This document shows, in pieces, positions 1-46,122 of a stretch of 46,122 bases of DNA. Numbering within the stretch: position 1 is the first letter of the stretch; every line of letters starts with the position of its first letter. This DNA is from Lachnospiraceae bacterium (GTDB lineage Bacteria > Bacillota > Clostridia > Lachnospirales > Lachnospiraceae), in assembly GCA_021201095.1 (NCBI GenBank), contig JAJQFO010000209.1, positions 1 through 46,122 on the forward strand, read 5' to 3'. The notes under the pieces were generated by a model. That model was not told the DNA's origin. It made no database searches and worked only from the letters and a program-made list of their open reading frames with translations. The position numbers and the translations under genes are program-made.

Positions 1-93
1 AAGACTAAATTCAACTTGTCCCCCTTCAGAGTGGAATTTACTTTTTCACTTCAGCCACCAAATGATACCATGCTAAAGCTAAACATTTTTGCC

Positions 94-122
94 TTGCATT
101 TTCTATGAAAATCGCATATACT
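94..122 (+). promoter_or_regulatory. Promoter of toxin-antitoxin locus
   Basis: TTGCAT (94-99) and TATACT (117-122) are separated by exactly 17 bp, a good sigma-70/SigA-type promoter. Transcription would start near 129, just before the structured region that precedes the toxin gene. Confidence 0.65.
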
Positions 123-128
123 GTTAAA

Positions 129-265
129 GAGCACAAATGCCCGCCGGCCATTACGGCTAGAATATAATGGACGTGTATGTTTAACCTCCGGGGGCGACGG
201 GGTTGTCAAAATGTAGAATATCGCCCACATGTTGGAGAACCCGTTTTTTCAGCGGGTTCTATCAT
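129..265 (+). ncRNA. Candidate type III antitoxin RNA
   Basis: This short region between a promoter and the toxin RBS has two related structural units. In each, the motif TAGAATA (158-164 and 214-220) is followed at once by the 3' arm of a stem and then ACRTGT. The stems are CCATTA/TAATGG (148-153 with 165-170) and GGGCGA/TCGCCC (192-197 with 221-226): different sequences, same pairing. Type III systems encode a repeated, pseudoknotted RNA directly upstream of a ToxN-like RNase, which processes and is inhibited by it. The units here are 56 nt apart and unequal in loop size, so exact repeat boundaries are uncertain. Confidence 0.5.
236..260 (+). terminator. Hairpin between antitoxin RNA and toxin gene
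   Basis: AGAACCCG (236-243) pairs with CGGGTTCT (253-260), an 8-bp stem. No U-tract follows, so it could be a leaky terminator or processing hairpin. A terminator at this place is standard in type III toxin-antitoxin loci, where readthrough sets toxin level. Confidence 0.5.
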
Positions 266-283
266 TGTAAGGAGCTTCGGAAG

Positions 284-733
284 ATGAAACTGGTCAAGAT
301 CGACACCGTATTGCTCGAAAAGTACAAAGACGATAGTGAGATTTTAGTAAAAGACTCCCGTCCCTGTGTCCTAGTTGTACGCCTCAAATATAAAGATCGC
401 ATTCAGGATTTTGCGGTACCGCTCCGTTCCAACATTCCTGCATCTGCTGACAAAAGCCAGTTTTATCCGCTGCCGCCCAGGTCTTCGACAAAGCCAGGAA
501 ACAGGCACGGTCTGCATTACATAAAAATGTTCCCTGTCAGCAGCAAATACCTCATCCGTTACCGGACAGAGGGGAACGCTTATGCTACCCTGATCTGCGG
601 TATACTCGATAAACACGAACGCCAGATCGTTCGTGAACGCCAGCGTTATTTGAAGGCATATGAAAACGGGGAGCGTTTGCCTTACTCAACGGATATTGAC
701 TACCTGCTTACGCAGTTAGACAGAGCCGAATAA
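284..733 (+). CDS. ToxN/AbiQ-superfamily toxin (CptN/TenpN-like)
   Basis: A 149-residue protein predicted to be the endoribonuclease toxin of a type III toxin-antitoxin system. The ATG at 284 is chosen because GGAG lies 9 nt upstream; the reading frame is open further 5' but that part overlaps the structured RNA. The fold is suggested by an N-terminal MKLVKID strand, the block RPCVLVVRLKYKDR, then FAVPLRSNI and HGLHYIKMFPV, which parallel the 'APLxSP' and 'INLxxMIPV' blocks of ToxN/AbiQ. The C-terminal half is helical and charged. Such toxins cleave RNA and act in phage defence or plasmid maintenance. The assignment is by remembered motif pattern; subfamily (CptN or TenpN) is unresolved. Catalytic residues were not assigned. 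Confidence 0.6.
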   Translation: MKLVKIDTVLLEKYKDDSEILVKDSRPCVLVVRLKYKDRIQDFAVPLRSNIPASADKSQFYPLPPRSSTKPGNRHGLHYIKMFPVSSKYLIRYRTEGNAYATLICGILDKHERQIVRERQRYLKAYENGERLPYSTDIDYLLTQLDRAE

Positions 734-858
734 CTCTAATTCTCCTTTCTAAAGAAATCCCCACCGCCTGATAAAAGTATACCATCTATCCCTTTGATGC
801 TTGTATCCACGAATACCTGGCTTTACAAATGTTTCATAAACAGAATCCGCAAAACACC

Positions 859-887
859 TTGGCAGCCGGGGAAAAAAATGCTATACT
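859..887 (+). promoter_or_regulatory. Promoter of cysD-cysNC
   Basis: TTGGCA (859-864) and TATACT (882-887) are separated by 17 bp. Transcription would begin near 894, so the 60-nt tandem repeats that follow would be part of a roughly 190-nt 5' leader of cysD. Confidence 0.6.
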
Positions 888-900
888 GTCGAAAGATTTT

Positions 901-1055
901 TATGCACACGGACGCACAAGGAATGCTGCTTCCGCAGCCTGCGTCCGGCGCAGAGCGTTATGTGCACACGGACGTACAGGGAACGCTGCTTCTGCAGCCT
1001 GCGTCCGGCGCAGAGCATTATAAGCACACGGACGCACAGACAATGCTGCTTCCGT
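901..1055 (+). repeat. 60-nt tandem repeats in cysD leader
   Basis: Two full units (901-960, 961-1020) and a partial third (1021-1055) repeat with a period of exactly 60 nt. Each full unit can form nested hairpins: GCTGC/GCAGC with a TTCC loop (first unit) and CTGCG/CGCAG. The start of the unit (ATGCACACGGACGCACAAGG) resembles the start of the terminator-associated elements elsewhere in this window when those are read on the minus strand, so these are probably degenerate tandem members of that family. The repeats are in frame with cysD but lie far upstream of its conserved start. Confidence 0.75.
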
Positions 1056-1087
1056 TTATAATTCATTATACTGGAGATCTGAATCAT

Positions 1088-1981
1088 ATGAATTACTTAA
1101 ACAAGCTGGAGGCTGAGGCGATCTATATCATGCGGGAGGTCGCTGCCGAGTGTGAAAAGCCGGTGATGCTCTACTCAATCGGCAAGGATTCTTCCGTCAT
1201 GCTGCATCTCGCGCTCAAGGCCTTCTATCCGGAAAAGCCGCCCTTCCCATTCCTGCATGTGAACACGACCTGGAAGTTTAAAGAAATGATCGAGTTCCGG
1301 GACAAGGTGGCGGAAAAATACGGCATCGAGATGATCGAATATATCAATCAGGAGGGACTTGCGCAGGGCATCAATCCTTTCGATCACGGTTCCGCCTACA
1401 CGGACATCATGAAAACCCAGGCCCTGAAACAGGCGCTGAATAAATATGGCTTTACTGCGGCCTTCGGCGGCGGACGGCGTGATGAGGAAAAGAGCCGCGC
1501 AAAGGAACGCATCTTCTCCTTCCGCAATGAAGACCACGTCTGGGACCCGAAAAACCAGCGGCCGGAGATGTGGAAGCTGTTTAACACGGAGATCAACAAA
1601 GGCGAGAGCATCCGTGTCTTCCCGATTTCGAACTGGACAGAAAAGGACATCTGGCAGTATATCAAGCGGGAAAATATCGAGATTGTGCCGCTCTACTACG
1701 CTGCAGTCCGCCCGGTCGTGGAGCGTGACGGCAATCTGATCATGGTCGACGACGACCGCATGAGACTGAAGCCCGGCGAGAAGCCGATGATGAAAAAGGT
1801 GCGTTTCCGCACGCTGGGCTGCTACCCGCTCTCGGGCGGCGTAGAGTCCGAGGCCGACACGATTGACGGGATTATCGAGGAGACCTTAAGCGCGGTATCC
1901 TCCGAGCGGACCAGCCGGGTGATTGACAAGGACGGCGGCTCAGCCAGCATGGAAAAACGGAAGCGGGAGGGATATTTTTAA
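1088..1981 (+). CDS. cysD: Sulfate adenylyltransferase subunit 2 (CysD)
   Basis: CysD is the catalytic PP-loop subunit of ATP sulfurylase and makes adenosine 5'-phosphosulfate from ATP and sulfate with the GTPase subunit CysN. The PP-loop is [11 protein letters not shown] (residues 30-40), and the family block [18 protein letters not shown] follows near residues 127-144. The 297-residue length from the ATG at 1088 matches the family (about 300). The frame is open back to 794, but that extension only covers the tandem-repeat leader, so it is rejected. A GGAG lies 11 nt before the ATG. The stop codon overlaps the next start (TAATG), which implies translational coupling with cysNC. No PAPS reductase or sulfite reductase gene is visible nearby. 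Confidence 0.95.
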
Positions 1982-3804
1982 TGGATTCTTTATTAAAATT
2001 TATCACATGCGGGAGCGTAGACGATGGGAAATCCACCCTCATCGGCCATATGCTCTACGACGCGAAGCTTTTGTTTGCTGACCAGAAGGACGCGCTGGAG
2101 CTGGAATCGCGCGTCGGCTCCAATGACGGAAATATTGATTACAGTCTTCTGCTGGACGGTCTGATGGCCGAGCGTGAGCAGGGGATTACCATAGACGTCG
2201 CTTATCGCTACTTCACGACCGAGCACCGCTCCTTCATCGTCGCAGATACCCCGGGTCACGAGGAATACACGCGGAATATGGCTGTCGGCGCTTCGTTTGC
2301 CGACCTGGCTGTGATACTGATTGACGCCAGCCAGGGCGTGCTCACCCAGACCCGCCGCCACACCCGAATCTGTTCGCTGATGGGCATCCGGCATGTCGTA
2401 TTCGCAGTCAACAAAATGGATCTGATCGACTACAGCCAGGAGCGTTTCAAGAAAATTCAGAAAGAAATCCGCATCCTGCTGGCAGAATTTGAGCACCGCA
2501 GCTCCCAGATCATCCCGGTCTCGGCGACCAACGGCGACAATATCACAAAAAAATCCCGGAAAATGCCCTGGTACAAAGGTCCGACCCTGCTCCATTATCT
2601 GGAAACCGTCGATGTCAGTGAAAAACCGACCGACGCAGAATTCACCATGCCGGTGCAGCGCGTCTGCCGCCCAAATCACAATTTCCGCGGATTCCAGGGA
2701 CAGATCGAGAGCGGCAGCATCTCCGTCGGCGATGCGGTCACTGTACTCCCGAGCCGCGAGTCCTCTACGGTAAAGGCCATTCTGAACGGAAAGCAATCCG
2801 TGCTGGAAGCCAGTGTCGGCCAGCCGGTCACCATTCAGCTCAATACGGAGATTGACGTCTCCCGCGGCTGTGTCCTGACCAAGGATCCGGACCTGTATGT
2901 CAACACCATGTTTTCCGCCACTCTGCTTTGGATGGACGACACCAAGCTCGTAGAGGGCAAAAACTACCTGCTCAAATCGGGCACGCAGAAAATCCCCGCC
3001 ACCGTTCTGCATATCCGTCACAAGATCGATGTGAACACAGGCCGCGAGGTTCCGGCAAAGGAGATTTATAAAAACGAAATCACCCAGTGTGAGATCTCTG
3101 TCTCGTCAAACCTGGTTTTTGACCTGTTTGAAAACAATAAGGCACTCGGCTCGCTGATCCTGATCGACCGCATCAGCCACGCGACCTCTGCCTGCGGCGT
3201 CATCACCAAATCAATCAGCCGCAGCCACGACCTCACCTGGCACACGATGGACATCACCAGAGAGTTCCGCGAGCACCAGCTGGACCAGAAAGCCTGCACC
3301 ATCTGGTTTACCGGCCTCTCCGGCTCCGGCAAATCCACACTCGCCAACGCGCTGGAAAAACGCCTGGTCTCCCTGGGCAAGCATACCATGCTGCTGGACG
3401 GGGACAACATCCGTCTCGGCCTGAACAAAAATCTCGGCTTCTCCGAAGCGGACCGTATTGAAAACATCCGCCGGATTGCCGAGGTCTCGAAGCTGATGAA
3501 CGACGCCGGCCTCATCGTGCTCACCTCCTTCATCTCGCCCTTCGTCCGCGACCGCCGCAAGGCGAAGGAAATCATTGGCGAGGGTTTTATCGAGGTCTAT
3601 GTCAATACGCCGATCGAGGAATGTGAACGCCGCGATGTCAAGGGTCTGTACGCCGCAGCCCGCGCAGGACGCATCGAGCAGTTTACCGGCATCAGCAGCC
3701 CCTACGAAAAGCCGCAGAAGCCGAACGTGCAGATCGACACCACAGATCGCTCGGTAGAAGAATGCGTGGATCTGCTGATGGAATATCTGAAGCCGCGGCT
3801 GTGA
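1981..3804 (+). CDS. cysNC: Bifunctional sulfate adenylyltransferase subunit 1 / APS kinase (CysNC)
   Basis: A 607-residue fusion of the GTPase subunit of ATP sulfurylase with APS kinase. The N-terminal GTPase has P-loop GSVDDGKST (11-19), DTPGHEEYTRNM, and NKMD, as in EF-Tu-like factors, followed by beta-barrel domains. The C-terminal kinase has its own P-loop GLSGSGKS (about 445-452), then FISPFVRDRR and YAAARAGRIEQFTG, typical of CysC. Together with CysD it converts sulfate to PAPS, using GTP hydrolysis to drive adenylylation. The product can feed assimilatory reduction or sulfation; the window does not decide which. It overlaps cysD by one base and is followed by a strong hairpin terminator at 3991-4030. 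Confidence 0.95.
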   Translation: MDSLLKFITCGSVDDGKSTLIGHMLYDAKLLFADQKDALELESRVGSNDGNIDYSLLLDGLMAEREQGITIDVAYRYFTTEHRSFIVADTPGHEEYTRNMAVGASFADLAVILIDASQGVLTQTRRHTRICSLMGIRHVVFAVNKMDLIDYSQERFKKIQKEIRILLAEFEHRSSQIIPVSATNGDNITKKSRKMPWYKGPTLLHYLETVDVSEKPTDAEFTMPVQRVCRPNHNFRGFQGQIESGSISVGDAVTVLPSRESSTVKAILNGKQSVLEASVGQPVTIQLNTEIDVSRGCVLTKDPDLYVNTMFSATLLWMDDTKLVEGKNYLLKSGTQKIPATVLHIRHKIDVNTGREVPAKEIYKNEITQCEISVSSNLVFDLFENNKALGSLILIDRISHATSACGVITKSISRSHDLTWHTMDITREFREHQLDQKACTIWFTGLSGSGKSTLANALEKRLVSLGKHTMLLDGDNIRLGLNKNLGFSEADRIENIRRIAEVSKLMNDAGLIVLTSFISPFVRDRRKAKEIIGEGFIEVYVNTPIEECERRDVKGLYAAARAGRIEQFTGISSPYEKPQKPNVQIDTTDRSVEECVDLLMEYLKPRL

Positions 3805-3990
3805 GCATGCGAATATAGAAAGCCACGTAAATGACGAACAACACAAAATCGATACCTGCTCAATTTTCTATGAGACTCAGAGCATTCCTCGTAACTAACG
3901 TGGTCCCGTGTTTGCTTTTCTGTAAAAACCAAAATATTGTTTTCGTCTATGCCCGCTTTCAGGCATATAACGGAAATCTGCGTTTCATAG

Positions 3991-4030
3991 AAAATCCCCC
4001 GCAGCATAGCAGCATACAGCGGGGGATTTT
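3991..4030. terminator. Intrinsic terminator after cysNC, likely bidirectional
   Basis: AAAATCCCCCGC (3991-4002) and GCGGGGGATTTT (4019-4030) form a perfect 12-bp stem whose ends supply a T-run on either strand. It closes the cysDNC unit on the plus strand and can also stop transcription from the minus-strand gene beyond 4172. The rest of 3805-4171 holds only the short palindromic repeat at 4126-4154. Confidence 0.85.
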
Positions 4031-4125
4031 CCTATCGTCTGCATTTTCTCGTCCAGATATTCTTCTCTGCGATCCTTTCCTCTTCTGTCACTCAGAGAGT
4101 TTTCCAAACACCTGTCTGGAAATAA

Positions 4126-4154
4126 CGTAACTGTTCAGTACCTTCACAGTTACG
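4126..4154. repeat. 29-nt palindromic dispersed repeat, copy 1
   Basis: CGTAACTG (4126-4133) pairs with CAGTTACG (4147-4154) around TTCAGTACCTTCA. A near-identical sequence recurs at 13529-13557 (CGTAATTG...CAGTTACG with TTCCGTACCTTCA). Both lie just beyond the 3' end of a minus-strand gene. Confidence 0.7.
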
Positions 4155-4171
4155 AAACGACTTCCTTTCAT

Positions 4172-6022
4172 TTAATTCAAATAATTATAAATCGTCCTTG
4201 AAATATTTTTGATGCCGTTGATACCGGTGTATTCACTGCATCCGGATGAAAAGACGCAGATCACGTAATCGGTCTTTTCTCCATATACGATTGCGATATC
4301 ATGCTGTGTCGTCGAGGTTTCACCGGTCTTGTTTGCTACCTTGATTCCGGACGGAACCCCCGCGGGAATCTTCCAGCGCCGTTCCTGAGCAAGGAGCAGA
4401 TTCAGCATCTTCTGAGAATACGCTTTAGATACGCAGGTTCCGTTATAGATATTTTCCAGAAGCACACCGCAGTCCTTGGCAGAGGATACATTTCTGCTGC
4501 CGTCACTGGTGCTGGAGGACGATGCCGGGTGTAAGGTGTGATGCACTCCCGTGCTGGTATATCCATTCGCTTTCAGATAATTATTTACCACAGCCGCGCC
4601 TGAAAGGAAGCTGCTGCCTGATGAGCTCTGTCTGCGGACCAGCTCATTATAAGCCTCATTGCTGCTGACCGTAATCATGGAATTCAACAGGCTTGTGATC
4701 TGAGACGTCTCTGCTATCCGTCCGGCAGCGATCTCATTGTAAAGCGATGCCATGACAAAAACCTTAATCGTGCTGGCCGGATACATTGCACAGTCATTGA
4801 TGTTCAGGACATCTCCGCTCTCCAGGTTTTTCACATAGACAGACCAGGTGCCGCCATAGGAGCTGATCATGGATGTAATCGTACTTTTAATGCCACTCAG
4901 CTCGATCTTCTTTCCATTTGCATCCACATAATAGCCGTCCGGCACCTGCTGATTTTTCGCGATTGTGCCGTCCGAGAGCAGATAATATCCATCCTTCCAG
5001 CAGTCTGTCAGCATCTTGCCGTCACTGGCAAAACAATATTTGTTCGAGCCAATCGTCTGCCAGCCGGTCTGTGCTTTTCCATCGGAACCAAAATAATAAG
5101 TGTCCCCGCTGACTGTCTGCCAGCCAGTCAGCATTTTGCCAGCTGAGGAAAAGTAATAACGGCTGCCGCTGATCTTCCAGAGTCCGGTCAGCGCCGCCCC
5201 CTTCGAGACAGTGGAAGAAGCTTTCTTTTTAAAATAGTATTTGCTGCCGTCTATCGTCTGCCAGCCGGTTTTCATTTTCCCGGTCGCAGAGAAATAATAA
5301 CGATTGCTGCTGATCTTCCACAAACCAGTCAGAGCAGCACCCTTCGGAACTGTGGAAGAAGCTGTTTTCTTAAAATAATAGGTGCTGCCGTTTATGGTCT
5401 GCCAGCCGGTCTGCATTTTTCCAGTCGAGGAGAAATAATAACGCTCGTTGTTGATCTTGACCAGGCCTATAGCAGCCGCGCCCTTCGGAATCGGGTCATG
5501 TGCGGATTTATAGAAGTAGTATGTCTTTTTGTTCCAGGTCACCCACCCAGTCTGCATAACGCCTTCTTCGTCAAAATAATAGCGGTAGTCTCCGATCTTA
5601 ATGACAGCATCCGTCACCATCGCTTTCGCGGGGGTGGAACCGTGCGCGCTTTTATAAAAATAGTAGGTTTTTTTGCCGATTGTCACCCATCCGCCTTTTT
5701 TGACAGAATTCACATAATAATAGGTATACCCATCGCTTTCCGTTACAAAGCCATTCAAAAGCTGCTTCCCGGAATCGGCCGTCGTACCGGCAGATGAATC
5801 GGCAGCTGTCCCTGCGGATGAATCAGTGGTTGTCCCGGCAGATACATCGTCGGATATCACGGCAGGTGTCTCTGTAGCTAAACGTGAAGATCCGCTGCCG
5901 GATGTGCCCTCCGCGGCAAATGACGCTCCGCTGCCAAACGCCAGTGACAAAAGTGCAGCCATCACCAGTGTCACGAATAAAAGCTTCCATGCCCTCTTTT
6001 CTGTTCTCTTTCCTGTTTTCAT
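4172..6022 (-). CDS. Secreted CW-repeat protein with class A beta-lactamase-fold domain
   Basis: A 616-residue exported protein. Residues 1-37 are a signal peptide ending in AxA (FGSGASFAAEG). A Ser/Thr/Ala linker with tandem 8-residue units (SSAGTAAD, SSAGTTAD) follows. Residues about 90-370 are roughly ten aromatic repeats of the CW-binding/choline-binding type (TGWQTI...YYF). The C-terminal domain has the serine-hydrolase triad of motifs: PASTIK (SxxK, near 416), SSNEAYNEL (SxN region) and NKTGE (KTG, near 563), as in class A beta-lactamase-like proteins. It probably acts at the cell wall on peptidoglycan or beta-lactams; substrate is unknown. RBS GGGAGGT lies 5 nt before the ATG. It is divergent from the MATE gene. 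Confidence 0.88.
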   Translation of the reverse strand: MKTGKRTEKRAWKLLFVTLVMAALLSLAFGSGASFAAEGTSGSGSSRLATETPAVISDDVSAGTTTDSSAGTAADSSAGTTADSGKQLLNGFVTESDGYTYYYVNSVKKGGWVTIGKKTYYFYKSAHGSTPAKAMVTDAVIKIGDYRYYFDEEGVMQTGWVTWNKKTYYFYKSAHDPIPKGAAAIGLVKINNERYYFSSTGKMQTGWQTINGSTYYFKKTASSTVPKGAALTGLWKISSNRYYFSATGKMKTGWQTIDGSKYYFKKKASSTVSKGAALTGLWKISGSRYYFSSAGKMLTGWQTVSGDTYYFGSDGKAQTGWQTIGSNKYCFASDGKMLTDCWKDGYYLLSDGTIAKNQQVPDGYYVDANGKKIELSGIKSTITSMISSYGGTWSVYVKNLESGDVLNINDCAMYPASTIKVFVMASLYNEIAAGRIAETSQITSLLNSMITVSSNEAYNELVRRQSSSGSSFLSGAAVVNNYLKANGYTSTGVHHTLHPASSSSTSDGSRNVSSAKDCGVLLENIYNGTCVSKAYSQKMLNLLLAQERRWKIPAGVPSGIKVANKTGETSTTQHDIAIVYGEKTDYVICVFSSGCSEYTGINGIKNISRTIYNYLN

Positions 6023-6146
6023 AATACCTCCCTTGTCATGCCCGGTTTCCTCTGGCCAGGTGTTGTCTGCTAATGTCTGTTAACATCCGCTGATTACCAT
6101 GAAAACACTTTGCCAGCCAGGAAGAATGTGACTTTTTGATGAATTT

Positions 6147-6175
6147 AACATAGCACAGGGTGCTTCTTTTTTCAA
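6147..6175 (-). promoter_or_regulatory. Promoter of the CW-repeat/beta-lactamase-fold gene
   Basis: On the minus strand TTGAAA (6170-6175) and TATGTT (6147-6152) are separated by 17 bp, about 125 bp upstream of the start codon. Confidence 0.6.
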
Positions 6176-6180
6176 GAGAA

Positions 6181-6209
6181 GCCTTAAGAATTTCTTAAAC
6201 ATTCTTAAA
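6181..6209 (-). promoter_or_regulatory. Direct repeats TTTAAGAA upstream of the promoter
   Basis: On the minus strand TTTAAGAA occurs at 6202-6209 and 6192-6199, spaced exactly 10 bp, followed by an inverted TTCTTAAG near 6182-6189. One-turn-spaced direct repeats just upstream of a -35 box are the usual layout for OmpR/PhoB-type response regulator sites. No regulator gene is nearby, so the link is inferred. Confidence 0.4.
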
Positions 6210-6229
6210 TTCTTTCCTGAATGATGATC

Positions 6230-6258
6230 TTTTCATTTTGTTTATCTGGTGCTATAAT
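6230..6258 (+). promoter_or_regulatory. Promoter of the MATE gene
   Basis: TTTTCA (6230-6235) and a perfect TATAAT (6253-6258) are separated by 17 bp. The leader to the start at 6477 would be about 210 nt. No riboswitch was recognised in it. Confidence 0.6.
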
Positions 6259-6476
6259 TCTCACGCGTGACACAATCATGCGCACAGGCTTTAACAATCA
6301 TGCCGTTGGCACTGTCCAAACAGGGTTGTTATCAATCTGGCGGCCTATCATAGAATCACAGACGCAGCTGAGATGAAAAATTTATAAAACCGCAGAAGCA
6401 TTTGGCTGGAAAATTTTTATTATCGCAAAAGCAGCTGACCGGAACACAGAAGCATCTCTCTGGAGGAAATACAGAT

Positions 6477-7865
6477 ATGCAGCACGCAGAAGAAAGCAAG
6501 CAGAACAGGCAGCACACAAGAGGAAATAAACAGCGGGATTTTTCATCCGGCAGGATGTGGCGGATTATCACGGCCCAGGCGGTGCCCCTGACGGTCGCGC
6601 AGCTGGTGCAGCTTTTATACAACATCGTAGACCGTCTCTATATCGGACATTTGCCAAATGTGGGCTCTCTGGCGCTGACGGGTGTCGGCGTCACCTTTCC
6701 GATCACGACCCTGATCCTGGCCTTTGCCAATCTGTTCGGGACCGGCGGCGCTCCTTTATTTTCCATCGCCAGAGGTGCCAAAAACGAAAGCAAGGCCTGC
6801 GTCATTATGGGAAATGTATTCACGATGATTCTCCTCGCCTCCGTAATCATCATGACTTTCTGCTATGTACTCCGGACGCCCATGCTCTACCTGTTCGGCG
6901 CAAGCGACGCGACCATCGTCTATGCGGAGAGCTATTTACGGATCTATCTCTTCGGCGTTCTTTTTTCCATGATCGTCACCGGGATGAACGGCTTTATCAG
7001 TGCCCTTGGCTTTCCGCAGACAGCCATGTGGACGACCGTGATCGGCGCCGTGCTGAACCTGATTCTCGATCCGATTTTTATTTTCGGGCTCTCTATGGGA
7101 GTCGAGGGCGCAGCAACGGCTACCGTAATCAGCCAGTGCGTGTCCGCCGTCTGGGTGATGCACTTTCTGATTGCCGGAAAAACCGACTTGAAGCTGCGGC
7201 TTTCCTGCATGAAATTAAAGGGGCGGGTGGTCCTCGATGTGATCAGCCTGGGGGTGAGCGGCTTCATGCAGCAGGCGACGAACTGCGTTGTGCAGATTGT
7301 GTGCAACGTGACCCTGCAGAATTATGGTGGAGATGTATATGTCGGGATTATGACGATCATCAACAGCATCCGCGAAATCGCTTCGCTGCCGGTGACCGGC
7401 ATCAGCAGCGGCGGCCAGCCGGTGCTTGGCTACAACTACGGGGCAAAGCAGCCCGAAAGGGTGAAGGAAGGCATCCGCTTTATGGCCCTGATGGGTGTCG
7501 CCTACACAGCCTTTATGTGGCTGGTGATCGAGCTGTTTCCCTCTGCCTTCATCCGGATTTTCTCGGACGACGCGCAGACAATCGCGTATGGAGTACATGC
7601 GGTGCGGCTTTATTTCCTCGGTTTTGTCTTTATGAGTTTACAATTCATGGGACAGTCCACCTTTGTCGGACTGGGAAAGGCAAAAAGAGCCGTGTTCTTT
7701 TCAATTTTACGCAAGATCGTCATCGTAGTGCCGCTCACCATCGCGCTTCCGATGTTCCTGGGGCTGGGAACTGACGGCGTCTTCATCGCGGAGCCCATCT
7801 CCAATCTGATCGGCGGACTGGCCTGCTTTGTTACCATGTATATCACGCTCTATCGGAAGCTGTAA
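6477..7865 (+). CDS. MATE family efflux transporter
   Basis: A 462-residue polytopic membrane protein of the multidrug and toxic compound extrusion family, exporting organic cations or drugs with Na+ or H+. The N-terminal block VPLTVAQLVQLLYNIVDRLY is the typical MATE helix 1, followed by GVTFPI and about twelve hydrophobic segments in two homologous halves; GQPVLGYNYGAKQPERV is the second-half helix-7/8 signature. The ATG at 6477 is chosen because GGAGG lies 10 nt upstream; the in-frame ATG at 6402 has no comparable RBS and would add a hydrophilic extension. It stands alone, divergent from the wall protein gene. Confidence 0.93.
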   Translation: MQHAEESKQNRQHTRGNKQRDFSSGRMWRIITAQAVPLTVAQLVQLLYNIVDRLYIGHLPNVGSLALTGVGVTFPITTLILAFANLFGTGGAPLFSIARGAKNESKACVIMGNVFTMILLASVIIMTFCYVLRTPMLYLFGASDATIVYAESYLRIYLFGVLFSMIVTGMNGFISALGFPQTAMWTTVIGAVLNLILDPIFIFGLSMGVEGAATATVISQCVSAVWVMHFLIAGKTDLKLRLSCMKLKGRVVLDVISLGVSGFMQQATNCVVQIVCNVTLQNYGGDVYVGIMTIINSIREIASLPVTGISSGGQPVLGYNYGAKQPERVKEGIRFMALMGVAYTAFMWLVIELFPSAFIRIFSDDAQTIAYGVHAVRLYFLGFVFMSLQFMGQSTFVGLGKAKRAVFFSILRKIVIVVPLTIALPMFLGLGTDGVFIAEPISNLIGGLACFVTMYITLYRKL

Positions 7866-7905
7866 TGGCTTTATTTCCGCGAAGCAACGAGCCAAATAGC
7901 CAGAG

Positions 7906-7941
7906 TCATAAGGAATCCGTCGGCAAGCCGACACCTTATGA
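7906..7941. terminator. Double-stem hairpin between convergent genes
   Basis: TCATAAGG (7906-7913) pairs with CCTTATGA (7934-7941), enclosing a second stem GTCGGC/GCCGAC (7919-7924 with 7927-7932). It sits between the convergent MATE and glycerophosphotransferase genes. There is no T-tract, so terminator function is uncertain. Confidence 0.4.
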
Positions 7942-7997
7942 CATAGCTTGCACGGATATTTGACTGGGTAACTTTGCTTAATCTCGCAGCTTCGTAT

Positions 7998-9326
7998 TCA
8001 GCTAAGCCCAACCAGCTGCAGAATCCGCTCTGTCGCGTGTCCGTCACAGGCGCCGACACAGAGATCCATAAACTGACTGATCTCTGCCGCATGCGTACTC
8101 ATCCAGTCTTTTCCCAACGCCGCTTTCTCTATCGGAAAATCTGTTTCGCCTTTTCCTGACATCCCTTTCTCTATCGGAAAATCTGTTTCGGCTTTTCCTG
8201 ACATCCCTTTCTCTATCTGGAAATCTGCTTCGGTTTTTCCTGTTTCCTTTTTCGATGCATCTTTTACGTTCTTTACACCATTTACATTTTTCACGCTGTT
8301 TGTGTCTTTGTCTGCCCGGATATCCATTTTCTCCATCGCCATAACCAGTTCTTCTTCCGTCTGAGCAATGGGAAACGGAATGCTCCGAAAATCCATGAAA
8401 AATCCCCGGGCGGCTTCATATTCCGGCAAATCCGGTGTATATAGAATCATCGGTTTTCGATACAGCAGCCAGTCGAACAGAATAGACGAATAATCAGTAA
8501 TCAGCAAATCCGCCACCGGAAGCAGCTCTTCTGTCGGGATCTCACAATTAGAAACCTTTTCATGCCGGTCAATATGCGGATGAGCCTTTATGATCAGATA
8601 TGCCCCGCCGGCCTGGCGGCCGACGATTCTCCGCACCTCCTCCAGCCCCTCCAGCCTTGGGTTGGCGGCATTTCCGCGAAAGGTCGGCGCCCACAGAATA
8701 ATCCTCCGCCCCTGTGCTTCCGGATGCTCCGCATAAAAATGCTCCCGGCATTTTGCGTTCCAGGCTTCATCAAAGTAGAAATCCGTCCGGCTGATGCCGG
8801 TGGCGAATGTCCGTCCCGGCGCAAGCCGCATGGCCCGCTCGTGAGGTGCTATACAGGCTCCGGCACTCACCGTCATATAAGTATAATTGCCAAACATGTT
8901 TCCCCGGTAGCCCTTAGGGATATCGTCTTTCGCCTCATAGGCAATCTTTTTCAGCATGCCGCAGGCGTGCCACAGCTGCACCACCATTGTTTCCGGCCGT
9001 TTATCACAGGATGATACCGGGAGAAAATAATCACAGATAAACACATATTCCGCCACTGCGTAGCGCTGCATGAAGTGTATCAGATATTTGGCCATCGCCA
9101 GAAAGGAAATGCGGTCAAAATCTGTGATAAAAGTTTCCACGTAAGGTTCTTCTAATGCACACACCGCCTCATACATCCGGCTCATGGAAAACGGCATCTC
9201 CGAATGATGAGCGTCCGCAAAGAGCACCAGTCCCTCCTCCACCGGCCGCCGGCTATACATTTTATAAAGCAGCGGCAGTAATATGTTTTGCAGAAGCATC
9301 TTTATGAGCTGCTTGATCTGAAACAT
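7998..9326 (-). CDS. CDP-glycerol glycerophosphotransferase family protein (TagB/TagF-like)
   Basis: A 442-residue enzyme of the teichoic acid polymerase family, which transfers glycerol-phosphate (or a related polyol phosphate) from CDP-glycerol to a wall polymer at the inner membrane face. Family blocks are VVQLWHACGMLKKIAYEA, GNYTYMTVSA, ILWAPTFRGN and LLITDYSSILFDWLLYRKP (donor site near 290-310). It is the last gene of the operon with glf and the ABC exporter. Between the catalytic domain and the last helix lies an unusual linker with three 14-residue repeats (ETDFPIEKGMSGKG-like), encoded by 42-nt tandem repeats; the conserved C-terminal helix resumes afterwards. Confidence 0.9.
   Translation of the reverse strand: MFQIKQLIKMLLQNILLPLLYKMYSRRPVEEGLVLFADAHHSEMPFSMSRMYEAVCALEEPYVETFITDFDRISFLAMAKYLIHFMQRYAVAEYVFICDYFLPVSSCDKRPETMVVQLWHACGMLKKIAYEAKDDIPKGYRGNMFGNYTYMTVSAGACIAPHERAMRLAPGRTFATGISRTDFYFDEAWNAKCREHFYAEHPEAQGRRIILWAPTFRGNAANPRLEGLEEVRRIVGRQAGGAYLIIKAHPHIDRHEKVSNCEIPTEELLPVADLLITDYSSILFDWLLYRKPMILYTPDLPEYEAARGFFMDFRSIPFPIAQTEEELVMAMEKMDIRADKDTNSVKNVNGVKNVKDASKKETGKTEADFQIEKGMSGKAETDFPIEKGMSGKGETDFPIEKAALGKDWMSTHAAEISQFMDLCVGACDGHATERILQLVGLS
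8107..8248 (-). repeat. 42-nt in-frame tandem repeats in the glycerophosphotransferase gene
   Basis: The word TATCGG/TATCTG recurs at 8131, 8173 and 8215, a period of 42 nt over about three units. The period is a multiple of three and the frame stays open. Confidence 0.85.
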
Positions 9327-9415
9327 TCTTTCTCTCTTTTCTTAATCGCCCGATCTGGAACTCGCTTTCTCTCTTTTCTCAGTCTCCTGATTCGAAACAC
9401 ATTTTTTCTATTTTC

Positions 9416-10666
9416 TCAATCGCCTGATCTGGAGCATTTATTTTCCTGAGTCCCCTGTTTCAATGCATTCGTTTCCTTTTTTTGAACCGTCTTGTCCGCA
9501 TACCGGGCACGTTCCTGTCTGGCAAGCTCAATCGCGGCCGCGATCACCTTATCCATATCATAGTACTGATAGGAGCCCAGGCGCCCGCCAAAAAGCACGT
9601 TTTCCTCCCGGTCAGCCAGCTCGCGGTATTTTTCGTAGAGCGCATTGTTTTTCTCATCATTCACCGGATAATACGGCTCCATCCCCGGATGCCCTTCTTC
9701 TGAATATTCTCTGGAAATAATGGTGTAATCCTTCGGATTCTCCTGCTCTGCCTCCGGTGCAAAATGCTTGTGCTCAATCACGCGGGTATAGGGAACCTCC
9801 TGATCTGTATAATTGACCACCGCATTCCCCTGATAGTTCGGCTCCTCCACACGCTCCGTCTCAAAACGGACGCTGCGGTATTCCAGATGTCCGTAGCAAA
9901 AATCAAAGTACTCGTCTATCATTCCCGTATACAGTACCCGGTCATACATATCCGGGTGCTCTTTGCGGTACTCAAAGAAATCTGTGTCTGTCATCACATC
10001 AATGTTTTCAAGAAGCTTCTCTACCAGACCGGTATAGCCCCCGATCGGAATCCCCTGAAATCGGTCGTTGAAATAGTTATTATCATAAGTAAACCGCAGC
10101 GGCAGGCGCTGGATGATAAACGCCGGGAGATCCCTGCATTCACGGCCCCATTGCTTCTGGGTATAGCCCTTGATCAGCTTCTCGTACACGTCCGGCCCCA
10201 CCAGAGAAAGCGCCTGCTCCTCCAGATTTTTCGGCTCAGTGATATGAAGCTCTGCGATCTGCGAGTCAATCTTGTCCCTGACCTCCTGCGGCTTTTTCAG
10301 TCCCCACATGCGGCTGAAGGTATTCATGTTAAACGGAAGATTGTAGATCTCGTCCTTGTAAATCGCCACCGGAGAATTGATATAATGGTTAAATTTCACC
10401 ATCCGGTTTACATATTTCCAGACCTTTTCATCATCGGTGTGGAAAATATGTGCGCCGTATTTGTGCACTTGAATGCCGTCCACATCCTCCGTGTAAACAT
10501 TCCCGCCGATATGATCTCTCTTGTCAATCACGAGACAGCGTTTCCCGGCCTTTGTCATCTGGCGGGCAAATACCGCGCCAAAAAGCCCGGCCCCGACGAC
10601 CAGATAGTCATATTTTTTATTAATTTTCCTAAGTTTCTTCTGTCTTGAATCCTTTCGAGCGCGCGT
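9416..10666 (-). CDS. glf: UDP-galactopyranose mutase (Glf), non-canonical start
   Basis: Glf interconverts UDP-galactopyranose and UDP-galactofuranose with reduced FAD. The FAD site YDYLVVGAGLFGAVFARQ is followed by DKRDHIGGN and VHKYGAHIFHT, with RRPLGSYQYY-like GGRLGSYQYYDMD near the C-terminus, all Glf hallmarks. The first in-frame ATG (10558) lies inside the FAD motif, so the real start must be upstream, yet between it and the in-frame TAG of the preceding gene (10679-10681) there is no ATG, GTG or TTG. A perfect AAGGAGG followed by ATAAA points to ACG at 10664-10666 as start (416 residues). A decayed ATG, a rare ACG or ATT start, or a base error are all possible. It sits 12 nt after the ABC ATPase gene. 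Confidence 0.88.
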   Translation of the reverse strand, partial: TRARKDSRQKKLRKINKKYDYLVVGAGLFGAVFARQMTKAGKRCLVIDKRDHIGGNVYTEDVDGIQVHKYGAHIFHTDDEKVWKYVNRMVKFNHYINSPVAIYKDEIYNLPFNMNTFSRMWGLKKPQEVRDKIDSQIAELHITEPKNLEEQALSLVGPDVYEKLIKGYTQKQWGRECRDLPAFIIQRLPLRFTYDNNYFNDRFQGIPIGGYTGLVEKLLENIDVMTDTDFFEYRKEHPDMYDRVLYTGMIDEYFDFCYGHLEYRSVRFETERVEEPNYQGNAVVNYTDQEVPYTRVIEHKHFAPEAEQENPKDYTIISREYSEEGHPGMEPYYPVNDEKNNALYEKYRELADREENVLFGGRLGSYQYYDMDKVIAAAIELARQERARYADKTVQKKETNALKQGTQENKCSRSGD

Positions 10667-10678
10667 TTTATCCTCCTT

Positions 10679-11407
10679 CTACTCTTTATAAGCATCACAG
10701 ACCTCCAGCGCCTCCCCGATCATGCGCGTTTTTCCCTGATCGATCCAAATCGCGTGGTCACAGAGTTCCTTTACCGAATCCACATTGTGAGACACGTAAA
10801 GAAGCGTCGTGCCTCCTGAGAGCATCTGCTGCATCCGCTCATTGCACTTCCGGCGGAAACGGATATCCCCGACCTCCAGCACCTCATCCACGATCAGGAT
10901 GTCCGGATCTACCACGGTCGCCACAGAAAAACCCAGCCTGGCTTTCATACCAGAAGAGAAATTTTTCAAAGGAGAATCCAGGAATTTCTTAATTTCAGCA
11001 AATTCAACGATCTCGTCAAAATGCTCCTCCATAAATTTCCGCGAGTGGCCAAGCACCATGCCGTTCAGATAAATATTTTCGCGGGCGGTGAGATCCTTAT
11101 CAAATCCGGCCCCCAATTCAATCAAAGGTGAAATCTTTCCTTTCACCGTTACAGTCCCTTTATAAGGCTTTAAAATGCCGCTGACTGCCTTAAGCAGTGT
11201 GGATTTTCCGCAGCCGTTCACTCCGACCAGTCCCCAGGCCTCTCCTTTTTTTACCTGGAAGCTGATATCCTGCAGCGCCAGAAACTCCTGAAACATCAGC
11301 TGGTGCTTTACCAGCTTGATCGCATATTCCTTGAGATTGTCTACCTTCTCATTTGCCAGGTTAAAACGTATTGTCAGATTATCTACTTCAATGACTGTTT
11401 TACTCAT
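10679..11407 (-). CDS. Polysaccharide/teichoic acid ABC transporter ATPase (Wzt/TagH-like)
   Basis: A 242-residue nucleotide-binding subunit that energises export of an undecaprenyl-linked surface polymer. Walker A is GVNGCGKST (about 83-91), the ABC signature is FSSGMKARLGF, Walker B is ILIVDE, and the H-loop is VSHN. The N-terminal block NEKVDNLKEYAIKLVKHQ before Walker A is typical of the KpsT/Wzt/TagH group. The protein lacks the C-terminal carbohydrate-binding domain found in Wzt proteins that recognise capped chains, so it belongs to the short type. It lies between the permease gene (47 nt upstream) and glf. Confidence 0.93.
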   Translation of the reverse strand: MSKTVIEVDNLTIRFNLANEKVDNLKEYAIKLVKHQLMFQEFLALQDISFQVKKGEAWGLVGVNGCGKSTLLKAVSGILKPYKGTVTVKGKISPLIELGAGFDKDLTARENIYLNGMVLGHSRKFMEEHFDEIVEFAEIKKFLDSPLKNFSSGMKARLGFSVATVVDPDILIVDEVLEVGDIRFRRKCNERMQQMLSGGTTLLYVSHNVDSVKELCDHAIWIDQGKTRMIGEALEVCDAYKE

Positions 11408-11453
11408 ATTCGTTCCTCTGTTATGTCAGACGTGCATCGTTTTCGCCTGCCGC

Positions 11454-12242
11454 TTATATATACAAAATAAACCTGTCCTTCGACCTCTGGAAGGACCATA
11501 CACCAATCAGAAGCATCAGAAAAGCAATCAGCCAGCCGCCCCAGAAAATCCGCGGTCCCGGCACATTGCCATAATACACGATATCGCGGAACTGCCCCAC
11601 ATAATAATACAACGGGTTAAAGGCTTTGATAAAAAGCTGCAGCCGCTCTGGCAGCCTGGTAATCTCATACAAAATCGGAGTCAGGTACAGCAGTGCCCGC
11701 AAAACCGCCTCATAAATATGCTCTGTGTCGCGAAAAAAAACATTAAACTGCGCCAGGAAAAAGCCGAGTCCACAGCAGAAAATATAAATCTGCGCGACGA
11801 CGACCGGAATCAGGATCAGCGTCCAGTAAAATTTCGCTCCGGTAATCACCATGACAATAAACAGCGCTCCAAAGGACAAAACCATATCCACCATACAACT
11901 TGTCACCTTGGACAGCGTAAAAATATACTTCGGTATACTGACCTTCTTCATCAGCGACGCATTTCCCGTCACGGACTTCATCGCGCCCTTCGTACTCGTA
12001 CTCAGGAAATCATACATCATACGGCCTGAAAGCAGGAACACCGGATAATTCTCAATATTCTTGCCCAGAAGATTGGTAAACACAATCACCCAGACCATCA
12101 TCAGCATCAGAGGCTGCAGGATCGTCCAGGCGTATCCCAGAAAGCTGCGCCGGTATTTCAGCTTGATGTCGCGGCTGACCAGCTCCAGGATCAGATCCTT
12201 GTATTTAAATAGTGTATTGATACGGTATTTTAAGAGCTTCAT
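11454..12242 (-). CDS. Polysaccharide/teichoic acid ABC transporter permease (Wzm/TagG-like)
   Basis: A 262-residue ABC-2 type membrane subunit with about six transmembrane segments. The start LISRDIKLKYRRSFLGYAW-like block (LVSRDIKLKYRRSFLGYAWT in part, near 20-40) is the signature of the TagG/Wzm/KpsM family, and the C-terminal segment FNPLYYYVGQFRDIVYYG is equally typical. With the downstream ATPase it would flip a lipid-linked glycan or teichoic polymer to the cell surface. First gene of the operon; RBS AAGGGAGG lies 5 nt before the ATG and a promoter is at 12377-12405. Confidence 0.93.
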   Translation of the reverse strand: MKLLKYRINTLFKYKDLILELVSRDIKLKYRRSFLGYAWTILQPLMLMMVWVIVFTNLLGKNIENYPVFLLSGRMMYDFLSTSTKGAMKSVTGNASLMKKVSIPKYIFTLSKVTSCMVDMVLSFGALFIVMVITGAKFYWTLILIPVVVAQIYIFCCGLGFFLAQFNVFFRDTEHIYEAVLRALLYLTPILYEITRLPERLQLFIKAFNPLYYYVGQFRDIVYYGNVPGPRIFWGGWLIAFLMLLIGVWSFQRSKDRFILYI

Positions 12243-12376
12243 CTTAGCCTCCCTTTATATACACGTGCAGCGAAATATTTGATTGCACGCTCCCCAGCCA
12301 GCAAACTGAAGATCCTTCACAGCTGTGAAGATCCTAAACAGTAACGGTTTCGCTTCCCGGCTGTCAGACAAGCTGT

Positions 12377-12405
12377 ATTCTAGCACATCCACAGGTTCAT
12401 TTCAA
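12377..12405 (-). promoter_or_regulatory. Promoter of the surface-polymer operon
   Basis: On the minus strand TTGAAA (12400-12405) and TAGAAT (12377-12382) are separated by 17 bp. The 130-nt leader contains the perfect palindrome CTTCACAGCTGTGAAG (about 12315-12330), which could be a repressor site or a leader hairpin. Confidence 0.6.
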
Positions 12406-12484
12406 CCATAGAAATCGGGCATGTGCGGCTTTAGCCGCAAAACTCCCTCGCCGGGTTATGTCCATAATCTCTGATTGTGGATGC

Positions 12485-12556
12485 GGGCATCCCACGCTTC
12501 GCATGGGATATGCCCTCGCCGGGTGGCATCCCACGCTTCGCATGGGATATGCCCTC
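12485..12556. repeat. Tandem GGCATCCC/GGGATATGCC palindromes (family B)
   Basis: Two adjacent copies of a hairpin, GGCATCCCACGCTTCGCATG then GGGATATGCC, start near 12485 and 12525, joined by CCTCGCCGGGT. Related palindromes occur at 13560-13592, 17320-17355 and, inside a coding sequence, at 31201-31265. Confidence 0.8.
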
Positions 12557-12567
12557 GCCCGGCCCTG

Positions 12568-12660
12568 TGCAATCGAATAGGGGAACGTCTTTCTCCCCTA
12601 TCCGCCGCTCCAGGCGCGAGCAGCAAAGCTTGCTATTTTCCTTTCGCGCCTGTGTGCATA
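12568..12660. repeat. Structured dispersed element (family A), copy beside a terminator
   Basis: The element has an outer stem (AATAGGGG with CCCCTATC), a second stem (AGGCGCGA with TCGCGCCT) and an inner hairpin (AGCAAAGCTTGCT). It ends in TGTGCAT directly against the terminator at 12661-12687. Copies with different but still complementary arms are at 34539-34616, 40357-40440 and 42984-43161. Confidence 0.8.
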
Positions 12661-12687
12661 AAAAAACTCCCGCCATGCCGGCGGGAG
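12661..12687 (-). terminator. Intrinsic terminator of the kinase-like gene
   Basis: CTCCCGCC/GGCGGGAG (12667-12687, loop ATGC) is followed on the minus strand by a run of T. It ends the transcript of the minus-strand gene at 12816-13427. Confidence 0.85.
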
Positions 12688-12815
12688 CCCGTGTAGTGTC
12701 TTTGTAAAGCTTACGTAATCACAAGTTACTTCAGAACAATTCTGTCCCATTCGGCAGAGCTGCAGCCGCTCACAAGACTGGATGCATCACAGCAGTCCGC
12801 GATGCCCGGCATGTT

Positions 12816-13427
12816 TCACAGCAGTCCGCGGTGCCGGATGTAGCTTTCAATCAGATCTACGCTGCCGTCGATTCCGATCGAGCTGCTGTCGAGGCAGAGA
12901 TTATAGCTGACCGCCGCGCCCCACTTTTTCTCCGACTGGAAATTGTAATAGCTCGCGCGCTTTTTGTCTGTCTTCACCAGCATATCCCGTACCTTCGCAT
13001 CCGGAAGGTGATACTCGGCCGCGATGCGCTCCGCGCGGAAGTCGTCGTCTGCGTGGATAAACACGCTGACCAGCTCCGGAACATCTCTTAAGATATAGTC
13101 CGCGCAGCGTCCGACGATCACGCACGAGGTCTCACCAAGCTGTTTGATAGTATCATAATTTGCCTGGTAGATCTGTTGGTCGAGTGTTGGCCCGGTATAC
13201 ATCGCGGAAGGATACACATCCATCACAATGGAATACAAAAGACTGTTCGTCGGTTTCTCATCATAGCTTTCCAGTACCTTTTCGCAAAGCCCGCTCTGTT
13301 TCGCGATGACCTTGATCAGCTCCTTGTCGTAGAACTTGATCCCGAGCTTTTGGGAGAGCTTCTCCCCGATCTCATGCCCGCCGCTGCCAAACTGGCGTCC
13401 TATTGCAACTACTACTTTTTTTGCCAT
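12816..13427 (-). CDS. Cytidylate kinase-like family protein
   Basis: A 203-residue P-loop protein of the cytidylate kinase-like group (Pfam Cytidylate_kin2). The start MAKKVVVAIGRQFGSGGHEI contains the family P-loop GRQFGSGG; CVIVGRCADYIL and the LID-like region KVRDMLVKTDKKRASYYNF follow. Members are common in Clostridia and have no firmly known substrate; it should not be named Cmk, which has a different length and insert. The ATG at 13427 is preceded by AAAGGAGG with 8 nt spacing; a GTG three codons earlier is less well placed. It lies downstream of the TPR/AAA+ gene in the same direction and may be cotranscribed with it. Confidence 0.88.
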   Translation of the reverse strand: MAKKVVVAIGRQFGSGGHEIGEKLSQKLGIKFYDKELIKVIAKQSGLCEKVLESYDEKPTNSLLYSIVMDVYPSAMYTGPTLDQQIYQANYDTIKQLGETSCVIVGRCADYILRDVPELVSVFIHADDDFRAERIAAEYHLPDAKVRDMLVKTDKKRASYYNFQSEKKWGAAVSYNLCLDSSSIGIDGSVDLIESYIRHRGLL

Positions 13428-13528
13428 AAAAAGCACCTCCTTTATTATTAGCAGTCAGTGATCCCGTACTCAGTGGTTCGCGGGCAAACGCCCACATCTG
13501 CTTCCCGAACCCTGTTCACTGCATGATT

Positions 13529-13592
13529 CGTAATTGTTCCGTACCTTCACAGTTACGAGGCTTATCCCGTGCGAAGCATGGGATGCCGCCCG
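13529..13592. repeat. 29-nt palindrome copy 2 plus a family B palindrome
   Basis: CGTAATTG (13529-13536) pairs with CAGTTACG (13550-13557), matching the repeat at 4126-4154. Directly after it, read on the minus strand, GGCATCCCATGCTTCGCACG and GGGATAAGCC form a family B hairpin. Both lie just past the 3' end of the TPR/AAA+ gene and may serve as its terminator region. Confidence 0.65.
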
Positions 13593-13609
13593 TTGAGGGA
13601 AAAAGTCCA

Positions 13610-16600
13610 TCATTTGAAGTCTTTTGCAAACAGCACCACATAATCATTCTCGTCGTAACGCTTCTTCCCCATTGACATCTTCCGCATAAATTTATTAGAA
13701 TGACGGATTGCCTTATCAACGAGCTCCACTATGTCGATGACAGACATCGGTTTCTCAGCAGCAGCTGCTGCCGCTATCTTCTGTGCAATTGCTTCATAAC
13801 CATCCTCGCTGATCGCATAGTCAAGCTCCTTCGCATGACACTGCGCAAACATTTTCAGCTCATCGGCCGTATATACAGGCAGATAAATCTGGGCGGTAAA
13901 TTTCATTGTAAAACGCGGATGCTTCATCAGCAGGTCATGTACATACCGCTGCTCATCTTCCAGAATCACGATGAGTCCGTCTGTACGGAATTCCATGGCG
14001 GTCGTCATCTGCTCCACGGTATTGTCATTCAGGTCTCCGGCCTCCTCGACAATCAGGATACCGCCCGCGATCTTCGCAATCGTCGCGGCAATGTCTCTGC
14101 GATTGAGGTCTGCCGCGTAAATCTTCGCCATTTTGGCTGATTTCTGTCCCTTTTCCTGTGCGATCGCCCGCGCGATGGCAACTGCCAGCGTTGTCTTCCC
14201 TGAGCCATGTGCGCCAAAGATCAGCAGGTTCCCCGTGCGGGAGGTCCGGTCTGTACCCTTAGCCAGAGCCTGAAGAATCGCATTCGCGATCTGGTCCTCC
14301 AGCCCATCTATTTCTGTAAATCCTTTGAATAATCCACGCAGGTGAGGTTCAAGTGTGAGCGGATCATCATAATACTCCTCGTACTCTTCCTCCGGGCCAT
14401 CCGGATTTATTCCTCTTATGGGCTCCCCAGATGATACGTCCATACCTGTTGTGCCCCGCATGGATTCTCCTGATAGTCCTTCTGATTCTGCTTCTTTCGG
14501 GGCTTCTGATGACCCTTTTGATCCTTCTTCCCTCGGTGCTTCGCCTGATGAACCTTTTGATCCTTCTTCCTTCGGTGCTTCGCCTGATGAACCTTTTGAT
14601 CCTTCTTCCTTCGGTGCTTCGCCTGATGAACCTTTTGATCCTGCCGCCTTCGGGGTTCCTCCTGATGGCCTTTCCTGCCCTGTTTCTCTCGAGGCTCCTC
14701 CGGATAAACCTTCTATGCCTGCTGCTCTCGAGGCTCTTCCGGATGGTCTTTCCTGCACAGATTCCCCGGCAAAATTTTTCTCATCAGATTCAGACGGCCG
14801 TTCCGGCATTTCTTCACCGGCAATGGTACCCTGGCTCCGGCTCGGCGCTCCATATTCTTTCTCCGCCGCCGGCGCCGCTTCCTGCCGTGCCGTGTCCGCT
14901 TCATCCTCGCTCTCCGGCAAAACGCCGCCACGCGCATATGCCCGGGAAATCTCTTCCGCCGGAATCCGGATCGTCTTAGAAGCCATCATCTCCTGGCGGG
15001 CCGCTTCTAACAGGTCTTCCTTCGGATTAACGATTCTGCGTGTTGCGCCAAGATCCTGATCCTGTGCATAGGCAGGCAGGGCGCCCCGGTTTCTCATTAA
15101 TTTCTCAGGATTACTGGAGTACTGCAGAGCCTCTCGCTGTCCCTCCGTCAATTCCTCCGCCGCAGCCGCGGCAATCGTCCTGGCCGGTGCGGTTTTCTCA
15201 GCCGGGTGCGGCACCGATTCTTCTGCGGCAGACGCCCTATCTGCGGCCGATGCTGCCAACTGAGGCACTGCTCGTTCTGACGAGCGTGACTGGGCTGCGG
15301 CCGTTTCCGTCGGCCGGGTCACTGCTCGTTCTGCCTGGCGTGACTCTGCTGTGACTGTTTCCGTCAGCCGGGAGCCTGTTCCATCTTTCAGGCTTGCCTG
15401 TGTTACAGCTGGTGAAGCAGGCTGTGATGCTGTATCCTCTGTCTGCTGCATCCTATCTGAGACTGCTGCAGGCTGAGAGGCTGCTGTTCCTGTCGGATAT
15501 GCTCCTGAGGGCGCTGCATCAGCTGACTGAGCAGCTGCAACGTCTGCCGGGCGTACCCCGGATGCGGCTGGCGCCTGCGGCGCTGCTCCCTCCGCCGGAT
15601 ATGTCTCCGCCGAAGTTAAATGCGCTGATTGGGGCACTGTACCTTCTGCCGGATTTGCCTCCGCTGATTGAGGTACTGCACTCTCTGCCGGATGTATCTC
15701 CGCCGACTGATGTACAGCACTCTCCGCCGGACACGTCTCTGCTGATTGCGGTACTGCACTCTCTGCAGAACGCGTCTCTGCTGATTGCGGTACTGCACTC
15801 TCTGCAGAACGCGTCTCTGCCGCAGCTGCCGCCTGCGCTTCTTCTTCTCTCTGGGCCCGGGCTGCCGCAGCCGCCTGCCGTCCCTTCTCTCCCATAGAAA
15901 GAAGAATATCATCAATGGAAAGTCTCCCTACCGTCGGCTCCGGTTCCTTTCGTCCGGAAATTTCCTGAACCGGACGAAGATGCTCCTCGACCGCAGCCGG
16001 TATATCATCCTCATCCATTTCCGGTTTCCTCGCCACACCGGAGATCACCTTTCTCACACTCCGGGCCAGCTCCACCTGAAGTCCTTCGTAATCTGCACTA
16101 TCCGAAATATCCGGTTCGTCAGGAACCTCCTCCTCCATATCCGGCCCCGGCATAATCGCAGCAGATGTGCGTCCGTTCCGCCGGGTATCTCCATTCGATA
16201 CAGTCCCCTGCGATATCCCTTCAGACGCAGCAGAGCCAGCCGCACCCGGCCAGGCCGAAGTAGTGCCCGCAGCACCTGATCGTCCCAAATCGCCCCCCGC
16301 CGGCTGTTCCTGCTTCTCTTTTTCAGCCTTGCGGGCAGTAATCTCACCTGCGATCTCCCTCTCCGTCTGAGCGATGATATTTTCAGCAATTACCTCATCA
16401 TCCGCCTCACTGGAAGGCTGCGCAAGAGTCGTTTCCTCATCGGAATCATCAAAATAATCACTCTGCGCCTCCTCCTGCAGACATACCTCATAAATCTGCT
16501 GCTGCTTTGGCGTCAGCACCGCATAGCGTTTCTTAAGCTCCAGAGCTTTCTTTACATACTTGCCCGAGTGGAACCACAGAACCAGATCATCACAGGTCGC

Positions 16601-17113
16601 CAGACATTTTTGGATCTGCCCCGCCTGCTGATAAACGGTGGCCAGCTCATAAGCCCAACGCTCCGTATACTCCTGTCTCAGATACTCCTCCAGGATAGGG
16701 ATCAGGTCCTGCGGAGCGCTGCCCCTTCCCTTGTATATCATATATTTTAATACATATCGGTTATTATCATGCGGAGCTGCCTGTACATATTCGGAATAAT
16801 ATTCCAGTGCCTCATCGTACTGCCCAAGTGCTGTCGTCACTTCGACCAGCCGGTACAGGACCGTACGGCCTACAGAAGATCGGTTATAAGCACGTTCCAG
16901 CATCTCCTTGCTTCTGTCAAGTCTGCCCGCCGCCTCGTAGATCTCGCTGATCAGACACAGCGTCCGCACATTCCGAACCTTGCGCCAGTCAATCGTATCC
17001 GCCAGCTTCGCAGCTGCTTCATAATCGCCCTGGTCTACAAGCTTATCGATCTCCTCCAGCTTGAGATTGTACTCATATTTATCCACCTTGTCCAACTTTG
17101 TCACCTCGTTCAT
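13610..17113 (-). CDS. TPR / disordered repeat / AAA+ ATPase protein
   Basis: A protein of about 1167 residues with three parts. Residues 1-220 are helical TPR-like repeats (DQGDYEAAAKLADTI, GQYDEALEYYSEYVQ). Residues about 220-920 are disordered, acidic and Ala/Ser/Glu/Pro-rich with two blocks of 13-residue tandem repeats. Residues about 930-1167 are an ATPase domain with Walker A GAHGSGKTT (967-975) and a Walker B-like ILIVEEA; it resembles the CbxX/SpoVK-type AAA+ fold. The role is unknown; the layout suggests an assembly or scaffold protein that recruits partners through TPRs. The start is ambiguous: ATG 17113 lies only about 8 nt from the predicted transcription start with no RBS, while TTG 17095 has GAGGTG 6 nt upstream. 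Confidence 0.8.
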   Translation of the reverse strand: MNEVTKLDKVDKYEYNLKLEEIDKLVDQGDYEAAAKLADTIDWRKVRNVRTLCLISEIYEAAGRLDRSKEMLERAYNRSSVGRTVLYRLVEVTTALGQYDEALEYYSEYVQAAPHDNNRYVLKYMIYKGRGSAPQDLIPILEEYLRQEYTERWAYELATVYQQAGQIQKCLATCDDLVLWFHSGKYVKKALELKKRYAVLTPKQQQIYEVCLQEEAQSDYFDDSDEETTLAQPSSEADDEVIAENIIAQTEREIAGEITARKAEKEKQEQPAGGDLGRSGAAGTTSAWPGAAGSAASEGISQGTVSNGDTRRNGRTSAAIMPGPDMEEEVPDEPDISDSADYEGLQVELARSVRKVISGVARKPEMDEDDIPAAVEEHLRPVQEISGRKEPEPTVGRLSIDDILLSMGEKGRQAAAAARAQREEEAQAAAAAETRSAESAVPQSAETRSAESAVPQSAETCPAESAVHQSAEIHPAESAVPQSAEANPAEGTVPQSAHLTSAETYPAEGAAPQAPAASGVRPADVAAAQSADAAPSGAYPTGTAASQPAAVSDRMQQTEDTASQPASPAVTQASLKDGTGSRLTETVTAESRQAERAVTRPTETAAAQSRSSERAVPQLAASAADRASAAEESVPHPAEKTAPARTIAAAAAEELTEGQREALQYSSNPEKLMRNRGALPAYAQDQDLGATRRIVNPKEDLLEAARQEMMASKTIRIPAEEISRAYARGGVLPESEDEADTARQEAAPAAEKEYGAPSRSQGTIAGEEMPERPSESDEKNFAGESVQERPSGRASRAAGIEGLSGGASRETGQERPSGGTPKAAGSKGSSGEAPKEEGSKGSSGEAPKEEGSKGSSGEAPREEGSKGSSEAPKEAESEGLSGESMRGTTGMDVSSGEPIRGINPDGPEEEYEEYYDDPLTLEPHLRGLFKGFTEIDGLEDQIANAILQALAKGTDRTSRTGNLLIFGAHGSGKTTLAVAIARAIAQEKGQKSAKMAKIYAADLNRRDIAATIAKIAGGILIVEEAGDLNDNTVEQMTTAMEFRTDGLIVILEDEQRYVHDLLMKHPRFTMKFTAQIYLPVYTADELKMFAQCHAKELDYAISEDGYEAIAQKIAAAAAAEKPMSVIDIVELVDKAIRHSNKFMRKMSMGKKRYDENDYVVLFAKDFK
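14515..14650 (-). repeat. 39-nt in-frame tandem repeats, block 1 of TPR/AAA+ gene
   Basis: Units of 39 nt (core TTCGCCTGATGAACCTTTTG) repeat about three to four times and encode 13-residue EAPKEEGSKGSSG. The copies are nearly identical, which implies recent slippage or gene conversion. Confidence 0.85.
15610..15860 (-). repeat. 39-nt in-frame tandem repeats, block 2 of TPR/AAA+ gene
   Basis: About six diverged 39-nt units encode the 13-residue repeat AESAVPQSAETRS and variants (AESAVHQSAEIHP). They lie in the disordered central part of the protein. Confidence 0.8.
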
Positions 17114-17127
17114 CAAGTCTTTTGTTT

Positions 17128-17156
17128 AGTGTACCATACCTGTTTTTTAATGTCAA
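17128..17156 (-). promoter_or_regulatory. Promoter of the TPR/AAA+ gene
   Basis: On the minus strand TTGACA (17151-17156) and TACACT (17128-17133) are separated by 17 bp. The expected transcription start (about 17121) is only some 8 nt before the ATG at 17113. Confidence 0.75.
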
Positions 17157-17319
17157 AAACAAGATGAATAAAATCAGATATTTGTCACAATCGCACTGTT
17201 TTTATCCATTTTTTGCCTCTGCTGGCAGATTTCGTCGTTTCACCGTTCCGGGCTGATTGAGAGTCTGAAGAATCTGATAGAAAAACGCCTGTCTCTCGCC
17301 ATATCCGCCTGTGCCGGGC

Positions 17320-17355
17320 GCATCCGGCGCTTATCCCGTCCGAAGGATAATCGAG
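17320..17355. repeat. Family B-like palindrome beside a terminator
   Basis: On the minus strand the sequence reads GATTATCC-TTCG-GACGGGATAAGCGCC, similar to the family B hairpins (TTCG loop, GGGATAAGCC end). It lies just past the terminator at 17377-17411. The match is weaker than for other copies. Confidence 0.45.
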
Positions 17356-17376
17356 CGCGCCAATGGCATGCAAATG

Positions 17377-17411
17377 AAAAATCGGAGGATTGATTTATTC
17401 ATCCTCCGATT
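17377..17411 (-). terminator. Intrinsic terminator of the purine-rich unit
   Basis: AATCGGAGGAT (17380-17390) pairs with ATCCTCCGATT (17401-17411), an 11-bp stem; on the minus strand the stem is followed by TTTTTC. Confidence 0.75.
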
Positions 17412-18492
17412 CATAATTTTTAATTTCCATATTTATATGGTAGGATTTCCTGGAGAGTATTCTTCCTGTTTTATTTATAAAACCGATTCCCGTTTCTTTA
17501 CACGGTGCCTCTTTTTTATAAACCATGCGGCTGTTTCTTTTGCGGATTCGTCTTTTGCTTTTTGCCGTTTACATCTTTCGCTCTTTTCATTTTTGCGTTA
17601 TCTGTTCTTTACGGCTTCCATTTTTGCGTTTTCTTACGCGTTTTCCTTTTCATTGCGCTGCCTGACTTGCTCAGCCGCGCTTTCTGATTCATTTTTGATA
17701 AATCGTTCTTTTCTTCTTTTCTGAACCGATTATCTGAATCTCATTTTGAACCGATTTTATTTAAATCGTTCTTTTCTGAAACCGCTCTGTGGTGTTTCAT
17801 TCTTTTTTCTCTGAAGCACTCCGATCCGGCGATTTCTTCATTTCGAATCCGTCTGAATGTGAGGGCTCTGCACTCTGGGCGTTCTGATTTTTCTTTTGAT
17901 CGTGAAAGTCATCCGTTTTAACGTTTTCCTTTCGAAATATGTGCGGATTCATTCTTTGAATCCTTCTTCAGCAGATCTGAATTCGTCTTATCCGAATCCT
18001 TATACAAATGACATATACCACATTTCTGTAATACATACCACTGTTTTCACTGTTTCCTCGCATATCTGAGCTTTCACGTATCTTTTTCAGAAGCTTATTT
18101 ATCTCGGTTTTCTGATTCTTCTTCGTAATCTCGGATGTTCCGGAATCTTGTTTTCCATTTCATCTTTCATTATTACTTTGAATCTCGATATATACTGTGC
18201 TTTCTTTTCAGCCTCTTTTATATAGCCTCTTTTTGGGCTTTTTGGATTTTCACATTCTTGTTATTTTGCTTCTGCAGCTGTATCTGCATCGGCTCTGATT
18301 TTCGTTTTACGAACCTGCGAGTCCGTTTCTTCTACCGTAGGATACATGTGCCCGGCCAGCCGATTCTTTGTTTTCTCCAGGGATCGTTCTTTTACGATAT
18401 CTCTCGAATCAATTCTGGCTGAGGTCTTTTTCACAGGAAACATCTATCCTGCCGCATGTGGTTTTCAATAAGTAGTGTGAGACTGTGTCCAT
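17412..18492 (-). pseudogene. Purine-rich transcribed region, probably a decayed gene
   Basis: On the minus strand this 1.1-kb stretch is strongly A/G-rich and lies between a consensus promoter with RBS and an intrinsic terminator, but holds no ORF longer than about 62 codons. Local reading frames look coding-like and rich in Lys, Glu and Arg, for example KNESESAAEQVRQRNEKEN before a TAA and KNEKSERCKRQKAKDESAK after one, and they shift between frames. The simplest reading is a gene for a charged, low-complexity protein broken by stops and frameshifts. A long purine-rich noncoding RNA cannot be excluded, since purine bias alone produces K/E/R codons. Confidence 0.4.
18409..18492 (-). CDS. Short ORF with strong RBS at the head of the purine-rich unit
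   Basis: A 27-codon ORF (MDTVSHYLLKTTCGRIDVSC...) starts with ATG at 18490-18492, preceded by GAGAGGAGGT at 8 nt. A second ORF of 60 codons overlaps its end in another frame (ATG at 18443). It may be the intact 5' end of a broken gene or a leader peptide. The sequence was not recognised. Confidence 0.35.
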   Translation of the reverse strand: MDTVSHYLLKTTCGRIDVSCEKDLSQN

Positions 18493-18518
18493 TGGAATCG
18501 ACCTCCTCTCATTTCTGT

Positions 18519-18556
18519 CATTGTCTATAGGGTTTTGATCTATAGGAACAACAATG
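18519..18556 (-). promoter_or_regulatory. Leader hairpin before the RBS
   Basis: CATTGT/ACAATG (18519-18524 with 18551-18556) and CTATAG/CTATAG (18525-18530 with 18540-18545) form a two-part stem just upstream of the GGAGG of the short ORF. Its place in the leader suggests control of RNA stability or translation. Confidence 0.45.
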
Positions 18557-18571
18557 TTTGTTGATGTCTGT

Positions 18572-18600
18572 ACTATACCACAGGGTTTTTGATTTGTCAA
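18572..18600 (-). promoter_or_regulatory. Near-consensus promoter of the purine-rich unit
   Basis: On the minus strand TTGACA (18595-18600) and TATAGT (18572-18577) are separated by 17 bp, one of the best promoters in the window. The stretch 18601-18734 beyond it is AT-rich with nothing recognised. Confidence 0.7.
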
Positions 18601-18734
18601 CACTATTTTTGAAAATTTGTTTAATTTATTTTATTCGGACTATTTTCTTTTTGGTTTTTGTTTTAATTTCATGTATTTTTCATTAATTTCAGACAATTTA
18701 TAGCCGAATTGAAACTCCTTACGCGGCCGTTTGC

Positions 18735-18781
18735 ATAAAAAGCAGACCGGTCAGAGTGTTGATACCTCCGGCCGGTCTGCT
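18735..18781 (-). terminator. Intrinsic terminator of murA
   Basis: AGCAGACCGG (18741-18750) pairs with CCGGTCTGCT (18772-18781); the minus strand continues with TTTTTATGC. The following ATGCAAACGGCCGCG resembles the edge of the family A elements that abut other terminators here. Confidence 0.85.
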
Positions 18782-18881
18782 GACTCAAGTCTGTATATAC
18801 TGTTTTCTACTGTTTTCTACTATTTCGTGTCTTCCTCTGCTGCTTTTTGGCTCTGTTTATTTGCTGCTTTTTCGGCTCGCC

Positions 18882-20174
18882 TCAGCCTGTCCGCAGCCGG
18901 AACTTTCTTGCTTCCTTCTCGCTGTTGATCTTTTCGATCTCGGCGCCCAGGCTCCGCAGCTTCTCCTCGAAGCACTCGTAACCGCGCTGGATGTAGATGA
19001 TATCATCTACGATGGTGATGCCTTCGGCAGCCAGCCCGGCAATAACGAGAGCCGCGCCCGCCCGCAGGTCCAGTGCGCTGACGCGCGCTCCGGAGAGCTT
19101 TTCCACTCCGGTGATGATCGCGGTGTTTCCTTCCACGCGGACGCAGGCACCCATGCGGGCCAGCTCGTCCATGTAGCGGAAGCGGTTGTCAAAAATGCTC
19201 TCTGTCACGATGCTGGTGCCGCGTGCCAGAGCCAGGGTCACGCCGATCTGCGGCTGCATATCGGTGGGGTAGCCCGGATAAGGAAGGGTCTTCACATTTG
19301 TGCTGTTCAGGCGTTTGGACGCCACAACGCGGACTGCATTGTCAAATTCCTCTACCTCGCAATTGATTTCCAGGAGCTTGGCTGTAGTCGCCTCCAGATG
19401 CTTGGGGATGACATTTTTCACCATCACATCGCCCCGGGTTGCGGCGGCTGCAAACATAAAGGTCCCCGCCTCGATCTGATCAGGAATGATGGAATATTCA
19501 GTCTTATGAAGCTTCGCCACGCCGCGGATGCGAATCACATCGGTCCCCGCGCCCTTGATGTTGGCTCCCATACTGTTGAGGAAATTGGCCACGTCCACTA
19601 CGTGGGGCTCACGGGCGCAGTTTTCGATGATGGTATATCCCTCGGCCATTGAGGCTGCCATCATGATATTAATCGTCGCTCCGACTGATACCGTGTCCAG
19701 AAAAATATGGCTGCCGTGCAGATGGTCCGCAGTCGCTATAATGTAGCCGTTGCGGATGGTCACCTTGGCGCCAAGAGCCTTGAAGCCTTTGATATGAAGG
19801 TCGATGGGTCTGCTCCCGATGTTGCATCCGCCGGGAAGCGGTACCTCTGCCTTTTTATATTTGCCAAGAAGAGCGCCGATCAGGTAATAGGACGCCCGGA
19901 TTTTCTTGATATATTCGTAGTCAACGCTGACTTCACCGATATTGCTGCTGTTGATCATGACCGCATGGCGCGTGATGCGGTCGATATGAGCACCGATGCT
20001 TTCCATCGCCTCCAGAAGGACGTTGATGTCTCTCACATCGGGCAGATTTTCAATCAGTACGGTATCGTCTGTCATGATAGAGGCGGCCAGAATGCCGAGC
20101 GCCGCGTTTTTTGCGCCGGAGATCTCCACCTCTCCTACCAGTGGATTCCCCCCTCTGATAATATACTGTTCCAT
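18882..20174 (-). CDS. murA: UDP-N-acetylglucosamine 1-carboxyvinyltransferase (MurA)
   Basis: MurA transfers enolpyruvate from PEP to UDP-GlcNAc, the first committed step of peptidoglycan synthesis in the cytoplasm. The 430-residue protein has SGAKNAAL (Lys22-Asn23), IRASYYLIGALL, and the active-site loop PLPGGCNIGSRPIDLH with the PEP-binding, fosfomycin-reactive Cys117. Full length for the family (about 420). The ATG has AGAGGTG upstream. Low-GC Gram-positives often carry two paralogues (MurA and MurZ); which one this is was not determined. It has its own promoter and terminator and so is a single-gene unit. Confidence 0.96.
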   Translation of the reverse strand: MEQYIIRGGNPLVGEVEISGAKNAALGILAASIMTDDTVLIENLPDVRDINVLLEAMESIGAHIDRITRHAVMINSSNIGEVSVDYEYIKKIRASYYLIGALLGKYKKAEVPLPGGCNIGSRPIDLHIKGFKALGAKVTIRNGYIIATADHLHGSHIFLDTVSVGATINIMMAASMAEGYTIIENCAREPHVVDVANFLNSMGANIKGAGTDVIRIRGVAKLHKTEYSIIPDQIEAGTFMFAAAATRGDVMVKNVIPKHLEATTAKLLEINCEVEEFDNAVRVVASKRLNSTNVKTLPYPGYPTDMQPQIGVTLALARGTSIVTESIFDNRFRYMDELARMGACVRVEGNTAIITGVEKLSGARVSALDLRAGAALVIAGLAAEGITIVDDIIYIQRGYECFEEKLRSLGAEIEKINSEKEARKFRLRTG

Positions 20175-20329
20175 AGAACACCTCTGCTATCGTTTATCCA
20201 TACTCCCTGTGTGAAACATGGCAGACCGTGCCGGGCAAATCGGCAACATAGCAACACACCGGAAGCCTGCTGTGAGCAGCGCTCCGATGCCACATTATTT
20301 TTCGTCTGCCAAAAGGTAAAAATTCAGAA

Positions 20330-20355
20330 TTTCCCGGTTCTCCCCTTCCGGGAAA
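20330..20355 (-). terminator. Hairpin after the flavin reductase gene
   Basis: TTTCCCGG (20330-20337) pairs with CCGGGAAA (20348-20355). On the minus strand ATTCTGAATTTTT follows, a weak T-tract. It overlaps the murA leader, so it might also be a leader hairpin of murA. Confidence 0.4.
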
Positions 20356-20372
20356 CAAGCGAAATTAGTGTC

Positions 20373-20400
20373 AGTATACCACATTTTCATCAATTGTAAA
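20373..20400 (-). promoter_or_regulatory. Promoter of murA
   Basis: On the minus strand TTTACA (20395-20400) and TATACT (20373-20378) are separated by 16 bp. The leader to the ATG is about 190 nt. Confidence 0.55.
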
Positions 20401-20459
20401 CAAAAATTCACAACTTGCCATTTTTTCGTCATAATGAACCAAACATTTGTTTGTGAGCA

Positions 20460-21071
20460 TCAGTGGCTGCCTCCTGATTTTTTGCGGGGCTTTTCATGTG
20501 CTTTTTTCTCATTTTTCCGCACACTGAACCCAAAGCTTCCAAGGGTTTTGCCGAGGGAATAATAGGAGCCGTGCGAATAGACCATAAGATCCGCCTCGTT
20601 CAGCCGCAGGCGCCCTTTCTCATCCAGATAGCGACTGTCGACATCAACGCCAAGGACTTCAGAAAGAAACATGTGATGAGAGCCGAGCTCGATCACGTCC
20701 CGGACGCGGCATTCGATGTTGACCGGACTTTCTTCAATCAGAGGAGCGGCTACATGCGCCGCAGGCGCGGCGGTCAGGTGAGTTTCCTGAAATTTATCGA
20801 CATCGCGTCCGGAACGGACGCCGCAGTAGTCGGCCGCGCGGGCGAGCTTTTCTGTCGTCAGGTTGACGACAAACTCTCCCGTTTCGCGGATGATCGCGTA
20901 GGAATAGCGCTCCGGCTTTATGGATATGGAAATCATCGCCGGGCTGCTGCAGATGGTGCCTGCCCAGGCGACAGTGATGATGTTGGGCCGCTCCCCCGGG
21001 CGGGCGCAGCTGACCATCACGGCCGGCAGGGGGTAGAGCATATTGCCGGGCTTCCATAATTCTCTTGGCAT
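20460..21071 (-). CDS. Flavin reductase family protein (FMN-binding split barrel)
   Basis: A 203-residue protein of the flavin reductase-like/flavoredoxin family. The pattern YPLPAVMVSCARPGERPNI, WAGTICSSPAMISISIKPERYSYAIIRETGEFVVNLT and DYCGVRSGRDVDKF is typical of these FMN-binding split-barrel proteins, which transfer electrons from NAD(P)H to flavin or act as electron carriers. The last 20 residues are Lys-rich (RKNEKKAHEKPRKKSGG) and probably unstructured. RBS GAGGAG lies 9 nt before the ATG. It is the last gene of the nucleoside-salvage run; physiological partner unknown. Confidence 0.88.
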   Translation of the reverse strand: MPRELWKPGNMLYPLPAVMVSCARPGERPNIITVAWAGTICSSPAMISISIKPERYSYAIIRETGEFVVNLTTEKLARAADYCGVRSGRDVDKFQETHLTAAPAAHVAAPLIEESPVNIECRVRDVIELGSHHMFLSEVLGVDVDSRYLDEKGRLRLNEADLMVYSHGSYYSLGKTLGSFGFSVRKNEKKAHEKPRKKSGGSH

Positions 21072-21287
21072 GTAATTTCTCCTCTGATATCACTCACGTT
21101 GCGAACTACCCATTGTCTCTAAAGCCAATGGGATTGCGGTCGGCTTATTCAAACGCAGGAAAGCGAGGATACCCTCGCCCCTGCACGTTTTCTCAATTTC
21201 TGATAGCTGACGGCATACCCTCCTGTTTCATTACCGGGCAGGAGGAATGCCAGTCACTGCAAAATGCTTCCCCTGGTTCCTTGTTCC

Positions 21288-23018
21288 TTACACCCCCGTG
21301 AGCTGGCTGATGCCGGTCATCAGGGACGGCACAAGCTGTTTTTTGCGCGAAACCAGACCCTTCAGGCGCACACTGCCGTTCTCCAGATGCTCGTGGAGAG
21401 ACGTCTCTATGATGTCTGCAGAATCTTTTCCATAGCAAAGCAGATCCGTGGTTTCTTCAATGATATTGGTGAGCATGAAGCAGACCATGTCGAGCTCCTT
21501 TGACTCGATCATATGCTGCAGGAAAGGAATGATGCGCTCCTTGATGCTCTGCAGCTCCTCCTCGTTCATGGAGGTGATCTGGCCGACGCCGACGTTCATA
21601 TCCCCAAACTCAAACTTTTTGAAATCCTGGTAGCAGATTTCTTCCGGAGTCTTGGTGGCAAGGTCGCTGCCGGCGGCGAACATCTTCTGAGCAAATTCCT
21701 CGCACTGGATGCCGGCGATGGATGAAAGTGCCCGCGCCGCTTCGACATCCATCGGCGTACAGGTCGGCGAGCGGAAAATCAGCGTGTCGGAAATAATTGC
21801 ACTGCACATCAGCCCTGCGATGTCCGGCGGGATCTCAATGCATCGTTCGCGGAACATGGAGTAAATAATCGTGCTGGTGCAGCCGACCGGCTGATTGCGG
21901 AAATAGACCGGATTGATCGTCTCCAGCGACCCGAGTCTGTGGTGATCGATGATTTCCATGATTTCCGCATCCAGTACATTGTCCACAGCCTGGGAAACCT
22001 CGTTGTGGTCAACGAGGATCAGGCCGCGCTTGCGCACGCCCAGCAAATTCCGCCGGGAAATCATGCCCACATAGTTGCCGTTGCGGTCCAGGATCGGAAA
22101 ATCCCGGTAGCGCTTTTTGGACATAATATCGCGGATGGATTCGGTGTAGTCATTCAAATTGAAGGTCAGCAGCTTTTCTTCCTTCTGCATGAAAAATTCC
22201 ACCGGCATGCTCTGGTTGATCAGGCGGGCTACCGCGTAGGTATCCAGCGGCGTCACGATAACCGTACAGCCATGCTCCTCGGCCAGCCGCTGGATGGTAC
22301 GGGAAACAGGCGCCCCCAGACAGACGATGATGCAGTCCGCCTGCATCTCGATCGCACAGAGCTGCCCCTCGTAGCGATTGCCGAGGATAACCATGTCATG
22401 CTCCTTGATATAATTTTCCATCACGTCCGGGTTCGCCGCGGCGATCACGACCTGACCTTTGTCAAAATATCCGTCGGGATCTCCGACAATCATCTCCGCC
22501 TCAAGCGTTTCCAGAATGTTGCGGTACGGGGTCCGGGCCGTAGAGACAATCGTGCTCTCGTTTTCATCCATGTACGATTTCGCGATGTCGTTGATGGTAA
22601 TCAGGCCTTTCAGCTTGTTTTTCGCATTGGTAATCGGGAGGGTGAAAATGTTCTGCTCCTGCATCAGCGTCCATGCCCGTTTCAGGGAAATGTTGCTGCG
22701 CACACCCTCCACCTTGCGGATTTCCATGTCCTTGACACGCGTACCGATGTTTTCCAGCAAAAGCGGCGTCTCCGCGTGAAAATATTCCAGCACAAACTGC
22801 GTCTCCGCGCTGACCAGGCCGGCGCGGGAGGCCACGTAATTGTACGGCTCTCCGAGCTGATTTTTCAGATACGCATACGCAATCGCCGAGCAGATGGAGT
22901 CCGTGTCCGGGTTCTTATGTCCCACGACGCAAACTGTGCGTTTGCGCTGCTTCTGGTTGCCCGGGGCGTTCTGGGCCTTATTCTGCTCCGTAGCTGTGTT
23001 CTTTTCCTCAGTCGCCAT
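21288..23018 (-). CDS. ppaC: Manganese-dependent inorganic pyrophosphatase with CBS and DRTGG domains
   Basis: A 576-residue family II pyrophosphatase hydrolysing PPi to phosphate. The N-terminal DHH domain starts with VVGHKNPDTDSICSA (metal ligands), is interrupted by a CBS domain, a DRTGG-like domain and a second CBS domain (about 75-325), and resumes with VDHNE and IDHHRLG; the C-terminal DHHA2 domain ends with SRKKQLVPSL, the substrate-binding motif. In homologues the CBS-DRTGG insert binds adenine nucleotides, AMP/ADP inhibiting and ATP or diadenosine polyphosphates activating. It follows pdp closely. The first 25 residues are a polar low-complexity extension. By removing PPi it drives biosynthesis forward. 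Confidence 0.94.
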   Translation of the reverse strand: MATEEKNTATEQNKAQNAPGNQKQRKRTVCVVGHKNPDTDSICSAIAYAYLKNQLGEPYNYVASRAGLVSAETQFVLEYFHAETPLLLENIGTRVKDMEIRKVEGVRSNISLKRAWTLMQEQNIFTLPITNAKNKLKGLITINDIAKSYMDENESTIVSTARTPYRNILETLEAEMIVGDPDGYFDKGQVVIAAANPDVMENYIKEHDMVILGNRYEGQLCAIEMQADCIIVCLGAPVSRTIQRLAEEHGCTVIVTPLDTYAVARLINQSMPVEFFMQKEEKLLTFNLNDYTESIRDIMSKKRYRDFPILDRNGNYVGMISRRNLLGVRKRGLILVDHNEVSQAVDNVLDAEIMEIIDHHRLGSLETINPVYFRNQPVGCTSTIIYSMFRERCIEIPPDIAGLMCSAIISDTLIFRSPTCTPMDVEAARALSSIAGIQCEEFAQKMFAAGSDLATKTPEEICYQDFKKFEFGDMNVGVGQITSMNEEELQSIKERIIPFLQHMIESKELDMVCFMLTNIIEETTDLLCYGKDSADIIETSLHEHLENGSVRLKGLVSRKKQLVPSLMTGISQLTGV

Positions 23019-23045
23019 GATGTTTTCCTCTTTCTTTAAATCTGC

Positions 23046-24362
23046 TCACTCCACTCCGCGCTCAGTCACCCGCGCAAAAATCAGCGGCTTTTTCTGCGGC
23101 GCCTTCGCTCCGGTCTCCACTGCCTCGAGGAACCGCTCTTTTGCTGCCTCCAGCTTTGCCTCATCCGAGGTCAGCAGCGTGGCCAGGGTCTCTCCCTTTT
23201 TCACAGAGTCGCCGGTCTTTTTCGAGAGGATGATGCCCGCAAGCGGATCGATTTCGCTCTCCTTCGTCTCCCGGCCCGCGCCGAGCAGCATCGCAGCGAT
23301 ACCGATTCCGGCGGAGTCCATTTTAGTCACATAACCGCTTTTTTCGGCCTTTACTTCCATCGCAAACGGGGCGCGTCCGAGCTTCTCCGGGTGACGCACG
23401 CACTCCGCGTCTCCTCCCTGCGCCTCGATCATGGCGGCGAGCTTCTCCAGAGCCGCTCCAGATTTCAGAGCATCCTGTGCCAGGCCCCGGCAATAATCCA
23501 GATCCCCTTTGCCCGCCAGATACAGCAGCTGCGCCGCCAGCGCAAGGCACACCTCCGTCAGATCCGCTGGTCCCTGGCCCTGCAGCGTACGGACGGCTTC
23601 TTCGACTTCGAGCGCATTTCCAATCTGGTATCCAAGCGGAATATCCATATTCGTGATCAGCGCGGCGATTCGTTTACCGTTATGTACGCCGATCGCCACC
23701 ATTTTCTCCGCCAGAGTAACTGCGTCCTCCGGTGTTTTCATAAAGGCGCCGCTGCCTGTCTTGACATCCAGAACAATACAGTCACTGCCGGCCGCCAGCT
23801 TTTTGCTCATGATCGACGCGGCGATCAGCGGAATGCTGTCCACCGTCGCGGTCACATCGCGGAGCGCGTAGAGCTTTTTATCCGCAGGCGCCAGGTTTGG
23901 GGACTGCCCGGTCACGGCAATCCCGGTGCGGCGTACCACATCCAGAAACTCCTCGCCTGAAAGCGAGGTGCGTGTCCCGGGGATAGACTCCAGCTTGTCG
24001 ACTGTCCCGCCGGTATGTCCCAAGCCGCGTCCGGACATTTTTGCCACGACACAGCCGCACGCAGCCACCACCGGCGCGACGATCAGGGTCGTCTTGTCTC
24101 CGACTCCGCCGGTGGAATGCTTATCTACCTTCACTCCCGGAATCCCCGACAGATCCAGCTGCTCGCCGGACTTTGCCATCGCGTCCGTCAGAATCGCTGT
24201 CTCCTCATCCGTCATTCCCTGAAAATAAACAGCCATCAGAAACGACGACATCTGGTAGTCCGGAATGTAGCCCTTCGTGTAGCCTGTAATCATCCAGCGG
24301 ATTTCCTCCTCAGAAAGAGCAGCGCCGCCGCGCTTTTTGGTTATGATATCATACATTCTCAT
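23046..24362 (-). CDS. pdp: Pyrimidine-nucleoside phosphorylase
   Basis: A 438-residue enzyme that cleaves thymidine, uridine or deoxyuridine with phosphate to base and (deoxy)ribose-1-phosphate. The start [13 protein letters not shown] and the signature [18 protein letters not shown] are diagnostic of the thymidine/pyrimidine nucleoside phosphorylase family; [14 protein letters not shown] and KTGSGAFM form the phosphate and active-site loops. The ATG at 24360-24362 is preceded by GGGGGG; the longer frame to 24416 lacks family similarity. It belongs to the deoD-deoB-cdd-pdp run; its sugar phosphate product is the substrate of DeoB. Confidence 0.95.
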
Positions 24363-24506
24363 TGAAAAATCCCCCCTTACTTTATTCACGCCTCGTCCGA
24401 AAATACTATCCGGCATTTTCTGGCGGATCTGCTCCGACAGCCTTTCGCAGCCGCCAGACCAGGCACTCGGTCAGACCCTTGTAAAAACTGTCTGCTTTCA
24501 AATATT

Positions 24507-24968
24507 TTATACATTCAGATCCTTCGGTCCGAAATTCAGCGGCAGCAGTTCATTCAGCGTATAGCTCTGATAATCCTGCGGACTGCGCGCCAGAAGAATC
24601 CGGAAAGTCTCCGGATCGCAGAATTCCGCCATCACCTGACGGCAGACACCGCAGGGCGGAGCAAAATTTTCCGTCTTCATCTCCGCCTCATTCGGATTCA
24701 TCCCGGCAGCATCCGCGCCGGAATCTTTTGCGTATCCCCCAACAATTGCGATTTGTTTAAAATGGCGATACCCCTCGGAGACCGCCTTAAAAAAAGCCGT
24801 GCGTTCCGCGCAGATCGTCGGCGTGTAGGTAGCATTTTCAATGTTGCACCCCTGGAAAACCGTGCCGTCCGCTGTCTCCAGCGCGGCACCGACCGAAAAA
24901 TGTGAGTAAGGGGTATAGGCCCGCCGTCTCGCCTGATACGCGAGCTTTATCAATTCCTGATCCTGCAT
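24507..24968 (-). CDS. cdd: Cytidine deaminase
   Basis: A 153-residue homotetrameric-type cytidine deaminase converting (deoxy)cytidine to (deoxy)uridine. Zinc motifs are CAERTAF (Cys, catalytic Glu) and PCGVCRQVMAEF (two Cys). The N-terminus AYTPYSHFSVGAAL is typical. The usual length is about 130; about 15 extra residues sit between the two zinc motifs (KDSGADAAGMNPNEAEMKTEN), a polar loop insertion. The uridine made here is a substrate for the downstream pdp product. Confidence 0.95.
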   Translation of the reverse strand: MQDQELIKLAYQARRRAYTPYSHFSVGAALETADGTVFQGCNIENATYTPTICAERTAFFKAVSEGYRHFKQIAIVGGYAKDSGADAAGMNPNEAEMKTENFAPPCGVCRQVMAEFCDPETFRILLARSPQDYQSYTLNELLPLNFGPKDLNV

Positions 24969-25066
24969 TCTTCCATACCTTCCATTTTATGATTTCAGAA
25001 AAGTAACACCATACCTAAGCTAAAAGTCTTTTGTATTATGAATATAAAACATCATGGGCTCCGTCG

Positions 25067-26365
25067 TTATTTTTTCACAGCACCCCAAAAGCTCTCTCCA
25101 TCAAGGCTTTCCGGTATCCCGAACATCTCCAGCACGGTCGCCGCGATATCCGCAAAGCTGCTCCTGGTACCGATAGAAACGCCTGGGCGCACGCTTTTGC
25201 CGTATAAAAGCATCGGAACATATTCTCTCGAATGATCCGTGCCCGGGAATCCGGGATCGCACCCATGGTCTGCCGTGATCAGCACCACATCGTCGTCCCG
25301 CAGCCTGCTCATCATTTCGCCAAGCTGTCGGTCAAACAAGGTTGCGGCGGCCGCATAGCCGTCAATGTCGTTGCGGTGTCCGTAGAGCATGTCAAAATCG
25401 ACCAGATTGACAAAGCAAAGGCCGGTAAAGTCCTCATCCATCAGGGCGAGGGTTTTGTTCATGCCGTCCTCGTTGTCCTGAATCGGGGTCGTGTGCGCGA
25501 TGCCCTGGCCGGCAAAAATGTCGTTGATCTTGCCGACTCCGTAGGTGTCAAATCCATGCTCGCAGAGGCTGACCAGCATCGTGCGCTTCGGCGGCACCAG
25601 TGAAAAGTCGTGGCGGTTCCTGGTCCTGGTAAAATCTGCCGCGCTTTTTCCCACAAACGGCCGCGCGATCACGCGCCCCACGCCGTGCTTTCCCTGCAGG
25701 ATCGCCCGCGCAATGCGGCAGTCCGCATACAGCTCGTCAAGAGGCACCACTTCCTCATGCGCAGCGATCTGAAAGACGCTGTCAGCCGATGTGTAGACGA
25801 TCAGGTCTCCGCCTGCCATGTGCTGCTCTCCATAGTCACGAATGACATCCGTGCCGGAATATGGCTTGTTGCAGAGGACTCCGCGCCCGGTCTGCTCCCG
25901 AAAAGGCTGCAGCACCTCCTCCGGAAATCCGTCCGGGTACACCGGCATGGGCTCCGGCGACACGACGCCGGCAATCTCCCAGTGTCCGATCGTCGTGTCC
26001 TTCCCCATAGAGCGCTCGCGGAGCCGCCCATAGGCCGCGATCGGTGCGTCCCCAGCCGCCGCGCACTGCGGTGCCAAATGTCCCGTGGGCGGTGCAGAAC
26101 ATCCGACGGACGTTTGTTCCGTGTCAGCGGAACCGGAGTGCGGCACATTTTTCAAATCGCAGCAGTATTCCGCCGCACCCGGACGGCAGGTAACGCCATC
26201 AATATGGAATAGCCCGAACCGTTCCAGATTCGGCGTGTCATAGCGGTCTGATTTTACGATCGTGGCCAGTGTGTTGGCCCCGACATCCCCAAACAGGTCG
26301 GCATCCGGCTCGTATCCGATGCCGAAGCTGTCGAGAACAATGAGAAATACTCGTTTTACAGCCAT
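25067..26365 (-). CDS. deoB: Phosphopentomutase (DeoB)
   Basis: DeoB interconverts (deoxy)ribose-1-phosphate and -5-phosphate, linking nucleoside breakdown to central metabolism. The 432-residue protein starts at ATG 26363-26365 (GGAGG upstream) with VFLIVLDSFGIGYEPDA, the metal-binding Asp of the alkaline phosphatase superfamily; KDTTIGHWEIAG contains the phosphothreonine site; ITADHGCDPGFPGTDHSRE holds the second metal cluster. It is 30-40 residues longer than usual because of a Cys/Ala/Pro-rich insertion (about residues 75-115) before the AYGRL segment. The frame is open to 26449 without family similarity. Confidence 0.95.
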   Translation of the reverse strand: MAVKRVFLIVLDSFGIGYEPDADLFGDVGANTLATIVKSDRYDTPNLERFGLFHIDGVTCRPGAAEYCCDLKNVPHSGSADTEQTSVGCSAPPTGHLAPQCAAAGDAPIAAYGRLRERSMGKDTTIGHWEIAGVVSPEPMPVYPDGFPEEVLQPFREQTGRGVLCNKPYSGTDVIRDYGEQHMAGGDLIVYTSADSVFQIAAHEEVVPLDELYADCRIARAILQGKHGVGRVIARPFVGKSAADFTRTRNRHDFSLVPPKRTMLVSLCEHGFDTYGVGKINDIFAGQGIAHTTPIQDNEDGMNKTLALMDEDFTGLCFVNLVDFDMLYGHRNDIDGYAAAATLFDRQLGEMMSRLRDDDVVLITADHGCDPGFPGTDHSREYVPMLLYGKSVRPGVSIGTRSSFADIAATVLEMFGIPESLDGESFWGAVKK

Positions 26366-26481
26366 ATTCTGATTCCTCCAAATCGAGCAAGGTACATCCC
26401 TGATTCCGCAAACACTGCCTGGTCGGTCATGCTTCGCTCTCACAGACATCGTACACCTGCTCCCATCCTATACCTGCATTT

Positions 26482-27189
26482 TTACGCGATCTCCATTGCG
26501 ACCTTCACCATATCATTAAAGCTGGTCTGCCGTTCTTCGGAGGTCGTCTCCTCGCCGGTCACCATGCTGTCTGAAATCGTGCAGATCGCCAGGGCATTCT
26601 TGCCCGCTCGGGCCGCGTTCATATAAAGGGCCGCCGCTTCCATCTCCACAGCCAGCGCACCCATCTTCTGCCACTTCTCCGTCGTCGGGCGGTCATTGTA
26701 AAATACGTCCGCAGAAACCAGGTTGCCGACCCGGTAATTGATCCCCATTTTTTCCGCCGTGTCCACCGCTTCGCGAAGCAGGGAGTAGGACGCAATCGGC
26801 GCGAAGGTGCCGGGCAGTTCAAACTGAGCGGCAAAATTGGAATCCGTGCAAGCGCCCATGCCGAGCACCAGGTCGCGGATCTTCAGATCCGGCTGCAGCG
26901 CCCCGGCTGTGCCGATGCGGATAATATTTTCTACATTATAAAAATGAAACAGCTCATAGGAATAAATCCCGATCGAGGGCATCCCCATGCCGCTCGCCAT
27001 CACGGAAACCTTTTTCCCCTGGTAAAGACCGGTGTAGCCGTTGACGCCGCGCACGTTGTTGACGAGGACGGCATCCTCCAAAAATGTCTCTGCGATGTGC
27101 TTTGCCCGCAGCGGATCCCCCGGCATCAGTACCGTTCTCGCGAAATCTCCCGGTAAAGCCGCAATATGCGGAGTAGGTGTCTGACTCAT
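26482..27189 (-). CDS. deoD: Purine-nucleoside phosphorylase, DeoD type
   Basis: A 235-residue hexameric-type purine nucleoside phosphorylase releasing purine base and (deoxy)ribose-1-phosphate. LPGDFARTVLMPGDPLRAKHI and ASGMGMPSIGIYSYELF are the family signatures; VEMEAAALY and TISDS near the end form the nucleoside pocket. The ATG at 27187-27189 has AAGGAGG 8 nt upstream, better than the codon five residues earlier. First gene of the salvage run deoD-deoB-cdd-pdp-ppaC-flavin reductase. Confidence 0.95.
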   Translation of the reverse strand: MSQTPTPHIAALPGDFARTVLMPGDPLRAKHIAETFLEDAVLVNNVRGVNGYTGLYQGKKVSVMASGMGMPSIGIYSYELFHFYNVENIIRIGTAGALQPDLKIRDLVLGMGACTDSNFAAQFELPGTFAPIASYSLLREAVDTAEKMGINYRVGNLVSADVFYNDRPTTEKWQKMGALAVEMEAAALYMNAARAGKNALAICTISDSMVTGEETTSEERQTSFNDMVKVAMEIA

Positions 27190-27252
27190 ATGTTTTTCCT
27201 CCTTCATTGTTTTGGTGCATCATGGCATTTTTTACATGAATTTATCTTCTTC

Positions 27253-27282
27253 AGTTTATCACCATATGTGCATATCCGACAA
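27253..27282 (-). promoter_or_regulatory. Putative promoter of the nucleoside-salvage run
   Basis: On the minus strand TTGTCG (27277-27282) and TAAACT (27253-27258) are separated by 18 bp, about 55 nt upstream of the deoD start. A moderate match only. Confidence 0.45.
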
Positions 27283-27694
27283 CTGTTTTTTTGATTTCTT
27301 TTATTTTTATGTCATTTTTACCATTTATTTAACGGTCTTTTTAGCGTTTGTTCATATTTCGTTCACAAACCCCTGTTATAGTAAACTCAGCTTTTGAAAG
27401 ACAGAGTTCTTGAAATCAAAACAAAGTGAAAGAACAGTTCAATTGACATCTTGATAAATTTTTTCATAATAGCCTCCGGTATGCCAGATACCGGGGGCAC
27501 TCCTCATTTATGAGCATATTATCCTCTCCCGTACCATTCCCACCATACCCCAACTCAACTCCCGCAGCAGTCGTTTGGCCAGGCAGCCTGCAGTCCGCCC
27601 GCATGTCTGCACTTCCTCGTCCGCAAAACAGCCCCATCCCCGCCAGTCACGAAGCATTTGCCTCTAACGCAGCCAGCACCTGCCGCTGTGTTCC
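27283..27694. other. Intergenic region without a recognised gene
   Basis: This stretch between the TPR lipoprotein stop and the deoD promoter is AT-rich near deoD. It holds one clear hairpin, CCTCCGGTAT (27473-27482) with ATACCGGGGG (27488-27497), likely the 3' end of the lipoprotein transcript though it lacks a good T-tract. Short ORFs on the plus strand are not convincing. Confidence 0.5.
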
Positions 27695-28765
27695 TTATTC
27701 CCGCGTCTGCAAAAACGCCCACTCCTTCTGCCCGGCTTCGTCAGTCGGGTAACTCTCCACGTAGGCTTCCGCCTTTTCGGCGGCTGTCACAAAGTCCAGC
27801 TTCTTCTCATATGCGACGATCTCATTAAAGTACAGCTCCTGCTTGCCATCCGTTCCTTCAAGGGAAAGACCGAGGCTGATGTAAGAAAGTGCCGTGTCAT
27901 AATCGCCCATCTGGATTGCGCACAATGCCAAACCATTATAGCACTGGGTGCTTTCCCCGAATTCCTCCTGAATCTGCTGATAAATGGCCAGCGCGTGGGT
28001 ATAATCATCCATCGCCAGATAAACCTTGCCGATCAGATACATGGCCGGCTCGTACTTCGACTCCACCGGAGTGATGAGCATCCTCTGCGCTTCCTCGTAG
28101 TTTCCCAGATAATAGTATATTCTCCCCTGATTGTAATAATACTCCGTGTCGTCCCCCTTCAGGCTCTGCGCCGTCTGCAGGTAGGTCACGCCGATCGCAG
28201 AAAGATTCGCATTGGAATAGCTTTCATAAATATTCAGATACAAATCATAGTCCTCAGGCGCCAGTGTTACCGCCGCATCAAAATCCGCGGCTGCCTCATC
28301 GGTGTATCCTTCTTCCAGATAGCTTGCACCGCGCAGGAAATACGCGTCTGCATTGCCATCCTTTGAATCGTCCAGAAGCTCCGTGCAGGTGCTGATCACA
28401 TCCTCAAAATTTTCCAGCTGATACTGTGCCGTGGCCAGATACAGGCGGATATCCTCCGTGTTGGACGGCATACGCTTGTCCGTGTTAGCGAGAGCCTCTT
28501 CAAATGCCTCGGCAGCATTCTCATACTCCCCCAGTGCCATATACGCCAGGCCTAATCCCCGGTACGCCAGAACCTGCTGCTCTTCATCTGCAATTGCTTC
28601 CTCAAAAAGCTCCAGTGCCTCCGAATAGCTGCCCTCATCCAGTGCTTCCAGCCCGGCCACCGTATATTTTCCCGTCGCCCCCTGATTCGCGCAGCCGGAC
28701 GCGCATAAAACAAGCAGCACAAGCAATGTGCCGCCGGCACCCCGAATAAATTTTTTGAATCCCAT
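27695..28765 (-). CDS. TPR-repeat lipoprotein
   Basis: A 356-residue predicted lipoprotein. The N-terminus is a short basic and hydrophobic signal (FKKFIRGAGGTLLVLLVLCA) ending in the lipobox CASGC, with lipidation expected on the Cys near residue 25. The mature part is almost wholly TPR units of about 34 residues (YSEALELFEEAIADEE, LGEYENAAEAFEEALA, MGDYDTALSYISLGLS). It is probably anchored outside the membrane and mediates protein contacts; the specific role is unknown. ATG at 28765 is used with GGGGG 9 nt upstream; a GTG two codons earlier is possible. Confidence 0.85.
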   Translation of the reverse strand: MGFKKFIRGAGGTLLVLLVLCASGCANQGATGKYTVAGLEALDEGSYSEALELFEEAIADEEQQVLAYRGLGLAYMALGEYENAAEAFEEALANTDKRMPSNTEDIRLYLATAQYQLENFEDVISTCTELLDDSKDGNADAYFLRGASYLEEGYTDEAAADFDAAVTLAPEDYDLYLNIYESYSNANLSAIGVTYLQTAQSLKGDDTEYYYNQGRIYYYLGNYEEAQRMLITPVESKYEPAMYLIGKVYLAMDDYTHALAIYQQIQEEFGESTQCYNGLALCAIQMGDYDTALSYISLGLSLEGTDGKQELYFNEIVAYEKKLDFVTAAEKAEAYVESYPTDEAGQKEWAFLQTRE

Positions 28766-28984
28766 GTCCACCGTCCCCCTTTTGCCGGCATTCCTCCATC
28801 GTCCGCAATGGCCTCATCCAATCATTGCAGCGACCTGCGTGATTGAAGGACTGCGGCCGCAATCCCATTCGCTTTAGATAATGGGTCGTTCACTTCCCCC
28901 CATAAATGCATTCGCTTTTCTGCTTCTTCGCGTTCTGCCCTTTCCCATTCTGTCTTTCAACACGAAAAAACGACAGATATTTTG

Positions 28985-29013
28985 ATTATACAAAAACAAA
29001 TTCATTATTTCCA
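28985..29013 (-). promoter_or_regulatory. Promoter of the TPR lipoprotein gene
   Basis: On the minus strand TGGAAA (29008-29013) and a perfect TATAAT (28985-28990) are separated by 17 bp, giving a leader of about 210 nt. Confidence 0.55.
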
Positions 29014-29163
29014 CTGTTTTCCCAAAAATAATTTTTCCGGATTTTACCTGTGGTTACATAGCACACCTGTAAATTGAAAAATACTGTAAATCCGATCAAG
29101 GTGTGACTTGTAACTACCTGTGCGCTACACAGCATACCCGCGCCGCGCCCATCGTGAAGAAAT
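29014..29163. other. Intergenic region with a shared 16-mer
   Basis: Apart from AGGTGTGACTTGTAAC at 29099-29114, which recurs exactly at 43652-43667, nothing is recognised here. No clear terminator for the large fusion gene was found. Confidence 0.4.
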
Positions 29164-32100
29164 TCAATCGGCCGGATGCCATCCTTCAAGCAGGCCGGTC
29201 CCTGCCCCCTTTGGGGAGGTGCCGAGGTAGTTCTCCCGCAGATCCTTCTGCATCTGCTCCAGCTCATCGTGCAGTCCCCGGGCGGAAAGGCGGGCCGCCC
29301 CTGCCCCGAAAATAATAATCTGCTCAAGTGCATCGGACGTGGCCACAGTCACATGATACCGGCGCCGGATCTGCCGCGCGGTTTTTTCTATATATTGATC
29401 CGCTGTCTCCGCTTCTTTCGTGTAGACGACATGAATGTTGTGATAGCGAAGTACCTCCGTAGTATGTCCTGCGACCCGGTAAGCGTCAAAAACCACGATC
29501 AGATCATTGTTTTTATATCCCTGGTAATTGCACATCAGATCCAGCAGTCGGGTGCGGGCACTCTCCAGGCTGATCTTTGCAAGCTCCTTCAGCTCCTCCC
29601 AGGCAAAAATGATGTTATATCCGTCCACCAGAAGACATTCCTCCAGCGGCTCTGCATTTTTTCCTTTCCGCTTTGCTGTATAACCGTCCCCCGTCGCCCC
29701 GGCGTCTGCCGACGGCTGCTCCGATGACGCGCGAACCGGCTGAGGCGCCTCATATCCGGCCCAGCGTGAGCCCAGCTCTGCACCGGCGTGTCTGCCGTCC
29801 GCCGGGCGCCTCCCTTCCCACTTTGCCGCACCGTAGGTCCGCTCAAATATGGCGCGGAGCTCATCGTCAGCAGCCGGCGCGGCAGGACCAGCGTTTTTCG
29901 CTGACGGTACCGGCACTCCCCGCCGCGGTCCGCCTGTTCCGTTTCCCGCAGAAGCTTCACTGCGCATCAGCTGCCTCTCATTTTGCGCAGAAATCCCGTC
30001 TCGTACACCAGGCCCGCTGTTTCCCGCAGAGCCCCCGTCTTGTGCACCAGATCCTCTGTTGCCAGCAGAGCCCCCGTCTTGTGCACCAGGTATGCTGTTT
30101 CCAGCAGAGTCCCCGTCTCGTGCACCAGGTGTGCTGCTGCCCGCAGGACTCCCGTCATGCAGCCTGCCGTCCGCATATCTGTCCGTATCTGCTATATGAA
30201 CATAGTCCGGCACATCCTCCCAGCTCACGACAAAGCCCGCTCCATGCGCGCAAAAAACGGAGCCGCAGGGATTATCGGGATCCAGAAGCGGATCGTAGGC
30301 ACGCGCCTCGATCACTTCTTCCGCATTATGACATTCTTCGTATCCCTTCAGTGTGCAGAAAAGACGTCCTCTGCCCCTGGTATAGGAAAGCAGCTCCCGC
30401 TGATAGCTGCGCATCGTCACGACCGGCGCGGTGCCTGTAATTTCCATCATGCCGGTCTGCCCCTGGTCATCCAGAAGCACCGGTGTCCCGGCCGTTCCAT
30501 ACATACTCTGAATATCCGAAAGGGCACGTCCCACAGATTCCATCGGCACCTCCATCCGGAAGCGGTAAACCGGCTCGAGCAGGATAGATTTGGCACGGCA
30601 AAGCCCCTGGCGCACAGCGCGGCAGGTGGCCTGACGGAAATCACCGCCTTCCGTATGCTTCTGGTGCGCCCTGCCCGCGACCAGAGTGATTTTCATATCC
30701 GTAATTGCCGAACCGGTGAGCACTCCCGGATACTGTTTTTCCTCCAGATGGGTCAGCACCAGCCGCTGCCAGTTCAGATCCAGCTCGTCCGTACCGCATG
30801 CGCTCTCAAACTGCAGTCCGCTGCCGCGCTCGCCAGGTTCCATCAGCAAATGTACTTCAGCATAATGGCGAAGCGGCTCAAAGTGCCCCATACCAACGAC
30901 CGGTTCGGCGATCGTTTCACGATAAACAATGCTCCCCTCTCCAAATTTCACCGCCAGCCCAAAACGCTCCCGGATCAGATCCTGCAGAATTTCCGTCTGA
31001 ACTTCTCCCATAAGCTGTGCGTGAATCTCGCCGGCGCAGTCTGCTCCCTGCGCAGATTTATCCACCGCTGGAACCCACGAGATATGGAGCTGCGGTTCTT
31101 CCTCCTCCAGCTGCTTCATCTGGCGAAACGCCCGCTGCACATCCGTCCCCTCCGGAGCACCCGCCAAATGCGCAGCATTTCTATTAATGCGGGTGCGTTC
31201 TGCCCTCGCCGGGTGGCATCCTCGCCCTTCGGGCGGGATATCCGCCGAAGCGCAGCGAGGGGGCGTTTCCACCAGCTCGATCCGGTAAGAAAGCACCGGC
31301 TCCAGGATCGGCATCTCCGCCTCCGGCTCCGCTCCAAGGCCTTCCCCCACACGAGTGTGCTCCGGCCCTGTGACCGCACAGATCGTCCCTGCCGCAGCCT
31401 CCTGGGCTGTTTCAAAGGAGCCGCCGGAAGGAATCCGGATCTGATTGACCTTTTCCCCCGCCAGAAGGTCCTTCACACGCAGCATCCCGCCGGTGATTTT
31501 CATATGAGTCAGTCGATTTCCCTGTGCGTCGCGCGAGATTTTGTAAACTCTCGCCCCGAACGTATCGGGATATTCCTTTTCCAGGCTGTAGCTGTAAATC
31601 CCGTCCAGAAGCTCCTCCACGCCCTCCAGCTTCAGTGCCGAACCAAAAAAGCAGGGAAACACATGCCGGGCAGCAATCGCGCGGCGGATCTCATCTGTCC
31701 CGATCGTTTCACCGGAAGCATAAATTTCCAGGAGCCGGTCATCGCACATCGCCATCTCCTCCTGGAATTTTTCCTCCCGCTGCCGACGAGCTTCCTGCGC
31801 CTGAGTTTCCTGCGTCTGAATGCTCTGCTCCGGCCAATTTTCACCGCGGCATCCCCCCTGCCCCGTCTGATCCTTTCTGTGTACTCCATCCCGCTCAGAG
31901 CGCTCCTGCTCATGCCGGCCATCCCGCTGCAGGCGATGCTTCCCGGATACGGCATCCATGGAGCCTCCGGCGCACAGGTTTACAGCGTCTCTTCCGGAAA
32001 AATCCACGCACCGCTCATCCAGCTTCGCGGCAAGATGAGCCATCAATTCCTCACGGTCCGCCCCGGGCAGATCCATCTTATTGATAAACAAAAATACCGG

Positions 32101-32610
32101 TATCTCATAACGCGCGAGCAGCCGCCAGAGTGTGTCCACATGGCTCTGCACGCCGTCCGGCGCACTGATCACAAGAATCGCGTAATCCAGCACCTGCAGC
32201 GTCCGTTCCATTTCTGCAGAAAAGTCTACATGGCCCGGCGTATCCAGTAGAGTAACAGAAACCGATTCCTCCTGAGAGCCTGCATCCGCCAGCCTTCCAT
32301 TTCCAGCTTCCGCCACCGGCCCATTTTCCGCATTTGCCGTTCTTCCATCCAGAACGATCTGCGCCTGTTTCGAAAAAATCGTGATCCCGCGTGCGCGTTC
32401 CAGTGCAAAATGATCGAAGTAAGCGTCCTGATGATCCACTCTCCCCAGAGCGCGAATCCGCCCGGTCAGATATAGAATCGCCTCCGCCAGCGTTGTTTTG
32501 CCCGCATCTACATGAGCCAGCAGACCAGTACAACAGGTTCGATTTTTATGGCTGCCTTTGCCCGCTGCCCCAGGCGAATGTGCGTGCTGCTGTTCCCTGT
32601 CCGTGCCCAT
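29164..32610 (-). CDS. TetM/EF-G-like ribosome GTPase fused to Rae1/YacP-type NYN nuclease
   Basis: A 1148-residue protein with two linked activities. Residues about 25-850 match the ribosomal-protection/EF-G translation GTPases: P-loop AHVDAGKTT (32-40), ERARGITIF switch I, DTPGHVDF, NKMD and GSALK, then domains II-V. Residues about 991-1135 are an NYN (PIN-like) domain of the Rae1/YacP type: LLVDGYNIIFAW (Asp996), IVVFDAYRV, KEAETADQYIEK (Asp1071), VATSDALEQ (Asp1093) and IFGAGAARLSARGL. B. subtilis Rae1 cleaves mRNA in the ribosomal A site; TetM-like factors bind the same site. The join is a disordered linker with 13-residue repeats, and further inserts break the GTPase, one encoded by a palindromic repeat (31201-31265). 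RBS GGAGGAGG precedes ATG 32610. Tetracycline resistance is not established. Confidence 0.87.
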   Translation of the reverse strand: MGTDREQQHAHSPGAAGKGSHKNRTCCTGLLAHVDAGKTTLAEAILYLTGRIRALGRVDHQDAYFDHFALERARGITIFSKQAQIVLDGRTANAENGPVAEAGNGRLADAGSQEESVSVTLLDTPGHVDFSAEMERTLQVLDYAILVISAPDGVQSHVDTLWRLLARYEIPVFLFINKMDLPGADREELMAHLAAKLDERCVDFSGRDAVNLCAGGSMDAVSGKHRLQRDGRHEQERSERDGVHRKDQTGQGGCRGENWPEQSIQTQETQAQEARRQREEKFQEEMAMCDDRLLEIYASGETIGTDEIRRAIAARHVFPCFFGSALKLEGVEELLDGIYSYSLEKEYPDTFGARVYKISRDAQGNRLTHMKITGGMLRVKDLLAGEKVNQIRIPSGGSFETAQEAAAGTICAVTGPEHTRVGEGLGAEPEAEMPILEPVLSYRIELVETPPRCASADIPPEGRGCHPARAERTRINRNAAHLAGAPEGTDVQRAFRQMKQLEEEEPQLHISWVPAVDKSAQGADCAGEIHAQLMGEVQTEILQDLIRERFGLAVKFGEGSIVYRETIAEPVVGMGHFEPLRHYAEVHLLMEPGERGSGLQFESACGTDELDLNWQRLVLTHLEEKQYPGVLTGSAITDMKITLVAGRAHQKHTEGGDFRQATCRAVRQGLCRAKSILLEPVYRFRMEVPMESVGRALSDIQSMYGTAGTPVLLDDQGQTGMMEITGTAPVVTMRSYQRELLSYTRGRGRLFCTLKGYEECHNAEEVIEARAYDPLLDPDNPCGSVFCAHGAGFVVSWEDVPDYVHIADTDRYADGRLHDGSPAGSSTPGARDGDSAGNSIPGAQDGGSAGNRGSGAQDGGSAGNSGPGVRDGISAQNERQLMRSEASAGNGTGGPRRGVPVPSAKNAGPAAPAADDELRAIFERTYGAAKWEGRRPADGRHAGAELGSRWAGYEAPQPVRASSEQPSADAGATGDGYTAKRKGKNAEPLEECLLVDGYNIIFAWEELKELAKISLESARTRLLDLMCNYQGYKNNDLIVVFDAYRVAGHTTEVLRYHNIHVVYTKEAETADQYIEKTARQIRRRYHVTVATSDALEQIIIFGAGAARLSARGLHDELEQMQKDLRENYLGTSPKGAGTGLLEGWHPAD
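29990..30160 (-). repeat. 39-nt in-frame tandem repeats in the fusion linker
   Basis: The word GCAGAG recurs at 30026 and 30065 and the pattern continues with a period of 39 nt over about four units, encoding 13-residue GAQDGGSAGNSGP and variants between the GTPase and the NYN domain. Confidence 0.85.
31201..31265. repeat. Family B palindromic repeat inside the fusion coding sequence
   Basis: GCCCTCGCCGGGTGGCATCC is shared with the intergenic repeats at 12515-12535, followed by a CTCGCCC-TTCG-GGGCGGG-like hairpin (CGCCC/GGGCG). It encodes part of a Pro/Arg-rich stretch of about 40 residues placed between VETPP and the HISWVP segment of the GTPase, where relatives have a short loop. Confidence 0.75.
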
Positions 32611-32650
32611 AAAAATGCCTCCTCCGGTAAAAAATAAACTTCGTTTATTC

Positions 32651-32741
32651 TATCATATGTCCGTACTCGCGCAGCGAGTATGGACGCAGGCCGCGCCATT
32701 GTGCGAAGCACAATTCTGCATGCGCGGCTTTCATTGTATCA
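32651..32741 (-). repeat. Structured leader element (family C), copy 1
   Basis: Read on the minus strand, it runs from TACAATGAAAGCCGCGC through TTGTGCTTCGCACAA and GGCCTGCGTCCATACTCGC to GGACATATGATA. It is homologous over about 90 nt to 43814-43899 in the same orientation relative to the downstream gene. Stems include AATTGTGC/GCACAATT-like, GCCGCGC/GCGCGGC and TCCATACTCGC/GCGAGTACGGA. It lies 40 nt upstream of the fusion gene, probably in its leader; TCGACT (17 bp before TACAAT) is a possible -35 box. Confidence 0.7.
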
Positions 32742-32792
32742 CAGGAGAAGGCCATAGTCGAGAGGCTCTTCTGAAATTAAGTATTCTTGCTT

Positions 32793-33452
32793 TCACACTT
32801 TTTTCGGTAATTTCGGGTAAATATGTAAGCTGATTTCGCCTTCAGGAGTTCGATATATTGTGGCTTTTTCCAGAACCATCTTCCACAGCTTGTTCTTTTC
32901 AAGAATCGTTAGCTGCTGATAACTATCCAGCAATTTCTGAGCAGCGGGAATAATTTCTTTCTCCGCATTCTGTCCGTCCTCCTTAGATTCTCTTTTTCTT
33001 AATAAATCAGCCTCCGAAGCTCGTAAATCCCGCAATTCCCTGCTCAACACATCATTTCGTTTTGTAAACATCTCAACCGTATATATGCCTTTTTCCAAAT
33101 ATTCACAGGCACTGTCCTGTTGTGCCTGCAGCTGCTCAATCTGCTCTCGAACAATTGATAAGGCAGTGTCAATCGGATTTGTCTTTTTAGGCTTGTCTGT
33201 TTCTACCTCGATCGTATATTCTTTCAGCCATTCTCTCATCGCCTCAAGAATAGCGTCCTCAGCCAAATCACACTTTATTGCCCGGCAGTTACATCCTCTT
33301 GTCGGACAACGATACCAGGGAGCTGTCTTTTGTTTTTTTGATGGGACATTGCGCTTCATGACAGCACCACATTTTTCACAAAATAAAACCGACGCAAATG
33401 GATTTCTTATTTCCCGATTAGAATTAACCGAAGTATGGCCTCGCTCTTTCTG
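32793..33452 (-). pseudogene. C-terminal remnant of a large serine recombinase
   Basis: An open frame with the zinc-ribbon and coiled-coil part of a large serine recombinase. NSNREIRNPFASVLFCEKCG, then YRCPTRGCNCRAIKC, supply the two Cys pairs; a long helical region (EQIEQLQAQQDSACEYLEKG, then DVLSRELRDLRASEADLLRK) follows. The N-terminal catalytic domain is absent: the frame begins right after a TGA at 33453-33455, at the point where the ADP-ribosylglycohydrolase similarity stops. No start codon or other mobile-element gene is present. It is therefore a scar of an integrated and largely deleted element. Confidence 0.8.
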
Positions 33453-33607
33453 TCACCACCGTTCATGATTGCGTCTGCTACTGCACAGGTCATAACAGTA
33501 TCATCTGTGAAAAAGCAATCATCCCGAAATAGCGGGAAATCCTTTGTTTTAATATTGTTCCATTCGTAGACCGATCCAACGATGTCACCTATAATTGCAC
33601 CAAGCAT
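33407..33607 (-). pseudogene. Truncated ADP-ribosylglycohydrolase (N-terminal part)
   Basis: A 66-codon ORF whose first 50 residues are the N-terminus of an ADP-ribosylglycohydrolase (DraG-like): MLGAIIGDIVGSVYEWNN, then FFTDDTVMTCAVADA with the metal-binding TDDT motif. After MNGGD (near 33456) similarity ends and the frame runs into the serine-recombinase remnant on another frame, ending at 33407. The rest of the enzyme (about 200 residues) is missing, so it cannot be functional. It starts 27 bp after the stop of the gene at 33635. Confidence 0.8.
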
Positions 33608-33634
33608 TCTGTTCTACCTCCGTTTCCTCATCTA

Positions 33635-34516
33635 TCAAATGAGTCCCGTTTCTTTCTGGAGTCTCTCATATTCCTTCCTGGCATCAACAGCTTTCTTTTC
33701 TGCTACATCCAAGTCTGCCTTTGTTTTAATCTCAAGCACTATTTTCTCCATGAGGTCTCCGTCCGGAACAGTGAGGAAACCCTTTTCAATACCAGCGGGA
33801 TATTGAAAAAGCTTGTCTCCGGACGGGAAAGAAATGTGCAGTTTGCCATCCTGATAGGAGATGACATTTCCAGTTCCGAATTTCTTATGGACAACCTGTG
33901 TTCCTGTCATATCGACACAAAATACTTCACGTTGTTTTTCTTCCAAATCACGCTGAGCAGATACCAGATTTGCCTGTGCCTCCTCAAGTGCAGAACGCAG
34001 CCGAGCTCTTTTGATACGCTCTTTCGTGGATGTAGTAGCTGCTTTTGCCTGAAGGTAAAAGCCGTATGTATCTGCGCAGTAAATTATGTCATAAACAAGC
34101 ATGTGCAATTTATCATCGTAGCCCTGAGCTTCTCTGGCAAAGCGCTCAGCATGGAGCTTCATAATAGTCTCATTGTTTTGAACCGCTTCCAGTAGCTCAT
34201 CGCACATACGGTAGTATTTCTCAAGGGAAAAATCCGCGCCGGACCCAAAGTCATCGCCAAATTCTATGCAGTTGGCCCAGTTTGTGGCTTCTGTCGATTT
34301 AAAGATATAATTCTCCCATGGTCTCCACAGATTGAGATAGTAAATCACATCATTTATTTTCTGTGGGTACTTCCATGAGCTGCTTTCATAGTTCTCAATC
34401 CGGCTGTTAATCTTATCCATGAATGAGAGAATGCGTCCCTGGCGGGCCACCAAATCGCCGCCGTCATCGGAAAAGAGCTCACGAAAGCACTGGCGCACAA
34501 ATTCTACTTGCTCCAC
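33635..34516 (-). CDS. Hypothetical helical protein with a KFGxGxV beta-module
   Basis: Not recognised as a named family. About 293 residues from GTG 34514-34516, chosen because AAGGAGG lies 11 nt upstream; the ORF reads on to 34666 only through the dispersed element at 34539-34616. The N-terminal two thirds are helical (FVRQCFRELFSDDGGDLVAR, then NDVIYYLNLWRPWENYIFKS) with a coiled coil (ALEEAQANLVSAQRDLEEKQ). The C-terminal part, VVHKKFGTGNVISYQDGKLH, resembles the small Tudor-like module at the end of UvrD/PcrA helicases, which binds RNA polymerase there. Function unknown. It precedes the truncated glycohydrolase, which may once have been its operon partner. Confidence 0.65.
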   Translation of the reverse strand: MEQVEFVRQCFRELFSDDGGDLVARQGRILSFMDKINSRIENYESSSWKYPQKINDVIYYLNLWRPWENYIFKSTEATNWANCIEFGDDFGSGADFSLEKYYRMCDELLEAVQNNETIMKLHAERFAREAQGYDDKLHMLVYDIIYCADTYGFYLQAKAATTSTKERIKRARLRSALEEAQANLVSAQRDLEEKQREVFCVDMTGTQVVHKKFGTGNVISYQDGKLHISFPSGDKLFQYPAGIEKGFLTVPDGDLMEKIVLEIKTKADLDVAEKKAVDARKEYERLQKETGLI

Positions 34517-34538
34517 CTGTTGATTCACCTCCTTCCCA

Positions 34539-34616
34539 AATCGGATAGAGAACGCGCTTCTCTCTATCCGCCGCGCTGGGCGGAACCGCAAAGCCTCCTT
34601 GTCCGCCCGTGCGCAT
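34539..34616. repeat. Structured dispersed element (family A)
   Basis: Outer stem GGATAGAGA/TCTCTATCC, second stem GGGCGGA/TCCGCCC, inner AACCGCAAAGCC. It abuts the terminator at 34617-34654 and lies directly before the RBS of the hypothetical gene at 33635. Confidence 0.8.
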
Positions 34617-34654
34617 AAAAATAAGCCCGCATGAGCAAATCTCTCATGCGAGCT
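34617..34654 (-). terminator. Intrinsic terminator of the CmpB-type permease gene
   Basis: GCATGAG/CTCATGC (within 34624-34654) forms the stem; on the minus strand TTATTTTTATGC follows. Confidence 0.8.
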
Positions 34655-34741
34655 ATGTATCATCATTTTTCATCTGTTTTACTGTAAGCGTTTAGAACCT
34701 TTTTTTCAAAAATATATTTCGACGCAATGGGCAATCACGGG

Positions 34742-36124
34742 CTACTGCTGCCAGATCGGTACCCCGCTCCCCGGCTCCTGCATATTCGGCCAGATGCTTT
34801 CCACGAACTCATCCGAGTAATTGGCGTCAATGAATTCTTCCAGCACGTTCTGCGCCTCCATGCCCTCCAGACGGTTCACATATCTCGAAAGCACCGCGCC
34901 CGACAGCAAAAGATCTGCAGCCATCACCACAATGACACTCCAGGTAGCGATTACGCCAATCGCAGGAGGGATCTTTTCAATCAGACCGCTGACCAGTGGA
35001 TACAGGCTCTTTACCCACAATACAGACAAGATGCCCCCAAAGATGCAAAACAAAAGATTTGTTCTGCCGCCGATATTGAACATCATATCGCTGTAATCCC
35101 AGAAAGTTCTGCCGAACACAAACTCGGAAATGACGCTGCAGGTGTATTCATAAACGCCCCACAAGACAGCGCCGGAAAAGAACACAAAACGATCTTCCCG
35201 GTTCACCAGCTTTTGTGTGACAACCGAAATAATCACCGCGCCAAAGCCCCACACAATAGAAAAAGTGCCATAAATCACGCTGGTACGACTCATCCACACG
35301 CCCGTTGTCGCCCACACAAACACTGTCTCAAACAGGTCACCGGCAAACGCCCAGATAATAAAAATCCAGAGCAGCTTATTCAGACAAAGCCCTTTCGCGA
35401 AAACGTATTTGCCGGAGCGGATTTCATTCCGTTCACCCATGCCAGGGTAAGCGCGCTCCAAACGTCTCCAGACTGCGTTGCAAAGTCGGTTGCCCATTTT
35501 TTCCTCGGACACGACCTGCGTCACATCCATGTGCTTCTTACCCTTCCCGGTCTTTTGACTGCCCTTTTCCCGCCTTTTTTCGAATGTCTCCCTGCGCTGT
35601 CTCATTTCTCCTGCATAGACAACCGCGATCATATCCAGCAGCAGGAATCCCAAAAGCATCAACCCCACCACCTGTAAAAACAAAACCGGCAGCAGCCTGA
35701 CAAAAGTAAAAATAAAGGGATGCAGCAGCTTAATCAGCACCAGGATCACAGCAGATTTCGCGACGGCCACAGTAGTACCCTTGAGTTCCCCGCCAAACAG
35801 AGTATCCCTCTCATACTGCGAAAGTCTGTGGTGCAGGATACGGTGAGAGATGTCGCTCGTCACAAAATCCACCACCGACACAACTACCAGCGTGATCACG
35901 TACTGCGTGAAAGTATTGAGAAAGCTTAACTCCTCTCCGACCGTCGGCAGCACCACCGCCAGAATATCCGCCATAACTCCATACTTCGGGCAGAGCGGCA
36001 GGTTAAAAAAACCTCGGTTACAGAATTTACGTCTGGTTACGGAGGTAATCAAAACCTCACCCACCCATCCCATGAAGCTGTAAATCATAAAATAGATTAA
36101 AAGTTCAGTGTATGTGTATTCCAT
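34742..36124 (-). CDS. Putative ABC transporter permease, duplicated CmpB-type membrane protein
   Basis: A 460-residue membrane protein with two copies of the domain annotated as ABC_trans_CmpB. Copy 1 starts YFMIYSFMGWVGEVLITS and has FFNLPLCPKYGVMA; copy 2 has IIWAFAGDLFETVFVW, YGTFSIVWGFGAV and FGRTFWDYSDMMFNIGGRTN. A Lys/Arg-rich cytoplasmic linker (about 180-245) joins them. About ten to twelve transmembrane segments are likely. Most relatives in Clostridia have one domain; the transport role assigned to the family name is unproven and no ATPase gene is adjacent. The gene ends at a clear terminator. Confidence 0.8.
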   Translation of the reverse strand: MEYTYTELLIYFMIYSFMGWVGEVLITSVTRRKFCNRGFFNLPLCPKYGVMADILAVVLPTVGEELSFLNTFTQYVITLVVVSVVDFVTSDISHRILHHRLSQYERDTLFGGELKGTTVAVAKSAVILVLIKLLHPFIFTFVRLLPVLFLQVVGLMLLGFLLLDMIAVVYAGEMRQRRETFEKRREKGSQKTGKGKKHMDVTQVVSEEKMGNRLCNAVWRRLERAYPGMGERNEIRSGKYVFAKGLCLNKLLWIFIIWAFAGDLFETVFVWATTGVWMSRTSVIYGTFSIVWGFGAVIISVVTQKLVNREDRFVFFSGAVLWGVYEYTCSVISEFVFGRTFWDYSDMMFNIGGRTNLLFCIFGGILSVLWVKSLYPLVSGLIEKIPPAIGVIATWSVIVVMAADLLLSGAVLSRYVNRLEGMEAQNVLEEFIDANYSDEFVESIWPNMQEPGSGVPIWQQ

Positions 36125-36154
36125 GATGTGTTCCCCTTTGCCTTTTTCAACAAG

Positions 36155-36352
36155 CTACGTCATATATTTTAATCCTGCCAGCTCAACATTATTTGCAAAG
36201 CTTCCAATTTCATCCTCATGCTCTTCAAAAAATGAAAACGAATATCGGCCACCATTTTCAGCATACTCTTGTTTTGTCAATTTGTTTTGATTTAGTTTGG
36301 CAGCTACCCTTCTAATATCAATTATGATATCATCCTGATTTATTTCTGTCAT
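36155..36352 (-). CDS. Small protein with a homing-endonuclease-associated repeat
   Basis: A 65-residue protein. IIIDIRRVAAKLNQNKLTKQ and EYAENGGRYS followed by GSFANNVELAGLK match the pattern of the HNH-associated helical repeat (usually xxDIxRVAxxLGxxxLTxxEY...FGSWxxALxxAGL). Normally several repeats precede or follow a nuclease domain, so a single repeat ending at once suggests a fragment of a larger gene. AAAGGGA lies upstream of the ATG. The replacement of the usual SWNKAL by SFANNV indicates divergence. Confidence 0.5.
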   Translation of the reverse strand: MTEINQDDIIIDIRRVAAKLNQNKLTKQEYAENGGRYSFSFFEEHEDEIGSFANNVELAGLKYMT

Positions 36353-36511
36353 CTGGTATCCCTTTCAAATTCCGTAACATCGGTTTGTTTCTTCCCGCTG
36401 ATGTCTCCATTATATCAGCCCCACTCACTGCAAACAAGAAGAATATCCGCATTTTCGCTATGTAAGCAGCCCGCAGGCTGCCCAGGCTATGCCTGTCCAC
36501 GAGGAATCATA

Positions 36512-36634
36512 TCAGACTGGCTCATCATCTGCATCGTCTTCGTCAATCTCATAATCCTCGTCGTCGTACTCGTCTTCCGGTTCTTCCCCGGAATAGCCGT
36601 ATCCACCGAACGGCTCCAGTTCCTCGCTCCTAAT
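36512..36634 (-). pseudogene. Acidic C-terminal gene fragment
   Basis: On the minus strand an open frame of about 38 codons reads SEELEPFGGYGYSGEEPEDE and continues with Asp/Glu-rich residues to EPV and a TGA at 36512-36514. There is no start codon and stops lie just upstream. The composition is that of an acidic protein tail, so this is likely the 3' end of a lost gene. The remaining 36635-36838 is AT-rich with nothing recognised. Confidence 0.45.
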
Positions 36635-36838
36635 CTATGTGGGCTAAATGAAAACAAAAAACTGAGAATATTATCGCAGGTGTAATGTGTTGTCAACAAT
36701 CAATTTAATCATTTACTGTTTTCAACGCCAGGCACTCAATCTCTCCTTGCTAACTAAAAGCATTTGTGGTAAGCTTTCTACAATTAAAAACGTTTGTTTT
36801 CCACCATTTTATAACGAATAAATGAAGGGGGCGGCAGT

Positions 36839-38557
36839 GTGAATAGGAAGATACTTCCAATAGGAGTTGATAATTTTGCGGATTTTCGCCGGATGAATTA
36901 TTACTATGTCGATAAGACCGATTTTATAAAAGAACTGCTGACGAACCCGGGCAAGGTAAATCTTTTTACACGCCCGCGCCGGTTTGGGAAAAGCCTAAAT
37001 ATGAGTATGCTCAAGTGTTTTCTTGAAATAGGCGCAGATAAAGAATTGTTTGATAACCTGGCTATCTCCAAGGAAACACAGCTTTGCGAAACATACATGG
37101 GACAGTTCCCAGTGATTTCCATCAGTCTGAAAACCGCCCATGGGGACAGCTACGAATTTGCGAGGAATGAACTCTGTACCATTATTGCAAAAGAAGCGCT
37201 GAGATTTCGTTTCCTTCTTGACAGCAATAAACTTTATGAGGAAGATAAAAGTCTATACCGCCAGCTTATTCATGTTGATACGTCTTTAAAGGGCACTTTT
37301 GCCATGTCTGAATCGACCATCACAAGCAGCCTGAACACGCTGTCCATGCTTCTGGAAAAGCATTATGGACGAAAAGTAATCATTCTGATTGATGAATACG
37401 ATGTGCCGCTGGCAAAAGCAGCTTCGGGCAGATACTATGATAAAATGATTATCCTGATCCGTAATATGCTGGACGCCGCATTAAAAACAAACGAACATCT
37501 GTATTTTGCAGTGATGACCGGATGCCTGAGGGTTTCAAAAGAAAGTATTTTTACCGGTTTAAATAATCCGAAAATATATTCGCTTCTGGATGCGGAATGT
37601 GATGAGCGTTTCGGATTTACTGACACGGAGGTTCGTCAAATTCTGGACTACTATCAGCTATCCGAATACTACCATATCACAAAAGAATGGTATGACGGAT
37701 ACCGGATTTCCAATGCATATGTTTATAACCCATGGGACGTCATCAATTGGTGCAACCAATTACTGAAAAGTCCGGACAAAAGGCCAAAAAGCTATTGGAA
37801 AAACTCCAGCAGCAATGAAGAAGTCAAAAAATTTCTCTGTCGGATGGGCAATGGTGTGACGAAAGCTCAGATTGAACGGCTGATTTCCGGAGAGACTGTC
37901 CAGAAGACAATCGAGGAGCAGCTGACCTATAATACCATGTATGACAATGTTGAAAATATGTGGAGCCTGCTGTTTGCGACTGGTTACCTGACTCCGGGCG
38001 AGATGCCTGCCGGCAATCTGGTCCGCCTGAAAATTCCGAATAATGAAGTCCGTGACATTTTCAGCGATTTTATCCTGGAGCTGTTTGAAGAAAAAGTGGC
38101 GGAGGATGGAACTTTGGTGACAGAATTCTGCGCAGCTTTGAAAAATGGCGATACGTCTGATGTCGAGCGTGTGTTTATGAAAGCTATGGGAAAAACCATC
38201 AGCATCAGAGATACAGCTGTAAGAAAAGAATTCAAGGAAAACTTTTATCATGGTCTGATCCTTGGTATCATGCTCTTTAAAAGTGACTGGGGTGTTACCT
38301 CAAACAGAGAGTCAGGAGATGGTTACTATGATCTCCAGATTGAGATTGAGGAGGAAGAAATCGGCATTATCATCGAGGTAAAATATGCAGAGGGCGGGGA
38401 GCTTGATGCGGCATGCGCAGATGCCCTTGACCAGATCAATAAGAACAATTACACTGCCGAACTGATAGAAGATGACATGCATAAAATCCTCAAATATGGA
38501 ATTGCCTGCTATAAAAAACAGTGCAAGGTTGTTTTAGAGCGCGAATCAACCATCTGA
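36839..38557 (+). CDS. AAA-ATPase-like / PD-(D/E)XK nuclease superfamily protein
   Basis: A 572-residue protein of the family pairing a predicted AAA-ATPase (Pfam AAA-ATPase_like) with a C-terminal PD-(D/E)XK domain (DUF1703 type). LPIGVDNFADFRRMNYYYVD and Walker A RPRRFGKSLNMSML open the protein; Walker B is VIILIDEYDVPLAKA (about 180). The nuclease-like core near the C-terminus has YYDLQIEIEEEEIGIIIEVK. The GTG start has AAGGGGG 7 nt upstream. Such genes are multicopy in many anaerobes and behave like a proliferating family; biological role unknown. The DNA is more AT-rich than neighbouring genes, suggesting recent acquisition. Confidence 0.9.
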   Translation: MNRKILPIGVDNFADFRRMNYYYVDKTDFIKELLTNPGKVNLFTRPRRFGKSLNMSMLKCFLEIGADKELFDNLAISKETQLCETYMGQFPVISISLKTAHGDSYEFARNELCTIIAKEALRFRFLLDSNKLYEEDKSLYRQLIHVDTSLKGTFAMSESTITSSLNTLSMLLEKHYGRKVIILIDEYDVPLAKAASGRYYDKMIILIRNMLDAALKTNEHLYFAVMTGCLRVSKESIFTGLNNPKIYSLLDAECDERFGFTDTEVRQILDYYQLSEYYHITKEWYDGYRISNAYVYNPWDVINWCNQLLKSPDKRPKSYWKNSSSNEEVKKFLCRMGNGVTKAQIERLISGETVQKTIEEQLTYNTMYDNVENMWSLLFATGYLTPGEMPAGNLVRLKIPNNEVRDIFSDFILELFEEKVAEDGTLVTEFCAALKNGDTSDVERVFMKAMGKTISIRDTAVRKEFKENFYHGLILGIMLFKSDWGVTSNRESGDGYYDLQIEIEEEEIGIIIEVKYAEGGELDAACADALDQINKNNYTAELIEDDMHKILKYGIACYKKQCKVVLERESTI

Positions 38558-38830
38558 CCTTTTGTAGAAGCCAGCCGCTCCGGGGGGTCTTCTCAAAACA
38601 TTTTGACGATTTTTATGAAAAACATCTGTTATTTTTACATGGATTATGCTATACTGACAGGACGAACCGCCGTTCTTCCTTATCTGACTATCTTTTATTC
38701 ACACAGCTTGCATCAAAGGTTGCATCATGGCGGATATTCTGACTGATTTTTTGCAGCAATTCAGAGCAGTGTCGAAATATTCAGGCATATGCCGTTCTGA
38801 ATCGTTGTGTTTTTTCGGAGGATAACTTTC

Positions 38831-40312
38831 GTGAGAAAAAGTAAGAATCTTACCCCCTTTTACGTGGGCAGCTTTTCCGTTTTTCTCGTTTTTGCCATCG
38901 TCAGCATAGCGGTCTTCTTCCATTATAACAGGCTGGCCATCCAGCAGAATGCACAGGATACTATTACCACCAGTGTTGACCGTGAGCAGTCCCACTTTGA
39001 GACAGTCATAGACCTCCAGTATAAGTTTCTGGAAGGATTGGCTTCGTATCTGGGTGAGAACGAGGAGCTGATCACGGATGAATCTCTTCAGCTTCTGAAG
39101 GATGTGGCAGGCAGCAGCAGCCTGGATATGCTTGCCCTGTTTACACGGTCTGGAGATGCTTATTACAGCTCTGGCTCTACAAGTAATGTCGTTGATCGTG
39201 AGTATTTTCTGACATGCAGGGATGAAGGAGTAAATACGCTCAGCTCACCGATCGAGAGCAAGGTGGACGGAGAAACCCGCGTCGTCTTATGTGTTCCCAT
39301 CTTCAGCGCGGAAGATGGGGAGACCGTCATCGGCGTGCTCGGCGGCTCCTACAGCATCAGCAGTCTGGGGGATATGCTCTCCAACAGTCTTTATGGTGGT
39401 TCCGGACAGTTCCTCATCGTTACCCAGGAGGGCTCTGTGATTTCCCGGAGCGGCCAGGAGCTTTTTGGTGATTATGAGCTTAGTACGGGCGATTCGCTGT
39501 TTACGCTCTACAAATCTTTCCGTTCTGTAGAAATTACCGTGACCGAATGGATCGAGGAATTCGGCAGCGCCAGCACAAACCTGATCAAGCTCAATGCCAT
39601 TGAGGAATCCTACTATTGCTATTATGAGCCTCTTGAGATCAGTGACTGGATGCTCTGCTATATCGTATCGGTAGATGATGCGCATGCGTCCTATGGAGAG
39701 TTTACGCAGAATGAAACGCTGCTTTTCCAGGTGCTGGCGGCAGGACTTCTTGTGATGGTGCTCGTGATTGTCATTGTCACCTTCCGCAAGCAGAGGAATC
39801 TTGTCCACTTCGCAGAGACGGATGCGCTGACTGGCGTCTCCAACAAAAAGACTACGGAGGAATATATCAAGCTGTGGCTGGCAGACGAGGCCTGCTTCAG
39901 CACGCAGGTCTTTATCATGATGGATATTGATCTCTTCAAAAAGATCAATGACAGATACGGCCACGCGGTAGGCGACGCCGTGCTCGGAGCAGTCGGCGAG
40001 GGACTGCGGGAAATCTTCCGCGAGACAGACATCATCGGGCGTCTCGGCGGCGATGAATTCTGTGTCTTTATGAAAAATGCTACTCCGGAGGCCGCGGTGG
40101 AAAAGGCAGATGCCATCTGCCAGATGGTGCGCTCCATCCAGATCAAGGGACAGCCGGATCTTACTGTAAGCTGCAGCATCGGTGTCTCGCTCTTCCCGCA
40201 GCATGCCAAGAATTTTATGGATCTGTATAAAAAGGCAGATAAAGCGCTCTACATTTCCAAGAACAGTGGCCGTGATCAGTATACGCTCTACGATATCCGT
40301 ACGATGGAGTAA
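38831..40312 (+). CDS. Membrane diguanylate cyclase with extracellular Cache-type sensor
   Basis: A 493-residue protein predicted to make cyclic di-GMP. A transmembrane helix (about 11-30) and a second (about 298-319) flank an extracellular region with dCache-like features (SGDAYYSSGSTSNVVDREYF, GVLGGSYSISSLGDM). The cytoplasmic GGDEF domain has the intact active site GGDEF (406-410) and the inhibitory RxxD site RETD (397-400), five residues before it, so product inhibition is expected. GTG at 38831 is used because GGAGG lies 9 nt upstream; the frame is open from 38807. A TATACT at about 38651 may belong to its promoter. Confidence 0.92.
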   Translation: MRKSKNLTPFYVGSFSVFLVFAIVSIAVFFHYNRLAIQQNAQDTITTSVDREQSHFETVIDLQYKFLEGLASYLGENEELITDESLQLLKDVAGSSSLDMLALFTRSGDAYYSSGSTSNVVDREYFLTCRDEGVNTLSSPIESKVDGETRVVLCVPIFSAEDGETVIGVLGGSYSISSLGDMLSNSLYGGSGQFLIVTQEGSVISRSGQELFGDYELSTGDSLFTLYKSFRSVEITVTEWIEEFGSASTNLIKLNAIEESYYCYYEPLEISDWMLCYIVSVDDAHASYGEFTQNETLLFQVLAAGLLVMVLVIVIVTFRKQRNLVHFAETDALTGVSNKKTTEEYIKLWLADEACFSTQVFIMMDIDLFKKINDRYGHAVGDAVLGAVGEGLREIFRETDIIGRLGGDEFCVFMKNATPEAAVEKADAICQMVRSIQIKGQPDLTVSCSIGVSLFPQHAKNFMDLYKKADKALYISKNSGRDQYTLYDIRTME

Positions 40313-40356
40313 GGTGTACGGAAAGCTTCATTTATACAGCTTCTGCATATCAGAAA

Positions 40357-40440
40357 AATCGAGCAGGGAGACTTGTCCCTTGCTCGCTGCGCTGGGCGCG
40401 TGTGGTGTAAGCCACAAAACATCTTACGCGCCCTGTGCAC
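40357..40440. repeat. Structured dispersed element (family A)
   Basis: Outer stem GAGCAGGGA/TCCCTTGCTC, second stem GGGCGCG/CGCGCCC and an inner GTGGTGTAAGCCAC hairpin. It sits in the 3' region of the diguanylate cyclase gene, directly before the terminator at 40447-40479. Confidence 0.8.
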
Positions 40441-40446
40441 TCAGAA

Positions 40447-40479
40447 AACCCCCGCATTTTCTCATGCGAGGGTTTTTTA
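40447..40479. terminator. Bidirectional intrinsic terminator
   Basis: AACCCCCGCAT (40447-40457) pairs with ATGCGAGGGTT (40464-40474), followed by TTTTTT on the plus strand. It ends the diguanylate cyclase transcript and, with the A-run before it, can also stop metG transcription. Confidence 0.85.
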
Positions 40480-40865
40480 TGCCATTCATTTGTTCAACGA
40501 AAGGGATTTTCATACCATTCATATGTTCAATGCCGCCTTAACCGCAGTGCCAAAAACAGTCCCGCGGTGCGGGATGATCCCACGATGCCAATGGTATGCA
40601 TTCTGGACCGGTCTGGCCCCAGTGAACCTCTTCCCTTCGTTCCGATCGTCCCTGACGTATATCGCCAGCGCGCCAAACCGTTCTATGCCCCAATTTCCGC
40701 AGAAACCGCCGGCGCAGGGATGGGCCGGAGCGAAATGGCGCCCCAGGACACACTGCGCCGGCCAAAACAAAGCTCAGACAAATGCTCCGATGTTTGCACA
40801 GGAATAGCTTAATGCCCCGTATGCCTGCATCGGAGTCACCGGAGTCTTTGACTGGCGGGCGTACC
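40480..40865. other. Intergenic region downstream of metG without a convincing gene
   Basis: It has two AAAGGGATTTTCAT-like and CCATTCAT words near the terminator, then GC-rich sequence. A minus-strand frame (40519-40770) could encode a Gly/Arg-rich peptide (GIERFGALAIYVRDDRNEG) with no recognised family or RBS; it might be a gene remnant. Confidence 0.35.
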
Positions 40866-42887
40866 TCAGCAGATCTCCGATCCGGACGGCATATCCTTTT
40901 CCGGGGTCATCAGCGCAAGATTCCCATCCGGATCCTCCGCGCAGATCAGCATTCCTTCCGACACCAGGCCGGCCATCTTTGCCGGTTTCAGGTTGAGCAG
41001 GACCATCACCTTTTTGCCCACCATCTCTTCGGGGCTGTAGGCTCCCTTGATGCCAGAGAGGATCTGGCGCACCTGGTTTCCGATCTTCACCTGAGAGCAG
41101 AGCAGCTTTCTCGACTTTTTCACTTCCTCGCAGGCAAGAATTTCACCGACTGCAAACTGCAGCTTCCCAAAGTCCTCGTATGTGATCTCATCCTTCAGAG
41201 TGACCTGGATCTCCTGTGCAGAGCCTGCCGCAGCTGCGCCATCTGCCTGTGCGGAAGCTGCCGCCGCATTCGCGGCTGCGCGCGCGTTTTCTGCCTCGAA
41301 TTCCGCCATCTGTGCGGCGCGAATCTTCTCTGCCTTTGCGAGTACCTCCTTCATATCCAGTCTTGCGAACAGGATCTCCGGCTTTTCCGTCACCCTCATA
41401 CCGGACTCGCACAGCCCGAAGGTATCCATCTCATCGAGCGCACGTTTTTTCGCGCCCAGCTGTGTGAGAATCCGTCCGGAGGTCTCCGGCATAAAGGATT
41501 CCAGCAGCGACGCGCCGATCGTGATGCTCTCGACCAGATTGTAAAGCACCTCTGAGAGGCGGTCTTTTTTCGATTCATCCTTTGCGAGCGCCCATGGCAT
41601 GGTCTCGTCAATATATTTATTGCAGCGTTTGAACAGGGTGAAAATCTCCGTAATCGCGTCCGCGACACGCAGGTCGTCCATCTTCTTTACGACATTTGCG
41701 GGTACGGAAAGTACAGTCGCCTTCAGATCCTCATCCACCGGCTCAGTCACGCCGGTCTTTGTCACCACGCCGCCGAAATATTTGTTGGACATGGAGATCG
41801 TCCGGTTTACCAGGTTGCCGAGGGTGTTTGCCAGCTCGGAATTGACGCGTTCAGTCATCAGCTCCCAGGTGATCACGCCGTCATTTTCAAACGGCATCTC
41901 GTGCAGCACAAAGAAACGCACTGCATCCACACCGAACACGTCCACCAGGTCGTCTGCGTAGAGTACGTTGCCTTTTGACTTGCTCATCTTCTCCCCGCCC
42001 TGCAGCAGCCACGGATGGCCGAACACCTGCTTCGGCAGCGGCAGATCCAGCGCCATCAGAAAAATCGGCCAGTAGATCGTGTGGAAACGGATAATATCCT
42101 TTCCGATCAGGTGCAGGTCAGCCGGCCAGAGTCTGTTAAACTGCTCTGAGCTCTCTCCATCTGCGTCGTACCCGATACCGGTGATGTAGTTGGTCAGCGC
42201 ATCCAGCCAGACGTAAACTACGTGCTTATCATCAAAGTCCACGGGAATGCCCCACTTAAATGAGGTCCTCGAGACACACAGATCCTGCAGACCCGGCAGC
42301 AGGAAATTATTCATCATCTCATTTTTGCGCGACACCGGCTGAATAAACTCCGGATGCGTATTGATATGGTCAATCAGGCGGTCCGCGTATTTGCTCATTT
42401 TAAAGAAATACGCTTCCTCCTTCGCCGGCTTTACCGGGCGGCCGCAGTCCGGACATTTCCCGTCCACCAGCTGCGACTCTGTCCAGAACGACTCGCAGGG
42501 CGTACAGTACATGCCCTCATAAGAACCCTTGTATATATCTCCCTGGTCGTACAGTTTTCTGAAAATCTTCTGCACCTGCGCCTCATGATCCGCATCCGTC
42601 GTGCGGATAAATTTGTCATAGGACGTATTCATCAGATCCCAGATCCGGTGAATCTCTCCCGCCACGCCATCCACATATTCCTTTGGCGTCACACCGGCAT
42701 CGGCCGCCTTCAGCTCGATCTTCTGCCCATGTTCGTCCGTCCCCGTCTGGAAAAACACATCGTAGCCCTGCGCTCTGCGGAACCGTGCGATGCTGTCCGC
42801 GAGCACAATCTCGTAGGTGTTCCCGATGTGCGGCTTGCCCGATGTGTAGGCAATCGCGGTGGTCATATAATATTTCTTTTTACTCAT
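40866..42887 (-). CDS. metG: Methionyl-tRNA synthetase
   Basis: A 673-residue class I synthetase charging tRNA-Met in the cytoplasm. The catalytic core has AIAYTSGKPHIGNTYE (HIGH-type motif) and EKMSKSKGN (KMSKS); a zinc knuckle CTPC...CPDC lies between (about 125-147). An anticodon-binding helical domain follows, then a linker of Ala-rich low complexity (about 545-565) and a C-terminal Trbp111-type tRNA-binding domain (LQFAVGEILACEEVKKSRKL). The ATG has GAGGAGGG upstream. A Met-specific T-box lies upstream at 43163-43534, so expression should rise when tRNA-Met is uncharged. Confidence 0.97.
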   Translation of the reverse strand: MSKKKYYMTTAIAYTSGKPHIGNTYEIVLADSIARFRRAQGYDVFFQTGTDEHGQKIELKAADAGVTPKEYVDGVAGEIHRIWDLMNTSYDKFIRTTDADHEAQVQKIFRKLYDQGDIYKGSYEGMYCTPCESFWTESQLVDGKCPDCGRPVKPAKEEAYFFKMSKYADRLIDHINTHPEFIQPVSRKNEMMNNFLLPGLQDLCVSRTSFKWGIPVDFDDKHVVYVWLDALTNYITGIGYDADGESSEQFNRLWPADLHLIGKDIIRFHTIYWPIFLMALDLPLPKQVFGHPWLLQGGEKMSKSKGNVLYADDLVDVFGVDAVRFFVLHEMPFENDGVITWELMTERVNSELANTLGNLVNRTISMSNKYFGGVVTKTGVTEPVDEDLKATVLSVPANVVKKMDDLRVADAITEIFTLFKRCNKYIDETMPWALAKDESKKDRLSEVLYNLVESITIGASLLESFMPETSGRILTQLGAKKRALDEMDTFGLCESGMRVTEKPEILFARLDMKEVLAKAEKIRAAQMAEFEAENARAAANAAAASAQADGAAAAGSAQEIQVTLKDEITYEDFGKLQFAVGEILACEEVKKSRKLLCSQVKIGNQVRQILSGIKGAYSPEEMVGKKVMVLLNLKPAKMAGLVSEGMLICAEDPDGNLALMTPEKDMPSGSEIC

Positions 42888-42983
42888 GTTTACCCTCCTC
42901 GTTTATCTATTATTCTTTTCCCTTTCACAGCGGCAGAAGATTGCTGTCCGACTCCTGTCTGCGCCTCAGAAAGGGGCGTTTCC

Positions 42984-43161
42984 AATCGAGTAGGAGGCAG
43001 TCTTTTCGCCTCCTACTCGCCGCGCCGGCCGCGAGTGGCAAAGCCACTAATTTCCTTTCGCGGCCATGTGCAATCGGATAGGGGGAGTCCTCTTCCCCTA
43101 TCCGCCGCGCGGGGCGCGGGCAGCAAAGCTGCCAAAATTCCTCTCGCGCCCCTGCGCATCA
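42984..43161. repeat. Two tandem family A elements between T-box and metG
   Basis: Copy a (42984-43070) has outer arms GAGTAGGAGG/CCTCCTACTC, arms GGCCGCGA/TCGCGGCC and the inner hairpin GTGGCAAAGCCAC. Copy b (43072-43161) has GGATAGGGG/CCCCTATCC, GGGGCGCG/CGCGCCCC and GGCAGCAAAGCTGCC. The same architecture is kept with different paired sequences, which is evidence for a conserved RNA or DNA structure. Confidence 0.85.
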
Positions 43162-43162
43162 T

Positions 43163-43534
43163 AAAAAAACCGCCTTCTGTCTGACATCAGAAGACGGGAA
43201 ATCCGTGGTACCACTTCTGTTCGTCTGCGCCCGCATACGCATGCACAAACCTCATTACCGCTGTAACAGGCGGACCTGTCACGGACTAAAGCCAGCTGAC
43301 GCTGGCAGCTCATCCGCACCCCTCAGAAGCCATCTTCCGCAGATTTTCCGATATCCCCTCTCACCAGCCGGGGATTCTCTGTGATCATCCTGTCTGCGTA
43401 CTCTCTTCTTCACCGGGTATTTCTGTTTATAATGATGAAAACGCCGCCCAAATGCGGTGTTGAACACCCACTGGACGTTCGTTCAGCGCCGACAGAAAGG
43501 AAACGCAGAGCTTTTCTTTCATGGCGCCGCAACC
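43163..43534 (-). promoter_or_regulatory. T-box riboswitch, methionine-specific
   Basis: On the minus strand the leader ends in AGAAGTGGTACCACGG (T-box sequence, 43203-43218), then the terminator hairpin CCCGTCTTCTG...AGAAGGCGG with a run of seven T (43163-43197). Stem I has AGAGAGTA, GCTGGTGAGAGG and, on its 3' side, GGAAGATGGCTTCTGAG, where the ATG (43331-43333) is the expected Met specifier codon. Uncharged tRNA-Met would pair with the specifier and the T-box bulge and switch the leader to the antiterminator. The location upstream of metG agrees with Met specificity. Confidence 0.92.
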
Positions 43535-43540
43535 TTTTTT

Positions 43541-43569
43541 ACTTTAGCACAGCGGTTTCTATCTGTCAA
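43541..43569 (-). promoter_or_regulatory. Promoter of T-box-metG
   Basis: On the minus strand TTGACA (43564-43569) and TAAAGT (43541-43546) are separated by 17 bp; transcription should start near 43534. Confidence 0.8.
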
Positions 43570-43813
43570 GAGTGCTGCGATATTGAAAAAACTTTTGAAA
43601 ATTTGATTGCCTGCCACTCCTGTAGAGCAGAAAACATCCTGGATTTGGTCCAGGTGTGACTTGTAACAGGTTTTGCATGGTAAGCGGGGTAATGCAATAA
43701 GCTCGCAGGAAAATATGCCGCAGGAAAATATTATATTTATAGATTGCGATTCCATCTTGCACGTGTTATGATACCTTTTAACATAGTCTTCAGGTCTAAA
43801 TGCATGTGTATGG

Positions 43814-43899
43814 TACAATGAAAGCTGCGCATTGGAAAATCGCTTCGCGATTGGCGCAGCCTGCGTCCATACCCGCAAGCGGTTATGGACATATGATAC
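43814..43899 (+). repeat. Structured leader element (family C), copy 2
   Basis: From TACAATGAAAGCTGCGC through AATCGCTTCGCGATT and GCGCAGCCTGCGTCCATACC to GGACATATGATA. It matches 32651-32741 over about 90 nt with changed but complementary stem arms (AATCGC/GCGATT here, a TTGTGC/GCACAA stem there), and again lies upstream of a start codon, that of the DegV gene. Confidence 0.7.
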
Positions 43900-44033
43900 A
43901 GTTGTCCGCAAAAACAGATCATCCTGTCATACCTTTTATCACCCGAACGGTCTGCTGCGGCAGGGCAGGATCTGTGTTTTATTTCGGGCAGAACGACACT
44001 ATTGTGAAATCAAGGGAGGAAGAGCAGCTTTTT

Positions 44034-45008
44034 ATGAAAAACATTGCGATTGTGACAGACAGCAACAGCGGCATCACCCAGGCCGAGGCAAAACGGCTGG
44101 GCGTTTACGTGATACCGATGCCTTTTTATATCAATGGAAACCTGTTTTATGAGGATATCAATCTGACGCAGGAGGAATTTTATACGCATCTGGAGGAGGG
44201 TTCGGAAATCTCGACCTCGGCTCCGGCGGTCAGTGATGTCACAGAGCTGTGGGACTCCCTGCTTAAGGAATACGACGAAATTGTACATATCCCGATGTCC
44301 AGCGCCCTGAGCAGCACCTGCGCGACGGCGATGATGCTGGCGCAGAGCTATGAGGGTCGAGTCTTTGTCGTGGATAACAAGCGGATCTCTGTGACGCAGA
44401 AGCAGGCAGTCCTGGATGCGCAGCGCATGGCTGCGGCCGGATGGGACGGCTCTTCGATCCGGGAAAAGCTGCTTGCCGACATGTATGAATGCAGCATCTA
44501 CATCACGCTGGACACGCTTTATTACCTGAAAAAGGGCGGCCGGGTGACGCCGGCGGTGGCGGCGTTCGGTACGCTGCTGCGCATCAAGCCGGTGCTTCAG
44601 ATTCAGGGGGATAAGCTGGATACCTTCGCCAAGGCGCGAACGAAAAAATCTGCCCGTGGGATTATGCTGGATGCGATCCGCAAGGACGGACAGGTCCGTT
44701 TCGGGGCAGGGGCAGCAGCAGGCCGTGCCGGCACACCGTTTGACCAGGCAAAGGCAGCAGGCCGTGCCGACACACCGTTTGACCAGACGAATGCGGCGGA
44801 CCTGCCGTCGAAGGATCTTATTATCGGCATGGCCTATACCGGTGCTTTCACGGATGAGGCGCAGTCCTGGAAGGAAGAAATCGAGAATACTTTCCCCTCC
44901 CACAGAGGAAAGCTTCTGATGGATCCCCTTTCCCTAAGCATCTCCTGCCACATCGGGCCCGGCGCGATCGGGATCGGCTGCATCAAAAAGCTGCGGCTGC
45001 CTGAGTGA
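44034..45008 (+). CDS. DegV family fatty-acid-binding protein
   Basis: A 324-residue DegV protein. These bind fatty acids (as FakB subunits they present them to the FakA kinase for phosphorylation). The start MKNIAIVTDSNSGI, the middle VISTSAPAVSDV-like segment EISTSAPAVSDVTELWDSLL, IPMSSALSSTCATA and the end HIGPGAIGIG are family signatures. The ATG at 44034 begins the conserved part; a GGGAGGA lies upstream at long spacing, and the frame is open to 43800 through the leader element. It is about 40 residues longer than usual because of an insertion with two 13-residue tandem repeats (AAGRAGTPFDQAK, AAGRADTPFDQTN; 39-nt period, 44716-44795). Confidence 0.93.
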   Translation: MKNIAIVTDSNSGITQAEAKRLGVYVIPMPFYINGNLFYEDINLTQEEFYTHLEEGSEISTSAPAVSDVTELWDSLLKEYDEIVHIPMSSALSSTCATAMMLAQSYEGRVFVVDNKRISVTQKQAVLDAQRMAAAGWDGSSIREKLLADMYECSIYITLDTLYYLKKGGRVTPAVAAFGTLLRIKPVLQIQGDKLDTFAKARTKKSARGIMLDAIRKDGQVRFGAGAAAGRAGTPFDQAKAAGRADTPFDQTNAADLPSKDLIIGMAYTGAFTDEAQSWKEEIENTFPSHRGKLLMDPLSLSISCHIGPGAIGIGCIKKLRLPE

Positions 45009-45062
45009 CAGTCCGGCCAGGGCAATCTACGTTTCGCGCTGCCATTCTAAGAGCCACTCTAC

Positions 45063-45170
45063 GCTTCGTTTCGAGCAGTGCTAAACGAACGTCCGCCGGG
45101 GCTCCACTACGTTTCGAGCGGTGCTAAACGAACGTCCGCCGGAGCTTCACTCCAGTCCGTTCTAAACGCG
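45063..45170. repeat. 43-nt tandem repeat between convergent genes
   Basis: TTTCGAGCAGTGCTAAACGA (45069) and TTTCGAGCGGTGCTAAACGA (45112) start two units 43 nt apart; a degenerate third (TTCTAAACGCG) follows. The repeats fill most of the gap between degV and the DUF885 gene. No typical terminator was seen for either gene. Confidence 0.7.
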
Positions 45171-45216
45171 TGCCACTGGCACGCTGAACCGTCCAGCACC
45201 GCATATAGGCGGCGCT

Positions 45217-46122
45217 TCAGGATAATTTTTTCAGGCACTGCTCTTCCAGAATCGCAAACGGCGCGGGTCCGGTCTCAAGGACTGCCTGATGAAATTTTTT
45301 CAGGGAAAATCCGTCCACACTTTCTTCGAGGCGATCCCGCAGGGACCAGAAGTTCAGACAGCCGACATAATACTGCAGATAATTTGCCGGGGACTCCAGG
45401 ATGGCTTCGTAAAGTACGTCCGCCGTACTTTCTGAAAATCCCAGCCTGGCAAGGAACTCCGAAACCTCCCCGGACGTATACCCCCGGTAATGGATCCCGA
45501 TATCCAGAAGGGACGCGATTCCCAGTGTAAAGGAACGATTCAGCCGGCCAAGAGCAGCTTCCGTGCCGTCAGCATCATCGCCGTCATAGAGCGAGTACGC
45601 ATACATTTCCACATAAGTCGCCCAGCCCTCCGTGTAGCCTCCGACGTCCAGGAGAAACCGCAGCAGATCTGGCGACTGCGAGGCAAAATACACCGACTGG
45701 TACAGATGCCCTGGATACCCTTCATGAGCCAGGGTCGTATAGAGCTCCAGGCCGGAATAACCACTCGCGGGATTGATGTAAATCACGTTATCCGTATAGC
45801 TGTCAATCGCCGGCGTCAGATAAAAGGCCGGGCTCAGGTAATCCTGCAGCGATTCATCGACGTATTTGATTTCATATGACACACTGGAAAGCAGCGGAAA
45901 ATCGTTGGTAATCTTGCTTCTCAGATCTTCCAGAAGGGTATGCTCTATCCCTTTCGTTTGCTCTGTCGCTTCCATTTCATCTGTCTGCTCTGCCCCGTTC
46001 ATTTGATCTTTCGGTTCCATTTGCTCTGCCCCCTCTATCTGCTCTGCTTCCTCCATCTGCTTTGCATCCTCTATCTGCTCTGCTTCCTCCATCTGCTTTG
46101 CATCCTCTATCTGCTCTGCTTC
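45217..46122 (-). CDS. DUF885 family metallopeptidase, C-terminal part (partial)
   Basis: The last 302 residues of a DUF885 (Pfam PF05960) protein, a zinc-carboxypeptidase-like family that is often secreted or lipid-anchored. THE catalytic-type motif is AHEGYPGHLYQ (HExxxH) with a downstream Glu in GGYTEGWATYVEMYAY; LSPAFYLTPAIDSYTDNVIYIN and YYVGCLNFWSLRDRLEE are family blocks. The frame is open to the window edge, so the N-terminus lies outside. Just before the conserved C-terminal part is a hydrophilic insert with 12-residue tandem repeats (EQIEDAKQMEEA), encoded by 36-nt repeats. Confidence 0.88.
   Translation of the reverse strand, partial: EAEQIEDAKQMEEAEQIEDAKQMEEAEQIEGAEQMEPKDQMNGAEQTDEMEATEQTKGIEHTLLEDLRSKITNDFPLLSSVSYEIKYVDESLQDYLSPAFYLTPAIDSYTDNVIYINPASGYSGLELYTTLAHEGYPGHLYQSVYFASQSPDLLRFLLDVGGYTEGWATYVEMYAYSLYDGDDADGTEAALGRLNRSFTLGIASLLDIGIHYRGYTSGEVSEFLARLGFSESTADVLYEAILESPANYLQYYVGCLNFWSLRDRLEESVDGFSLKKFHQAVLETGPAPFAILEEQCLKKLS
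46020..46122 (-). repeat. 36-nt in-frame tandem repeats in the DUF885 gene
   Basis: CTCCATCTGCTTTGCATCCT begins at 46051 and again at 46087, a period of 36 nt, and runs off the window. More diverged units extend down to about 45960. Confidence 0.85.

Follow-up and report, generated by a model that had tools for sequence, protein, structure and literature searches.

A translational GTPase fused to a Rae1/YacP-type NYN nuclease domain in Lachnospiraceae and other clostridial families

Organization of the fusion gene and its product

The window analyzed here is a stretch of 46,122 nucleotides from a Lachnospiraceae bacterium (assembly GCA_021201095.1, contig JAJQFO010000209.1). A single minus-strand open reading frame within it encodes, in this order, an EF-G/Tet-like GTPase, a long and mostly disordered linker, and a Rae1/YacP NYN nuclease domain (Table 1). 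Such a one-gene fusion had been described in an earlier note on this DNA, which also allowed for two genes joined by an assembly error. The presence of both parts in a single protein was confirmed by Pfam domains, a structural model, and the recurrence of the same architecture in 58 fused sequences, so the fusion is real, well outside what chance would produce, and not an assembly artifact. The genome encodes two further EF-G-like proteins. No RNA control element was matched by Rfam upstream of or around the gene (window positions 20000 to 40000), neither rlmB nor sigH was present among the scanned neighbors in the window, and no conserved operon was apparent, the most widely shared neighbor occurring at 6 of 41 fusion loci. 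A recombinase-like fragment lies directly upstream of the gene.

Table 1. Features of the fusion gene and its surroundings, in window coordinates
Feature	Residues	Positions	Strand	Basis or remarks
Whole gene, one open reading frame (P0001)	1148 aa	29164..32610	-	ATG at 32610, stop at 29164
Ribosome-binding site, GGAGGAGG		32618..32625	-	By-eye reading; rated good
GTP_EFTU domain	28-341	31588..32529	-	P-loop AHVDAGKTT, DTPGH, NKMD
EFG_IV domain	560-674	30589..30933	-	Pfam
Domain IV loop I region, GHFEPLRHYAEVH	573-587	30850..30894	-	Alignment
Domain IV loop III, GRAHQKHTEGGDFR	646-659	30634..30675	-	Alignment; Tet(O) counterpart SPVSTPADFR
EFG_C (domain V)	677-762	30325..30582	-	Pfam
Extension past domain V, SVFCxHGAG...	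763-805	30196..30324	-	Alignment
Linker	806-989	29644..30195	-	Mostly pLDDT <50
39-base tandem repeats within linker		29986..30156	-	Sequence
Short linker helix	914-926	29833..29871	-	Model and alignment
NYN_YacP (Rae1-type) nuclease domain		29167..29643	-	Pfam; D996, N999, D1042, D1071, D1093

The Pfam domains GTP_EFTU, EFG_IV, EFG_C, and NYN_YacP all scored above their cut-offs, including the three that the earlier note had named for a domain search; on the same protein, EF-G_D2 fell below its cut-off and domain III had no match. The G1, G3, and G4 motifs, together with the EF-G order of domains, identify the N-terminal part as an EF-G-like translational GTPase. In the AlphaFold2 model (mean pLDDT 75.6, with 585 residues at 90 or above), the GTPase and NYN parts are predicted with confidence and the linker is mostly disordered. 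The model aligns with ribosome-bound EF-G across residues 3-772 in a comparison with PDB structures, and no NYN chain appears among the matches listed, an expected effect since a single domain fills that list.

The identity of the C-terminal domain is instead taken from the NYN_YacP profile, which it matches with 168.3 bits against a gathering score of 24.6 (E 1.8e-49), and from a match to the solved YacP structure 5mq8 (5.4e-28), bearing out the original assignment. Residues D996, N999, D1042, D1071, and D1093 are present in 58/58 fused and 21/21 stand-alone rows of the NYN alignment; D996, D1042, D1071, and D1093, which we take to be the catalytic acidic residues of NYN, were thus retained in every fusion in which their loss was looked for. 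A C-terminal stretch found in many relatives is missing from the NYN domain of the window, the end of which is unlike theirs. The NYN_YacP domain, the 5mq8 match, and the same Asp residues are shared with Rae1/YacP of Bacillus subtilis, but the B. subtilis protein is a stand-alone one of about 170 aa, whereas the NYN described here is the C-terminal domain of a GTPase, encoded away from rlmB-sigH. According to the available parts of PMC6613710 and PMC10100781, Rae1 is an endoribonuclease that acts in the ribosomal A site and depends on translation. From sequence, ribosome-dependent cleavage of mRNA is the predicted activity of the fusion.

Conservation is high in both halves and low between them. 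Among 41 aligned fused proteins, D123-H127, N177, K178, and D180 are invariant, as are the P-loop residues with the exception of A36 (A in 34, S in 7). Motif searches of the 58 fused sequences recovered the P-loop in 57, DTPGH in 58, NK[ML]D in 56, loop I in 56, loop III in 56, the linker motif (in the looser of its patterns) in 50, and the FC.HG extension in 43, and such plain searches overlook some of the 58 rows. Compared with a relative from the same genus, the GTPase is 69.6% identical, the NYN domain 73%, and the linker 33%; in this one pair, purifying selection was detected on both halves and not on the linker, with synonymous sites of the GTPase and NYN parts near saturation. The protein of the window is unusually long among the 41 because of insertions at residues 89-115, 208-276, and 447-485 and in the linker, where the insertion consists partly of a 39-base tandem repeat. 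Linker length ranges from 65 to 184 aa among the fusions, and a short helix within it retains E917 (40/41), I921 (39/41), and T925 (40/41), making it a candidate docking element.

Placement of the GTPase relative to Tet and EF-G

The GTPase tree groups fused with unfused members in a single clade (support 100), beside the Tet clade (support 95), which is their nearest kin outside the subfamily. The tip of domain IV is distinctive: loop I reads GHFEPLRHYAEV and loop III HxKHTxGGDFR, both unlike those of Tet(O) and EF-G; loop III is of the same length as its Tet(O) counterpart. The pattern HT.GGDFR is invariant in 43 fused and 21 unfused rows of one alignment and is missing from 2 of the 58 rows in the wider fused set (L186 and L199). 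Both fused and unfused members have the extension after domain V, which is absent from the compared Tet and EF-G rows. PMC4750697 reports that Tet(M) can stay active when residues in loop III are changed; by the same source, the shape of this loop may count more than its letters.

The best NCBIfam match for the whole protein is a Tet model, with 349.9 bits where the cut-off is 775. Six relatives likewise scored below curated Tet cut-offs (369.7-451 bits), and the Tet(O) control passed with 848.5. The protein is not EF-G proper either, scoring 241.8 bits against the 659.4 required by TIGR00484 and branching outside the EF-G rows. On these sequence comparisons, the GTPase falls in a separate sister subfamily of Tet, outside the ribosomal-protection proteins of the Tet(M) type. 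Of the original description as a Tet(M)/EF-G-like GTPase, the complete EF-G-like factor therefore stands and the Tet(M)-type identity does not, given the subfamily's own tip loops, its position in a sister clade, and its failure at the Tet cut-offs. The EF-G-like domain order and the sister-clade relationship connect it to Tet(M) and Tet(O), while loops I and III, the extra piece past domain V, and the scores set it apart. The unfused GTPases of the subfamily (in Ligilactobacillus salivarius, Bifidobacterium, Collinsella, and Clostridium-type genomes) have the same tip loop and extension, but they lack an NYN domain, and Rae1 is separate or absent in those genomes.

Distribution of the fusion and its relation to stand-alone rae1

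The fusion is widespread in the family of the window and in other clostridial families. In a sample of 250 genomes from the window's family, NYN_YacP was found in 220 and the GTPase subfamily (defined by alignment A1 at E <=1e-140) in 212, in agreement with the suggestion that such fusions are common in Lachnospiraceae. Exactly one NYN match was present in 215 of the 220 NYN-positive genomes, 8 genomes had NYN only, and the GTPase occurred in none of the 30 NYN-negative genomes, nor in any of 15 of these tested at E 1e-60. Among the 150 GTPase rows listed, 148 lie in frames of at least 800 codons; unfused GTPases score lower and are expected outside these rows. Among the 150 NYN rows listed, 132 lie in frames of at least 700 codons, 3 in frames of 300-699, and 15 in frames below 300. 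Fourteen family genomes with a stand-alone NYN were tested, and the GTPase was found in 11, on another contig in 10 cases.

Across a class sample of 391 genomes, NYN was present in 249 and the GTPase in 164, comprising 156 genomes with both, 93 with NYN only, 8 with the GTPase only (one of them, G378, at a contig edge), and 134 with neither; fusions were found in 17 families (41 genomes). The 18 class genomes with a GTPase judged unfused by frame length include 13 with NYN and 5 without. The subfamily has further unfused representatives in Ligilactobacillus salivarius, Bifidobacterium, Collinsella, Neobacillus, and Intestinibacter. Seven named genomes had an unfused match, with NYN in 5 (weak in Collinsella, 91 bits) and none in two Bifidobacterium; the tip motifs are missing from one of the seven, Paenibacillus L201, which is perhaps not a member, and without it NYN is present in 4 of 6. 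Most of the 80 loci listed in the named-genome scan are ordinary EF-G. Co-occurrence of NYN and GTPase over the family sample (Fisher p 9e-32) and the excess of the GTPase in stand-alone-NYN over NYN-negative genomes (Fisher p 5e-7) were not relied on as proof of a functional link, since the genomes are related, fused genes co-occur trivially, and genomes with neither may have lost one fused gene. Two records named 'Bacteriophage sp.' contain most of the fusion; among 9 ORFs of one of them, no phage hallmark was detected (Pfam, 1e-10).

The classical genomic order is rlmB-rae1-sigH. A stand-alone NYN adjoins an rlmB-like gene at 8 of 13 Lachnospirales-type loci (L106, L108, L109, L110, L111, L113, L114, and L123), at several of them followed by a sigH-like gene; NCBIfam supports the rlmB identity for L106, L108, and the classical L116 only. 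The remaining loci lie elsewhere (L105, L107, and L115), allow no call (L112), or have a sigH-like neighbor and a different upstream gene (L124). Among 13 fusion genomes, 9 have rlmB followed by a sigH-like gene with no NYN between them, 3 (the window's genome, G152, and G162) have no sigH within the 1.5 kb searched beside rlmB, and one, G573, keeps rae1 in place beside a separate fusion. Except in G573, the fusion is the sole NYN over the cut-off in these genomes (12/13, the window's included); second NYN candidates in G383, G448, and G488 are partial 21-bit matches below the cut-off and were set aside.

The rlmB-adjoining stand-alone genes look like the pre-fusion state, and the fusion seems to have taken over from stand-alone rae1. 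In our reading, a GTPase gene already present gained rae1 at its end, by copying or relocation, after which rae1 disappeared from its original operon. In G202, NYN is at the old place and the unfused GTPase branches beside the fusions. Gene fission was considered as a source of stand-alone NYN, rows of which nest among fused ones, and was rejected at the 8 of 13 loci that adjoin rlmB. A single origin of the fusion was not rejected (p-AU 0.432 for NYN and, in a test on 54 of 73 rows, 0.381 for the GTPase). Since 'fused' changes state three times on the unconstrained NYN tree, and just once in 0% of its bootstrap trees, a single origin is compatible with the data rather than demonstrated.

Proposed function and alternative explanations

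The architecture is not new in itself, having been mentioned in one sentence in 2015. In the available part of that paper (Atkinson 2015, PMC4342817), Tet proteins of ten Clostridiales species are said to have acquired a YacP-like NYN domain, filed under Tet and suggested as a possible RNase-based resistance mechanism. The fusion in the window shares this architecture and very probably belongs to the same family, which the present analysis assigns to a sister subfamily, detects in most of the 250-genome family sample, and sees as a stand-in for rae1. Full-text literature searches, incomplete in coverage, returned no functional study of a GTPase-NYN fusion; the earlier statement that no functional description is known thus holds for functional studies, but the architecture and a guess at resistance have been in print since 2015. 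As far as the literature consulted extends, the breadth of distribution, the substitution for rae1, and the separate GTPase subfamily with its tip are new.

EF-G-like factors insert domain IV into the A site. The proposed function, plausible if a little short of probable, is that of a GTP-driven factor carrying the genome's only Rae1-type endonuclease to ribosomal A sites and serving translation-coupled mRNA turnover or quality control. A more specific and more tentative version is a GTP-gated A-site nuclease: the GTPase cycle would clear the decoding site and hand it to the tethered Rae1 for cutting of the message. Such a one-protein machine for translation-coupled decay would have supplanted separately encoded Rae1 across a large part of the window's family, as well as in further clostridial families. 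The GTPase would bind a ribosome with an empty, stalled, or drug-bound A site, and domain IV, with its unusual His-rich tip, would enter that site; GTP hydrolysis would free the GTPase from the ribosome, and the linker-tethered NYN would then occupy the vacated site and cut the mRNA, so that the message begins to decay and the ribosome is rescued. We infer the order of these steps, their trigger, and the need for GTP. Because domain IV and Rae1 would use the same A site, which they probably cannot share at once, they would have to act in turn on one ribosome; alternatively, the linker may allow NYN to act on a neighboring ribosome. Such a function would amount to the one suggested for B. subtilis Rae1, here linked to GTP. 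Against the coupled model, many genomes have Rae1 but no GTPase (93 of the 249 NYN-positive class genomes), and the unfused GTPase occurs with no NYN at all in 2 Bifidobacterium genomes and in 5 of the 18 class genomes noted above, which suggests an independent role for the GTPase.

A looser arrangement, in which joining serves co-expression or holds Rae1 close to ribosomes while each half functions as it did separately, is rather doubtful. The long, disordered, and poorly conserved linker would suit a simple tether, as would genomes with rae1 at its old locus, the separate contigs of the two genes in 10 of the 14 stand-alone-NYN family genomes, and G042, where the two halves are overlapping separate frames. 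Retention of the fusion across 17 families and the conserved short helix motif inside the linker argue for more than proximity. Antibiotic resistance, whereby the GTPase would dislodge tetracycline or another A-site drug and NYN would add an RNase step, is likewise unlikely. It agrees with the 2015 suggestion (in the part of PMC4342817 available), with the Tet model as top NCBIfam match, with the Tet clade as nearest outside kin, and with the public record that labels an Agathobacter rectalis fusion a tetracycline-resistance protein. Since loop III equals that of Tet(O) in length and changes in it are tolerated in Tet(M) (PMC4750697, as far as available), the fusion may, judged by sequence, protect against tetracycline. 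However, its scores and those of its relatives lie far below the cut-off that Tet(O) passes, SPVSTPADFR is replaced by HxKHTxGGDFR, a separate Tet-clade protein is present in G152, of the same genus as the window, and occurrence in most family-sample genomes is unlike that of a patchy acquired resistance gene.

Nucleases that target ribosomes or RNA are a frequent theme in defence, and this theme and the recombinase-like fragment just upstream are what favors a triggered shutdown of translation against phage. Such a role, which the earlier note had entertained, is very improbable and found no support: no PADLOC family, a set covering described defence systems only, matched the fusion up to E 1, its loci lack conserved neighbors, and its presence in most family-sample genomes is not patchy.

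The fusion has a wider significance, as a long-kept natural joining of Rae1 to a translational GTPase expected in the same A site, through which the route of Rae1 to that site and its choice of ribosomes become testable with a single protein. In addition, surveys may tally this gene, common in gut Clostridia, as tetracycline resistance: one public record of a fusion bears a tetracycline-resistance name, while the score of the fusion lies below the curated Tet cut-off.

Conserved pieces and separated halves of the fusion protein

The alignment places the SVFCxHGAGFxVxW piece in both fused and unfused members of the GTPase subfamily, i.e., proteins with or without the C-terminal NYN nuclease domain, and this piece is absent from the Tet and EF-G rows compared. 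The linker is otherwise disordered around its short helix motif. In G042, one of the sampled genomes, separate frames with a 23-base overlap encode a GTPase of 711 aa and a NYN protein of 190 aa (L174 5513-8198, minus strand). GTPases of the fusion subfamily also occur unfused in two Bifidobacterium genomes (L187 and L190), in both of which NYN_YacP was looked for and not found.

Fusion genes on plasmid- and phage-labelled records

Fusion genes of Agathobacter rectalis and Monoglobus pectinilyticus (L125 and L128) lie on records filed as large plasmids and bear two different product names. Another is located at L129 5397-8024; this record, unverified and labelled "Bacteriophage sp.", derives from human faeces, and the nine ORFs scanned in it gave no phage hallmark in Pfam at 1e-10.

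Surrounding genes in the window

Features of the fusion gene and its surroundings
Feature	Window position	Strand	Remark
SVFCxHGAGFxVxW piece	30196-30324	-	conserved; after domain V
Helix motif E-[LI]-x-x-I-x-x-x-T	29833-29871	-	conserved; in linker
Serine recombinase-like fragment (C-terminal part)	32793-33359	-	immediately upstream of fusion gene
Likely nucleoside-salvage genes	23046-27207	-	run of genes
Predicted AAA-ATPase with PD-(D/E)XK nuclease domain	36839-38557	+	PF09820, PF08011
dCache + GGDEF membrane sensor	38807-40312	+	domains

The zinc-ribbon match of the recombinase-like fragment falls below the Pfam cut-off. In the likely nucleoside-salvage run, one gene encodes a pyrimidine nucleoside phosphorylase and another a metalloenzyme-superfamily protein; judging by their sequences, others probably encode a cytidine deaminase, a phosphopentomutase and a purine nucleoside phosphorylase.
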